This document shows, in pieces, positions 1-51,748 of a stretch of DNA of 51,748 bases. The position numbers were made by a program, and so were the translations under genes. The notes under the pieces are model-generated. The model worked only from the letters and a program-made list of their open reading frames with translations. It did not search any database and was not told where the DNA came from. Origin of the DNA: Calditerrivibrio sp. Its GTDB lineage: Bacteria; Chrysiogenota; Deferribacteres; Deferribacterales; Calditerrivibrionaceae. The DNA is taken from contig JAOAHS010000042.1 in the NCBI GenBank assembly GCA_026415135.1, forward strand, positions 1-51,748, given 5' to 3'. Positions within the stretch are counted from its first letter, which is position 1. Each line of letters opens with the position of its first letter.

Positions 1-16
1 GGGAGTTTGCTCATTA

Positions 17-108
17 ATACCAAAAATTATTTGGTATCTAACTTTACTATAAGCTGTTCTTGTCTGACAGCTGAGATTATGTTTGTAAATATTATATCCT
101 TTTGGTAT
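17..108 (+). promoter_or_regulatory. Leader/upstream region of rplU with two hairpins and a repeated octamer
   Basis: An 8-bp inverted repeat (ATACCAAA at 17-24, TTTGGTAT at 30-37, 5-base loop) is followed by a second 6-bp hairpin (AGCTGT at 52-57, ACAGCT at 67-72). The octamer TTTGGTAT recurs at 101-108, so the arm at 17-24 could pair with either copy. Neither hairpin has a following T-run, so neither looks like an intrinsic terminator. A possible promoter, TTGACT at 118-123 with GATAAT at 139-144 (spacer 15), lies downstream; if it is the only promoter, the hairpins are not in the rplU transcript. The upstream end is cut by the window, so the role is open. Confidence 0.3.
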
Positions 109-177
109 AAAAAAATGTTGACTACTGCAATAAAAAATGATAATTAAACAATCCTTTTAAAAATGGAGGTAACAGAA

Positions 178-492
178 ATGATTGCTATATTAAAAACAGG
201 TGGTAAGCAGTTTATAGTCAAGGCTGGTGATGTATTAAAGGTTGAAAAGATAGAAGGGGAGCCAGGTACCACTATTAAACTTGATGGTGTTTTAATGGTA
301 TCTGATGGCGAAAAGGTTACTTTTGGGAATCCTACAGTAAGTGGGGCTTTTGTGGAAGCAGAAATTGTGGAACAAACTCGAGGTGAAAAGGTAATCGCTT
401 TTAAGAGAAGGCCAAGACACGATTATAAAAAAAAGATAGGCCACAGGCAGTATCTTACAAAAATCAAGATAAAAGAGATTAAGGTTAGCTAA
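178..492 (+). CDS. rplU: 50S ribosomal protein L21
   Basis: This encodes a 104-residue L21, which binds 23S rRNA in the large ribosomal subunit. The N-terminus [12 protein letters not shown] and the basic stretch [17 protein letters not shown] are typical of the family, and the length is normal. I place the start at 178, not at the in-frame ATG at 163, because GGAGGT at 165-170 is a good Shine-Dalgarno for 178 and the added five residues are not conserved in L21. It is followed after 11 bases by rpmA, the usual L21-L27 pair, and then by obgE, the usual third member. Confidence 0.97.
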
Positions 493-503
493 GGAGGCGT
501 TCG

Positions 504-767
504 ATGGCACACAAGAAAGCTGGTGGTAGTACAAGAAATGGAAGGGATAGTCACAGCAAGCGCCTTGGTGTAAAAAAATCTGACGGTCAAGTTGTAGTAG
601 CTGGAAATATTATTGTAAGGCAGAGAGGTACCAAATTTAAGCCTGGCAAGAACGTAGGCTGTGGTACAGATTACACCCTGTTTGCTTTGATAGATGGAAA
701 AGTAAAATTTGAGGATAAAGGAAGTAGAGGTAAGTTTGTTTCTGTTTACGCTGATCAATCTGCATAG
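504..767 (+). CDS. rpmA: 50S ribosomal protein L27
   Basis: This encodes an 87-residue L27, whose N-terminal tail reaches the peptidyl transferase centre. The protein begins [16 protein letters not shown]. There is no cleavable N-terminal extension of the Firmicutes type, so the tail is made in its mature form. AAGGAGG just upstream is a strong ribosome binding site. It is co-transcribed with rplU, and a strong intrinsic terminator at 791-817 follows the gene. Confidence 0.97.
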
Positions 768-790
768 TTAGAATAAAACCCTTTTGTTCA

Positions 791-817
791 ATGGGTGCAT
801 TGGCACCCATTTTTTTT
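791..817 (+). terminator. Intrinsic terminator between rpmA and obgE
   Basis: A perfect 8-bp stem (ATGGGTGC at 791-798, GCACCCAT at 803-810) with a 4-base loop runs directly into a T-tract (810-817). It has the form of a strong rho-independent terminator for the ribosomal protein pair. The obgE ribosome binding site (GGAG at 818-821) starts immediately after the last T, so obgE must be transcribed by read-through or from a promoter upstream of or inside rpmA. Confidence 0.85.
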
Positions 818-827
818 GGAGTATTCC

Positions 828-1838
828 TTGAAATTCATAGATACTGTAAAGATAATAGTAAAAGCTGGTGATGGTGGTGATGGCTGTGTAAGCTTTCGCC
901 GGGAAAAATTTGTCCCAAAAGGTGGACCAGATGGTGGGCATGGAGGAAGAGGTGGGCATGTTATCCTTGTAGGGGATCGATCAAAACATACATTACTTGA
1001 TTTGAATTATCAACATATCTATCGAGCTGAAAGGGGACAGCATGGTAGGGGTAATGACCAAAATGGTAGATCAGGAGAGGATCTTTTTATAAAAGTACCG
1101 CTTGGTACTGTCGTAAAAGACTTTGAAAAAGATGAGATTATTGGTGAAATACTTGAAGATGGTCAAGAGATCATAGTAGCAAAAGGTGGTAGAGGTGGAA
1201 GGGGGAATCTGGCTTTTGTAAGCCCCACACAGAGGGCACCGAGAATTGCAGAACCCGGTGAGCCCGGTGAAGAGAAAGCTCTGTTGCTTGAATTAAAGCT
1301 TATCGCAGATGTGGGGATAGTTGGATTTCCAAACGCTGGTAAGTCCACATTTATATCTGTTGTATCAGCGGCAAAACCTAAAATAGCTGACTACCCATTT
1401 ACCACTCTAACACCCAATCTGGGGGTAGTTAAAGGTGAATATGGTAGTTCTTTTGTTCTTGCTGATATGCCGGGCCTTATTGAAGGGGCACATCTGGGGC
1501 TTGGTTTGGGGATACAGTTTCTAAGACATATCGAAAGAACAAAGTTTATTTTACATTTTGTTGATGCTTCATCTGAAGAGTCAATGGTAGAAAACTACAA
1601 AAAAATTAGGAAGGAACTGGAGTCCTATTCTAAAGATCTCTCAGAAAAGTATGAAATCATCGTGGCAACTAAGATGGATGCTGTAAATATTGATAATCTA
1701 AAGGAATTTGAAGATTATATCAAAGGTAGAGATTTCTTCAAAATCTCATCTATCACAAAAACAGGGGTGGATGATCTGATAAAGTTCATAAGCGAAAAAC
1801 TGAAAGATCTTCAACAGCGTAGCTTAGACAACCAATAG
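828..1838 (+). CDS. obgE: Obg family GTPase (ribosome assembly)
   Basis: This is a 336-residue Obg/CgtA GTPase acting in 50S subunit maturation and stress control. The glycine-rich Obg fold fills residues 1-155 (KAGDGGDGCVSFRREKF near the start). The G domain follows, with P-loop GFPNAGKS near 166-173, G3 DMPG and G4 TKMD. The C-terminal OCT domain of some Obg proteins is absent. I choose the TTG at 828 because Obg proteins begin M-K-F-I-D and GGAG at 818-821 is correctly spaced. The longer GTG frame from 795 would lie inside the terminator hairpin. The 3' end overlaps the convergent gene at 1786-2556 by 53 bases. Confidence 0.93.
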   Translation: MKFIDTVKIIVKAGDGGDGCVSFRREKFVPKGGPDGGHGGRGGHVILVGDRSKHTLLDLNYQHIYRAERGQHGRGNDQNGRSGEDLFIKVPLGTVVKDFEKDEIIGEILEDGQEIIVAKGGRGGRGNLAFVSPTQRAPRIAEPGEPGEEKALLLELKLIADVGIVGFPNAGKSTFISVVSAAKPKIADYPFTTLTPNLGVVKGEYGSSFVLADMPGLIEGAHLGLGLGIQFLRHIERTKFILHFVDASSEESMVENYKKIRKELESYSKDLSEKYEIIVATKMDAVNIDNLKEFEDYIKGRDFFKISSITKTGVDDLIKFISEKLKDLQQRSLDNQ

Positions 1839-2556
1839 CACCATTGAATTGGGGGTTTTTTAGTACGTTGATATCTTTTGCCAGATGTTTTGAAAGAAAA
1901 TAAACGATCCCTTTTAGGGAGGCAACACCACCACTTACATAAATTTTGTGTTTGTTAAATCTTTTTACCTGTGGTATGAGGCGCCTTGCTATAGAGTCGT
2001 TTACTCCAGCTGCTATACTATCAAAAGCACACCCTTCGGCAATCTTACCTATGATCTCTGACTCGGCAAAAACGGAGCAGGTGGAGCTGAGTTTTACTGG
2101 ATTGTCGATATAAGCACCCAACTGTTCTACAGACATTTTTAGTATTGCCGCTGAAGACTCTAAAAACCTTCCAGAACTTGCGGCACACTTATCGTTCATT
2201 ATAAAGTCCTCTATGTAACCATCCCTAACAATTATTACCTTACTATCCTGCCCACCTACATCCAAAAGCACAAAGTCCTTTTCTTTGGTCTGTATCAAAG
2301 CACCTCTGTAGTGGGCTTTGATCTCGGAAATAACATCAGCGTTTTTAAAGTTTATAAGATTTCTACCATAACCTGTGGCACAAATCTTAACAGGAGATGA
2401 CGTCAAAAAAGAGAGGTCCAAAGATAGCTGATTATCAATCCTGATAACATACTTTTGATAAAAGGTTACTGTATCGATTAAATCGAATGAGATTTTATTA
2501 TCAGAGTAAAGAGCAATTTTTACAAACCTACTACCGAGATCTATACCTACGAACAT
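1786..2556 (-). CDS. HgdC/BadF-type ATPase, CoA-dehydratase activator-like iron-sulphur protein
   Basis: This 256-residue protein belongs to the BadF/BadG/BcrA/HgdC ATPase family. Members use ATP to drive a low-potential electron into a partner dehydratase or reductase. Visible marks are the actin-like phosphate loop GIDLGSRFVKIAL at the N-terminus, LLDVGGQDSKVI near 97-108, and two cysteines, C124 (NDKCAASSGRF) and C160 (SSTCSVFAESEI). In known activators the equivalent cysteines hold a [4Fe-4S] cluster at the dimer interface. It overlaps the upstream HgdB-like gene by 10 bases, so the two are translationally coupled. Its last 53 bases lie inside obgE on the other strand. Its physiological partner is probably the neighbour; the substrate is unknown. 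Confidence 0.85.
   Translation of the reverse strand: MFVGIDLGSRFVKIALYSDNKISFDLIDTVTFYQKYVIRIDNQLSLDLSFLTSSPVKICATGYGRNLINFKNADVISEIKAHYRGALIQTKEKDFVLLDVGGQDSKVIIVRDGYIEDFIMNDKCAASSGRFLESSAAILKMSVEQLGAYIDNPVKLSSTCSVFAESEIIGKIAEGCAFDSIAAGVNDSIARRLIPQVKRFNKHKIYVSGGVASLKGIVYFLSKHLAKDINVLKNPQFNGAIGCLSYAVEDLSVFRL
1830..1861 (+). terminator. Weak candidate terminator after obgE
   Basis: A 5-bp stem (CCAAT at 1832-1836, ATTGG at 1848-1852) with an 11-base loop is followed by GGG and a T-run. It spans the obgE stop codon and lies wholly inside the convergent HgdC-like gene, so its sequence is also constrained by that reading frame. The stem is short and may not be functional. Confidence 0.3.
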
Positions 2557-3539
2557 CTCTTCCCCTCAAGCATTTCGATAAAGGACTCTAATCTGATTTT
2601 TGTTCTGGCATCTAATCCATCGGGATCGTTGCCTTCGATGGTTATTACAGGTATTTTTACCTCTTTTTTGATTATGACATCTTGAATCTGTCTATAGCAA
2701 AAGGATTGGACATAGTGGATCAATCCATCGAGCTTTCTATTGAAGATCTCTTTTTTTATATCATTTAATCTGTGGTAGATATCGTAAGGGTAGGTGTATT
2801 CGATAAAGTTTTGGATATAATCATCACCCATAAAGGGCATGGCAAACTGTCTTTGTATTTCATTGAAGATTACGGAGACCCCCTTTGACTCTAAAAAATC
2901 GTATAGGTCTGTAAAGATAGGTGGAACACCGATAATACCGATTTTTATTTTGTGTATTATGGGAGTTCTTTTCTCCGCTTTTTTTAAAAAGGTATCCAGA
3001 TGTTTTTCAAATGTTATTGGGTCTGAGTTGAAATCTGTGGAGGAGACAAGCCATAGGTGGTTTTCAAATCCGGTTACATACCCATCGATGGTCATCTGGT
3101 CTAATCTCTTTAATTTTTCTCGAACAGGTTTTAGTTTTTTTGCAATTGCAAGGGCTTCGGTAAGATCCCCATTTAACGAGGCTGCTAAATGTTTTATTTG
3201 ATTTTCAAGAAAAGAATATTTGTCGGGGGCATCATAGGGATAAGCAAAGGTATGGACTTTGATCCCTTCTGATCGAAAGATCTCTATGAGGGCGTGGGTA
3301 TTGCTACAATCCCCTTCTGTGACGGCGATCACTTCGTCCACTTTTTTTTCCATTACCACAGCCAGAATCCCCTTAATCCAACTACAGGTGTTGCGTGGTA
3401 GACCATACTCTTCAGCAAATTCGATCTTTTTGTAAGGGGTTTTGTCTGTTATAAAAATATTGTTGAGATCTACTGGGATTTTTTTAGCTGAAAGGACAAT
3501 CTCTACAGGGATTGTAGTGGTAAAACCTACTTTTTTCAT
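2547..3539 (-). CDS. HgdB-like 2-hydroxyacyl-CoA dehydratase subunit / double-cubane type protein
   Basis: This 330-residue protein resembles the D-component (HgdB, PF06050) of 2-hydroxyacyl-CoA dehydratases. Three cysteines lie where the family binds a [4Fe-4S] cluster: C52 (RNTCSWIKG), C78 (EGDCSNTHA) and C281 (QSFCYRQIQ). A further C329 sits at the extreme C-terminus. No second (HgdA-like) subunit is encoded nearby, so it may be a stand-alone reductase like the double-cubane cluster proteins, or form a homodimer. The start codon overlaps the stop of the 97-aa gene by one base (TAATG). Function as a low-potential reductase with the downstream activator is inferred; the substrate cannot be read from sequence. 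Confidence 0.78.
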   Translation of the reverse strand: MKKVGFTTTIPVEIVLSAKKIPVDLNNIFITDKTPYKKIEFAEEYGLPRNTCSWIKGILAVVMEKKVDEVIAVTEGDCSNTHALIEIFRSEGIKVHTFAYPYDAPDKYSFLENQIKHLAASLNGDLTEALAIAKKLKPVREKLKRLDQMTIDGYVTGFENHLWLVSSTDFNSDPITFEKHLDTFLKKAEKRTPIIHKIKIGIIGVPPIFTDLYDFLESKGVSVIFNEIQRQFAMPFMGDDYIQNFIEYTYPYDIYHRLNDIKKEIFNRKLDGLIHYVQSFCYRQIQDVIIKKEVKIPVITIEGNDPDGLDARTKIRLESFIEMLEGKRCS

Positions 3540-3832
3540 TACAGGCTGTAATCTATGTACCTTCTGATCTCTCTGTGGAGCCCTTCCCGATTTTTAAAGA
3601 TGATCATATTTTTTTCAAAAAAAGAGTCTATCAATTCAAAGTCCACGATGTCTGCTTCCCTACCATCTTCTAAGGAAATGCGATAAACTTTTGTGACTTC
3701 ATTGCTTTTTGATACAGTACCTTTTAGGTGTTTACCTTTTCTAAGGAGTGTTATGAAAATTAAGTCGTCCTTAAGTTCAAAATCGATCTCTTCCCATCTC
3801 ATATTTTTAAATACAATCATCCATCTACTCAT
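3539..3832 (-). CDS. Hypothetical 97-aa protein linking sensor kinase and HgdB-like gene
   Basis: I do not recognise this protein. It is a small soluble protein with no signal peptide, membrane segment, cysteine or histidine cluster. It has alternating hydrophobic and charged residues in the first 75 positions, suggesting beta strands, and a basic, probably helical C-terminal end (REGLHREIRRYIDYS). Its ATG overlaps the kinase stop codon (ATGA at 3829-3832), and its stop overlaps the start of the HgdB-like gene. It is therefore made in step with both and is very likely a real gene. A role as adaptor or regulator of the system is only a guess from position. Confidence 0.75.
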   Translation of the reverse strand: MSRWMIVFKNMRWEEIDFELKDDLIFITLLRKGKHLKGTVSKSNEVTKVYRISLEDGREADIVDFELIDSFFEKNMIIFKNREGLHREIRRYIDYSL

Positions 3833-6612
3833 ATCTCACCATTGGAATGACTAATATATTTTGAATATCTTTCTAAGAGCTCTTTGACTTCTTTTAAACT
3901 ATATGGCTTGGGTAAGTAATCGTTGAAACCGTATTTCTCCTTCTCCTGTATAACGAGGTCATCTGAATACCCGGAGGAGACTACAAAATAACTCTTTATT
4001 CCCATCTTTTTGAGTCTATTCATAGTTTCTAAACCATTAAGACCAGATCTGATCGTAAGATCAAGTACCACAATATCAAAGGGTTCGGACTTTACGGCTT
4101 CAAGTAGCTCTTCCCCATTTGACACAGTCTTAACTTTGCTGCCCAATGTTTCTAAAAGTATCTCAAAGGAGTCCCTTAGGATCTCTTCGTCATCCATGTA
4201 TATTACAGATATGTTTTTGTCCATCATATTAAAGTGAGTTATATTCTCTTGTTTTTGATTACATGGGTGTTTATCGTTAAGGGGGATAAAAAAGATAAAT
4301 TCACATCCATCCAGGTGGTTTTTAAAAGTGAGATGTCCTTTATGTTGCTTGATAATAGAATAACAGGTGGCAAGGCCCAGGCCTGTTCCTCTGGATTTTG
4401 TAGTAAAAAATGGTTCAAAGATTTTTGTGGATAGTGCTTCAGGGACACCAGGACCAGAATCTTTTACCGAGACCTTTATATACCTTCCTGCAATAAGACC
4501 GTATTCGTTGGACTCATCCATATCTATCTTGTGGGCAGATATCTTTATCACTCCGTTATCGTTCATAGCTTCTCTGGCATTTATGACGATGTTTGAGATA
4601 ACTTGACTGAATAAGCCTTCGTCTATCTCTGCACACAAAGGTTCTTCAGAAATATTAAATTCCTCTTTAATGTTACTACCCCGTAATGAAAAAGTACTCA
4701 CCTCTTTGATCAACTCCCTTAAGTCGATTAGTTTCAAAACAGGCTGACCACCTTTAGCAAAGGTGAGAAGCTGTTTTGTGAGGCTTTTACTCCTTTGGAC
4801 GACTGTACTTATGGCGTTTGCGAGTTTTTGGATATTTTCATCCTCATTTAGCATTATAACGTTCACGTAGTTTTGAATTGCTCCAAGATAGTTGTTAAAA
4901 TCGTGGGCTATACCTGATGCTATTCTACCTATGGATTCGAGCTTGTCAGCTCTTATAAGCTCTTCTTCTAACTGTTTTTCGGCGGTTATATCTTTTAGAA
5001 CAAGGACAGCTCCAGAAAGCTGGGAATGGTGATCGTATATGGGTTGAACACTACCTTCAATAAAAATCTTTTTAGAATCTATGATCAAGTAAGCATTTTT
5101 AATATTGGTTTCTTGTGAAAAAAAGTTTGTGGCGTATATGGAGAAGATGGAATTTTCTGTTTTAGAATCTTTGATGGGTAAGGCATCCAAAGGGGTTCCA
5201 GATATATTGGGACCTATGATATTTAAAGCTGACCTGTTAGCATAGGTTATCATAAGATCGTTGTTTGCCACAATGACCATCTCTTTGATAGAATTTAAGA
5301 TTCTGTTTAGCTTGTCTTTTTCGATACTGATTTCAGTGGTTAGTTTCTTCAGTGCTTCATTGGCTTTGACAATCTCTGTTCTTTCTAATATATGAAAAAG
5401 ACCAAAGGTTTCACCCCCTATCATCATGGGGACACCAGTGGATTCGAAGTACCTTGTTTCCCCTTTTATATTTAATTGGTATAAGATATTTGAAATCTGA
5501 TTTTTTTCTACAACTTCCTCTATGTGATGTTCTAATAGTGGCAAAAGATCAAGCTTAAAAAAGTCGTGGGGCCTCTTGCCAATGATTTGTTCTTTAGGTG
5601 CCAACAAAAGCTCTTCTTTGTTGGTTATGACATCTATATAGCGTTTTTCTTTGTTCATTATAAAGAGTAAGCCGGGCATAGAGGTGAGGATCGCTTTTAA
5701 TCTGTTTTCTGAGTTTTGAAGTTGTATTATTGTACGGTTGAGTTCTATGGTTTTTTGGGCTATTTTTGTTTTGAGCAGATAGTTAAAAATCAAAAGTAAA
5801 ACGATAACAACAAAAATGATCGTAAAGAAAATCAAGTAATACTCCAGGATATAGTAAATTAAGACATTTTCTTTGTAACCTGTAGATGTTAGATAGTCCA
5901 GCCTTTTGTAGTAATAGGAATGTTGATTTTGAATTAGGGATTGTAGCTCTTTATCTATTTTGTCTTTGATCTCTTGGGGTAATTTTTTACTATAGGCAAA
6001 TTTTACTTCAATGGGTTGAATGGTAATGGTGGTGGCTATTATATTCTTTTCGTTTATTAGGTAGTAAAAGGATTTTGGAATAAGGGCGTAGTCAGCTTCC
6101 CCTTTTAACACTTTGTTTTTAGCTTCAACGTAGTTTTCACAGGTGATAGGGAGATATTGTATTTTAAAATCTTCCAGTATCTTCTTTAGACCCATATCAC
6201 CATTAAAATATACATCATTTTTATGTATGGCGATTCTTTTACCTTGAAGACTACGGATATTATTGATATCATTACCTTTTGTCGTAATGAGTAGGCCCCA
6301 ATTGGTATAAAGGGTCTGTTTGGAAAAGTCCATAAGTGCCAAACGACTTTCCATGTATCCTATGGGGAAAAAAAGATCTATCTCGTTTTTTATCAATTTA
6401 TCATATAAATCGGACCATGTGCCGGAGACAAATTGATATTTTATATGTGTATTTTTTGCTATCTCCTTAAAAATATCAGGTAAAAAACCTTTTATATCAT
6501 GGTTGTTTTCAATAACCGACATAGGAGGATTGTGCCATACACCTACTTTTAAAGTTTGGGCGTTTAGAGCAGTAACACAAAAGAATATAAAGAGGAACAA
6601 ATATTTATACAT
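3829..6612 (-). CDS. Hybrid sensor histidine kinase with periplasmic SBP-3 domain, two PAS domains and receiver
   Basis: This is a 927-residue membrane kinase from ATG 6612 (a TTG at 6627 would add five residues, and the residue numbers here count from it). Order: signal peptide (YKYLFLFIFFCVTALNAQ), solute-binding family 3 domain (about 25-245), transmembrane segment (about 252-285), PAS (about 308-420), PAS (about 438-550), HisKA with H575 (SGIAHDFNNYLG), ATPase domain (NIVINAREAM, GPGVP, GTGLGLA), and receiver domain (about 805-920) with acceptor D856 and K907. A periplasmic small ligand, perhaps an amino acid or organic acid, is the likely signal. No separate DNA-binding regulator is adjacent. 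The stop codon overlaps the next gene, making it the first gene of the operon with the HgdB/HgdC-like pair. It has a good promoter but no Shine-Dalgarno. Confidence 0.9.
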   Translation of the reverse strand: MYKYLFLFIFFCVTALNAQTLKVGVWHNPPMSVIENNHDIKGFLPDIFKEIAKNTHIKYQFVSGTWSDLYDKLIKNEIDLFFPIGYMESRLALMDFSKQTLYTNWGLLITTKGNDINNIRSLQGKRIAIHKNDVYFNGDMGLKKILEDFKIQYLPITCENYVEAKNKVLKGEADYALIPKSFYYLINEKNIIATTITIQPIEVKFAYSKKLPQEIKDKIDKELQSLIQNQHSYYYKRLDYLTSTGYKENVLIYYILEYYLIFFTIIFVVIVLLLIFNYLLKTKIAQKTIELNRTIIQLQNSENRLKAILTSMPGLLFIMNKEKRYIDVITNKEELLLAPKEQIIGKRPHDFFKLDLLPLLEHHIEEVVEKNQISNILYQLNIKGETRYFESTGVPMMIGGETFGLFHILERTEIVKANEALKKLTTEISIEKDKLNRILNSIKEMVIVANNDLMITYANRSALNIIGPNISGTPLDALPIKDSKTENSIFSIYATNFFSQETNIKNAYLIIDSKKIFIEGSVQPIYDHHSQLSGAVLVLKDITAEKQLEEELIRADKLESIGRIASGIAHDFNNYLGAIQNYVNVIMLNEDENIQKLANAISTVVQRSKSLTKQLLTFAKGGQPVLKLIDLRELIKEVSTFSLRGSNIKEEFNISEEPLCAEIDEGLFSQVISNIVINAREAMNDNGVIKISAHKIDMDESNEYGLIAGRYIKVSVKDSGPGVPEALSTKIFEPFFTTKSRGTGLGLATCYSIIKQHKGHLTFKNHLDGCEFIFFIPLNDKHPCNQKQENITHFNMMDKNISVIYMDDEEILRDSFEILLETLGSKVKTVSNGEELLEAVKSEPFDIVVLDLTIRSGLNGLETMNRLKKMGIKSYFVVSSGYSDDLVIQEKEKYGFNDYLPKPYSLKEVKELLERYSKYISHSNGEI

Positions 6613-6618
6613 GTTGTA

Positions 6619-6646
6619 ATAATACAATTTATATTGGATTAGTCAA
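6619..6646 (-). promoter_or_regulatory. Promoter of the sensor kinase operon, probably leaderless
   Basis: On the minus strand TTGACT (6646-6641), a 16-base spacer and TATTAT (6624-6619) form a sigma-70 type promoter. Exactly six bases separate the -10 from the ATG at 6612, so transcription should begin at or next to the start codon. No Shine-Dalgarno precedes the gene. A short palindrome, TTGTA-N4-TACAA at 6614-6627, covers the -10 and could be an operator. Confidence 0.6.
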
Positions 6647-6669
6647 GGAAAATTAAACTCAACAATCTA

Positions 6670-7212
6670 TTAGTGTTCTTCTTCTTTTTCCTTTTTGCCC
6701 TCTTTTTTAAGATTTATAACAAACAGGGATAAAGATACCAGTAATGTTCCACCTGCTAATAGGAGTAACTTTAAAATATCCCATTCTTTTTGACCTACGG
6801 CAAATTTGAAATAGGTCACTATCAAAACCATAACTATCACCTTTGCAATCTTATCCTTTAGTTGATCAAGGGAGTGAACTACAAGGATCTTAGAGGATTT
6901 TTGGTCTTTTTCCAAAAGCTCTATCTTGCTTATAAAAAGCTCATAAAGGCCAAGACCGAAGATAAGCAAAACTGTTGATATGAGGTAGTTATCTACAGCA
7001 CTTATAACCTTTGCTATAGCTTCTTTTTGAACAGTTTCATAGTAAGAATAATCGGTAATGGCTAATAGAGCCTTTTTAAACAACAAAAATATATCATAAG
7101 TACCTAAAAGGATGAGCAGAATGGCCGCCAGCACTGAGGATATGACAGCCAATATGAGAAATAATCTGCTATTCCATAGGAGCCATTCAAAAAATTTTTC
7201 CAGTTTGTTCAA
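6670..7212 (-). CDS. YqhA/UPF0114 family membrane protein
   Basis: This is a 180-residue inner-membrane protein of the YqhA (UPF0114) type. Hydrophobic segments lie near 14-37, 68-90, about 120-140 and 145-165. A lysine-glutamate-rich tail follows. The N-terminus NKLEKFFEWLLWNSRLF is characteristic of the family. No molecular function is established. The start is a TTG placed one base after the leuD stop, with AGAGG inside the end of leuD as ribosome binding site, so translation is likely coupled to leuD. Why it rides on the leucine operon is not evident. Confidence 0.8.
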   Translation of the reverse strand: MNKLEKFFEWLLWNSRLFLILAVISSVLAAILLILLGTYDIFLLFKKALLAITDYSYYETVQKEAIAKVISAVDNYLISTVLLIFGLGLYELFISKIELLEKDQKSSKILVVHSLDQLKDKIAKVIVMVLIVTYFKFAVGQKEWDILKLLLLAGGTLLVSLSLFVINLKKEGKKEKEEEH

Positions 7213-7213
7213 A

Positions 7214-7822
7214 CTAAGCCTCTACAAATCTGTATTTTAAAGTCTTTTCCAGGCTTTTTACTTTGTCCATATTTTTTAAAAGCTCACCCAAACTATCGTA
7301 TGTGCCATCTAAGAGAGCTTTTCTTGCGCTATCTTTTATCTCTATTTTATATATTTTATCACCTACAGTCAACTGTTTTGCTTCGATATCCAAAACAGCC
7401 TCAAGGTCTGGAGCTCTTACTATGATCTCTGCAACCTCTCTTATCTGATCTTTTGGTAAAGTGGCGCATACTATACCCAATGTTAGTGAATTGCCAAAGA
7501 ATATCTCAGCAAAACTCTCTGCTATTATGGCATCGTATCCGGCTCTTTTGATGGATTGGGGTGCATGCTCTCTGGATGAACCACAACCGAAATTGTTACC
7601 TGAAAGTATTATTTTGGCACCTTTGTATTTTGGGTCGTTCATGGGATGGTTTTTTGGGGTACCATCTGGGTTAAATCTTTCATCGTAAAAGGCAAACTCC
7701 CCGATACCATCAAAGGTAACACATTTGAGGTATCTTGCGGGTATTATTCTATCCGTATCGATATCATCGCCTAATATCGGTATGATTCTACCTTTTACCT
7801 CTTTTATAGGTCCTATACTCAT
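7214..7822 (-). CDS. leuD: 3-isopropylmalate dehydratase small subunit
   Basis: LeuD (202 residues) is the swivel domain that pairs with LeuC to isomerise 2-isopropylmalate to 3-isopropylmalate in leucine synthesis. Motifs include GDDIDTDRIIPARYL near the N-terminus and NFGCGSSREHAP, the substrate-binding loop. It lies 15 bases downstream of leuC and is followed directly by the YqhA-like gene. Length fits the bacterial form of about 200 residues. Confidence 0.95.
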   Translation of the reverse strand: MSIGPIKEVKGRIIPILGDDIDTDRIIPARYLKCVTFDGIGEFAFYDERFNPDGTPKNHPMNDPKYKGAKIILSGNNFGCGSSREHAPQSIKRAGYDAIIAESFAEIFFGNSLTLGIVCATLPKDQIREVAEIIVRAPDLEAVLDIEAKQLTVGDKIYKIEIKDSARKALLDGTYDSLGELLKNMDKVKSLEKTLKYRFVEA

Positions 7823-7837
7823 TATCTATCCTCCTTG

Positions 7838-9226
7838 CTATATTGAGAAGATTTCTCTTGGATCTGCTATTTCACCTGTTATTGCACAAGCTGCAGCGGT
7901 TACAGGGCTTGCTAAGATGGTTCTGCCTGTGGATGATCCCTGACGACCTTTAAAGTTTCTATTTGATGTGGAGACGGAGATCTGGTCCCCCACTAACTTA
8001 TCTGGGTTCATAGCTAAGCACATGGAGCATCCTGGTAATCTCCATTCAAAACCAGCTTCGATGAATATCTTATCGAGCCCTTCGGCTTCGGCTTGCTTTT
8101 TGATTGTATAGGAGCCAGGGACTACAATTGCCTTGACCCCATTGGCTACTTTGTGCCCTTTTAGATATTTTGCTGCTTCCCTGAGATCCTCCAATCTTCC
8201 GTTGGTACAACTACCTATGAAAACAACATCGATTTTCACACCTTTTATTTTTTCTCCTGCTTTAAGCTTCATATACTCCAGAGCCTCTTTTGTGGATTCA
8301 GTATTGTCGTTAGGGATAGTTTCAGATATACCTATAGCTTGTTCTGGTGTAATACCCCATGTTACCATAGGCTCTAAATCATCGATATCTATATCTACGA
8401 TGTCATCGTAGTCAGCATCTGGATCTGACTTTATGCTTTCCCAGTATGATACCATCTTGTTCCATTCGCTATCTTTAGGAGCATAAGGTTTGCCTTTTAG
8501 ATAAGCGTAGGTGGTTTCATCTGGGTTTATGTAGCCCACCCTTGCACCCCCTTCTATGGCCATGTTACATATAGTCATTCTTGCTTCCATGGTGAGCTTT
8601 TTTATTATATCACCATCAAATTCATAGGCATATCCTATGCCACCATTGACGCCAAGTGTTCTAATTATCTTTAAGATAATATCCTTAGAGTAAACACCTT
8701 TTTTTAAGTCACCTTTTAGGTTTATTTTTCTTACCTTAAAACTATTTATAGCCATTGTTTGGGTTGCCAAAACGTCCCTTACCTGACTTGTGCCTATACC
8801 AAAAGCTATGGCTCCGAAAGCTCCGTGTGTGGCTGTATGAGAATCCCCACAAGCTACAGTTATACCCGGTTGAGTTAGACCCATTTCTGGACCAACGATA
8901 TGAACAACACCCTGATAGCCTGAATCTGGTCCAAAAAATCTTATTCCAAACTCTTTTGTGTTCCTCTCTATGGCCTGCATCATCTCCTCTGCAAGGGGAT
9001 CAGCAAAAGGTCTTTTTATATCATCTGTTGGGATGATATGATCGCAGGTAGCAAATGTTCTGTCAGGGAAAGCCACCTTCAAACCTAACTCTCTGAGCAT
9101 GGAAAAGGCTTGTGGACTTGTCACCTCATGTATTAAATGAAGCCCTATAAAGAGCTGGCTTCTGCCGCCGGGTAGTTGGGCTACTTCGTGTATCTCCCAC
9201 ACTTTCTTGAATAGATTTTTTCCCAT
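7838..9226 (-). CDS. leuC: 3-isopropylmalate dehydratase large subunit
   Basis: LeuC (about 462 residues) is the aconitase-family catalytic subunit carrying a [4Fe-4S] cluster. The three cluster cysteines are C341 (IGSCTNGR), C401 and C404 (PGCSMCLA), numbered from the first of two tandem ATGs (9229). The second ATG (9226) is better spaced from GAGGTG at 9237-9232. Its length matches the long bacterial LeuC type. It is transcribed divergently from groESL across a 213-base gap. I see no confident promoter for leuC, and no other leucine genes (leuA, leuB) lie in the window. Confidence 0.95.
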
Positions 9227-9346
9227 CATTTCACCTCGAAAAACTATTTATAAGGATTGATATAATGTTTTTCTGAAAAAGTAAAGTTTAATTGTTTTGA
9301 ATATTTGTAAAGTTTTATAAAAATCATAAAAAAAAGAAAAAACCCC

Positions 9347-9375
9347 TTGATTTTTTTTGAAAGAGTTATATATAT
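9347..9375 (+). promoter_or_regulatory. Probable groESL promoter
   Basis: TTGATT (9347-9352), a 17-base spacer and TATATA (9370-9375) precede groES. The predicted start of transcription, about 9382, lies at the left edge of the CIRCE-like repeat, the arrangement expected for HrcA repression. The surrounding A/T-rich sequence allows other -10 choices. Confidence 0.5.
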
Positions 9376-9384
9376 AAAAACTGT

Positions 9385-9411
9385 TAGCACTTAACTCGAT
9401 TAACTGCCAAC
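9385..9411 (+). promoter_or_regulatory. CIRCE-like inverted repeat (HrcA operator candidate)
   Basis: The left arm TTAGCACTT matches 8 of 9 positions of the CIRCE half-site TTAGCACTC. A 9-base spacer follows, then the right arm AACTGCCAA, which matches only 6 of 9 of GAGTGCTAA. Its position right at the groES transcription start and the exact 9-9-9 spacing support a degenerate CIRCE element bound by HrcA. hrcA itself is not in the window. Confidence 0.65.
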
Positions 9412-9442
9412 AAAAAAATAAAAATAAATTAAGGAGGTCTTA

Positions 9443-9736
9443 ATGGCAAGTATTAAACCATTGCAGGACAGAGTATTGGTTAAAAGGCTTGATGCCGAAG
9501 AAAAAACAGCATCTGGTATCATTATCCCAGACACAGCTAAGGAAAAACCACAGGAAGGTGAAGTAATAGCTACAGGCCCCGGTAAGGTATTGGAAAACGG
9601 TACAAGGATTGAGCTTACCGTTAAGGCTGGGGACAAGGTTCTTTTCAGCAAATATGCTGGTACTGAAGTGAAGATCGATGGTGTTGAGTATCTCATCATG
9701 AGAGAAGACGACATCTTAGGTATAATCAACAAATAA
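9443..9736 (+). CDS. groES: Co-chaperonin GroES
   Basis: GroES (97 residues) is the heptameric lid of the GroEL folding chamber in the cytoplasm. The sequence shows the [10 protein letters not shown] start, the mobile-loop region [11 protein letters not shown] and the C-terminal DDILGI. AAGGAGG upstream is a strong ribosome binding site. It is followed by groEL after 15 bases. The CIRCE-like repeat upstream indicates heat-shock control. Confidence 0.98.
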
Positions 9737-9739
9737 TAA

Positions 9740-11377
<1,638 letters not shown>

Positions 11378-11382
11378 TATAG

Positions 11383-11411
11383 AGCCGGCGATGAGCCGGC
11401 TTTTATTTTTT
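11383..11411 (+). terminator. Intrinsic terminator of groESL
   Basis: GCCGGC at 11384-11389 pairs with GCCGGC at 11395-11400, extended by one A-T pair, with a 5-base loop and a T-rich tail (TTTTATTTTT). It is G+C-rich in an A+T-rich genome. On the minus strand no T-run follows, so it works in one direction. The stop codon of the convergent lipoprotein gene lies inside the T-tract. Confidence 0.92.
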
Positions 11412-12020
11412 ATTGAGTTTCTTAATAATACTGTCTATCATATCGGAAACTATTTCATCAAGGAGCTTTTCTGCTGAAGTCGCCTGTATCTCTACCTTTA
11501 ACATACTCTTTGGCTTTCTTTCTTCGGCGTTTATCGCTTTGGAGTCCCTCATCATCTCGGATGCCCATACAACTTCTGCCGTTTCTATATTAACGATTTT
11601 TGCTGTGATGTGGACTTTGGAGTATAGGATAAAATTGTCTTCGTACCGTTTCTTTTCCTCAAACGCAAAGATTGCCCCAGACATAAGGTATTGGGCGCCT
11701 AACTGTTTTAGTCTGATTTTTGTCTTTTCATCCAAGCTACCTATCATATCGAGATTAGTTTGGTAGCCCAACTCTTCGAATATCTTTTTGGTGTTACTTC
11801 TATCTAAGAGCTTGAACTTGTTTGTCTTAATTACATCGACAGAAAACTTCTCAGCAGTTTTTTCCCCTAAAGAGCTTGGCACCCCTACTGTTTTAAAATT
11901 TAATATGGCAATGGTTGCAGAACCATCTATTTTAAACGTATCTGATACATTTACCTTGTTAATATTACCGGCACAACCAAAAATGATTAAAAAGATAAAA
12001 AGTATAAAAATTTTTTTCAC
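11403..12020 (-). CDS. CsgG/LpoB-like lipoprotein
   Basis: This is a 205-residue predicted lipoprotein: the signal ends in the lipobox IFGC with lipidated C16. The mature part (SATIAILNFKTVG, KFKLLDRSNTKKIFEELG, GAQYLMSGAIFAF) matches the fold of CsgG and of LpoB-type penicillin-binding-protein activators, which share an ABD-like domain. It is therefore an envelope protein, anchored by lipid. No curli genes are nearby, so an Lpo-like or unassigned envelope role is more likely than curli export. The start is GTG with AGGAGG five bases upstream. Confidence 0.7.
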   Translation of the reverse strand: MKKIFILFIFLIIFGCAGNINKVNVSDTFKIDGSATIAILNFKTVGVPSSLGEKTAEKFSVDVIKTNKFKLLDRSNTKKIFEELGYQTNLDMIGSLDEKTKIRLKQLGAQYLMSGAIFAFEEKKRYEDNFILYSKVHITAKIVNIETAEVVWASEMMRDSKAINAEERKPKSMLKVEIQATSAEKLLDEIVSDMIDSIIKKLNKK

Positions 12021-12039
12021 ATTAGCCTCCTATAATTTT

Positions 12040-12068
12040 ATTATACTATTTAAAACAACTTTTTACAA
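12040..12068 (-). promoter_or_regulatory. Promoter of the CsgG/LpoB-like lipoprotein gene
   Basis: On the minus strand TTGTAA (12068-12063), a 17-base spacer and a perfect TATAAT (12045-12040) precede the GTG start. Transcription would begin near 12033, immediately before the AGGAGG ribosome binding site, giving a very short leader. Confidence 0.65.
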
Positions 12069-12080
12069 TCAAAAAAAGTG

Positions 12081-12108
12081 TTGCAAAAAAAAAGCAGATA
12101 GGTAAGAT
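12081..12108 (+). promoter_or_regulatory. Possible promoter of the PilZ gene
   Basis: TTGCAA (12081-12086), a 16-base spacer and TAAGAT (12103-12108) lie upstream of the PilZ gene and its AAGGAGG site (12115-12121). The match is fair; the A-rich spacer makes it uncertain. Confidence 0.4.
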
Positions 12109-12127
12109 GTAAGTAAGGAGGCTTGTT

Positions 12128-12526
12128 ATGGAGAGACGAAAATATAAACGTTATTCGGGAATACCGATTCGTGTTTTATTGAAAAATGAAAAAGATGGCC
12201 AGTTCCACAATGTTGATTTAATCAATATAAGTTTGGGAGGTATTTTGATTAGAACAAATGATAGGTTTATGCACATTTATGATCAGTATGTGCTGAAGAT
12301 TGAGATCCCTGTCGATACTGTTCATCCTCTAAAAAACCATGATAAGGATGTTATTTTTGCAAGGGGTATTGTGTGGAGGATTGAGGCTGATAGGGAAAAC
12401 TATAAAGAGGATGTGGCGATAAACTTTTTCTATGTGGCTTTGAGGTTCACGCAGATCGATGAGCATGACAGGATAGTTATTTCGGAATATCTCAGCAATT
12501 TTGAAGAGAATGTCCCTTATGAATAG
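12128..12526 (+). CDS. PilZ domain protein (c-di-GMP binding)
   Basis: This 132-residue protein is a single PilZ domain. The N-terminal RRKYKRY contains the R-x3-R part of the binding site, and NISLGGILI matches the (D/N)-x-S-x-x-G motif, so both c-di-GMP contact motifs are intact. It has no signal peptide or membrane segment and should act in the cytoplasm as a stand-alone receptor, for example for motility or surface behaviour. It is a single-gene unit between two minus-strand genes, with its own ribosome binding site AAGGAGG. The target protein cannot be told from the context. Confidence 0.87.
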   Translation: MERRKYKRYSGIPIRVLLKNEKDGQFHNVDLINISLGGILIRTNDRFMHIYDQYVLKIEIPVDTVHPLKNHDKDVIFARGIVWRIEADRENYKEDVAINFFYVALRFTQIDEHDRIVISEYLSNFEENVPYE

Positions 12527-12554
12527 ATAGTAACCTTGTGTTGATGGGAATCGG

Positions 12555-13595
12555 CTAAAGTATTTCATAGGCCTCTGTTAAGATTGTTTCGGTTGTTTGC
12601 CAATCGATACATTTGTCTGTAACAGATACCCCATATTTGAGTTGGCTCTTATCCTCAGGTATGCTTTGATTCCCTTCGTAGATGTTGCTTTCTATCATAA
12701 CGGCTTTGATATATCTGTTACCATCTTTTATCTGTTGTAGTACTTCTTTAAACACTTTTGGCTGATTTCTGTGGTCTTTCATGGAGTTTCCATGGCTTAC
12801 GTCTATCATGATATTGGTGGGTAGGTTGTGTTTTTGCAATAGTTGAACCGCTTCTTCCACATCTTCTGGATAATAGTTTGGTCTGTCGGCTCCACCCCTT
12901 AACACTATATGGACATATCTGTTTCCAGTTGTCTTTACTATTGAGGTCCTACCCTCAGCATTTATCCCTAAAAAGCTATGGGGTCGTAGAGCTGTGAGCA
13001 TGGCATCGACCGCTATCTTGAGATTGCCGTCTGTGCCGTTTTTAAAACCAACTGGGAAGGATAATCCACTTGCCATTTCCCTATGGGGCTGGGATTCGGT
13101 GGTCCTTGCACCTATTGCTCCCCAGGTGATCATATCTGAAAGGTACTGGGGTGTTATGGTGTCGAGCATTTCACAGGCTATAGGAAGTTTCATCTTTGTT
13201 AAATCGTATAAAAGCTTGCGGGCGATACCCAACCCTTTTGATATAAGATGACTACCATCCATGTCGGGGTCATTTATAAGCCCTTTCCACCCTACTGTGG
13301 TTCTCGGTTTTTCAAAATAGACACGCATAACTATGAATATCTTATCCTTAATCCTCTCAGAAAGTTTTGCCAATCTGCTGGCGTAATCAACAGCTGCAAT
13401 TGGGTCATGTATTGAACAAGGTCCAACGACAGCCATAAGCCTTTTATCTTCACCAAACATGATATTTTTGACCTGTTCCCGGCTGTTTGTGACAAAAATA
13501 GCGTCATCTTCACTCAAAGGGAAGATCTGTTTTAGGTAATGGGGTGCCACTATAGGTATCAGTTCTTTAACATTTAAATTGGTTGTTTTGATCAT
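12555..13595 (-). CDS. aroG: 3-deoxy-7-phosphoheptulonate (DAHP) synthase, class I alpha
   Basis: This enzyme (about 346 residues) joins phosphoenolpyruvate and erythrose 4-phosphate in the first step of the shikimate pathway. It is of the AroF/G/H type: VVGPCSIHDP, EKPRTTVGWKGL, GARTTESQPHRE and IMIDVSHGNSMKDH are visible. I prefer ATG 13595 over GTG 13607, because the GAGG ribosome binding site lies within the longer version. Which effector amino acid controls it cannot be told. It has its own promoter overlapping the end of tex. Confidence 0.93.
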   Translation of the reverse strand: MIKTTNLNVKELIPIVAPHYLKQIFPLSEDDAIFVTNSREQVKNIMFGEDKRLMAVVGPCSIHDPIAAVDYASRLAKLSERIKDKIFIVMRVYFEKPRTTVGWKGLINDPDMDGSHLISKGLGIARKLLYDLTKMKLPIACEMLDTITPQYLSDMITWGAIGARTTESQPHREMASGLSFPVGFKNGTDGNLKIAVDAMLTALRPHSFLGINAEGRTSIVKTTGNRYVHIVLRGGADRPNYYPEDVEEAVQLLQKHNLPTNIMIDVSHGNSMKDHRNQPKVFKEVLQQIKDGNRYIKAVMIESNIYEGNQSIPEDKSQLKYGVSVTDKCIDWQTTETILTEAYEIL

Positions 13596-13629
13596 TTTAA
13601 GCCTCACTTAAAGAAAGTTGAGCACGCTA

Positions 13630-13658
13630 AACATATACCAATTTGTTTTAAATGTCAA
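13630..13658 (-). promoter_or_regulatory. Promoter of the DAHP synthase gene
   Basis: On the minus strand a perfect TTGACA (13658-13653) overlaps the tex stop codon. A 17-base spacer leads to TATGTT (13635-13630). The DAHP synthase gene can therefore be transcribed independently of tex. Confidence 0.6.
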
Positions 13659-15787
13659 ACTATACCTAAACCTTTTCTTGTTAGTGCAATTCTTTTTCTT
13701 TCGTTATCAATCTGTTTTATTTTTGCTTGTATCTTTTCACCTACCTTTACTATATGGGAAGGGTGTTTTATGAATTTATCAGCAAGCTCCGATATATGAA
13801 TGAAACCAGATTCTTTTAGCCCTATATCTATAAAGACACCAAAGTCAACAATATTTGTAATTTTACCTTCTACGATCATACCTTCTTTTAGGTCTTCTAT
13901 TTTTAATATCCCCTGTTTAAAAATTACCGGTTCCACAGAATCCCTGATGTCAAGATCCGGTTTTTCTAAATGTTGAATGATATCCTTTAATGTCATTTCA
14001 CCTATGCCGAATCTCTTGGATATATCGTGTAAATTTTTAGATTTCAGGGCCAATCGGATCATTCTCGCATTATCGATTGTGAGATTTAAAAAGTGGAGTA
14101 GTTTATAAACATTTTCATATTGTTCTGGGTGGATAAACATTTTATCAAGGGGTTCGTCACCATCATATATTTTCAGAAAGCCTGCCGCCAGATCAAAAAC
14201 TGTATCACCAATCCCCGGAACCTTTTTTAGATCATGTCTGGACCTAAATCTGCCATTTTTATCTCTATATTGGACTATTTTTTCAGCTAAGCCGGCATTT
14301 AGTCCTGAAACATACTTTAATAAGCTTGGGCTGGCGGTGTTAAGATCAACGCCCACACTGTTTACCACGTCTATAACGACATCGTTGAGCTTATCCTGTA
14401 GTTTCTTTTGGTTGACATCATGTTGGTACATTCCCACACCGATGGACTTTGGATCTATTTTGATGAGTTCTGCGAGGGGGTCGATGACCCTTCTGGCTAT
14501 TGAGATAGCACCCCGAATTGTTACGTCAAGGTCGGGGAATTCTTTTATACCTACATCGCTTGCAGAATAGACACTGGCACCAGCTTCATTTACTATGGTG
14601 TACTTAATATCCAATTGTTCTTCTTTTATCATTTTTGAGACAAAATCTTCGGTTTCTCTACTTGCTGTACCATTACCTATTGCTATGGCTTTTATGGAAT
14701 GTTTAGTGATCATGCTTAAAAGGGTTTTTTTACTTTTTTCATAATCGTTTTGGGGCTCTGTGGGGTAAATGACCCCGTAATCGAGAAGTTTACCTGATGG
14801 ATCTACAACTGCAAATTTGCATCCGGTTCGAAATGCTGGATCTATGCCCAATATAGAAATCCCTTTTACTGGTGGAGTCATAAGTAGAGCCTTGAGATTT
14901 TTTTGGAATACTTCTATAGCTTTTTGCTCGGCTTTTTCCCATAGTTCATCCATTATCTCGATCTCTAAAGAAGGCAGTATCATCCTTTTATATGCGTTTT
15001 TGATCGCTTTTGATATAAATGGGTTTTGGGCTATACCTTTGCTATGACACAGGGCTGCTATAGCAGTGATGATTTCTTCATCTCTATTTTCCAGTTTAAC
15101 TCTAATTATCTTTTCCTTTTCTCCTCTAAAAATAGCTAAGACTCTATGGGGTGGGATTTTTGCTATCTCCTGCTTAAAGCTGTAGTAATCTTCGTAGTTT
15201 GTTCTACCTTCGATCTCTTTGCGTTTTTCTGAGGTTATAAATGAGCTTTCCCAGATGATCTGCCTTGCTCTATTTTTAATCTCCAGATCGTGTCCAATTT
15301 CATTTATAACAATCTCCAGGGCGTCAGAGATCACAGCTTCTGGCATGGGGAATTGTTCATTTAGATGTTTTAATGCTACTGCTGTTATTTGATCTATATC
15401 ATTATAGTTTTTGATAGCATCTGCTACAGGAGAAAATCCCCTTTCTATTGCCAGATCTGCTTTGGTCTTCTTTTTGGATTTGTAAGGAGCATAGATGTCT
15501 TCAAGCTCTTTTAACGTTGTTGCCGAAGAGATCAGCTTTTCTAACTCTAGTGTCATCTTACCTTTTTCAACTACTGCTTCATAGATCTCTTTTTTTCTTT
15601 TATTGAGATTTTTCAGGTAGTTGTATCTGTCTAATATTTCTCTGATAGTGGTTTCTGTCATACCACCGGTCTGCTCTTTTCTGTATCGTGCTATAAATGG
15701 GACTGTGGCACCATTTTCAGTGAGATGGATTAGATTTTCAAGGTATGTAGCTTTTATTCCGAACTCTTTTGACAATATATCTATCAT
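13655..15787 (-). CDS. tex: Tex family RNA-binding transcription accessory protein
   Basis: Tex (710 residues) is a conserved nucleic-acid-binding factor. The order is: helical Tex N-terminal region, YqgF/RNase H-like domain (ILGIDPAFRTGCKFAVVD), helix-hairpin-helix repeats (VGVDLNTASPSLLKYVSGLN, KVPGIGDTVFD) and a C-terminal S1 domain (VEGKITNIVDFGVFIDIGLK). The open frame extends to 15877, but I place the start at ATG 15787. GAGGTG precedes it, the protein then begins MIDILSKEFGIK as Tex proteins do, and the extra 30 codons would run into the aguA promoter. Confidence 0.93.
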   Translation of the reverse strand: MIDILSKEFGIKATYLENLIHLTENGATVPFIARYRKEQTGGMTETTIREILDRYNYLKNLNKRKKEIYEAVVEKGKMTLELEKLISSATTLKELEDIYAPYKSKKKTKADLAIERGFSPVADAIKNYNDIDQITAVALKHLNEQFPMPEAVISDALEIVINEIGHDLEIKNRARQIIWESSFITSEKRKEIEGRTNYEDYYSFKQEIAKIPPHRVLAIFRGEKEKIIRVKLENRDEEIITAIAALCHSKGIAQNPFISKAIKNAYKRMILPSLEIEIMDELWEKAEQKAIEVFQKNLKALLMTPPVKGISILGIDPAFRTGCKFAVVDPSGKLLDYGVIYPTEPQNDYEKSKKTLLSMITKHSIKAIAIGNGTASRETEDFVSKMIKEEQLDIKYTIVNEAGASVYSASDVGIKEFPDLDVTIRGAISIARRVIDPLAELIKIDPKSIGVGMYQHDVNQKKLQDKLNDVVIDVVNSVGVDLNTASPSLLKYVSGLNAGLAEKIVQYRDKNGRFRSRHDLKKVPGIGDTVFDLAAGFLKIYDGDEPLDKMFIHPEQYENVYKLLHFLNLTIDNARMIRLALKSKNLHDISKRFGIGEMTLKDIIQHLEKPDLDIRDSVEPVIFKQGILKIEDLKEGMIVEGKITNIVDFGVFIDIGLKESGFIHISELADKFIKHPSHIVKVGEKIQAKIKQIDNERKRIALTRKGLGIV

Positions 15788-15877
15788 ATACACCTCGCTT
15801 TGTTTTGGGCTGAGGAATGTAAAACAAAATTCAATTAAAAGCAAGGGGGTAGTGTTTAGATATTCACCTAATTCCAT

Positions 15878-15918
15878 TTGACATACTATTTATGTTAAAC
15901 TATTATTAAAGTATGACA
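15878..15918 (+). promoter_or_regulatory. aguA promoter, probably leaderless, with overlapping inverted repeat
   Basis: A perfect TTGACA (15878-15883), a 17-base spacer and TATTAT (15901-15906) form one of the best promoters in the window. Only six bases separate the -10 from ATG 15913, and there is no Shine-Dalgarno, so the mRNA should be leaderless. An imperfect inverted repeat, TGACATACT (15879-15887) and AGTATGACA (15910-15918), 8 of 9 matched, brackets the promoter with centres about 31 bases (three helix turns) apart. It may be a repressor operator. Confidence 0.6.
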
Positions 15919-16938
15919 AGATATTTTCCACCTGAATGGTACAGACAATCATGTGTGCAGATAACCTGGCCCCATAAAGATACTGACTGGGGAGACTATT
16001 TAGATGAAGCTGAGAAATGCTTTTTAAATATTGCAAATGAGGTAACTAAACGGGAAAAATTGATTATAGTAGGTCATGATATTGATAGGATAAAAAAGCT
16101 TACCTTTGATCTACCATCAGATAAGGTGATTTATTTTGATGCAATAAATAATGATACCTGGGCAAGGGATCATGGGGGTATTACAGTTTTTGAAAATAGA
16201 ATGCCTAAGATTCTAAACTATAGGTTTAATGGATGGGGACAGAAATTTCCGTCCAACTATGATAACCAGATAACGAGATTGATGTATGAAAAAGGGATCT
16301 TTGCTGATTTAGTAAAGATAGAGCACCATCATGACCTTGTACTCGAGGGGGGTAGTATCGAAACAGATGGGGAAGGTTCTTTGCTTACGACTACCCGGTG
16401 TTTGCTTTCTCTAAATAGGAATGAACATCTATCGCAGAAGGAGATAGAACAGCGATTAAAAAGGGATTTAGGAATCGATGTGGTACATTGGCTTACCCAT
16501 GGTTTTTTAGAAGGGGATGATACCGATAGCCATATAGATACCCTTGCAAGATTTTGTAATGGGAATACTATATGCTATGTTAAGTGTTACTCACATGATG
16601 ATATTCATTATGAGGAATTGACGAAGATGGAAGATGAATTAAAAAGTATAAGAAGACCAAACGGAGGAGAGTATAATCTGGTACCTATCCCTCTACCTGA
16701 TCCCATATATTACAATGGTGAGCGTTTACCAGCGACTTACGCTAATTTTCTCATTATAAATGATGCCGTTCTTGTTCCAATTTATGGGTGTCAGCAGGAT
16801 GGAGAGGCTATTGATATACTAAAAAGTGTTTTTACAGATAGGGAGATAGTACCTGTGGATTGTTCAGTTTTAATAAGACAGCATGGTTCTTTACACTGTG
16901 TAACTATGCAATATCCTGTGGGGGTAATTGATGAGTAG
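15913..16938 (+). CDS. aguA: Agmatine deiminase
   Basis: This 341-residue enzyme of the peptidyl-arginine deiminase/agmatine deiminase family should hydrolyse agmatine to N-carbamoylputrescine and ammonia. Visible active-site pieces are NDTWARDHGG, LEGGSIETDGEG, the His-bearing DDTDSHIDTLARF and the nucleophile C329 in the C-terminal GSLHCVTMQYP. It overlaps aguB by eight bases. Together they form the two-step route to putrescine. No arginine decarboxylase gene is in the window, so agmatine would come from elsewhere. Confidence 0.92.
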   Translation: MTRYFPPEWYRQSCVQITWPHKDTDWGDYLDEAEKCFLNIANEVTKREKLIIVGHDIDRIKKLTFDLPSDKVIYFDAINNDTWARDHGGITVFENRMPKILNYRFNGWGQKFPSNYDNQITRLMYEKGIFADLVKIEHHHDLVLEGGSIETDGEGSLLTTTRCLLSLNRNEHLSQKEIEQRLKRDLGIDVVHWLTHGFLEGDDTDSHIDTLARFCNGNTICYVKCYSHDDIHYEELTKMEDELKSIRRPNGGEYNLVPIPLPDPIYYNGERLPATYANFLIINDAVLVPIYGCQQDGEAIDILKSVFTDREIVPVDCSVLIRQHGSLHCVTMQYPVGVIDE

Positions 16939-17821
16939 AATATTAAGGATAGGCTTGATTCAGCAGTCTAATACTTTTGATGTGAATGAGAACATAGAAA
17001 AACTTACTGAAAATATAAAGTATCTTGCTGGGAAGGGTGCTAATCTAATCGTTCTCCAGGAGCTACACAACTCTCTGTATTTTTGTCAGAGGGAAGCTGT
17101 GGAGTACTTTGATCTGGCTGAGCAGATACCGGGTAAATCCACGGTGCATTTTTCCAGGCTTGCTTCGGAGCTTGGTATTGTGTTGGTGACATCTCTTTTC
17201 GAGAAGAGGATGGCTGGAATGTATCATAACACATCTGTGGTTTTTGATAGAGATGGAAGTATTGCGGGGATATATAGAAAAATGCATATACCTGATGATC
17301 CAGGTTTTTATGAAAAGTTTTATTTTACACCGGGTGATTTAGGGTTTAAACCCATAGAGACATCTCTGGGGAAGTTGGGGGTGTTGATCTGTTGGGACCA
17401 ATGGTACCCCGAAGCTGCAAGACTTATGGCCCTTGCAGGGGCAGAGATATTGATATATCCCACTGCAATAGGCTGGGACCCGGAGGATAATGTTGAGGAA
17501 AAGGAGAGACAACTGAATGCATGGGTAATTTCCCAGAGGGCCCATGCCGTTGCCAATGGATTGTTTGTTGTTTCTGTCAATAGGGTGGGTTACGAAAAGG
17601 ATCCCTTCGATAATTTGGGTAAAGGTATACAGTTTTGGGGCAATAGTTTTGTAGCCGGACCACAAGGGGAGATTCTTTGCTGTGCCGGCAATCAGAATGA
17701 AGAAAATGTTTATATAGATATCCCCTTGGCAAGGGTAGAAAAGGTCAGGAGAATATGGCCATTCTTTAGGGATCGTAGAATAGATGCTTATGGTGATTTA
17801 ATCAAAAGATGTATTGATTGA
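16931..17821 (+). CDS. aguB: N-carbamoylputrescine amidohydrolase
   Basis: This 296-residue nitrilase-superfamily amidase should convert N-carbamoylputrescine to putrescine, CO2 and ammonia. The catalytic triad is clear: Glu in LQELHN (E44), Lys in YRKMHIPD (K117) and Cys in LICWDQWYPEAARL (C154). The ATG at 16931 is preferred over the TTG just before it; it overlaps the end of aguA, and GGGGG near 16920 may serve as ribosome binding site. Pairing with aguA makes the function firm. Confidence 0.93.
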   Translation: MSRILRIGLIQQSNTFDVNENIEKLTENIKYLAGKGANLIVLQELHNSLYFCQREAVEYFDLAEQIPGKSTVHFSRLASELGIVLVTSLFEKRMAGMYHNTSVVFDRDGSIAGIYRKMHIPDDPGFYEKFYFTPGDLGFKPIETSLGKLGVLICWDQWYPEAARLMALAGAEILIYPTAIGWDPEDNVEEKERQLNAWVISQRAHAVANGLFVVSVNRVGYEKDPFDNLGKGIQFWGNSFVAGPQGEILCCAGNQNEENVYIDIPLARVEKVRRIWPFFRDRRIDAYGDLIKRCID

Positions 17822-17834
17822 TGCCTATATTTTG

Positions 17835-17862
17835 TTGTCAAAAATGAAATATCTTTTATAAT
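17835..17862 (+). promoter_or_regulatory. Promoter opening the 29-kb gene block
   Basis: TTGTCA (17835-17840), a 16-base spacer and a perfect TATAAT (17857-17862) lie in the 56-68 base gap after aguB. Transcription would start near 17869, about 20 bases before ATG 17890. This is the clearest promoter ahead of the long run of plus-strand genes. Confidence 0.65.
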
Positions 17863-17889
17863 TATATTATCGAAACGATGGGGTTTTAT

Positions 17890-19425
17890 ATGAAAAGACT
17901 AGGTGAGATATTAATAGAACGAAAGATTTTAACCAAAGAGGATCTGGATCAGCTCCTGGCCAAACAGCAAATAACAAAGGAGAAGCTGGGTGATCTTGTT
18001 GTAAAAATGGGTTATCTTACCTCAGATCAGCTTTTAAGTATAATAGCAGAACAATATGGCCTTCAATACCTCAATATAAAGGAGATCGTGATACCCCAGT
18101 CTGTCCAAAAGGAATTTAACTTTGATGTTCTAAAAAACTACAGGATTGTTCCCCTCAAAATAGAGGATAAGAAAGCTTACGTGGGTATAAACAATGTGAA
18201 TATCTTAAAAGATCTGGATGAAATATCGTTTAATTTGGGGAAAACGGTTATACCAGTATTACTTTCTGAGACTACCGTGGATCGTATGCTGGATGATCTG
18301 GAAAAATTACCCTATGGGACAAAGGATTATCATTTTAAATCGTTGGAATTGATGATGCAGGGGGGAAAAGATTTTGATAATCTTATTATGACTATTATTA
18401 ATTTTGATAACAAAATAGAACGGATATTTTTTAAAGAGAACTCTTCACCTTTTATCAAAAAGTACAACTATGTGGAAAAGATACCTTATGAGAAATTTAC
18501 AAAAAACCATATCCTTAACATTATAAAAGAGGTTTGTGATGAATCGGATAGAAAAACACTTGTTGCCAATGGGTTTGTTAGCGTAAAAAGGCTAATAGAT
18601 TCCAAAAGATTTACGGTGAACTTTTATAAGGAGAAAAGCTCTTTTTTTATCCTCGTCATAAACCATTCATCTGTTATAACAGATATCTCCAGTTTTAATC
18701 TCTCTAAGGACATATACAAAAATCTCATTGAGCCAGTAAAAGGGATAATCTTTCTCATTGCACCTTTCGGTCATGGTAAATCGACAATGTTGAATGCGAT
18801 AATAGATTATTTTAATTCCACCAGAAATATTAATATGCTTTATGTTGTGGATAGGGTTTATGAGTCTATCAGAAATCATAAGTCTAACATAATACAGATT
18901 GAAAAAGAAAATATAAAGGGTAGAAAGGACTTCAACGACCTTTTGAACGATTTTGATCCAAATATCCTCTTTTTTGACAATTTGGATTCAGCGGAGACTC
19001 TAAATTATATATACAAATTTGTTGAGGCAGGAAGACCAGCCTATGTCTCAGTGGAGTCAAACAGTATCCCTTCAACATTAGAAAGTATATTGTATACAGA
19101 ACGGGAACAGGCTTATAAATACCACCTTAATAGGCTTGCAGACAATATAAATCTATTTGTGAATTTTAGGCTTATACCGGGCAAGAAAAGTCAGAACAAG
19201 TACTTTATCTATGAGTATTGTACTAACAACTTCAAATTGAAAAAAATCATACGGGATAATTCTTTTAATATCATAAATACCCAGATGAGGGGTACTGGTG
19301 AGTATCAGCCCTTTGAGGTGCAGATGGCTGATCTGTTTTTAAAAAATCTTATATCTTATGATGTGGCTGAAAGCTATGCCCTTGATGTAGAGTTGTTTAA
19401 GAGATTAGCTAAGATTAGTGGTTAG
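17890..19425 (+). CDS. Degenerate GspE/PilB/PilT-like ATPase with MshEN-type N-terminal domain
   Basis: The N-terminus (KRLGEILIERKILTKEDL, then KLGDLVVKMGYLTSDQL) has the two-fold repeat of GspE/MshE N-terminal domains, some of which bind c-di-GMP. The C-terminal part aligns by order with secretion/pilus ATPases, but key motifs are altered. The P-loop reads APFGHGKS (295-302, counted from ATG 17878). The Walker B region reads DPNILFFDNLDS (360-371), without the usual catalytic Glu. The His-box region (about 388-397) has no histidine, and the tetracysteine zinc site is missing. It may bind but not hydrolyse ATP efficiently. No other pilus or secretion gene is adjacent. I start at ATG 17890 because GGGG is spaced for it and the domain begins there. 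Confidence 0.72.
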   Translation: MKRLGEILIERKILTKEDLDQLLAKQQITKEKLGDLVVKMGYLTSDQLLSIIAEQYGLQYLNIKEIVIPQSVQKEFNFDVLKNYRIVPLKIEDKKAYVGINNVNILKDLDEISFNLGKTVIPVLLSETTVDRMLDDLEKLPYGTKDYHFKSLELMMQGGKDFDNLIMTIINFDNKIERIFFKENSSPFIKKYNYVEKIPYEKFTKNHILNIIKEVCDESDRKTLVANGFVSVKRLIDSKRFTVNFYKEKSSFFILVINHSSVITDISSFNLSKDIYKNLIEPVKGIIFLIAPFGHGKSTMLNAIIDYFNSTRNINMLYVVDRVYESIRNHKSNIIQIEKENIKGRKDFNDLLNDFDPNILFFDNLDSAETLNYIYKFVEAGRPAYVSVESNSIPSTLESILYTEREQAYKYHLNRLADNINLFVNFRLIPGKKSQNKYFIYEYCTNNFKLKKIIRDNSFNIINTQMRGTGEYQPFEVQMADLFLKNLISYDVAESYALDVELFKRLAKISG

Positions 19426-19428
19426 TAG

Positions 19429-21189
19429 ATGTCAGTAAGTAAATACTTCAAAGATAATTACTTACCTGCTTTAATTCAAAACTATACCTATAGGGAGAAT
19501 CAGGTTCAGTTCTCTGAGGATCTCTTTCGTTATCTGGAAGATTATAAAGATATTGTAGCAGAAGCACCTACTGGTTATGGGAAAACTATAGCTTATCTTG
19601 TTCCGATCTTTGAACTGGGTAGAAGAACTATCATTAGCACCAAATCAAAACAGCTTATGAATCAGATTTTACTGAAAGATATACCTATTATTAAGAAAAT
19701 TTTTAAAAATAAAGAATATAAAGTGGCTACACTATTAGGTAGGAGAAATTATTTCTGTCACTATAGATACTCGAAGTTTATTGTGCCATATTCAGATATT
19801 TATCCTGAAGTGGTGGAATGGGCAAACGGTATATTGGATAATAAAATAACAGAAGTTTATATGTTGAACTTTGGTGGGGATGTGTTGAATAAGATTACCG
19901 CTGATAGTTATCAATGTATTGGGGGCAAATGTCCTTATATTCAATCCTGTTCCTTTTATAATGCAAAAAATCTTGCCAATGAAGCGGATATTGTAATAAC
20001 CAATCACCATATGATATTAGCTGATATCGCTATGAGACTGAAATTTGGTAATAGTTTTAATTTTGAGGTTGCTGAGCATATCATTTTTGATGAGGCTCAT
20101 TCTGTTGCTGATATTTTCCCCCTTTATTTGGGAGAAGAGTTAAATTTTCGTTCCTTACTGAGCTTTGCAAGGGAGAATCGAAAGTTCATAGGTGATAATT
20201 TGATTAAAAAAATTGAACAAGAATACATGGCTTTGTGTATAAAAGCACAAAATATCAATAGGAAAAAACTGGATGACGATTTTCAAGAAAAATGTGTTAA
20301 TTTTGTATCCGAAATGTGGGATAAATTTCATAATTTAGTTCCAGATGATGAGTACTCTGTCATGGAAAGATACTGGGAAACGATGAAAAAGATCAAAGAT
20401 ACAAATGGTGTGAAGGTCGTTGAGGGAAATGGTGATTTTTTCAATTTGAGAAATGTTCCCATTTATGCAGGTAAGCAGTTTGTTGATGGTGTAAAGGAAG
20501 CTGCTAATAGTATGCTTTTGGTAAGTGCTACAATTACCTTTGATAATTCTTTTGATTACATAAAGAAGGAGTTGGGTTTTGATGATACGGTGATTACCTT
20601 GAAGTTGGTACCTGAAAATAATCTTTTCTCTCAAGGGAAAGCGTATATTCATGATGAGTATCTTGTTAGTTTGGAGGATAAGAAAAAGTTTTATAAAGAT
20701 TTTTTTTCAAAAAATAAGGGTGCTGCCATTGTTATATTCAATAATACAAGTCATATGCAGGAGATTGGTAAGTTTATAAAGGATTCCTTTAAAGATAAAA
20801 AGGTGTATTATCAAACGGATGATTTGCAGAGCTTAAATATTACACAAGATACCATCATATTGGGTTGTTCCATCATCAGAGAGGGGATTGATTTTGGTAA
20901 TAAAGGTATAGAATATGTTATCATCGATAAGCTCCCATTTGAAAATATTTCAGATGTTTATGTAGAGGCAAAATTGGGTCACTACAAAAAAGAATATAAA
21001 GATCCATTTAAAGGGTATTATCTTCCAAGAGCGGTTATATTTTTCAAACAGGCTGTGGGTCGTCTGATAAGAAATGAAAAAGATAGAGGGTATTGGATTA
21101 TTCTGGATAGCAGAATAAGAACAGAACATTATGGTAAGTACTTTTTGGACGTACTTAAGGGTGCTGGTAAAGTTGGAAAATTTTGGTAA
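19429..21189 (+). CDS. DinG/XPD-family iron-sulphur DNA helicase
   Basis: This 586-residue superfamily 2 helicase has Walker A EAPTGYGKT (45-53), an iron-sulphur domain with cysteines C110, C163, C168 and C174, DEAH box at 221-224, and the C-terminal motif QAVGRLIRNEKDRG. It is expected to unwind DNA (or R-loops) with 5'-3' polarity in repair. The four cysteines have spacing typical of XPD/DinG [4Fe-4S] helicases. The gene starts three bases after the preceding stop, with no clear ribosome binding site, so translation is probably coupled. DinG is the closest name; an exact orthologue call needs a tree. Confidence 0.85.
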   Translation: MSVSKYFKDNYLPALIQNYTYRENQVQFSEDLFRYLEDYKDIVAEAPTGYGKTIAYLVPIFELGRRTIISTKSKQLMNQILLKDIPIIKKIFKNKEYKVATLLGRRNYFCHYRYSKFIVPYSDIYPEVVEWANGILDNKITEVYMLNFGGDVLNKITADSYQCIGGKCPYIQSCSFYNAKNLANEADIVITNHHMILADIAMRLKFGNSFNFEVAEHIIFDEAHSVADIFPLYLGEELNFRSLLSFARENRKFIGDNLIKKIEQEYMALCIKAQNINRKKLDDDFQEKCVNFVSEMWDKFHNLVPDDEYSVMERYWETMKKIKDTNGVKVVEGNGDFFNLRNVPIYAGKQFVDGVKEAANSMLLVSATITFDNSFDYIKKELGFDDTVITLKLVPENNLFSQGKAYIHDEYLVSLEDKKKFYKDFFSKNKGAAIVIFNNTSHMQEIGKFIKDSFKDKKVYYQTDDLQSLNITQDTIILGCSIIREGIDFGNKGIEYVIIDKLPFENISDVYVEAKLGHYKKEYKDPFKGYYLPRAVIFFKQAVGRLIRNEKDRGYWIILDSRIRTEHYGKYFLDVLKGAGKVGKFW

Positions 21190-21206
21190 TTTTTTAGGAG
21201 GATAAG

Positions 21207-22571
21207 ATGAGAAAGGTATCTTTGGATTACAATTTTGCCATGAGAGAGCATATTACAGATGGTATTACCAGCGAAGAACTCAATGAACACCTCAACCTGG
21301 CTAACGAAGGCCTCATCAAATTGAGTCAAATGGTGGAAAAGGGGGAGGTAGGATTCCCAAAACTCGTGGAATCTGATATCTCAGATCTCTTAAATTTTGT
21401 TAAAGAGGGGGCTGGTAGGTATGATGATGTTATTGTTATAGGTATAGGCGGTTCTTCGTTGGGGTTTGAGGCGATAACTAATGGGCTTTTACCTTATGGC
21501 TATAACTGCCTTTCAAAGGATAAAAGGGGGTTTTTCCCTAGGTTCTGGGTCATGGACAATGTGGACTCTTTTAAGGTATATTGGATTTTAAAGCATTGTG
21601 ATCCAGATAGAACTTTGGCGATTGTCATAAGCAAGTCTGGCAGTACTGTGGAAACAGCTGCAAACTTTTTGATAGTTTATAAATGGTTTAATGAACATGC
21701 TGTGGATCTGAAAGATCATCTTGTGGCTATCACAGATCCTGTCAAAGGTGATCTTAGAAAGATTGTGGGGATGCTTAATATCCTTGCATTTACTGTTCCA
21801 CCAAATGTAGGTGGTAGATATTCTGTTTTATCTGCTGTTGGTTTGTTGCCTGCTGCCCTTGTGGGGGTGGATATTAAAAGAATATTAGAGGGGGCTGCCT
21901 ATTTTATCCATAACGGTAAGAACATATATCTCACTATGACAGCTATTTACAATATCTATCTTACTAGAGGCAAGAATATAAATGTGATTATGCCATATTC
22001 GTCAAGGCTGAAAAGTTTTTCTGAGTGGTTTAACCAACTTTGGGGAGAAAGCCTCGGTAAGAGGTATGATTTAAGTGGCAGGGAGGTTTATTTCGGTTCC
22101 ACACCTGTTGGTGCTGTAGGGACAATAGATCAACATTCCCAATTGCAGCTTTATAAAGAAGGGCCTTTTGATAAATTTATAACTTTTTTAGAACTAAGTA
22201 AGCATGATTTTAATCTCGATTTAGATGGTAGTTGGTATGAAAACTATAATTACTTAGATGGAGTTGATCTCAATAGATTGCTCAATACAGAGCTGTATGC
22301 TACAGAGGCAGCGCTAAAGAAAGCATCAAGGGCTTCTATGAAGGTTGTGGTGGACTATCTCGATGAGTTTAGTATGGGCTACCTTTTTATGCTTTATCAG
22401 TATGTGGTGGCCACTCTCGGTATAATAAACAATATCAATCCATTTGATCAGCCAGGTGTTGAAGAGGGTAAGGATTATGCTTATGGTATTTTGAACAGGA
22501 AAGGGTATGATGAAAAACGGAAAGAATTTGAAAGCTTCAACCGAAGAGATAGAGATTTTATTATTGAATGA
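21207..22571 (+). CDS. pgi: Glucose-6-phosphate isomerase
   Basis: Pgi (454 residues, the short bacterial form) interconverts glucose 6-phosphate and fructose 6-phosphate. The sequence shows VIGIGGSSLGFEAI, the phosphate-binding SKSGSTVETAANFL, GGRYSVLSAVGLLPAAL and FDQPGVEEGK near the C-terminus. AGGAGG precedes the ATG. The product fructose 6-phosphate feeds the GlmM/hexosamine branch encoded further down the same block. The end overlaps the tilS start by about 60 bases. Confidence 0.95.
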   Translation: MRKVSLDYNFAMREHITDGITSEELNEHLNLANEGLIKLSQMVEKGEVGFPKLVESDISDLLNFVKEGAGRYDDVIVIGIGGSSLGFEAITNGLLPYGYNCLSKDKRGFFPRFWVMDNVDSFKVYWILKHCDPDRTLAIVISKSGSTVETAANFLIVYKWFNEHAVDLKDHLVAITDPVKGDLRKIVGMLNILAFTVPPNVGGRYSVLSAVGLLPAALVGVDIKRILEGAAYFIHNGKNIYLTMTAIYNIYLTRGKNINVIMPYSSRLKSFSEWFNQLWGESLGKRYDLSGREVYFGSTPVGAVGTIDQHSQLQLYKEGPFDKFITFLELSKHDFNLDLDGSWYENYNYLDGVDLNRLLNTELYATEAALKKASRASMKVVVDYLDEFSMGYLFMLYQYVVATLGIINNINPFDQPGVEEGKDYAYGILNRKGYDEKRKEFESFNRRDRDFIIE

Positions 22572-23784
22572 GTGTTTTAAGAAGATACCATGTGATTGCA
22601 AAAGACTTTTAGTGGCTTTTTCAGGAGGGAGAGACTCTGTGGCTCTCCTGCATTTTTTAAATAGGCATAGGGACAAACTGAAGATCATTTTAATGGCATG
22701 TCATGTTAATCATGGCTTAAGGGGAGAACTGGGTGATAGGGATGAGAGGTTTTGTGAAGATTTTTGTAGTAGATACGGTATTGAGTTTGTTTCAAAGAGG
22801 ATAGATGTTCCTACTTTTCTAAAGAATAATAAAACATCTGTGGAGGATGCGGCAAGGCGATTGCGCTATCAGTCGCTTTGTGAGGTATTGGAGAAGTTCA
22901 ATATGGGTTATATCGCCACTGCCCACCATCTGGATGATATGTTGGAGACCTTTTTTGTTAAGCTGTTTACAGGTTGTGCCATCTATAACCTAAAAGGTTT
23001 TAATGATACTAAAGTAATAAGACCTTTTTTGGGTGTGGGTAGGGATTTGATCGAAAAATATCTGAAGAAATATGATCTTGAATATGTGGATGATGAGACA
23101 AATTTTTCCGAGGATTACGTTAGAAACTGGGTTAGGCATAGGATATTACCGGAGATAAGAAGCTATAACAAAGGCTTTTTGCAAAATATCTTCTCCATTC
23201 AGGAACAATCTGAGGATCTGAAGATATTCTTAGAGGGGTACTTTTCTTCGATTGAAATTGTTTGGGGTGATAAGCTCTGTTATACTAGTAAGCAGGATTT
23301 AGTAAAAAGAACAAGGCTTGAAAAAAGGTATATCATAGGAAAGATGATGGAGCGCTTTTTTAGGGTGGAGAAACAGCATATCGATAATGCAATAGATCTT
23401 CTTGATGGGCAATCAAAGCGTATTAATCTACCAGATCGTTTTTTGTTTGAGGTGTCCTTTGAGAAGGTGATGGTATTCCACAGGGAATTGATAGAAGATT
23501 ATAATTTTTTTAAAAAAGAAACAGTTGATATTGTTTTTTTACCAAAATTGTGTAAATATATAAAATTTAGCGGTGATCTGAAGCAAAGCAGCCTTATTGT
23601 TAGAAACAGAAGAACTGGAGATAGGGTTGCGGGAAAGAAATTAAAGGATATATTGATAGATAAAAAAATCGATCTGTTTGACAGGGATAGGTTAGTTGTT
23701 GTGGAAAAGGAAGGTAATATTATCTGGGTTGAGTCTGTATATGAAGGGAATGAAGAGATAAAGATTTATAGCATGGAGGATTGA
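22510..23784 (+). CDS. tilS: tRNA(Ile)-lysidine synthase
   Basis: TilS (about 424 residues) attaches lysine to C34 of tRNA-Ile with CAU anticodon, changing its identity and codon reading. The PP-loop motif AFSGGRDSVALLHF is near the N-terminus, followed by the conserved ACHVNHGLRG and ATAHHLDDMLETFFVKL. The C-terminal domain (GDRVAGKKLKDILIDKKI) is typical. Two tandem ATGs (22507, 22510) follow AAGGG; the start overlaps pgi, and a TTG near 22565 is an alternative. It lies before hpt and ftsH, an arrangement also known from Firmicutes. Confidence 0.92.
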   Translation: MKNGKNLKASTEEIEILLLNECFKKIPCDCKRLLVAFSGGRDSVALLHFLNRHRDKLKIILMACHVNHGLRGELGDRDERFCEDFCSRYGIEFVSKRIDVPTFLKNNKTSVEDAARRLRYQSLCEVLEKFNMGYIATAHHLDDMLETFFVKLFTGCAIYNLKGFNDTKVIRPFLGVGRDLIEKYLKKYDLEYVDDETNFSEDYVRNWVRHRILPEIRSYNKGFLQNIFSIQEQSEDLKIFLEGYFSSIEIVWGDKLCYTSKQDLVKRTRLEKRYIIGKMMERFFRVEKQHIDNAIDLLDGQSKRINLPDRFLFEVSFEKVMVFHRELIEDYNFFKKETVDIVFLPKLCKYIKFSGDLKQSSLIVRNRRTGDRVAGKKLKDILIDKKIDLFDRDRLVVVEKEGNIIWVESVYEGNEEIKIYSMED

Positions 23785-24317
23785 TGGAAAAACACAATCT
23801 GGAAGTTTTAATAAGTTACAATGAGATTATCGATAGGGTTAAGCTCATTGCAGAAACAATCACCAATGACTTTAAAGGTGAAGAGCTTTTGGTTGTGGGC
23901 GTGTTAAAGGGTGCTTGGATATTTATGGCTGATCTGGTTAAGTATATAGATCTACCTATGGAGATTAGTTTTGTTTCTGTCTCAAGCTATTCTGGCGCCA
24001 GAACCACTTCAAGCGGTATTGTAAGGCTGATATGTGATGTTGATAGACCAGTGGAGAAAAAAAATGTGATACTAGTAGAGGATATAATTGATACAGGCCT
24101 TACTATAAACTATTTGAGAAAACTTTTTTCTGTGAGAAATCCTTCTTGTCTTAAGATATGTGCACTCCTTGATAAACCTTCACGGAGACTTGCAGATATA
24201 AATCCTGACTACTGCGGTTTTACAATACCCGATGAGTTTGTGGTGGGGTATGGTTTGGATTACAACGGTTATTATAGGAACCTTAGAGATATATCGGTCT
24301 TAAAGCTAAATACTTAG
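23784..24317 (+). CDS. hpt: Hypoxanthine phosphoribosyltransferase
   Basis: This 177-residue enzyme salvages hypoxanthine/guanine with PRPP. The PRPP-binding motif [17 protein letters not shown] is clear, and the N-terminal [16 protein letters not shown] matches the family. The ATG at 23784 overlaps the tilS stop (TGATG), with GGAGG upstream, so expression is coupled with tilS. The TTG at 23781 is less likely as start. Confidence 0.94.
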
Positions 24318-24325
24318 GGGGTATG

Positions 24326-26137
24326 ATGAGAGACAATTTTTATAAAAATATTACGTTATGGTTTGTGATTGCCCTTATAATGGTGGTGATGTTTAATGCT
24401 TTTAACACAGGTCAAGGGATCAAAAAAAAGATCTCATATACAGACTTTATAGAGCAGGTAAAGCAGGATAATGTAAAGAGTGTGGTTATAAAAGAGAAAT
24501 TTATCACTGGTGAGTTTAAGAAAAACAATGAGCAGTTTGAAACCTATGCTCCTGATGATCCATCCCTTGTTTCTCTGTTAAATGAACACAAAGTGAAGAT
24601 TTATGCCAAACCACCTGATCAAAATCCATGGTATATGCAGGTGCTCATCTCATGGTTGCCTATGATACTGCTAATAGCAGTCTGGATCTTCTTTATGAGA
24701 CAGATGCAGGGAGGGGGTAAAGCGTTTAGTTTTGGTAAAAGTAGGGCTCGATTACTCACACCTGACCAGAGAAAGGTTACCTTTCAGGATGTTGCTGGTT
24801 GTGATGAGGCAAAGGAGGAGCTTGTGGAGATTATAGAGTTCTTAAAAGATCCCCACAAGTTTCAACGTTTGGGGGGTAAGATCCCTAAGGGGGTTTTATT
24901 AGTTGGACCTCCAGGGACTGGAAAAACATTACTTGCAAAGGCGGTAGCTGGTGAAGCTGGTGTTCCATTTTTTAGTATCAGTGGTTCCGATTTTGTTGAA
25001 ATGTTTGTGGGTGTTGGTGCTTCAAGGGTTAGGGACCTTTTTGATCAGGGTAAGAAAAATGCTCCATGTATTATTTTCATAGACGAAATAGATGCAGTCG
25101 GTAGGCACAGGGGTGCTGGCCTAGGTGGTGGCCATGATGAGAGGGAGCAGACATTGAATCAATTACTGGTGGAGATGGATGGTTTTGAATCTACTGAAGG
25201 TGTTATTTTGATAGCGGCTACCAATAGACCTGATGTTTTAGATCCAGCTCTTTTAAGGCCAGGTAGGTTTGATAGACAAGTGGTGGTTCCAAGACCTGAT
25301 GTTAAAGGTAGATTAGAGATCTTAAAGGTCCATGCTTCTAAGGTGCCGCTGGGGAATGATGTGGATTTAGAGGTTATTGCCAAATCCACTCCAGGTTTTG
25401 CTGGTGCAGAACTGGCCAACCTTGTCAATGAAGCGGCTCTTTTGGCTGCAAGAAAGAATAAAGAGAAAGTCAATATGGATGATTTTGAAGAGGCTAAGGA
25501 TAAGGTGATAATGGGTAAGGAGAGGCGTTCTGTGGCTATTTCTGAAGAAGAGAAGAAGGTTACAGCCTATCATGAAGCGGGGCATGCAATAGTGGCGAGG
25601 TTTACCCCATTTTCTGATCCAGTTCACAAGGTGAGTATCATTCCAAGGGGTATGGCTCTTGGTGTTACCCAGCAGTTACCAAAGGATGATAAATATATTT
25701 ATACTAAAGAGTACCTCAATGCCCGTTTATCTGTTTTAATGGGTGGTAGAGCTGCAGAAGAGATTGTGTTTGGTAGAATAAGTACAGGTGCAGGAAACGA
25801 TATAGAAAGGGCTACAGATATAGCAAGAAATATGGTCTGCTCTTGGGGCATGAGTGAAGTTTTAGGTCCGTTAGCTTTTGGTAAAAAGGATGAGGCTATC
25901 TTTTTAGGCAAGGAGTTGGCTACACATAAAAATTATAGTGAAAAAACAGCAGAGATCATAGATGATGAGATAAGAAAAATTGTTTTAAGCGCTTATATGC
26001 ATGCAAAGGACACCTTGTCAAACAATATAAAGTTATTACATTCAATGGCTGAGCTGTTGTTAGAAAAGGAAACCATAGAGGGTAAGGATATAGATGAACT
26101 GATAGATAAGGTTAATGGTGCATCTCAGATATCTTGA
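24326..26137 (+). CDS. ftsH: ATP-dependent zinc metalloprotease FtsH
   Basis: FtsH (about 603 residues) is the membrane AAA+ protease that degrades membrane and regulatory proteins, including the LPS-synthesis enzyme LpxC in some bacteria. Two membrane segments (about 8-25 and 108-127) flank a small periplasmic domain. The AAA module has [19 protein letters not shown] and [19 protein letters not shown]. The protease zinc motif is HEAGH. Tandem ATGs at 24323/24326 follow GGGGG, with 24326 better spaced. Its end overlaps folP. Confidence 0.96.
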
Positions 26138-27329
26138 TATGTTTTTAGAGGTTATAGATTCTGATAAAGACAGATTGGTTTATGAATGTGGCAAGATTGG
26201 GGCTCATCCTTATTCCTTTAGAGCTACTGATAGGGGTATTCCTTTGAATATCAAGATAAAAGGTATGAAGCCAGCTGCGGCTAATATTGTTAAACAGGAA
26301 GCTATTGCATCTGGAATAGACGCTGTGGTGCATAGAGGAGCTGTGGATTGTTCGGTTGATATGACGGATGTACTTATCTGTGGAGATATAAGGGGAATTA
26401 GGATCTTATCGGAAAGGCTTGATCTCCAGCCTTTTGGGTTAAAAGAGGTGGCAGATAGACTTAGAGGATTCTTAGCAGATAAAGGTGAGAGGGCTTTTCA
26501 GTGTCGTGATAGATTGTTGAATCTGAAAAAAAAACAGATGATGGCTATTGTGAATGTTACCCCTGACTCTTTTAGTGATGGTGGAAGGTTTCAGAATCTT
26601 GAGTATTTGGAAAACCATTTGATAAAGCTGAGGAGTTTTGGGGTAGAAGTGGTTGATATCGGTGGTGAATCCACTAGACCTGGTGCAGAAAGTGTTCCGG
26701 CTGAGGAGGAGTTAAGGCGCATAACACCTGCTTTAGAGATGGCTGTAAGTATGGGTTTTATTGTTTCTGTGGATACTTACAAATCTGAAGTGGCAAAAAA
26801 AGCCCTTGAAATGGGTGCTCATATTATAAACGATATTAGCGGATTGAGGTTTGATAAAGAGATGGCAAAGGTTTGTGGGGCATTTGGAGCAGGTGTAGTA
26901 CTGATGCATATAAAGGGTACTCCAAAAACTATGCAGAACAACCCCCAATACGATAACCTCTTGGAGGAGGTTAAAAGGTATCTCCACGATGGTATAGAGA
27001 TAGCATTGAATAGTGGAATAGATATCAAGAATATAATGATAGATCCAGGTTTTGGGTTTGGTAAAAGTTTGGAGGATAACTATAGGATACTCAAATACCT
27101 AAGGGAGTTTAGAGGCTTGGGTGTACCAGTGCTTGTGGGGATATCGAGAAAATCTATGATAGGAAATGTTCTCGGCAAGGATGTATCCCAAAGATTATTA
27201 GGAACAAAAGTGGCGGAAACAATAGCCCTTCTCAATGGGGCTGATGTAGTAAGGAGTCATGATCTGGAGGAAACTCTGGATATGCTCAAGCTCGTTAATT
27301 TTTATTCGGAAGTAGGGTTTAGATGTTAG
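26115..27329 (+). CDS. folP: Dihydropteroate synthase with about 140-residue N-terminal extension
   Basis: The core (about 140-404) is a full DHPS that joins p-aminobenzoate and dihydropterin pyrophosphate in folate synthesis. It has [27 protein letters not shown] and the C-terminal GISRKSMIG. The first 140 residues are extra compared with the usual 270-290-residue enzyme. They read as a folded domain ([37 protein letters not shown]), not a targeting sequence. I recall similar extensions in some thermophile DHPS proteins, but its role is unknown to me. The ATG overlaps the ftsH end by 23 bases with AAGG upstream. Confidence 0.9.
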
Positions 27330-28108
27330 AGGTTTTTAGATCGATTACCATCTTTGATGTGGTGGATATTGCAATAATTGCCTTTTTGATCTACAGAGTC
27401 CTTTTGCTAATAAAGGGGACAATCGCCCTAAGGATGACGCTGGGGGTTATAATTATACTTATTTTTTCATCATTTTCTACACTTTTTGGTTTTAAAGCTA
27501 CAAGTTGGGTATTGAGCAACTTGACTGGTTATCTTTTTCTTTCTATCATTATACTTTTTCAGCCTGAGATAAGAAGGGCTTTGGCAATCATAGGGGATAC
27601 AAAAGTCTTTAATAAAAACAATAGTCTAAATCTTTTTATTATAGATGAGATTGTAAAGGCTGTAACAGTGTTAGCCAATAAGCAGATAGGAGCCTTGATA
27701 GTAATCCAAAGGGAAATCGATCTGTTACCTTATATTCAGGTGGGTACAACGCTAAATTCTGATCTTAATAAGGATATTCTTATAAGTATATTTATCCCCC
27801 ATTCCCCTTTGCACGATGGTGCTGTGATAGTAATTAATGGGAAAATTACTTATGCAGGGACAATCTTACCTCTTACAAAAAGGGTTGATCTGGATAAGAA
27901 GTTTGGTACTAGACATAGGGCAGCAATGGGTATTACTGAAGAGACGGACGCTGTTTGTATTGTAGTTAGCGAAGAAAGGGGGACCATTACCGTTTCGTAT
28001 AGAGGGAATTTCACATCTGAACTTGACTCAGATACCTTAAGGGAGACGTTGCATAATATATTTAAAATTGATTCCATCAAAGAGGTCCATCATGATGCTG
28101 AGCAATAA
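27323..28108 (+). CDS. cdaA: Diadenylate cyclase (c-di-AMP synthase), CdaA type
   Basis: CdaA (261 residues) is a membrane enzyme making c-di-AMP from two ATP. Three hydrophobic segments (about 8-30, 36-55 and 62-80) precede the DAC domain with the catalytic DGA at 165-167 (HSPLHDGAVIV) and GTRHRAAMG near 195-203. It overlaps folP by seven bases and the cdaR gene by 17. cdaA-cdaR-glmM is the classic Firmicutes order, where c-di-AMP links potassium/osmotic balance to peptidoglycan precursor supply. Confidence 0.95.
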   Translation: MLEVFRSITIFDVVDIAIIAFLIYRVLLLIKGTIALRMTLGVIIILIFSSFSTLFGFKATSWVLSNLTGYLFLSIIILFQPEIRRALAIIGDTKVFNKNNSLNLFIIDEIVKAVTVLANKQIGALIVIQREIDLLPYIQVGTTLNSDLNKDILISIFIPHSPLHDGAVIVINGKITYAGTILPLTKRVDLDKKFGTRHRAAMGITEETDAVCIVVSEERGTITVSYRGNFTSELDSDTLRETLHNIFKIDSIKEVHHDAEQ

Positions 28109-28994
28109 TTTGTTAAAATTGATCAGCATATTATTGGCCATTATAGTGTGGTTTATTGTGGCTACATCAGAACAGCAAGAGACAAGCTTTTATGTGCCAG
28201 TTAAATTTAAAAATGAGATGGAAGGGTTAAAAGCTTTTACCGATACAAACCTCGTTTCTGTTCTTGTTAAAGGGCCCAAGATATCTATGAAATCTTTTAC
28301 ATTTAATGATATAAAGATCGAAATTGATCTTTCTGGGTTTCAACATGGGGAGTACCTGTATAGAATAAAACCATCAGATATTATATTGCCATCTGGGATA
28401 AGTCTGATAAGAGTAGAACCACAGGATGTAAGAATAACCATCGATAAGGTTGGTAAGAAACAGGTTAAGGTTGTGCCAAGTTTTGTTGGTGAATTAAAAG
28501 ATGGGTATAAGATCGTTTCTGTAAATATTAACCCCCAAACAGTTACAATCTTCGGTACTAACAAGAAAATCAGACTTTTGGAAAATGTTGAAACACTACC
28601 TATAAACCTGTCAGATGCAAGTAGATCCTTCAAACAAAAGATAGGGATAAAGGTAACTGATGTGATTTCAGATGCAAAACCCCAAGAAGTGGAAGTGGAA
28701 GTTAAGATAGCTGAAAATATAATAGAAAAGACATTTTTTAACATCCCTGTATTGCTGGAAAGACCATGGGGTGGTTTGAGGTTTAGGGTTTTATCAAAGG
28801 ACAGGGTAGATATTACAGTCAAAGGTAGAAGCGATAAGATAATTAGTTTGGATAATCTGTCTATTAAGGCTAATACTACAGGGATCACTCAAAAGGGTAT
28901 TTACAATGTTCCTCTAAAGGTGTTAAATCTTCCCGGTGATGTGGAATTGTTACAAGTGGAACCAAAGAGTATAAAGATAGAGGTAACACAATGA
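28092..28994 (+). CDS. cdaR: YbbR-domain protein, CdaA regulator-like
   Basis: This 300-residue protein has one N-terminal membrane anchor (LLKLISILLAIIVWFIVATS) and several YbbR repeats facing the periplasm. Examples are FYVPVKFKNEMEGL, VKVVPSFVGELKDGYKIVSV and FFNIPVLLERPWGGLRF. In Firmicutes the orthologue CdaR binds and modulates CdaA. I choose ATG 28092 with AGAGGT upstream; the open frame from TTG 28068 adds eight unlikely residues. It lies between cdaA and glmM with overlaps on both sides. Confidence 0.88.
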   Translation: MMLSNNLLKLISILLAIIVWFIVATSEQQETSFYVPVKFKNEMEGLKAFTDTNLVSVLVKGPKISMKSFTFNDIKIEIDLSGFQHGEYLYRIKPSDIILPSGISLIRVEPQDVRITIDKVGKKQVKVVPSFVGELKDGYKIVSVNINPQTVTIFGTNKKIRLLENVETLPINLSDASRSFKQKIGIKVTDVISDAKPQEVEVEVKIAENIIEKTFFNIPVLLERPWGGLRFRVLSKDRVDITVKGRSDKIISLDNLSIKANTTGITQKGIYNVPLKVLNLPGDVELLQVEPKSIKIEVTQ

Positions 28995-30343
28995 GAAAGT
29001 ATTTTGGAACAGATGGTGTTAGGGGAAAGGCTAATTTATACCCTATGACACCAGACTTTGCACTCAAGCTTGGTCAGGCTGCGGCAAAAGTTTTTAGAAA
29101 TGGCCATAAAAAACATAGGATAGTTATTGGTAAGGATACAAGGGTTTCTTCTTATATGTTTGAATATGCCATAGCCTCTGGGCTTTGTTCAATGGGTATG
29201 GATGTTGTACTTGTGGGTGTTTTGCCAACTCCTGCTATATCGTTTATAACAAGAAGTCTCCGGGCGGATGCAGGTATAGTTATCTCAGCATCTCATAACC
29301 CTTACTACGACAACGGGATTAAGTTTTTTTCCAGTGATGGGTACAAGCTGCCGGACGAGTTAGAACTTCAGATTGAGAAGATTATAGATGACAATATGAT
29401 AGAACTTGAACCCATCATAGGTAGGGTAACAAGAATTGAGACTGCTATTGGAAGGTATGTGGAGTTTGCCAAAAGCTCCTTTGATAAGAACTATGATCTA
29501 AGTGGTCTAAAGATAGTAGTGGATTGTGCTAATGGGGCAACGTATAAGGTTGCTCCGATGGCTTTTGCTGAACTTGGTGCTGATATTGTGATCATAAATG
29601 ACAAACCGAATGGATATAACATAAATGATAACTGTGGAGCTGTTTATCCTGAAGAGCTTGCTAAAAAGGTGATTGAGGTTGGAGCAGATGTTGGTGTATC
29701 CTTTGATGGGGATGGGGATAGAGCTATCTTTGTAGATGAAAATGGTTCTATTGTTGATGGGGATTATGTGTTGGGCATTTGTGGTAGATTCATGAAGGAG
29801 AGGGGGCTATTAAAAAATAACACGCTTGTAGCTACTGTGATGAGTAATCTGGGTTTCGAGAGGTCTTTAAATAAGATAGGTATTTATGTAGAACGCTGTG
29901 ATGTGGGAGATAGATATGTTATAGAAAAGATGAGATATCTGGATCTGAATCTCGGAGGAGAGCAGTCTGGGCATGTTATCTTTAGCGATTATAATACTAC
30001 TGGGGATGGTTTAATTACAGCCCTTCAGCTTTTCAAGGTGATGGTTTTGTCTGGGAAAAGGTTGAGTGAATTGCAGGAGTTTATATCTACGTATCCCCAA
30101 GTGCTCAAGAACGTTTCTGTGAATAAAAAGATACCGATCAAAGATCTTCCCAAGACAACCCACCTCATAAAGGAGTTTTCTGACCAACTTGGACAGGAGG
30201 GTAGAATCTTTGTAAGGTATTCTGGGACAGAAAATAAATTAAGGGTTATGGTGGAGGGTCAGGACTATAGTAAAATAGATTATATAGCAAACTCTATTTC
30301 GGCTACTGCTGTAAAAGAAATAAACGGTTGGAGTATGGAATGA
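28991..30343 (+). CDS. glmM: Phosphoglucosamine mutase
   Basis: GlmM (450 residues) converts glucosamine 6-phosphate to glucosamine 1-phosphate for UDP-GlcNAc, the precursor of both peptidoglycan and lipid A. Signatures are YFGTDGVRG at the start, catalytic S101 in ISASHNPYYDNG, the metal-binding DGDGDRAIFVD, and GEQSGHVIF. It overlaps cdaR by four bases (ATGA), and in the CdaA system GlmM is known to interact with and inhibit the cyclase. Confidence 0.96.
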   Translation: MRKYFGTDGVRGKANLYPMTPDFALKLGQAAAKVFRNGHKKHRIVIGKDTRVSSYMFEYAIASGLCSMGMDVVLVGVLPTPAISFITRSLRADAGIVISASHNPYYDNGIKFFSSDGYKLPDELELQIEKIIDDNMIELEPIIGRVTRIETAIGRYVEFAKSSFDKNYDLSGLKIVVDCANGATYKVAPMAFAELGADIVIINDKPNGYNINDNCGAVYPEELAKKVIEVGADVGVSFDGDGDRAIFVDENGSIVDGDYVLGICGRFMKERGLLKNNTLVATVMSNLGFERSLNKIGIYVERCDVGDRYVIEKMRYLDLNLGGEQSGHVIFSDYNTTGDGLITALQLFKVMVLSGKRLSELQEFISTYPQVLKNVSVNKKIPIKDLPKTTHLIKEFSDQLGQEGRIFVRYSGTENKLRVMVEGQDYSKIDYIANSISATAVKEINGWSME

Positions 30344-31068
30344 CGAAGTTGGGTGTAAATATTGACCATGTGGCCACTATTAGACAGGCAAGAAAGGGTA
30401 AAGAACCTGATCCTGTTCACGCAGCTGTTTTAGCTGAATTAGGTGGAGCTGATGGTATTACTGTACATCTGAGGGAGGATAGGCGTCATATACAGGAAAG
30501 GGATATATTTCTCCTTAAGGAGACGATAAAAGTAAAGTTAAATTTCGAAATGGCTTGCTATGATGATATTGTGGAGATAGCTTTGAGGTTGCATCCTAAT
30601 ACCTGTACCCTTGTTCCAGAGAAGAGACAGGAGCTCACCACTGAAGGGGGGTTGGATGTGATTAACAATTTTGATCTTGTAGCCAAAACGGTGGACGTTT
30701 TACAGTCTAACGGGATCGAAGTAAGTTTATTTATTGATCCAGATAAGGTCCAGATAGAAAAGGCGCTCCAGACAGGTGCAAAATATATAGAGATACATAC
30801 TGGTAAATTTGCTGAAGCGGAAAATACCCCAGATTATGCTTTGGAGTTAAAGAAGATTGAGATCGCTGCTAAGTATGCTTCAGAGCTTGGGTTTATTGTG
30901 AATGCAGGACATGGTCTAAATTACAGAAATGTTGTAGACTTGTGCGGGGTGTTTCATTTCTATGAGCTTAATATTGGTCATTCTATAGTATCAAGAGCTG
31001 TTTTGGTGGGTTTTGAAAGAGCAGTCAGAGAGATGAAAAACATTTTGGATAGGTTCCATAAAGAGTAA
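30340..31068 (+). CDS. pdxJ: Pyridoxine 5'-phosphate synthase
   Basis: PdxJ (242 residues) condenses 1-deoxyxylulose 5-phosphate with an aminoacetone phosphate to make pyridoxine phosphate (DXP-dependent vitamin B6 route). The protein starts TKLGVNIDHVATIRQAR after Met; GADGITVHLREDRRHI and NAGHGLNY are family motifs. The ATG at 30340 overlaps the glmM stop and has GGAG upstream; the earlier in-frame ATG at 30328 is less suitable. pdxJ-acpS is a common bacterial pair. Confidence 0.95.
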   Translation: MTKLGVNIDHVATIRQARKGKEPDPVHAAVLAELGGADGITVHLREDRRHIQERDIFLLKETIKVKLNFEMACYDDIVEIALRLHPNTCTLVPEKRQELTTEGGLDVINNFDLVAKTVDVLQSNGIEVSLFIDPDKVQIEKALQTGAKYIEIHTGKFAEAENTPDYALELKKIEIAAKYASELGFIVNAGHGLNYRNVVDLCGVFHFYELNIGHSIVSRAVLVGFERAVREMKNILDRFHKE

Positions 31069-31071
31069 TGT

Positions 31072-31416
31072 ATGTTGGGCTGTGATATTGTTGAAATAGA
31101 TAGAATAGATAGTGCTTTAAAAAGGTTTGGGGATAAATTTTTAAATCGTATATTGACCGAAAGGGAAAAAGAGATTTATAATAAAAGGGGTGGTTCCCTT
31201 CAGTTTTTGTCTGGAAGGTTTGCTGCAAAAGAATCTATCTCTAAGAGTTTTAAAACTGGTATAGGTTCTCAGCTCTCTTTTAGGGATATAGAGATACTAA
31301 ATGGTGAAAAAGGTGAACCGATTGTGTTTTTAAAAGGGATAAAAAGAGAGGATATTGAGGTTTCAATTTCACATGGTAGGGATTATTCTATTGCGGTTAG
31401 TATTTTAAAGGGGTGA
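31072..31416 (+). CDS. acpS: Holo-[acyl-carrier-protein] synthase
   Basis: AcpS (114 residues) transfers phosphopantetheine from CoA to acyl carrier protein. The N-terminal GCDIVEIDRIDSAL and the central RFAAKESISKSF are the magnesium and CoA-binding motifs. VSISHGRDYSIAV at the C-terminus is also typical. It starts three bases after pdxJ. Confidence 0.93.
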   Translation: MLGCDIVEIDRIDSALKRFGDKFLNRILTEREKEIYNKRGGSLQFLSGRFAAKESISKSFKTGIGSQLSFRDIEILNGEKGEPIVFLKGIKREDIEVSISHGRDYSIAVSILKG

Positions 31417-31419
31417 TAA

Positions 31420-32151
31420 GTGAACGCTGCTGTTGTTATACCTGCTAGATATGGTTCTACCAGACTTGAGGGTAAACCTTTAAAGGAGATTGCTGGTGTC
31501 CCTATGATTGTCTGGGTGATACAAAATTGTAAGAAAAGTAAAGCGGATAGAGTCATTGTTGTCACTGATGACAATAGGATATTTGATGAATGCCGTAAAA
31601 TAGAAGGGGTAGAGGTGACTTTGAGCGATCCAGATCTCCCCTCTGGGACGGATAGAGTTGCTCAAGTAGCCAAGTATTTGGAAAGTGATATAATCATAAA
31701 TGTTCAGGGTGATGAGCCTTTTATCGACCCTAAGTTAATAGACGATATGATAGATGATTTGGCAAAAGGTGATGCCGTAATGAATACAGCATGTGTATCT
31801 ATTGATCCTGATACTGCCAGAAACCCCAATACTGTTAAGGTAGTACTGGACAAGGATGGATATGCTATATATTTTTCGAGATCAGTTATCCCTTTTGACA
31901 GGGATGGTCATGGTAGAGTGGAGTATTTAAAGCATATCGGCATCTATGGATACCGGAGGAGTTTTCTTAGGGTGTTTACATCACTGGAGAAGTCATTTTT
32001 GGAGGAGATAGAAAAACTGGAGCAGCTGAGGGCAATTGAAAATGGCTATAAGATCAAGGTGATAAAGACTAACTATAGAGGTATTTCTGTGGATACGGAG
32101 GAGGATCTTATTGAGGCAAATAAATATGCTAAGAGGTTGTTAAATGGCTAA
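31420..32151 (+). CDS. kdsB: 3-deoxy-manno-octulosonate cytidylyltransferase (CMP-Kdo synthetase)
   Basis: KdsB (243 residues) activates Kdo with CTP for transfer to lipid A. It has [16 protein letters not shown] at the N-terminus, NVQGDEPFI and [13 protein letters not shown]. The start is GTG at 31420, three bases after the acpS stop. The gene that follows, pyrG, makes its CTP substrate, a clear functional coupling. It opens the Kdo part of the block. Confidence 0.95.
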
Positions 32152-33766
32152 GTTTATTTTTGTGACAGGTGGTGTACTTTCTTCATTGGGTAAAGGTATC
32201 ACTGCGGCATCGTTGGGTACCCTTTTGGAACTTAGAGGATATAAGGTGATAATAAAGAAGTTTGATCCCTATTTGAATGTTGATCCCGGCACAATGAGCC
32301 CTTTTCAGCACGGCGAGGTCTTTGTTACGGAGGATGGTGCGGAAACAGATCTTGATCTCGGCCACTACGAAAGGTTTCTCAACTCATATACCAACAGGGA
32401 CTGTAATGTAACTACCGGGAAGATATATCATCATGTTATAGAAAAAGAGAGAAAAGGGGATTATTTGGGGGCCACTGTTCAGGTTATTCCCCATATCACC
32501 GATGAAATAAAAAACAACATAAGGAAGCTCTCCTCAGACTTCGATATTGTGATTGTGGAGATTGGGGGTACTGTTGGTGATATTGAGAGTTTACCATTTT
32601 TGGAGGCGATAAGGCAGCTGAGATTCGATCTGGATGAAAAGGATGTGGTTTATATACATGTTACTCTTGTACCATATATCAAAAGTGCTGGTGAATTGAA
32701 GACCAAGCCCACCCAGCACTCTGTAAAGGAGTTAAGGGAGATAGGTATACAACCTGATATTCTTGTATGTCGTTCAGAGTACCCCCTTAACGATTCGATC
32801 AGAAAAAAGATAGCCCTTTTTTGCAACATTTCAAAGGATGGTGTAATAAACGCTATCGATGCGTCAAGTATTTATCAGGTACCGCTCTTGCTTCATAGTG
32901 AGGGGATTGATAGAGTAGTTTTACAAAAGTTAAACCTTCCTGAAGGAAGCCTTGATCTCTCAAAGTGGGAAGAGATCGTCTTTAGGCTCAATAATCCAGA
33001 AGGTGAGGTGACAATAGGTGTAGTTGGAAAGTATGTGGACCTTAAAGATGCATATATAAGTTTGAATGAAGCCCTAACTCATGGTGGTATAAAAAATAAG
33101 CTGAGAGTCAATGTTAAGTGGATAGATGCTGAAGATTTAGAAAAGATGCCTCCAGATAAATTTTTTGAAGATGTTAATGGTATTTTGGTGCCAGGTGGTT
33201 TTGGCGATAGGGGAGTTGAGGGTAAGATCAATGCAGTGAATTTTGCAAGGGTAAAGAATATCCCCTTTTTCGGGATATGTTTGGGGATGCAGTGTGCAGT
33301 CATAGAGTTTGCGAGAAATGTTCTTAGGATGGAAGGGGCTAATAGCGTTGAGTTTAATGCAAAAACTCCTTATCCTGTAATCGATTATATGAATGAACAA
33401 AAGAATATAAAGAAACTGGGTGGAACGATGAGATTGGGTGGGTACAAATGTACCATCAAAGAAGATACACTGGCTTTCAAATGTTATGGTGTGGGAGAGA
33501 TCATTGAAAGGCATAGGCATAGATTGGAGTTTAACAATAAGTTTAGAGAGGACTTTTTAAAAGGTGGTGTGACGATATCCGGTTATAATCTGGAAAAAGA
33601 TCTGGTTGAGATTATTGAGATTAAGTCTCATAGATGGTTTTTGGGATGTCAGTTTCATCCCGAGTTTAAGTCTAAGCCTACGAACCCCCATCCGTTGTTT
33701 AGCTCCTTTATATCTGCTGCTTATAAATATAAGAACGAAAAGGATGAAAAGGTGGTAATACAATGA
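32144..33766 (+). CDS. pyrG: CTP synthase
   Basis: PyrG (540 residues) makes CTP from UTP with glutamine nitrogen. The N-terminal synthase domain begins [20 protein letters not shown]. The C-terminal class I amidotransferase has the nucleophile in [10 protein letters not shown] and the His-Glu pair in FHPEF. It overlaps kdsB by eight bases and kdsA by four, so the cell makes CTP and CMP-Kdo synthetase from linked frames. Confidence 0.97.
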
Positions 33767-34530
33767 TACTTTTTGCAGGTCCTTGTGTTATTGAGAATAA
33801 AGAGCTGCTGGATGAGGTGTGTGCATTCCTCAAGGGTGTTGTTTCGAAATACAATGATGTGGAGTTTTATTTTAAATCTTCATACGATAAGGCCAATAGA
33901 TCTTCGGCAGATGGTTACAGGGGGCCAGGCATCGATGATGGTTTGATGATGTTGGATTATGTGAAAAGGAAGTATGGGGTTGGTATTATTACCGATGTTC
34001 ATCAGGTGGAAGAAGTGGAAAAGGCTAGTAGGGTAGCCGATGTTATACAAGTACCGGCATTTTTATCAAGACAAACAGATCTGCTGGAAGCTGTTGCTAA
34101 AAGTGGTAAAACGGTAAATGTGAAAAAAGGGCAGTTTCTTGCACCTTGGGATATGGGTAATGTCAAGGAAAAGTTAAAAAGATGTGGGGCTAAAAGGATT
34201 GTCTTTACCGAAAGGGGTGCTTCCTTTGGTTATAATAACCTTGTGGTGGACTTTAGATCTTTTCCAATCATGAAAAGTTTGGGGGTGGAAGTGGTGTTTG
34301 ATGCTACCCATTCTTTGCAACTACCGGGAGGGAAAGGTAGTAGTTCCGATGGACAAAGGGGTTTTATCCCTTATCTTGCCAGAGCTGCTGCTGCCTGTGG
34401 GGTAGATGGTTTCTTTTTTGAGGTTCATCCTGAGCCGGATAAAGCACTTTGTGATGGGCCTAATATGGTAGATTTTAGAATGTTTCAGGATATATTTGAT
34501 GCGATAATGAGGATTAGGTCTGTTTTATGA
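33763..34530 (+). CDS. kdsA: Kdo 8-phosphate synthase
   Basis: KdsA (255 residues) condenses arabinose 5-phosphate with phosphoenolpyruvate. The motifs [31 protein letters not shown] and [11 protein letters not shown] are characteristic. The 'N' in TVNVKKGQF, at the position that decides metal dependence in this family, suggests the metal-independent type; this rests on family knowledge. Overlaps of four bases link it to pyrG and kdsD. Confidence 0.95.
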
Positions 34531-35489
34531 ATCTGCTTAATATTGCCAAAGAGACAATGAAGATAGAGGCTGATGCCATTTTGAGGGCTATGGATCGCCT
34601 TGATGAAAACTTTGAAAAGGCTGTACATATTATTCTTAAGTGTGAAGGTAGAGTAATTGTTACAGGTATGGGTAAATCAGGGTTGATAGGTAAAAAAATT
34701 GCAGCTACCTTGTCATCGACTGGGACCCCTTCCATATTTTTGCATCCTGCTGAAGGTGTCCATGGTGATCTTGGAGTTATTACCAGTAAAGATTGTATAA
34801 TAGCCATTTCAAATAGTGGTGAGACGGATGAATTGATATCCATTTTACCTGTGATAAAGATGCTTGGTGTTAAGATCATAGCTTTGGTGGGTAGGACTGA
34901 CTCAACGCTGGCTAAAAAATCTGACTGTGTGATAGATGCATCGGTTTTAAGGGAAGCGTGCCCCCTTAATTTAGCACCTACAGCTTCCACTACTGTGGCT
35001 CTTGCTTTGGGGGATGCTTTGGCGGTGGTTTTACTTAACAAAAGGGGTTTTAAAAAAGAGGATTTTGCCATGTTTCATCCCTCTGGTGCACTTGGAAAAA
35101 GATTGCTTATAAAGGTTGAGGATCTGTATCACACAGGTGATGAATTGCCAGTTGTTAAAGCAGATAGTAAGGTTTCTGATTCAATTTTTGAGATGACAAG
35201 CAAAGGTTTTGGTTGTACAACTGTGGTTGATGATTCCGGTAAGCTCATCGGAATCTTAACTGATGGTGATTTAAGAAGGGGTATGCAAAAGTTTAGAGAT
35301 CTTTTTGATAGAAAGGTTATAGATGTATGCACCCTCAATCCAAAAACGATAGATAAGGATGAACTGGCTGCCACAGCATTACAGATTATGGAGAGCAAAT
35401 CGATTACCTCCCTTATTACTGTGGATAAGGATGGTAAACCGGAGGGTATCATCCATATACATGACATTTTAAAAAAGGGGATAGTATGA
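34527..35489 (+). CDS. kdsD: Arabinose-5-phosphate isomerase
   Basis: KdsD/KpsF (320 residues) turns ribulose 5-phosphate into arabinose 5-phosphate, the first Kdo step. An N-terminal SIS sugar-isomerase domain (GRVIVTGMGKSGLIGKKIA, ISNSGETDELI) is followed by two CBS domains (about 205-320). The sequence context kdsA-kdsD-kdsC confirms the role in Kdo synthesis over a capsule-specific KpsF. Its ATG overlaps the kdsA stop (ATGA). Confidence 0.95.
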   Translation: MNLLNIAKETMKIEADAILRAMDRLDENFEKAVHIILKCEGRVIVTGMGKSGLIGKKIAATLSSTGTPSIFLHPAEGVHGDLGVITSKDCIIAISNSGETDELISILPVIKMLGVKIIALVGRTDSTLAKKSDCVIDASVLREACPLNLAPTASTTVALALGDALAVVLLNKRGFKKEDFAMFHPSGALGKRLLIKVEDLYHTGDELPVVKADSKVSDSIFEMTSKGFGCTTVVDDSGKLIGILTDGDLRRGMQKFRDLFDRKVIDVCTLNPKTIDKDELAATALQIMESKSITSLITVDKDGKPEGIIHIHDILKKGIV

Positions 35490-35986
35490 ACATTAAACTT
35501 TTGATAATGGATGTAGATGGTGTATTAACGGATGGTAAGATTACCTATACTGCTTCTGGTGAGGAGATAAAATCCTTTCATGTTAGGGATGGTCTCGGAA
35601 TAAAACTTGCGAAAAAGTACGGGATAGAGCTTGCTATAATCTCGGCAAGGTATTCTAAGATAACAGAGATCCGCGCTCAGGAACTGGGTATAGAGCATGT
35701 ATATCAAGGACATTTTGAAAAACTGGATATATATGAGGAGATAAAGAAAAAGTTGGATGTCACTGATGATAAAATATCCTTTATTGGTGATGATCTAAAT
35801 GACATACCTATACTTAAAAGAGTTGGTTTGCCGGCTACAGTATCAGATGCCCCAGATGTGGTAAAAAGGTTTGCCCAGATAGTTACTCCCCAGCCTGGAG
35901 GTCAAGGTGCGGTAAGACACCTTATAGAAATAATTTTAAAGAGAAATGTTAAGTGGGAAGAAATAGTAAACTCATATTCCTTGTAA
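35486..35986 (+). CDS. kdsC: Kdo 8-phosphate phosphatase
   Basis: KdsC (166 residues) is a HAD-superfamily phosphatase releasing Kdo. The catalytic DVDGVLTDGKI (motif I), the Ser in AIISARYSK (motif II) and FIGDDLNDIPIL (motif IV) are present. Its end overlaps the lptC start by 34 bases. It completes the four Kdo genes kdsB, kdsA, kdsD and kdsC in this block. Confidence 0.94.
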   Translation: MNIKLLIMDVDGVLTDGKITYTASGEEIKSFHVRDGLGIKLAKKYGIELAIISARYSKITEIRAQELGIEHVYQGHFEKLDIYEEIKKKLDVTDDKISFIGDDLNDIPILKRVGLPATVSDAPDVVKRFAQIVTPQPGGQGAVRHLIEIILKRNVKWEEIVNSYSL

Positions 35987-36489
35987 TTACATCTCTGGTA
36001 TGTATCGCCATTGGTTATAGCATCTATGTAGATATAAATAAACCTAAAAAGATTGAAAAGAAAGAAGTGATCTCTTTTATTGAGGATTTCTCAATGAAAG
36101 CTAACATCGATAGCGGAGGGTTTTATAGGTTAAAAGCCAAAAAAGCTTACCTATTTCTTGAACAAGAAAAGGTGGATTTTGAAGGGTGTGATTTTTATTA
36201 CTACGATTTAAAGAAGGAGATAAGTGGTGTTTCTGATAAATGTTTTTTTGAAAGGGATAAGCAGGTTGTGCTTGAGAAAAATGTTGCTGGTAGTTACAAT
36301 AATTTAAAGATCACCACTAAAGAAGATAGTAAATTGGTGTATGATATAAAAAAGGCTTCGGGTTTTGTGACAGGCGAAGTTATGGCTATGGATGATAGAA
36401 ATTTTATAAGATCTAACAGATTGAATTTTGATAAGGATAAAGTATATGTGGAGTTTATAGGTAATGTTGAGGTGAAATATGAAAAGTAA
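35953..36489 (+). CDS. lptC: LPS export protein LptC
   Basis: This 178-residue protein has an N-terminal membrane anchor (KLIFLVITSLVCIAIGYSIYV) and a periplasmic domain of LptC type. It is the anchored link passing LPS from the LptBFG transporter to LptA. The start is GTG at 35953 inside the kdsC end. Sequence similarity alone is modest, as usual for LptC; its place between kdsC and lptA makes the call reliable. Confidence 0.88.
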   Translation: MGRNSKLIFLVITSLVCIAIGYSIYVDINKPKKIEKKEVISFIEDFSMKANIDSGGFYRLKAKKAYLFLEQEKVDFEGCDFYYYDLKKEISGVSDKCFFERDKQVVLEKNVAGSYNNLKITTKEDSKLVYDIKKASGFVTGEVMAMDDRNFIRSNRLNFDKDKVYVEFIGNVEVKYEK

Positions 36490-37006
36490 AATATTTGTTC
36501 TATTTCTTTTGGTGTTTATTACGACTGGTTTTGCAAGTGATCGCTACCCTATCAATATCGAGTCAGATAGTGTGAAATATTTTGGTAAAGAACAGTATTC
36601 TCTTTTTATTGGAAATGTAAGGGCTACCCACAAAGAGATGAAACTTTTTGCAGATGAGATGAAGGTGGTTTTTGATAAAAACAGGGAAGTGGAAACAATC
36701 TTCTGTACTGGCAATGTTAAAATGGTAAAAGAGGGGATGTACTCCCTATCTAAGGAAGCTGAGATTAGGTTGAAGGAGAATGTTCTTGTTCTTAAAGGAG
36801 ATGCAAAAGTTTGGCAGGGAGAAAATTATCTTGAAGGTAACGAAGTAATAGTATATAATAATGACAACAGAGTAATTGTAAACAAAGCTGAAAACAAACG
36901 GGTTAAAGTAATTTTTTATCCAGATAATAAAACACAGGGAAGTTTTGGTGGGAATAAAGACAAAGAATCTCAAAAAGATATACAAAAAAAGAACAGTGGT
37001 AGATGA
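36479..37006 (+). CDS. lptA: LPS transport periplasmic protein LptA
   Basis: LptA (175 residues) forms the periplasmic bridge that carries LPS to the outer membrane. A signal peptide (SKIFVLFLLVFITTGFAS) is followed by the beta-jellyroll OstA/LptA domain (DRYPINIESDSVKYFGKEQY, FCTGNVKMVKEGMYSLSKEA). A polar, lysine-rich tail ends the protein. Its last 59-62 bases overlap the lptB start in another frame, so tail and LptB N-terminus are encoded by the same DNA. Confidence 0.9.
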   Translation: MKSKIFVLFLLVFITTGFASDRYPINIESDSVKYFGKEQYSLFIGNVRATHKEMKLFADEMKVVFDKNREVETIFCTGNVKMVKEGMYSLSKEAEIRLKENVLVLKGDAKVWQGENYLEGNEVIVYNNDNRVIVNKAENKRVKVIFYPDNKTQGSFGGNKDKESQKDIQKKNSGR

Positions 37007-37667
37007 TGTTTCTATAGAGGTAAACGAAGGTGAGGTTATAGGACTGCTTGGACCTAATGGAGCAGGGAAGACTACTACGTTCTATATGATTGTTGGTATT
37101 GTACAACCGGATTCTGGTTCAATCTTCCTCGATGAAGAGGATATAACTGACAAGCCTATTTACCTAAGAGCCAAAAAGGGTATCAGCTATTTACCCCAGG
37201 AATCCTCAATATTTAGAAAGATGACAGTTTATGACAATATATATGCAGCCCTTGAAATAAATCATAGGGATACTTCTTTTATCAAGGAAAGAGTAGAGGA
37301 GTTGATAGCTGATTTTAATCTGGAAAAGGTTAGATACAGTATGGGTTTTTCTTTGAGTGGAGGTGAGCGTAGAAGGGTTGAGATTGCAAGGTGCTTGTCT
37401 ACAAATCCAAAGATAATATTATTGGACGAGCCTTTTGCAGGTATAGACCCGATATCGGTAATGGATATTCAGAAAATGATATTTAAGCTAAGATCTATGG
37501 GTATAGGTGTTTTGATCACGGATCACAATGTCAGGGAGACGCTTAAGATTACGGACAGAGCATATATACTTACCGATGGTTCGATTTTAGCACAGGGGTC
37601 ACCTGAGGCAATTGTAAAAAATCAGGACGTTATCAATAGATATCTTGGAGAAGAATTTACTCTATGA
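36948..37667 (+). CDS. lptB: LPS export ABC transporter ATPase LptB
   Basis: LptB (239-240 residues) powers extraction of LPS from the inner membrane with LptF and LptG, which are not in this window. Walker A LLGPNGAGKTTTFYM, signature LSGGERRRVEIAR, Walker B IILLDEPFAGIDP and H-loop ITDHNVRET are all intact. The start is GTG 36948 (or TTG 36945), with AGGGAAG upstream, well inside lptA. It is followed directly by rpoN, a neighbourhood seen in many proteobacteria too. Confidence 0.95.
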   Translation: MGIKTKNLKKIYKKRTVVDDVSIEVNEGEVIGLLGPNGAGKTTTFYMIVGIVQPDSGSIFLDEEDITDKPIYLRAKKGISYLPQESSIFRKMTVYDNIYAALEINHRDTSFIKERVEELIADFNLEKVRYSMGFSLSGGERRRVEIARCLSTNPKIILLDEPFAGIDPISVMDIQKMIFKLRSMGIGVLITDHNVRETLKITDRAYILTDGSILAQGSPEAIVKNQDVINRYLGEEFTL

Positions 37668-39058
37668 AAGGGGCAAAACTTAATTTAGGGATTCAAACAA
37701 AACTCGGCCAAAAGCTCCTCATTACTCCACAGATGAGACAATCTCTGAATATACTTCAGATGACTGTTACGGAACTCAGTACAGAGCTAAATAATATTCT
37801 ACAGGAAAATCCTGTTCTGGAGGTTATTGAAAGTAAAGAGGACTTTGAACAGAATAGTAGTGAGATAGATCAGTATTTGGAAAATCTTAAAAAGATAGAA
37901 TGGGAGGATTTCTTCTCTGATAGGGAGGATTTCAAATACATTGCAAGTGATGATGAGGATGTGGACTTTGAAAAGTTTGTTTCCAGGTCAGTGTCTCTTG
38001 AGGATCATCTCATTTTTCAGCTAAAGATATTAGGTTTACCGCCGGAAGAGGAGGAGATTGGCATCTATATAATAGGTAATATTGATGAAAATGGTTATCT
38101 GGCTTCTTCTATTGAAAACATTGCTGCCGATTTGAAGGTGGATGTGGACTTAGTTCGGAAGATTCTCCGTCATATTCAGGATTTTGAGCCTTCTGGGGTT
38201 GGTGCAACAAATCTTTCTGAATGTGTAGTTAAGCAGTTAGAGGATATGGGGGTGGTCCAGGATGATATAGAACTAATAAAAGTGATTTTACAGGATCATT
38301 ACACCCTTTTGGAGAAAATGGATATAAAAGGTTTAGCAAATGCCCTGGATATCTCCACAGAATATGTGGAGGATCTTATAGGTATGATCAAAAGAACCGA
38401 TCCAAAGCCTGGCTTGAAATATTACAATCAAACAAAATATATAGTTCCTGATGTTTATGTGATAAAAAAAGATGATAAGATAGAGATAATCCCCAATGAT
38501 GAGTCTATCCCCTCTATAAAGATAAATGGCTATTATATAAAGATGCTCAAGGATAAAGGGCTGGACAAAAATACTTATGATTATATATCCGAAAAGGTAA
38601 AAAGTGCATTATGGGTTTTAAAGAGTTTGAACCAAAGGAAATCTACTATTATCTCTGTTATGGAGAGTATAGTAAAGTTTCAGAGGGATTTTTTTTTCAA
38701 AGGTTTCGATGCATTGAAGCCACTGAGATTGAAAGATATTGCGGATGACATAGGCATACACGAGTCCACCATAAGTAGAGTGACTTCTGGTAAGTATGCT
38801 ATGACTGAGTTTGGGGTTATTGAGATAAAGACATTTTTTGTAAAAGGGATTCAAACTGATAGTGGTAACATAACCACTGATTCGGTAAAATCGATGATAA
38901 AAGCTTTAATAGATGATGAAGATAAATCCAGACCTTTGAGTGATCAAAAGATTTCTGAAATATTAGCTAAAAAAGGTGTTAACATAGCAAGGAGAACTGT
39001 GGCAAAATATCGCGAAGAGATGGGGATACCATCCACAGCAGATAGAAAAAATAGATGA
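37664..39058 (+). CDS. rpoN: RNA polymerase sigma-54 factor
   Basis: RpoN (464 residues) directs transcription at -24/-12 promoters with enhancer-binding activators. The N-terminal region I (GQKLLITPQMRQSLNILQM) contacts activators and core. The C-terminus carries the helix-turn-helix region (DIGIHESTISRVTSGKY) and the RpoN box (ARRTVAKYREEMG). It overlaps lptB by four bases and precedes hpf and ptsN, the usual regulatory group. Confidence 0.97.
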   Translation: MKGAKLNLGIQTKLGQKLLITPQMRQSLNILQMTVTELSTELNNILQENPVLEVIESKEDFEQNSSEIDQYLENLKKIEWEDFFSDREDFKYIASDDEDVDFEKFVSRSVSLEDHLIFQLKILGLPPEEEEIGIYIIGNIDENGYLASSIENIAADLKVDVDLVRKILRHIQDFEPSGVGATNLSECVVKQLEDMGVVQDDIELIKVILQDHYTLLEKMDIKGLANALDISTEYVEDLIGMIKRTDPKPGLKYYNQTKYIVPDVYVIKKDDKIEIIPNDESIPSIKINGYYIKMLKDKGLDKNTYDYISEKVKSALWVLKSLNQRKSTIISVMESIVKFQRDFFFKGFDALKPLRLKDIADDIGIHESTISRVTSGKYAMTEFGVIEIKTFFVKGIQTDSGNITTDSVKSMIKALIDDEDKSRPLSDQKISEILAKKGVNIARRTVAKYREEMGIPSTADRKNR

Positions 39059-39076
39059 AAATAAACAGGAGGACGT

Positions 39077-39610
39077 ATGAATATTCAAATTACTGGCAAA
39101 AATATTGAGTTGACAGATGCCATTAGAAATTATGTGGAGAAAAAGGTTTCTAAAGTTAAAAAGTATTTTGATCAAGTGCTAGATGTTCAGGTTATACTGG
39201 ATGTACAAAAAAATGTTCATCTTGCAGAGATTTTGGTCAATGCAAAGGGGGTATTCCTAAAAGGTCTCGAAAAGTCTGAGGATCTATATGCTTCTATTGA
39301 TTTAGCTGTGGATAAGATAGATAGACAGCTTGTAAAATACAAGGAGAAACTCAAGGCAAAGAAATTGATGGAAAAGGAGTTTGAAAAACCTTTAAAGTTA
39401 AACATCTATGAACATTCGAGCATGGAGACGGATAGACCCCAGATAATAGTGAGCAAACAGATACCAGTAAAACCTATGGATGTGGAAGAGGCGGTTATGC
39501 AGATGGATCTTTTGAATAAGAATTTCTTCGTTTTTAGAAATGCTTCATCTGGTGAGGTTAATGTGGTGTACAGAAGAGATGATAATAATATCGGATTGAT
39601 AGAACCTTAA
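39077..39610 (+). CDS. hpf: Long-form ribosome hibernation promoting factor
   Basis: HPF (177 residues) stabilises inactive ribosomes in stationary phase. The N-terminal S30AE domain (NIQITGKNIELTDAIRNYVEKK) is joined by a linker to the C-terminal dimerisation domain (KQIPVKPMDVEEAVMQMDLL). It is therefore the long type that alone forms 100S dimers. AGGAGG precedes its ATG. It stands in its usual place after rpoN. Confidence 0.94.
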   Translation: MNIQITGKNIELTDAIRNYVEKKVSKVKKYFDQVLDVQVILDVQKNVHLAEILVNAKGVFLKGLEKSEDLYASIDLAVDKIDRQLVKYKEKLKAKKLMEKEFEKPLKLNIYEHSSMETDRPQIIVSKQIPVKPMDVEEAVMQMDLLNKNFFVFRNASSGEVNVVYRRDDNNIGLIEP

Positions 39611-39616
39611 AAGATA

Positions 39617-40078
39617 ATGGAAAATCTTTTTGTACAACATGACAGAGTGCTAATTCTAAAAGGTATAAAAGACAAAGAACAATTGATAAATGAATTGGTC
39701 TTTCATTGTATAAAGATAGGGATTTTAGATGATTCTAAAAAGGCTGTTGAAGGTATATTAAAAAGGGAAGCGTTGGGTAGTACAGGTATTGGCGATGGGG
39801 TAGCCATACCCCACGCCAAGCTACAATCTGTAAATGGGGTAAATGTTGTTTTTGCTTTTTTACCTGATGGAGTGGACTTTGATTCTCTGGATTCCAAACC
39901 GGTTAGATATGTTTTTCTTATTTTTAGTAATGAAAAGGAGACAGCTTTACATCTTAAAACCCTTGCATCGATTGCAAAACTGATTAAGAACACCGATTTT
40001 ACATCCAAAATTGATGAGCAGTCCACTGTAAGGCAGATTGAAGAGATATTGATCAAACTATGGAGCAGCATAGTGTGA
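39617..40078 (+). CDS. ptsN: PTS EIIA-Ntr family protein
   Basis: This 153-residue EIIA of the fructose/nitrogen type carries the phospho-acceptor His at 66 (GDGVAIPHAKLQSV). In proteobacteria EIIA-Ntr receives phosphate from a nitrogen-PTS and regulates potassium uptake and other targets; it does not transport sugar. The only phosphoryl donors in the window are the HPr and Enzyme I encoded 4-5 kb downstream. No EI-Ntr or NPr is present here. Confidence 0.93.
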   Translation: MENLFVQHDRVLILKGIKDKEQLINELVFHCIKIGILDDSKKAVEGILKREALGSTGIGDGVAIPHAKLQSVNGVNVVFAFLPDGVDFDSLDSKPVRYVFLIFSNEKETALHLKTLASIAKLIKNTDFTSKIDEQSTVRQIEEILIKLWSSIV

Positions 40079-41052
40079 AAAGGTTAGCAGTTAGTGAACT
40101 TTTGTCAGAAGAGATAAGCGATCTAAAGTTAAAGCTCGTTTATGGTAAGGAGTTTATCAGGGATCGCTTTATCTCAAATTTTAGGATTCAAAAACCTGGT
40201 CTTGCTTTAGCTGGGTATACTGACCATATCCATCCGGAAAGGGTACAGATCTTAGGTAATACTGAAATATCCTTTGTAAATACCCTGACACCAGAGCAGA
40301 GGCTTAAGGCTTTTGATGATTTTTGTAGTAAAAAGATCTGTTGTGTTGTGGTGACTAAGAACTTAAAGATTCCAAAGGAACTTGTCTTTTGTGCTAAAAA
40401 ATACGAAGTCCCTCTTTTTAGAACAGAACTACTCAGTTCCAAGGTAATAACAGAGATCATGAACTTTCTTGAAGACAAATTAGCCCCTGAATCTGTAATA
40501 CATGGTGTGCTTGTGGATGTGTACGGTGTGGGTGTTGTTATACTGGGTAGAAGCGGTATCGGTAAAAGTGAATGTGCCCTTGAGCTTGTAAAACGGGGAC
40601 ATCGCTTAGTTGCTGATGATGCAATCCATATCAAAAAAAGACAGGATATTCTTATAGGAACTAGTAACGATCTTTTAACATACAACATAGAGTTGAGGGG
40701 GCTTGGCATACTTAATATTAAAGACATGTTTGGTGTAAGCTCCATTAGGTTACGGAAGAGGATAGAGATTGTGATCAGTTTTGTAGACTGGAATAATGAG
40801 GATGATTACGATAGAACTGGTTTGAATAAAAATACATATGAGATAATGGGTATTCAACTTCCCCATCTTATTCTTCCTGTTTCACCCGGTAGGAATATGG
40901 CGGTTATCATAGAGGCTGCTGCACGGAATCATCTATTAAAGCTCATGGGTTATGATGCTGCCCTTGAGTTTCAGGATAAGCTTATGAAAAAAATGGAAGA
41001 GAATCGTAAACACGAGATAAATAAGATGATGATGAATCAAGGGGTGGAGTAG
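40075..41052 (+). CDS. hprK: HPr kinase/phosphorylase
   Basis: HprK (325-330 residues) phosphorylates and dephosphorylates the regulatory serine of HPr. The P-loop GRSGIGKS lies near residues 158-165, followed by KRGHRLVADDAI and ELRGLGILNIKDMFG, the HprK signature. I prefer GTG 40075, which overlaps the ptsN stop and has GGAG nine bases upstream, over ATG 40060, which has none. Its target serine is present in the HPr of the same block. Confidence 0.94.
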   Translation: MKRLAVSELLSEEISDLKLKLVYGKEFIRDRFISNFRIQKPGLALAGYTDHIHPERVQILGNTEISFVNTLTPEQRLKAFDDFCSKKICCVVVTKNLKIPKELVFCAKKYEVPLFRTELLSSKVITEIMNFLEDKLAPESVIHGVLVDVYGVGVVILGRSGIGKSECALELVKRGHRLVADDAIHIKKRQDILIGTSNDLLTYNIELRGLGILNIKDMFGVSSIRLRKRIEIVISFVDWNNEDDYDRTGLNKNTYEIMGIQLPHLILPVSPGRNMAVIIEAAARNHLLKLMGYDAALEFQDKLMKKMEENRKHEINKMMMNQGVE

Positions 41053-41906
41053 TGAAAAACACTCATCTTTTGATACTAACAGGCTACTCCGGTGCAGGTA
41101 AGTCTACAGCTTCGAAGGCTCTGGAGGATCTCGGGTATTATACTATTGATAATATGCCCTTGCAGCTGGTAGAGAAATTTGTCCAGGTTGTGTTTGATTA
41201 TAATTCTGAGATTCAGAAGATAGCTTTTGTCCTTGATGCAAGAACAAAGGATATTCCAAAAACGGTGGAGTTGATTAGGTTGTTAAAATCCAGGTACGAT
41301 GCTGAGGTAGTCTTTTTGGATGCAACAGAAGATGTTCTTATAAGAAGGTACAAAGAGACGAGGAGAAGGCATCCTTTGGGGGAGAATATCGTTGATGCTA
41401 TCAGGCTGGAAATGGAACAGATGGAAGAGCTAAAAGAGGTTGCTGATCTTATTATTGATACATCATCTCTTACTGTTCATGATCTCACAAAAGCCATAGA
41501 GGAGAAATACAAAGCCCCAGATGCATCCCTAATGACGATTACCATACAGTCTTTTGGCTTTAAGTATGGTATACCCCAAGACTCAGATATTGTTTTGGAT
41601 GTGAGGTTTCTAAATAACCCACATTTTGTAGAAGAGTTAAGGGGAAAGACAGGTCTTGATAAGGAGGTATACCAGTATGTTTTTAATGATGAAAGAAGCA
41701 TAAAATTTCTTAAGAGACTTAAATCGTTACTTGTTTTTCTTATACCGAATTATATAAAAGAGGGGAAAAAGTTTCTTACGCTTTCTATAGGTTGTACGGG
41801 GGGTAAGCATAGATCTGTGGCTATTGCCCAGTTTATAGGTGAGTATCTAATTAGTAAATATAAAAATAGAGTTTTTATAAAACATAGAGATATAGAAAGG
41901 GGTTAG
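41052..41906 (+). CDS. rapZ: RapZ/YvcJ family nucleotide-binding protein
   Basis: RapZ (284 residues) has an N-terminal P-loop kinase-like domain (LTGYSGAGKSTA, 11-18) and a conserved C-terminal domain (SIGCTGGKHRSVAIAQF). In E. coli RapZ senses glucosamine 6-phosphate and controls glmS through small RNAs; in Gram-positives the homologue YvcJ has another role. Here glmM is in the same block, but no sRNA partner is visible. The start is GTG, overlapping the hprK stop by one base. Confidence 0.93.
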   Translation: MKNTHLLILTGYSGAGKSTASKALEDLGYYTIDNMPLQLVEKFVQVVFDYNSEIQKIAFVLDARTKDIPKTVELIRLLKSRYDAEVVFLDATEDVLIRRYKETRRRHPLGENIVDAIRLEMEQMEELKEVADLIIDTSSLTVHDLTKAIEEKYKAPDASLMTITIQSFGFKYGIPQDSDIVLDVRFLNNPHFVEELRGKTGLDKEVYQYVFNDERSIKFLKRLKSLLVFLIPNYIKEGKKFLTLSIGCTGGKHRSVAIAQFIGEYLISKYKNRVFIKHRDIERG

Positions 41907-41908
41907 TG

Positions 41909-42307
41909 ATGATTGCTGTTGTGTTGCTCACTCATAGTAGCTTAGGACTCGAACTGTTGAAAACATCAGAAATGATAATAGGCAAACAGGATATGGTAGA
42001 GGTACTATCCATACATAGTGGGACCACCTTAAGTAGTCTTGTGGAACGATTAGATATACTTGTAGAAAAATACAAGCACACAGGTTTGATAATAGTTACT
42101 GACATGTTTGGCGGTAGTCCATCAAACATCGCTATGGCTTATCTTGTTCACGAAAATGTGGAGGTGATCACTGGGGTTAATCTCCCCATGCTTATAAAGA
42201 TCTTTTCAGATAGAAAACATTTGGAAACAGCCCAAGAAGTATGCAAAGCAGCTGCTCAAACCGCCAAAGAAAGCATTATCATTGCAGGGGATATAATTAG
42301 AAAATGA
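41909..42307 (+). CDS. PTS EIIA component, mannose family
   Basis: This 132-residue EIIA-Man-type domain has the phospho-His at position 9 (VVLLTHSSLGLELL) and the conserved DMFGGSPSNIA. It would accept phosphate from HPr and pass it to the EIIB encoded next. I start at ATG 41909, which follows GTG 41906 and AAAGGGG. It is a separate polypeptide and not fused to EIIB, as in several Gram-negative reduced PTS clusters. Confidence 0.93.
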   Translation: MIAVVLLTHSSLGLELLKTSEMIIGKQDMVEVLSIHSGTTLSSLVERLDILVEKYKHTGLIIVTDMFGGSPSNIAMAYLVHENVEVITGVNLPMLIKIFSDRKHLETAQEVCKAAAQTAKESIIIAGDIIRK

Positions 42308-42792
42308 GAAAAAACAGAATATTTCGTGTTGATGATAGGTTGGTTCATGGTCAGGTGATAGAAGGCTGGATAAAGTACTACAAGATAAATAATGTCATCA
42401 TAGTGAACGAAAGGGTTGCTTCCGATCCTATACAGCAGATTATCTATAGAAGTGTTGTTCCAAAAGGTGTAAGTATCTATATAGTAAAGCCCAAAGATTT
42501 TTTAAAAGAGTTTGATAGATTTAGGGATGAGGAGTTTTTGGTGTTATTTGAGTCTGTTTTGGATATGATGGACTTTGCCGATGTTATCGATGATTCTATA
42601 GAGGTAAACATTGGTTGTATAGCCAATAGGCCGCATAAGTACCAGATATCTGATACAGTGTTTTTAGATCTTATCGAGATCAAAATGTTGTGCTCCCTGA
42701 GGGAAAGGCATGAGGTCAGTATCAGAAAATTACCTTGGGAAACATCTATAGAGATTATGAATTTTAACAAATTGTTAGATGGTAATCTATGA
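42304..42792 (+). CDS. PTS EIIB component, mannose/sorbose family
   Basis: This 162-residue EIIB has the phospho-acceptor His at 15 (RVDDRLVHGQVIEGW), the family signature. It would phosphorylate the sugar carried by EIIC/EIID. Its ATG overlaps the EIIA stop, and its stop overlaps the EIIC start, so all are strictly coupled. The substrate sugar cannot be deduced. Confidence 0.93.
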   Translation: MRKNRIFRVDDRLVHGQVIEGWIKYYKINNVIIVNERVASDPIQQIIYRSVVPKGVSIYIVKPKDFLKEFDRFRDEEFLVLFESVLDMMDFADVIDDSIEVNIGCIANRPHKYQISDTVFLDLIEIKMLCSLRERHEVSIRKLPWETSIEIMNFNKLLDGNL

Positions 42793-43421
42793 CGTGGGAG
42801 CTTTTTCTAATAGCTTTTTTTGCCTCCATCGATAGACAGGCAGGCTTACATATAATGTTGTCCCGACCATTTGTAATCTCCATCTTAGTAGGGCTTGTAA
42901 CATCCAATCTGCAGTTGACCTTCTATGTGGGGATTATGTTGGAGATATTTGGTTTGATAGATGTGCAGGTTGGTACCAGAATACCAAGGGAGGATACATT
43001 TGTAGCTTATGTCATGTCGGTTTTGGTGGGGTTGGGTCATATTGTGTCTGTTGCCAAATTTTTGCTGATATTGATCGTTGTTTTGCTCCTTATGTATGCT
43101 GCGAATTATACGGAAGAATTGGTGAGAAAAATAAACAGATACCTTCTTCTAAAAAAGGGTGCAAATGTTGGATCCATATTCTCCGGAGTAGCTTTATCTG
43201 GCTTAAAAGGTATAATAGTTTACCCTTTAGGGGTTTATCTGTGTGTATTTATCTTAGATTATCTAAAGGGTATGTTTGGATATGGTTTTAATATAAAAGT
43301 GTATATAGTCTTTTTATCCATTCTTTTAAGTGGCTATCTGTTGAGATTTTTATCTTTTAGATCTGTTTATAAATATGTAGTTTTTGTCGTAGGGTTGGTT
43401 TTAGGATGGGTAATAGGATAA
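42789..43421 (+). CDS. PTS EIIC component, mannose/sorbose family (short)
   Basis: A 210-residue membrane protein with five or more hydrophobic segments. FVISILVGLVTSNLQLTFYVGIM and the turn VGTRIPRED match the EIIC-Sor family in outline. It is shorter than typical EIIC proteins of about 250-265 residues and the middle region is divergent. It lies exactly where EIIC is expected, between EIIB and EIID. Whether it still transports sugar or serves only signalling is open. Confidence 0.8.
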   Translation: MTWELFLIAFFASIDRQAGLHIMLSRPFVISILVGLVTSNLQLTFYVGIMLEIFGLIDVQVGTRIPREDTFVAYVMSVLVGLGHIVSVAKFLLILIVVLLLMYAANYTEELVRKINRYLLLKKGANVGSIFSGVALSGLKGIIVYPLGVYLCVFILDYLKGMFGYGFNIKVYIVFLSILLSGYLLRFLSFRSVYKYVVFVVGLVLGWVIG

Positions 43422-44116
43422 ATAGGTTAGCTTTGGTTTTGAGAAGTCTTTTCTATACCGGCAATTTCAATATAGAGAATATGCAGGGTACAGGTTTTAA
43501 GTGGCTGGTGGAGTATATAAATAAAAAGACAGACAAAAGGGTGGGGAAAAATGTATTAGAAAAAGAGGGGGAGTATTTCAACACTCATCCCTTTTTTATA
43601 ACGTTTATACTTGGTGTTTGGTTTAGAGAGGTAAATACAGAGGAAGGCCCAGATTACTGGAAAAAAGTCTATTCTTCAGCTTTTGCAGCTGTAGGGGATA
43701 GCTTTTTCTGGTATAGTTATAAGGTTTTATGTTTTGTGATTGCTGCTATTGTGGGCTTATATAATCCTATTATTGGGGTTATTTTGTATTTATTAGTTTT
43801 TAACGGATTGCATTTTTATATGCTGTTTCAAGGGTATGGTATTGGTTATAAGTATGGGAAGAATCTTATAAATTGGTTTAATATGTTTAAGATAAACCAA
43901 TGGGGGCAGATGGCTGATTTGATGTCTGTATTTTTATTGGGGGTTTTGCTATCCCTTTTGATCAAGACAAATAGTTTTATTAGCTATTGGCACTATTTTT
44001 TAGCTACAGTACTACTTTTGCTGGGGCTGTTTCTTGGGAAGGTGTTGAATGTTGTGATAAGTTTTGTGATAACCATATTTGGTTTTGGTTTTTTACTTCT
44101 CTTCAGGGGGTTATAA
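43406..44116 (+). CDS. PTS EIID component, mannose family (short)
   Basis: A 236-residue EIID-like protein. The N-terminal soluble part has the family motifs EYFNTHPFFITFILGVW and AAVGDSFFWYSYKV, and several hydrophobic segments follow. It is shorter than usual EIID proteins (about 270-300 residues). It overlaps EIIC by 16 bases. With EIIA, EIIB and EIIC it forms a complete, though small, Mannose-family permease. Confidence 0.87.
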   Translation: MGNRINRLALVLRSLFYTGNFNIENMQGTGFKWLVEYINKKTDKRVGKNVLEKEGEYFNTHPFFITFILGVWFREVNTEEGPDYWKKVYSSAFAAVGDSFFWYSYKVLCFVIAAIVGLYNPIIGVILYLLVFNGLHFYMLFQGYGIGYKYGKNLINWFNMFKINQWGQMADLMSVFLLGVLLSLLIKTNSFISYWHYFLATVLLLLGLFLGKVLNVVISFVITIFGFGFLLLFRGL

Positions 44117-44391
44117 TGGAAGAGTTACATGCAGAATTGGAGATAATCAATGCTTTGGGGCTACATGCCAGAGCAGCAGCTTTATTTGTAAAAGTTGCTT
44201 CTAAGTATAAATCAGAGGTCAAGGTGTCGAAAAACGGTTTAACTGCGAATGGTAAGAGTATCATGGGTGTTATGATGCTTGCGGCACCAAAGGGGAGTAA
44301 AATCATGCTTACTGTAAAGGGTACAGATGCAAGGGAGGCTTTAGAGGAGCTTTCTGAGCTTGTGAGAAATAAATTTGGTGAAATGGAATGA
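44116..44391 (+). CDS. ptsH: PTS phosphocarrier protein HPr
   Basis: HPr (91 residues) passes phosphate from Enzyme I to EIIA proteins. The catalytic His is H17 (NALGLHARAAALF), and the HprK target serine is S48 (GKSIMGVMMLAA). Both sites are present, so the protein can be used for transport and for regulation by the HprK encoded upstream. I start at ATG 44116, overlapping the EIID end; the frame open to 43987 is an extension without HPr similarity. Confidence 0.95.
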   Translation: MEELHAELEIINALGLHARAAALFVKVASKYKSEVKVSKNGLTANGKSIMGVMMLAAPKGSKIMLTVKGTDAREALEELSELVRNKFGEME

Positions 44392-46130
44392 ACAGGTTTA
44401 AGGGGATTCCGGCTTCTGAAGGTATTGCTATCGGTAAGGCGTTTGTATATGATCTTAGCAAACCTAAAATAGTAAAAAAGCTGATTCCCACAAGTAAAAT
44501 AGCTGAGGAGATAGAAAAGTTTAGATCAGCGATAAATAAGACGGAGGAGTATGTCAATTACACAAAAGAGCTTTCCTTGGCCAATATGGAGTCTGATTAC
44601 TCATTCATCTTTGACATATATCTCCTTTTTTTAAAGGATAGTATGTTGGTGGATGAGACGATAAAGCTCATACGAGATAATTTGTATACAGCGGAATATG
44701 CATTAGTAAAAGTTTCCGAAAGTATCATGGCATCGTTTGAAGAATCAGATGATGAGTACTTAAAGGAGAGAAAAAACGATATAGAACATATAACTAACAA
44801 ATTGCTAACCTTTATGATGGGGGATATTCTTGCCCCAGACAGGTTAGAGGAAGGTTCCGTTGTTATAGCCCATGATCTGTCCCCTTCCCAATTGGTTCAA
44901 TTTATACATATGGGGATTAATGGTTTTGCTACAGACATGGGTAGCAAGGTAACCCATACTTCTATTATTGCAAGAGCTGTAAATCTACCATCTGTAGTTG
45001 GTTTAAGTAATATCTCAAAAAGGGTGGAAACGGGTGATCTGGTAATAATCGATGCTTTTGAAGGGTATGTGATTGTAAATCCAACAGATGCAGAGATAAA
45101 TCGGTATAAAGGTATTAAAGAGAGGTATCTTAAATATGTTGATGGTTTGAAATGTGATTTTTTACCTGATAAAATAAAGACCAAAGATGGTGTTGGGATA
45201 AAGATATTGCTGAATATTGAAATAAACGAAGAGATAAACCCTAAGATTGTAGAAATCACAGGTGGTATAGGCCTTTACAGAACTGAGTTCATATATTTGA
45301 CAAAAGGGGATGTAAAAGAGGATGAGCAGTTTGAGATTTTAAAGCAAGCTGTTGTGGCGGCAAAGGGCAGACCTGTTGTAATTAGAACGTTTGATTTGGG
45401 TGGTGAAAAGCTTAGTTCCCTTTTACCACACCCAGAAGAGGTCAATCCTGCACTGGGACTGAGGGCTATTAGGTATTCCCTTAGATTTAAAGATTTCTTT
45501 AGAAAACAGTTAAGGGCTATTATAAGAGCCTCTGCTTTTGGCAATGTATCCATTATGTTTCCGATGGTGAGTACATTGGGGGAGATCATTGAGGCCAAAG
45601 AGATTATGGAAGCTGTTAAGACTGAATTGATTCAAGAGGGTTTCGTGGTGGGGGACATAAAAGTTGGGATAATGGTGGAGCTGCCTTCAGCTGCGCTTAT
45701 GGCAGATGAGCTGGCAAAACATGTGGATTTTTTTAGTGTAGGAACAAATGATCTTACACAATATACATTAGGAGTAGATAGGAACAATGAGTATGTGGCC
45801 GATCTTTTCGATCCCATTCATCCGTCGATTCTCTATTTGCTGGAAAGAATTATACAGTCCGCTGAGAGGGAGGGTATAGAGGCAACTATATGTGGGGAAA
45901 TGGCTGGGGACCCTCTGTTTATCCCAGTCTTGTTGGGGCTGGGGTACAGGAGTCTTAGTATGAGTCCTACCAATGTATTAAAGGTGATATATGTAATAAA
46001 TCACCTGAATATAGCTGATTGTAAAGAGCTGGTGAAAAGATTACGTAGCTTCTATATGAGAGGTGAACATTATAAGCTTCTTAAAGAGTTTGCTACAGAA
46101 CATTTTAAGGGGGTCTATTTCAATGATTAG
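44388..46130 (+). CDS. ptsI: PTS Enzyme I (PEP-protein phosphotransferase)
   Basis: Enzyme I (580 residues) takes phosphate from PEP and gives it to HPr. The phospho-His is H190 (GSKVTHTSIIARA). The C-terminal PEP-binding domain has GIGLYRTEFIY, FRKQLRAIIRAS and the active-site cysteine in EATICGEMAGDP. There is no N-terminal GAF domain, so it is not the nitrogen-type EI-Ntr. It starts in an ATGA overlap with ptsH. Confidence 0.96.
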   Translation: MNRFKGIPASEGIAIGKAFVYDLSKPKIVKKLIPTSKIAEEIEKFRSAINKTEEYVNYTKELSLANMESDYSFIFDIYLLFLKDSMLVDETIKLIRDNLYTAEYALVKVSESIMASFEESDDEYLKERKNDIEHITNKLLTFMMGDILAPDRLEEGSVVIAHDLSPSQLVQFIHMGINGFATDMGSKVTHTSIIARAVNLPSVVGLSNISKRVETGDLVIIDAFEGYVIVNPTDAEINRYKGIKERYLKYVDGLKCDFLPDKIKTKDGVGIKILLNIEINEEINPKIVEITGGIGLYRTEFIYLTKGDVKEDEQFEILKQAVVAAKGRPVVIRTFDLGGEKLSSLLPHPEEVNPALGLRAIRYSLRFKDFFRKQLRAIIRASAFGNVSIMFPMVSTLGEIIEAKEIMEAVKTELIQEGFVVGDIKVGIMVELPSAALMADELAKHVDFFSVGTNDLTQYTLGVDRNNEYVADLFDPIHPSILYLLERIIQSAEREGIEATICGEMAGDPLFIPVLLGLGYRSLSMSPTNVLKVIYVINHLNIADCKELVKRLRSFYMRGEHYKLLKEFATEHFKGVYFND

Positions 46131-46614
46131 ATATGTTGTAAAGTTTATCCATGTTATTTTAGTATTTATTTTGTTTACCCAGATAGCACTTTCAGAGATT
46201 CTTAATGGGAAGGTAGTGGGTGTCTCTGATGGGGATACGATTACGGTCCTTTTGCAGGGGAATAAGCCTGTAAAGGTCAGATTAGCACAAATAGATGCCC
46301 CTGAAAAAAATCAAGATTTCGGCCAAAAATCCAAACAGTCTTTATCTGATATGATCTACATGAAGGATGTAACTGTCAAAGTATGGGATCAGGATAGGTA
46401 TGGTAGAGTTGTTGGTCAGGTTTTTTTAAATGGTATCGATATAAATCTCGAACAGATCAAAAAGGGTATGGCTTGGGTTTATACTAAATATGCCAAAGAC
46501 CCAAAGTACTTTGAGGAGATGGAGATAGCCAAAAGTAAAAAGTTAGGTCTATGGTCTATGAAAAACCCAATACCTCCATGGGAATTCAGAAAGGAGAAAA
46601 AAAATAAACCCTAA
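46123..46614 (+). CDS. Secreted thermonuclease-family (SNase) nuclease
   Basis: This 163-residue protein has a signal peptide (about 1-24) and a staphylococcal nuclease domain. The catalytic residues are conserved: R53 and E61 around VRLAQIDAPEKNQ, and R95 in QDRYGRVVGQ. It should degrade DNA or RNA, with calcium, in the periplasm or outside. I start at ATG 46123 after AAGGGGG, eight bases inside ptsI; the frame from 46063 would lack a signal peptide. It ends the long plus-strand block; its stop lies in the hairpin of the dapB terminator. Confidence 0.9.
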   Translation: MIRYVVKFIHVILVFILFTQIALSEILNGKVVGVSDGDTITVLLQGNKPVKVRLAQIDAPEKNQDFGQKSKQSLSDMIYMKDVTVKVWDQDRYGRVVGQVFLNGIDINLEQIKKGMAWVYTKYAKDPKYFEEMEIAKSKKLGLWSMKNPIPPWEFRKEKKNKP

Positions 46615-46637
46615 GAGTATGTTAGTTCTCTTAGGGT
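46600..46637 (-). terminator. Intrinsic terminator of the dap operon
   Basis: A 10-bp stem (ACCCTAAGAG at 46608-46617, CTCTTAGGGT at 46628-46637, 10-base loop) is followed on the minus strand by TTTATTTTTTTT. It therefore ends the dapF-dapA-dapB transcript. On the plus strand there is no T-run after the hairpin, so it is not a good terminator for the long block. It overlaps the end of the nuclease gene. Confidence 0.85.
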
Positions 46638-46662
46638 GATAGTTGGCTTTAGAAACGCTAAT

Positions 46663-47469
46663 TTAAAGACCAAGAACATCAAACATACTGTACTTACCCT
46701 TGGGCTTATTGTGCAACCATTTTGCTGCAGCTACTGCCCCTTTTGCAAAAGTGTCTCTCGTGTGGGCTTTGTGGGTTATTTCAATCCTTTCTCCATTACC
46801 ACAGAAGATCACGGTGTGCTCTCCCACTATATCACCTGCTCTGATTGTTTGTATACCAATCTCCTTATCAGTTCTCTCGCCTATAAGTCCTTTTCTGGCA
46901 TAAACTAAGTCTTTGTCCATATCTCTACCTAGGGCATTAACTATTGTTTCGGCCATTTTCATCGCAGTGCCACTTGGTGCATCTTTTTTCATTCTGTGGT
47001 GGGCTTCTATTATTTCGATGTCGTATCTATCGCCGACGGTCTTTGCAACCAACTCAAGTACTTTTAAAGTAAGATTCACACCGAGGCTTGTGTTTGCGGC
47101 TAAGATAAAGGGGACGGTATCAGATAACCTATCTATAGACTTTACCTGATCACTGTTAAAGCCGGTGCTACCTATAAGAATCGGTTTTTGTGCTTTTAAA
47201 TAGCTGTTTAGATTGTGAAATGTAGCTTCGGCGCCAGTAAAATCGATAATAACATCCGATACTGCTGCGCCATCTAAGATATTGGAGCTGATTTTTACCC
47301 CCAATTCACCACAGCCTGCGATAAGTCCAGCATCCTGTCCAAGAAGTGGGCACTTTTCATGTTCGATGGCAGCAGAAAGGGTTGTTTCCGGATCCTCGTT
47401 GATAAAATGGATGATACGTCTTCCCATTTTCCCTGCAGCACCCACCATCATTATTTTAATCTGAGACAT
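46663..47469 (-). CDS. dapB: 4-hydroxy-tetrahydrodipicolinate reductase
   Basis: DapB (268 residues) reduces the DapA product in lysine/diaminopimelate synthesis. The nucleotide-binding motif VGAAGKMGRRI is at the N-terminus, with the conserved IIEAHHRMKKDAPSGTAMKM in the catalytic domain. It lies four bases after dapA and is closed by the terminator at 46600-46637. Confidence 0.96.
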   Translation of the reverse strand: MSQIKIMMVGAAGKMGRRIIHFINEDPETTLSAAIEHEKCPLLGQDAGLIAGCGELGVKISSNILDGAAVSDVIIDFTGAEATFHNLNSYLKAQKPILIGSTGFNSDQVKSIDRLSDTVPFILAANTSLGVNLTLKVLELVAKTVGDRYDIEIIEAHHRMKKDAPSGTAMKMAETIVNALGRDMDKDLVYARKGLIGERTDKEIGIQTIRAGDIVGEHTVIFCGNGERIEITHKAHTRDTFAKGAVAAAKWLHNKPKGKYSMFDVLGL

Positions 47470-47473
47470 ATTT

Positions 47474-48355
47474 TTACCTCACCAATTTGATATTTAGATC
47501 TATTAGGATTTTTCTTAATTTCTCTGTACCTTCTGGTGTCATCTCCACAAGGGGTAGTCTAATATCATTTTCTATGATGCCCATTAGATATAAGGCTTTT
47601 TTAACAGGGATTGGATTTGTTTCTAAAAAGATACCTTTGAATAATGGGAATAGTTTTAAGTGAAGTCTTTTTGCCTCCTCTATTTTACCATTAAGCCAAC
47701 ATTCAACCATTGTGGAGACCTCTTTGGGGGCTATGTTAGAGGCTACAGAGATGACACCCTTACCACCCAAAGCCATCATAGGTATTGTCATAGAATCATC
47801 ACCAGAGAGTACATCAAAATTCGCATCTACTCCTGCAATGATTTCAGATACCTGGTCAAGGGATCCGCTGGCTTCTTTGACGGCTACGATGTTGTTGATT
47901 TTGGAAAGTTTAATAACTGTTTCTGGTAACATATTTACAGCTGTTCTACCTGGTACATTATAAAGTACTAATGGTATATCTACAGCTTCCGCAACAGCTT
48001 TGTAGTGTTCGTAAAGACCTTTTTGTGTCGGCTTGTTATAGTAAGGGGTTACCACAAGGGCAGCTTCACAACCCACTTTTTTGGCAAACTCTGTTAGATA
48101 TATTGTTTCATGGGTACTGTTTGAGCCTGTACCAGCTATCACGGGAACCCTCTTCTTAGCTTGATCTACGACTATTTCGATTACTTTCATATGTTCTTCG
48201 TAGGATAGTGTTGCCGCTTCACCAGTTGTTCCACATGGGACTAAACCTGAGATACCGTTTTCGATCTGGAACTCAACAAGGTTCCTCAATTTCTCTTCAT
48301 CTACCATTCCATCCTTCATTGGTGTTACTAAAGCTGTAATAGCTCCTTTAAACAT
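47474..48355 (-). CDS. dapA: 4-hydroxy-tetrahydrodipicolinate synthase
   Basis: DapA (293 residues) condenses pyruvate with aspartate semialdehyde. The Schiff-base lysine is K160 (NIVAVKEASGSL), and Y132 in LYNVPGRTAV belongs to the catalytic triad. The substrate loop CGTTGEAATL is also present. It is the second gene of dapF-dapA-dapB, with 24 bases after dapF. Confidence 0.97.
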   Translation of the reverse strand: MFKGAITALVTPMKDGMVDEEKLRNLVEFQIENGISGLVPCGTTGEAATLSYEEHMKVIEIVVDQAKKRVPVIAGTGSNSTHETIYLTEFAKKVGCEAALVVTPYYNKPTQKGLYEHYKAVAEAVDIPLVLYNVPGRTAVNMLPETVIKLSKINNIVAVKEASGSLDQVSEIIAGVDANFDVLSGDDSMTIPMMALGGKGVISVASNIAPKEVSTMVECWLNGKIEEAKRLHLKLFPLFKGIFLETNPIPVKKALYLMGIIENDIRLPLVEMTPEGTEKLRKILIDLNIKLVR

Positions 48356-48379
48356 AGGTCCTCCAAAAGATTTTATTGT

Positions 48380-49195
48380 TTAGTATTTATAGGATTCCTC
48401 ATGAATAACCCCTTTGTAGATTACCCTTGCTTCACCCTCAAGGAAAAGGGTTTCGTTTTCTAAATGTATGGTTAGTTGCATGCCACCACTTGTTATTAGA
48501 TTAACGGGTGATGGAGTAACCTTTTTTTTGTAAAGTATGTAGGCAGCAGCAGCTGAGCCTGTTCCACATGCTAAGGTCTCATCCTCTACCCCTCTTTCAT
48601 AGGTTCTGATCTTTATCTTATTGTCAGGAAGTATCTTGATGAAGTTTACATTTGTACCTTTGGGGGAGAAATTCTCATGAAATCTAAGTAATCGACCATA
48701 TTTTTTTACGTCAAAATCATTCAGATCATCTACTTGAATTACTATGTGGGGTACACCTGTATTAACATAGGAGTAGAAAAAGTCCCGATTCTCAATGGAT
48801 ATCGTTTTATCTAAAATCAAGTCTTGGGGCCTTGTAAGTTTTACCTTAACATTATAGCCGGTGGTTATTTCGGCTTCAATGATACCAGCAAGAGATTCAA
48901 ACCTTATTTCTTTCCCTGTAATACCATTGAGGTAGCAAAATCTTGCGGCACATCTTGCACCATTACCGCACATTTCAGCGTTGGAACCATCAGAATTATA
49001 AAAATCCCATTTAAAATCAACTATTTCAGATGGCTCAATAAAGATGACACCATCCGCTCCTATGGATAGGGATCTTTTACATATTTTACCAATAGTATCC
49101 CTGATGTTTGATTTATCTATTGAAAGGGATCTATTATCTATGATTATAAAGTCATTGCCGCTACCACTCATTTTCCAAAAACTAACACCGTTCAT
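48380..49195 (-). CDS. dapF: Diaminopimelate epimerase
   Basis: DapF (271 residues) converts LL- to meso-diaminopimelate for peptidoglycan and lysine. The two catalytic cysteines are C76 (NAEMCGNGARC) and C210 (ETLACGTGSAAAA). The N-terminus FWKMSGSGNDFIIID is typical. AGAGGT is placed six bases upstream of the ATG. It is the first gene of the dap operon, behind a strong promoter. Confidence 0.96.
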   Translation of the reverse strand: MNGVSFWKMSGSGNDFIIIDNRSLSIDKSNIRDTIGKICKRSLSIGADGVIFIEPSEIVDFKWDFYNSDGSNAEMCGNGARCAARFCYLNGITGKEIRFESLAGIIEAEITTGYNVKVKLTRPQDLILDKTISIENRDFFYSYVNTGVPHIVIQVDDLNDFDVKKYGRLLRFHENFSPKGTNVNFIKILPDNKIKIRTYERGVEDETLACGTGSAAAAYILYKKKVTPSPVNLITSGGMQLTIHLENETLFLEGEARVIYKGVIHEESYKY

Positions 49196-49217
49196 AGGGT
49201 ACCTCTGCGTTTTTTTT

Positions 49218-49246
49218 ATAATATTTCACTTTTTTAACTTTATCAA
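49218..49246 (-). promoter_or_regulatory. Promoter of dapF-dapA-dapB
   Basis: On the minus strand TTGATA (49246-49241), a 17-base spacer and TATTAT (49223-49218) match the sigma-70 consensus at five of six bases each. Transcription would begin near 49211, giving a leader of about 16 bases with the AGAGGT site. Confidence 0.7.
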
Positions 49247-49288
49247 TAGAAAGATTTTTTATTTTTGTTGTTGAATAAAACAAATCCT

Positions 49289-49316
49289 TTGACAATTTTG
49301 AATATTTGAATATATA
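49289..49316 (+). promoter_or_regulatory. Promoter of the TlpA-like gene
   Basis: A perfect TTGACA (49289-49294), a 16-base spacer and TATATA (49311-49316) precede the TlpA-like gene; the repeated TA stretch leaves the exact -10 uncertain. AGGAG near 49332 serves as ribosome binding site. Confidence 0.6.
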
Positions 49317-49343
49317 TAAAACAATAAAAACAGGAGTGTATTA

Positions 49344-49829
49344 ATGGGGAAAGTGATTAAGTTTTTGCTGGGTGTGTTTGTTTTGCTGTATGTTGTTGGG
49401 TGTAATCAATTTGGGGATACGGATGTGTCCGGATTGCCTGAATTAAAGGATGTGGGTGTTTCAGAATATGAACAGATTTTAAAAGAACATAAGGGTAAGG
49501 TCATACTGGTGAACTTTTTTGCCTCATGGTGTCCACCTTGTAAGGCTGAAACTCCTGATTTTGTTGCTACCTATGAGAAGCTGAAGGATAAAAATTTTGT
49601 TATAATAGGTTTTTCCATCGATGATGATATTAACAAGGCGAGGAGATTTGTAGCTGATTATAAAATAACTTACCCTGTATATCACGCAAAAAGGGAACTT
49701 GAGCAGAAGATGGGTGTATCCAGTATCCCAACAAATATTTTTTATACTAAAGATGGTGCTTTATATCAGGCAATGGTGGGTGCTATATCTGCTGAGATGC
49801 TGATGAAAATGTATGAGTCATTGAAGTAA
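49344..49829 (+). CDS. TlpA/ResA-like thioredoxin-fold lipoprotein
   Basis: A 161-residue envelope protein with a lipoprotein signal (lipobox VVGC, C20) and a thioredoxin domain with active site C63-P-P-C66 (NFFASWCPPCKAETPDF). A cis-proline loop (SSIPTNIFY) is present. TlpA-like proteins reduce disulphides outside the inner membrane, often for cytochrome c maturation, but no such genes are nearby. It is a single gene that converges with the rhodanese gene on one terminator. Confidence 0.9.
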   Translation: MGKVIKFLLGVFVLLYVVGCNQFGDTDVSGLPELKDVGVSEYEQILKEHKGKVILVNFFASWCPPCKAETPDFVATYEKLKDKNFVIIGFSIDDDINKARRFVADYKITYPVYHAKRELEQKMGVSSIPTNIFYTKDGALYQAMVGAISAEMLMKMYESLK

Positions 49830-49830
49830 A

Positions 49831-49863
49831 ATAAAGTGGGCTTAGAGCCCACTTTATTTTTTA
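49831..49863 (+). terminator. Intrinsic terminator shared by convergent tlpA-like and rhodanese genes
   Basis: A perfect stem of about 12 bp (ATAAAGTGGGCT, AGCCCACTTTAT) with a 3-base loop spans 49831-49857 and runs into TTTTTT on the plus strand. On the minus strand the hairpin runs into TTTATTTTAC, so it can end transcription from both sides. The rhodanese stop codon lies within it. Confidence 0.9.
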
Positions 49864-50324
49864 GTGGGTGTAAAGCTTCCCATTTCGTTTATAATTGGAA
49901 AACCTTTTTTAATCCACTCGTCCATGCCTCCGCTCATATAATATACATTTTTATATCCCATTTTCTTTAAAGAAACTCCTGCTAAAGCTGCTCTTTGTCC
50001 AGTTTTGCATATTACTATAATTTTGTCTTCATATTTTAAGGAGCCTGTTCTAGATAATGTAGGCTCTAATACACCTCTACTTATATAAAGAAAGTTTTCA
50101 AATTCTATCCAACCGTTAACGTACTCAGATCTTTCTCTAACGTCAAGTAATGTGTAGTTTTCTTTTTTGTCAATAATCTCTTTTACTTGCTCTGGAGTTA
50201 ATTTAATGAGTTGAGTTTCAGCTTCTGCAACCATTTTTCTCCAAACGTTCATATCTGGCTTGTCAGAAGCTGAAGATATAATAGCAAAAATTAGAACCAT
50301 TAATGCTGTTAAAACTTTCTTCAT
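49854..50324 (-). CDS. Periplasmic rhodanese-domain protein
   Basis: A 156-residue single-domain rhodanese with a signal peptide (KKVLTALMVLIFAIISSAS). The active-site loop is CKTGQR with C106, a six-residue loop as in sulphurtransferases, so it is probably active in moving sulphane sulphur. YTLLDVRERSEYVNGWIE is the typical substrate-side motif. It acts outside the cytoplasm; the physiological donor and acceptor are unknown. It converges with the TlpA-like thiol-redox gene. AAGGAGG precedes the ATG. Confidence 0.9.
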   Translation of the reverse strand: MKKVLTALMVLIFAIISSASDKPDMNVWRKMVAEAETQLIKLTPEQVKEIIDKKENYTLLDVRERSEYVNGWIEFENFLYISRGVLEPTLSRTGSLKYEDKIIVICKTGQRAALAGVSLKKMGYKNVYYMSGGMDEWIKKGFPIINEMGSFTPTKK

Positions 50325-50357
50325 ATATCCTCCTTATTTTTTAGAATGTGTCAATAA

Positions 50358-50385
50358 ATTATATTAAATCAAAAATTAAAGTCAA
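50358..50385 (-). promoter_or_regulatory. Promoter of the rhodanese gene
   Basis: On the minus strand TTGACT (50385-50380), a 16-base spacer and a perfect TATAAT (50363-50358) lie upstream of the rhodanese gene. The start of transcription would be about 25 bases before the ATG at 50324. Confidence 0.65.
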
Positions 50386-50425
50386 TATTTTTAAATAAAT
50401 TTTATTATATTGTTACAATAAATTC

Positions 50426-50570
50426 TTGACATATCTTAAATGTGTGCTAATGTTATATCCATCTAATAAAATCGATAAATTCCTTTGGGGTTAATTAGCT
50501 AAAGGTTATTTAATCTTTTGGATTAAATCATAAAAATCGTAATGAAATTAAAATGTGTTAGAGGTGCTTA
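50426..50570 (+). promoter_or_regulatory. rho promoter and leader
   Basis: A perfect TTGACA (50426-50431) lies 139 bases upstream of the rho start. The -10 is not clear: TAATGT (50448-50453, spacer 16) is the best-placed but weak choice. A leader of 100 bases or more would follow, containing an 8-bp hairpin (ATTTAATC at 50508-50515, GATTAAAT at 50521-50528). rho genes are often autoregulated through their leader; no such site can be proved here. The rest of this 246-base gap (50325-50570) is A+T-rich with no other feature seen apart from the rhodanese promoter. Confidence 0.45.
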
Positions 50571-51748
50571 GTGAATTTAGATGAGTTAAAGAAAAAGTCT
50601 GTTGAAGAATTATTATCTATTGCAGAGAGTATCAATCTTGAAAATGCTCCCAACATGCTTAGGCAAGAATTGATTTTTGAGATATTAAAAGCTACAAGCC
50701 AGAGGAATGGACAAATTTATGGTCAGGGCGTGTTGGAGATATTGCCGGATGGCTTTGGTTTTCTAAGATCACCTGATTACAACTATTTACCTGGTCCAGA
50801 TGATATCTATGTTTCTCCTGCTCAGGTTAGGAAGTTTGGGTTAAGGAATGGGGATACTATTTCAGGTGAGATCAGACCTCCGAGGGATAACGAAAAGTAT
50901 TTTGCCCTTTTAAGAATAGAATCGATAAACTTTGATGAAGTCAAGTTTCATAGACCTCTGTTTGAAAATTTGACGCCACTTTTCCCTGATGAAAGGATAG
51001 ATTTGGAAGCGTTTCCTACCCATTACGATACAAGGATAATGAACTTGATTGCTCCAGTTGGTAAGGGGCAGAGGGGTCTGATCGTCGCACCTCCAAAAAC
51101 AGGTAAGACGATGTTACTTAAATCTATTGCAAATAGTATTACAAAGAATCATCCCGAGATCTATATGATTATACTACTCATAGATGAAAGGCCTGAAGAA
51201 GTTACCGATATGCAACGATCTGTGAAGGCTGAGGTCATTAGCTCTACTTTTGATGAGCCAGCTTATAGGCATGTTCAGGTGGCAGAGATGGTATTAAATA
51301 AGGCAAAACGGTTAGTGGAGCATAAAAGGGATGTCTGTATATTGCTGGACAGTATTACAAGATTGGCAAGGGCTTACAACTCTATAGAACCATCCAGTGG
51401 TAAAGTGTTATCTGGTGGTGTCGATTCCAATGCCCTTCACAAACCGAAAAGATTTTTTGGTGCTGCAAGAAATATAGAAGAGGGAGGGAGCCTTACTATT
51501 ATAGCGACTGCTTTGATAGACACTGGTTCCAGAATGGATGAGGTAATTTTTGAAGAGTTTAAGGGAACAGGCAATATGGAGCTACATCTTGACAGGAAGC
51601 TTGTGGAAAAAAGGATCTTCCCTGCTATAGATATTAACAAATCTGGCACGAGACGGGAGGAGTTGTTGCTTAAAAAGGATGAGATTAACAAGGTATGGAT
51701 TTTAAGAAGATTCCTAAGCGGTATGAACTCTGTGGATGCTATGGAGTT
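50571..51748 (+). CDS. rho: Transcription termination factor Rho (3' end beyond window)
   Basis: The frame from GTG 50571 runs open to the window edge, giving 392 codons of a protein usually about 415-420 residues long. Order: N-terminal helical domain ([16 protein letters not shown]), RNA-binding cold-shock-like domain ([40 protein letters not shown]), then the RecA-type motor with P-loop APPKTGKT (173-180), [30 protein letters not shown] and the Q/R-loop region [17 protein letters not shown]. Rho is a hexameric RNA translocase that ends transcription. AGAGGTG precedes the GTG. No insertion domain is seen. Confidence 0.96.

Follow-up and report, generated by a model that had tools for sequence, protein, structure and literature searches.

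In a 51,748-nucleotide stretch of Calditerrivibrio sp. DNA (the window herein, meaning the whole of that stretch), we found a gene whose product we lean toward reading as a degenerate, selectively maintained member of an MshEN-PilT family that serves as a c-di-GMP-reading pseudo-motor on the machinery of a type IV pilus or of type II secretion. By its domain scores, profile alignment, and AlphaFold2 model, the 511-aa protein is an MshEN domain fused without a break to a body of PilT/PilU type, as opposed to a GspE. Its role is probably to regulate in response to a signal and not to drive movement.

The intact open frame was called at 17878-19425 on the plus strand (515 aa). Because the orthologues begin MKKL, we prefer the start at 17890, which places the 511-aa pseudo-ATPase gene at 17890..19425 on the plus strand, as judged from the ORF, Pfam and NCBIfam models, orthologue starts, and the AlphaFold2 model. 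Just 5′ of the gene lies a promoter-like TTGTCA-16-TATAAT (17835..17862, plus strand) that agrees with the consensus at 11 of 12 positions and ranks at the top of the 23 such sites of the region; the site is a consensus match only, and the count of 23 is at the level of shuffled sequence (mean 22.0). A scan of the window with Rfam at gathering thresholds gave no match to a riboswitch or other known RNA.

Residues 1-140 (17890..18309, plus strand) make up the MshEN domain, which was recognized by Pfam MshEN, by the NCBIfam c-di-GMP motif model NF053729, and by a structural match to 5htl and 8pfa. The Pfam score (PF05157, 46.2 bits against a cut-off of 23.1) and the NF053729 score (57.7 against 38) both exceed the curated cut-offs, so the N-terminal MshEN-type sensor that an earlier sequence-only reading had proposed is retained. 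Comparison of the structure of MshE with c-di-GMP to the AlphaFold2 model gave Z 11.8. The available portion of PMC11731258 describes an MshEN consensus of two motifs, each of 24 residues and set five residues apart, (R/K/L)LGxx[LVI][LVI]xxG[LVI][LVI]xxxxLxxxLxxQ. Against this extended consensus, motif I (aa 3-26, 17896..17967, plus strand) matches at 10 of 11 key positions and motif II (aa 32-55, 17983..18054, plus strand), which begins five residues after motif I, at 9 of 11, giving 19/22 combined. The deviations are Lys for Gly in motif I and Tyr and Ile in motif II, and they might weaken c-di-GMP binding. By the same consensus, 18-21 of the 22 key positions are kept in the 11 full-length orthologues versus 16-19 in the 24 intact fusions described below. 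Every member of the pseudo-ATPase clade (11/11) has Arg or Lys as the first residue of each motif, and most intact fusions have Phe, Thr, or His as the first residue of motif II.

Following the sensor, a PilT-type N-terminal (N2D/PAS-like) domain was located at about aa 160-262 (18367..18675, plus strand) by alignments with Aquifex PilT and PilU. A profile built from the 11 orthologues aligned end-to-end with Aquifex PilT (E about 1e-40), which occupied profile positions 160-504, and the alignment with PilB was poorer. The AlphaFold2 model (pLDDT 83.5, pTM 0.53, 4 sequences) contains the PilT fold that we looked for, N2D plus the RecA-like C-terminal domain. It matched PilU 9n32_A over model residues 161-509 (Z 28.2, 345 residues, rmsd 9.2), PilT4 (Z 27.3), and the Aquifex PilT C-terminal domain 2eyu (Z 26.8, 242 residues, rmsd 2.9); we read the rmsd of 9.2 as two domains that the model may set at different angles. 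The protein thus shares with PilT/PilU (TIGR01420) the fold of residues 160-510 or so (Z about 25-28) and the end-to-end profile alignment, but it differs in its extra MshEN domain, which PilT and PilU are not known to carry, in its lost catalytic residues, and in its NCBIfam pilT_fam score, which lies far below the cut-off (94.5 versus 319.1 bits; two orthologues scored 124.2 and 117.5). Pfam T2SSE was marginal (24.6 versus 24.9). The structure matches the expected PilT/PilU family, and not the different P-loop family that the sequence-only reading had named as evidence against itself. Of the GspE/PilT-like fold proposed there, the PilT/PilU part stood on fold and profile, and the GspE part did not, with type_II_gspE at 24.8 versus 630.25; type_IV_pilB was also below cut-off (64.9 versus 675.65). 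The zinc cysteines said to be missing are absent, but since the body is PilT/PilU-like and the zinc-cysteine module is known only from GspE/PilB-type proteins, their absence means little.

Catalytic motifs were counted over 11 full-length orthologues and 24 intact fusions, with L147, L160, and L174 left out. In the P-loop APFGHGKS (aa 291-298, 18760..18783, plus strand, nucleotides read), the orthologues keep HGK in 11/11, with His and Lys present in each, have lost the first Gly in all 11, and keep the Ser/Thr in eight. The Walker B remnant FFDNLDS (aa 361-367, 18970..18990, plus strand, nucleotides read) is without the catalytic Glu, which is lost from all 11 orthologues and replaced by Asn (four), Asp (five), Lys (one), or Ser (one); the Arg two residues past this position is likewise found in 0/11. 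Both histidines are gone from the HIS-box remnant EAGRPAYVSVESN (aa 379-391, 19024..19062, plus strand), at each position in 11/11. The column of the second one (aa 389, 19052-19054) holds Glu or Asp in 11/11 orthologues versus His in 22/24 intact fusions, a conserved and unexplained replacement. At the Asp box, Glu remains in 3/11 and Asp in 4/11. All three PilTs of the same genome keep the catalytic Walker-B Glu and the HIS-box histidines. For Pseudomonas PilT, the text of PMC6858323 available to us reports that E204A and H229A each abolish twitching; it also describes H230 of PilT as adjacent to E204. Since the Walker-B Glu and both HIS-box His are absent from 11/11 orthologues, some of them in finished genomes, these losses are due neither to chance nor to sequencing error, and the proposal that orthologues would share them held. 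Residual hydrolysis is conceivable in five of the 11 because Asp fills the Walker-B Glu position there. The earlier description of eroded motifs is borne out for APFGHGKS, FFDNLD without Glu, and the HIS-box; its inclusion of the His of GHGK is not, because catalytically complete relatives share GHGK, which makes this His a mark of the family and the P-loop less damaged than its letters first suggest. The 11/11 catalytic losses and the MshEN scores above cut-off bear out the earlier suggestion of a pseudo-ATPase that has kept its MshEN sensor.

These complete relatives came from a profile search of 384 genomes, in which the best three candidates per genome were scored and at least two full-length matches lay outside the phylum. 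MshEN-PilT proteins were found in 6/8 genomes of one other phylum and, among the full-length matches listed, in 22/297 genomes of a second; most are about 510-570 aa long. Judged from their sequences, the catalytically complete MshEN-PilT fusions of these two phyla (L139, L140, L148-L152, L161-L173, L175-L177, and L179, nearly all with GHGK) are new here. They share with the pseudo-ATPase the domain order, in which the PilT body comes immediately after MshEN, the length, and the P-loop His of GxxGHGK[ST], with HGK in 23/24; that His precedes GK in 11/11 of our clade and in 0/61 other T2SSE proteins read from Deferribacterota. They differ in the catalytic set: Asp-box Glu, Walker-B Glu, and the first and second HIS-box His are present in 24/24, 24/24, 24/24, and 22/24 versus 3/11, 0/11, 0/11, and 0/11 in the pseudo-ATPase clade. 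One intact fusion sits inside a type II secretion cluster (gspC, gspD, gspE, a TPR gene, and the fusion, with gspF on the opposite strand) and in another case a response regulator separates the fusion from a nearby PilT gene; in a Pfam check of ten proteins near these two fusions, the first had no match. Across 16 regions no neighbor was conserved between groups of fusions, and the remaining regions gave no link to pili or secretion, a result that is weak for L187, L189, and L195, where picking the longest ORFs failed. The intact fusions suggest, at the level of sequence, that c-di-GMP may control retraction-type motors.

Conservation is inverted between the two groups. When pairs at 25-45% overall identity were compared (44 in the clade, 123 among the fusions), the ATPase core averaged an identity of 0.31 in the clade versus 0.56 in the fusions, and MshEN averaged 0.40 versus 0.32, so that the MshEN half is best kept in the clade and the ATPase core in the intact fusions.

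Of 50 genomes from the phylum, 12 have an orthologue that matches the pseudo-ATPase profile at E ≤ 1e-40; these 12 belong to four families (f1 4/4, f2 3/3, f7 3/3, f8 2/2), and none was detected at that threshold in f3, f4, f5, f6, f9, or f10. The 12 include G022, whose gene is split over two contigs and is outside the 11 full-length rows. Members of f4 and f5 have pilus ATPases and no pseudo-ATPase. A pattern scan of named genomes returned four loci, all in Calditerrivibrio or Deferribacteraceae MAGs, and says little on other phyla because its two peptide patterns are narrow. In a tree of four block proteins (G002 and G003 left out; 18 ftsH, 17 pgi, 18 hpt, and 15 tilS rows beforehand), a modestly supported branch (67/84) sets the holders apart, a distribution that fits a single gain.

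The next gene in the window is a YoaA/DinG-type helicase (19429..21189, plus strand; NCBIfam and synteny), which belongs to a conserved block, and downstream of it is the run pgi-tilS-hpt-ftsH-folP-cdaA-ybbR-glmM (21207..30343, plus strand), conserved with or without the pseudo-ATPase. Within this run cdaA was identified by Pfam; the others we take to be pgi, tilS, hpt, ftsH, folP, ybbR, and glmM from their sequences. In the 10 orthologue flanks read, the next gene was the helicase in eight and pgi in two (f8), and tilS, hpt, and ftsH come next wherever the contig continues. The placement noted from the window, in a housekeeping block without pilus genes, recurs in the orthologue flanks. The block is present without the pseudo-ATPase gene in members of f3, f5, and f6, and f8 keeps the gene without the adjacent helicase, so gene and block are independent; in f4 the contig stops ahead of the expected site, and the f10 locus does not have the gene order of the block. 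We do not think that the helicase is a functional partner of the pseudo-ATPase. A stand-alone protein at 12128-12526, which the sequence-only reading had pointed out as PilZ, was confirmed as such by Pfam, but the suggested link to the pseudo-ATPase was not borne out, as the PilZ gene was not seen beside orthologues in the flanks read. Elsewhere in the window, a BcrA/BadF-type ATPase and an HGD-D-like protein have as neighbor a 97-aa protein that matches no Pfam family (1786-3832). Consecutive phosphotransferase-system genes, one of them for an EII-Sor component, occupy 39617-46130, where PtsN, HPr kinase, RapZ, and enzyme I are presumably also encoded.

The same genome encodes six other secretion/pilus ATPases, all normal (three PilB/GspE-type and three PilT-type), which agrees with the expectation of true PilB/PilT-type ATPases elsewhere, together with two platform proteins and 17 GGDEF domains. 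At G000:C24:35692-37543 of this genome, an MshEN open frame adjoins a normal PilT-type ATPase, and similar arrangements were seen in G001 and G009.

Under the pseudo-motor reading, the role of an ATP-driven motor would have been lost, with the c-di-GMP receptor, the PilT scaffold, and the phosphate-binding HGK kept. c-di-GMP would most likely be bound through the MshEN four-helix bundle, and nucleotide may bind without being hydrolyzed. The body, shaped like PilT and probably ring-forming, would bind to the platform in the inner membrane (PilC/GspF) or else to a true PilT, so that c-di-GMP would govern whether the pilus or secretion pseudopilus engages or retracts. A precedent for function without catalysis is the PilT of Vibrio cholerae, which when Walker-dead still supports PilU-driven retraction according to the part of PMC6762196 at hand. 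From what is accessible of PMC11656802, c-di-GMP at the N-terminal domain is needed for the proper function of some PilB-type motors. MshE and PilB share with our protein this N-terminal receptor domain (same partial source), but both work as active assembly motors and have a body of PilB type, and the pseudo-ATPase is PilT-type and catalytically degenerate. FimX, described in the available text of PMC11656802 as a degenerate GGDEF/EAL regulator of PilB, is likewise a degenerate enzyme that reads c-di-GMP at a type IV pilus; the likeness is one of analogy only, as FimX is an unrelated protein in which the cyclase/phosphodiesterase is degenerate, whereas here it would be the motor itself. The true motors, platform proteins, and GGDEF domains of the genome speak for a pilus regulator, as do the two intact fusions near type II secretion or PilT genes. 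Counting against one are the position of the gene in a housekeeping block, the f4 and f5 members that have pilus ATPases but no such gene, and the fact that most intact fusions are not beside pilus genes. More specifically, and as a tentative suggestion, the protein could be a c-di-GMP-operated clutch that brakes or engages a true PilT/PilB on the platform, or else a rewired enzyme whose catalytic carboxylate has moved from Walker B to the HIS-box position.

Taken by itself, such rewiring into an active ATPase, with the acidic residue at the second HIS-box position as a relocated catalytic carboxylate and general base, strikes us as improbable. It would account for that column being acidic in 11/11 orthologues and His in 22/24 fusions and for the P-loop HGK kept in 11/11, and PilT H230 is adjacent to E204 in the available text of PMC6858323; however, the Asp box and conserved Arg residues are lost too, the P-loop Ser/Thr is lost in 3/11, and conservation no longer peaks in the ATPase core. 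Repurposing away from pili is less doubtful, if still unlikely in our estimation: the protein would be a cytoplasmic receptor of c-di-GMP or another nucleotide for an operon-linked process (helicase, FtsH, CdaA), with the PilT body as scaffold. The helicase or pgi follows in 10/10 flanks (eight and two), the c-di-AMP cyclase CdaA is encoded downstream, and the intact fusions are mostly away from recognized pilus genes, but the block without the gene in f3, f5, and f6 and the f8 gene without its adjacent helicase speak against an operon-linked role.

We think it likely, from architecture and P-loop as much as from the tree, that the pseudo-ATPase clade descends from the GHGK fusion subfamily. 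A different origin, whether from PilB or through an independent fusion of MshEN to PilT within Deferribacterota, with a convergent P-loop His, would be surprising. The stem of the clade is very long (about 2.5 changes per site), its join with PilB was not rejected (p-AU 0.3), and an MshEN protein and a PilT-type ATPase are neighbors as two frames in the same genomes; yet the clade joins the fusions versus PilT/PilB at 100/100 in the best trees of two row sets, and the domain order and the P-loop His (11/11 and 23/24, versus 0/61) are shared. The first of these trees (without L105, the duplicates L147/L160, and all but six PilB/GspE rows) counts L178 in this join, and with L178 placed outside, clade and fusions together were rejected (p 0.024); the second also leaves out L178, L179, L177, L164, L141, L142, and two of the six PilB/GspE rows. 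That the gene is a decaying copy without function is hardly credible, even though the clade sits on far longer branches than the true PilTs from the same genomes do. The frame is open in 11/11 full-length copies across four families, HGK is kept in 11/11, and the MshEN motifs are retained. In three close pairs dN/dS was 0.10, 0.07, and 0.086, and since these values are low and close to those of the adjacent helicase (0.09, 0.05, and 0.08), the gene is under purifying selection; the L045/L046 pair was computed on open frames with an N-terminal extension, a further pair (L047/L048) gave 0.28 at dS 1.3, and L042/L044 was saturated. Simple decay of this copy, which the sequence-only reading had allowed for should complete orthologues exist, is thus disfavored by dN/dS of 0.07-0.10 and by the shared motifs: complete relatives do exist in other phyla, but within the phylum 11/11 share the losses.

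PilT-family ATPases are treated as motors. To our knowledge, no natural PilT-family clade has been demonstrated to function in the absence of the canonical catalytic residues, and a clutch or a rewired enzyme would be the first. The portions of the open-access literature searched showed no degenerate PilT, no MshEN-PilT fusion, and no name for the intact MshEN-PilT fusion subfamily. If the pseudo-motor reading is true, the reading of c-di-GMP and the burning of ATP, which are difficult to tease apart in PilB and MshE, would here be separated, and the clade would be a natural experiment on the effect of MshEN alone on a pilus machine. With a catalytically complete MshEN-PilT subfamily elsewhere, c-di-GMP control may reach the retraction side of these machines besides the assembly side.
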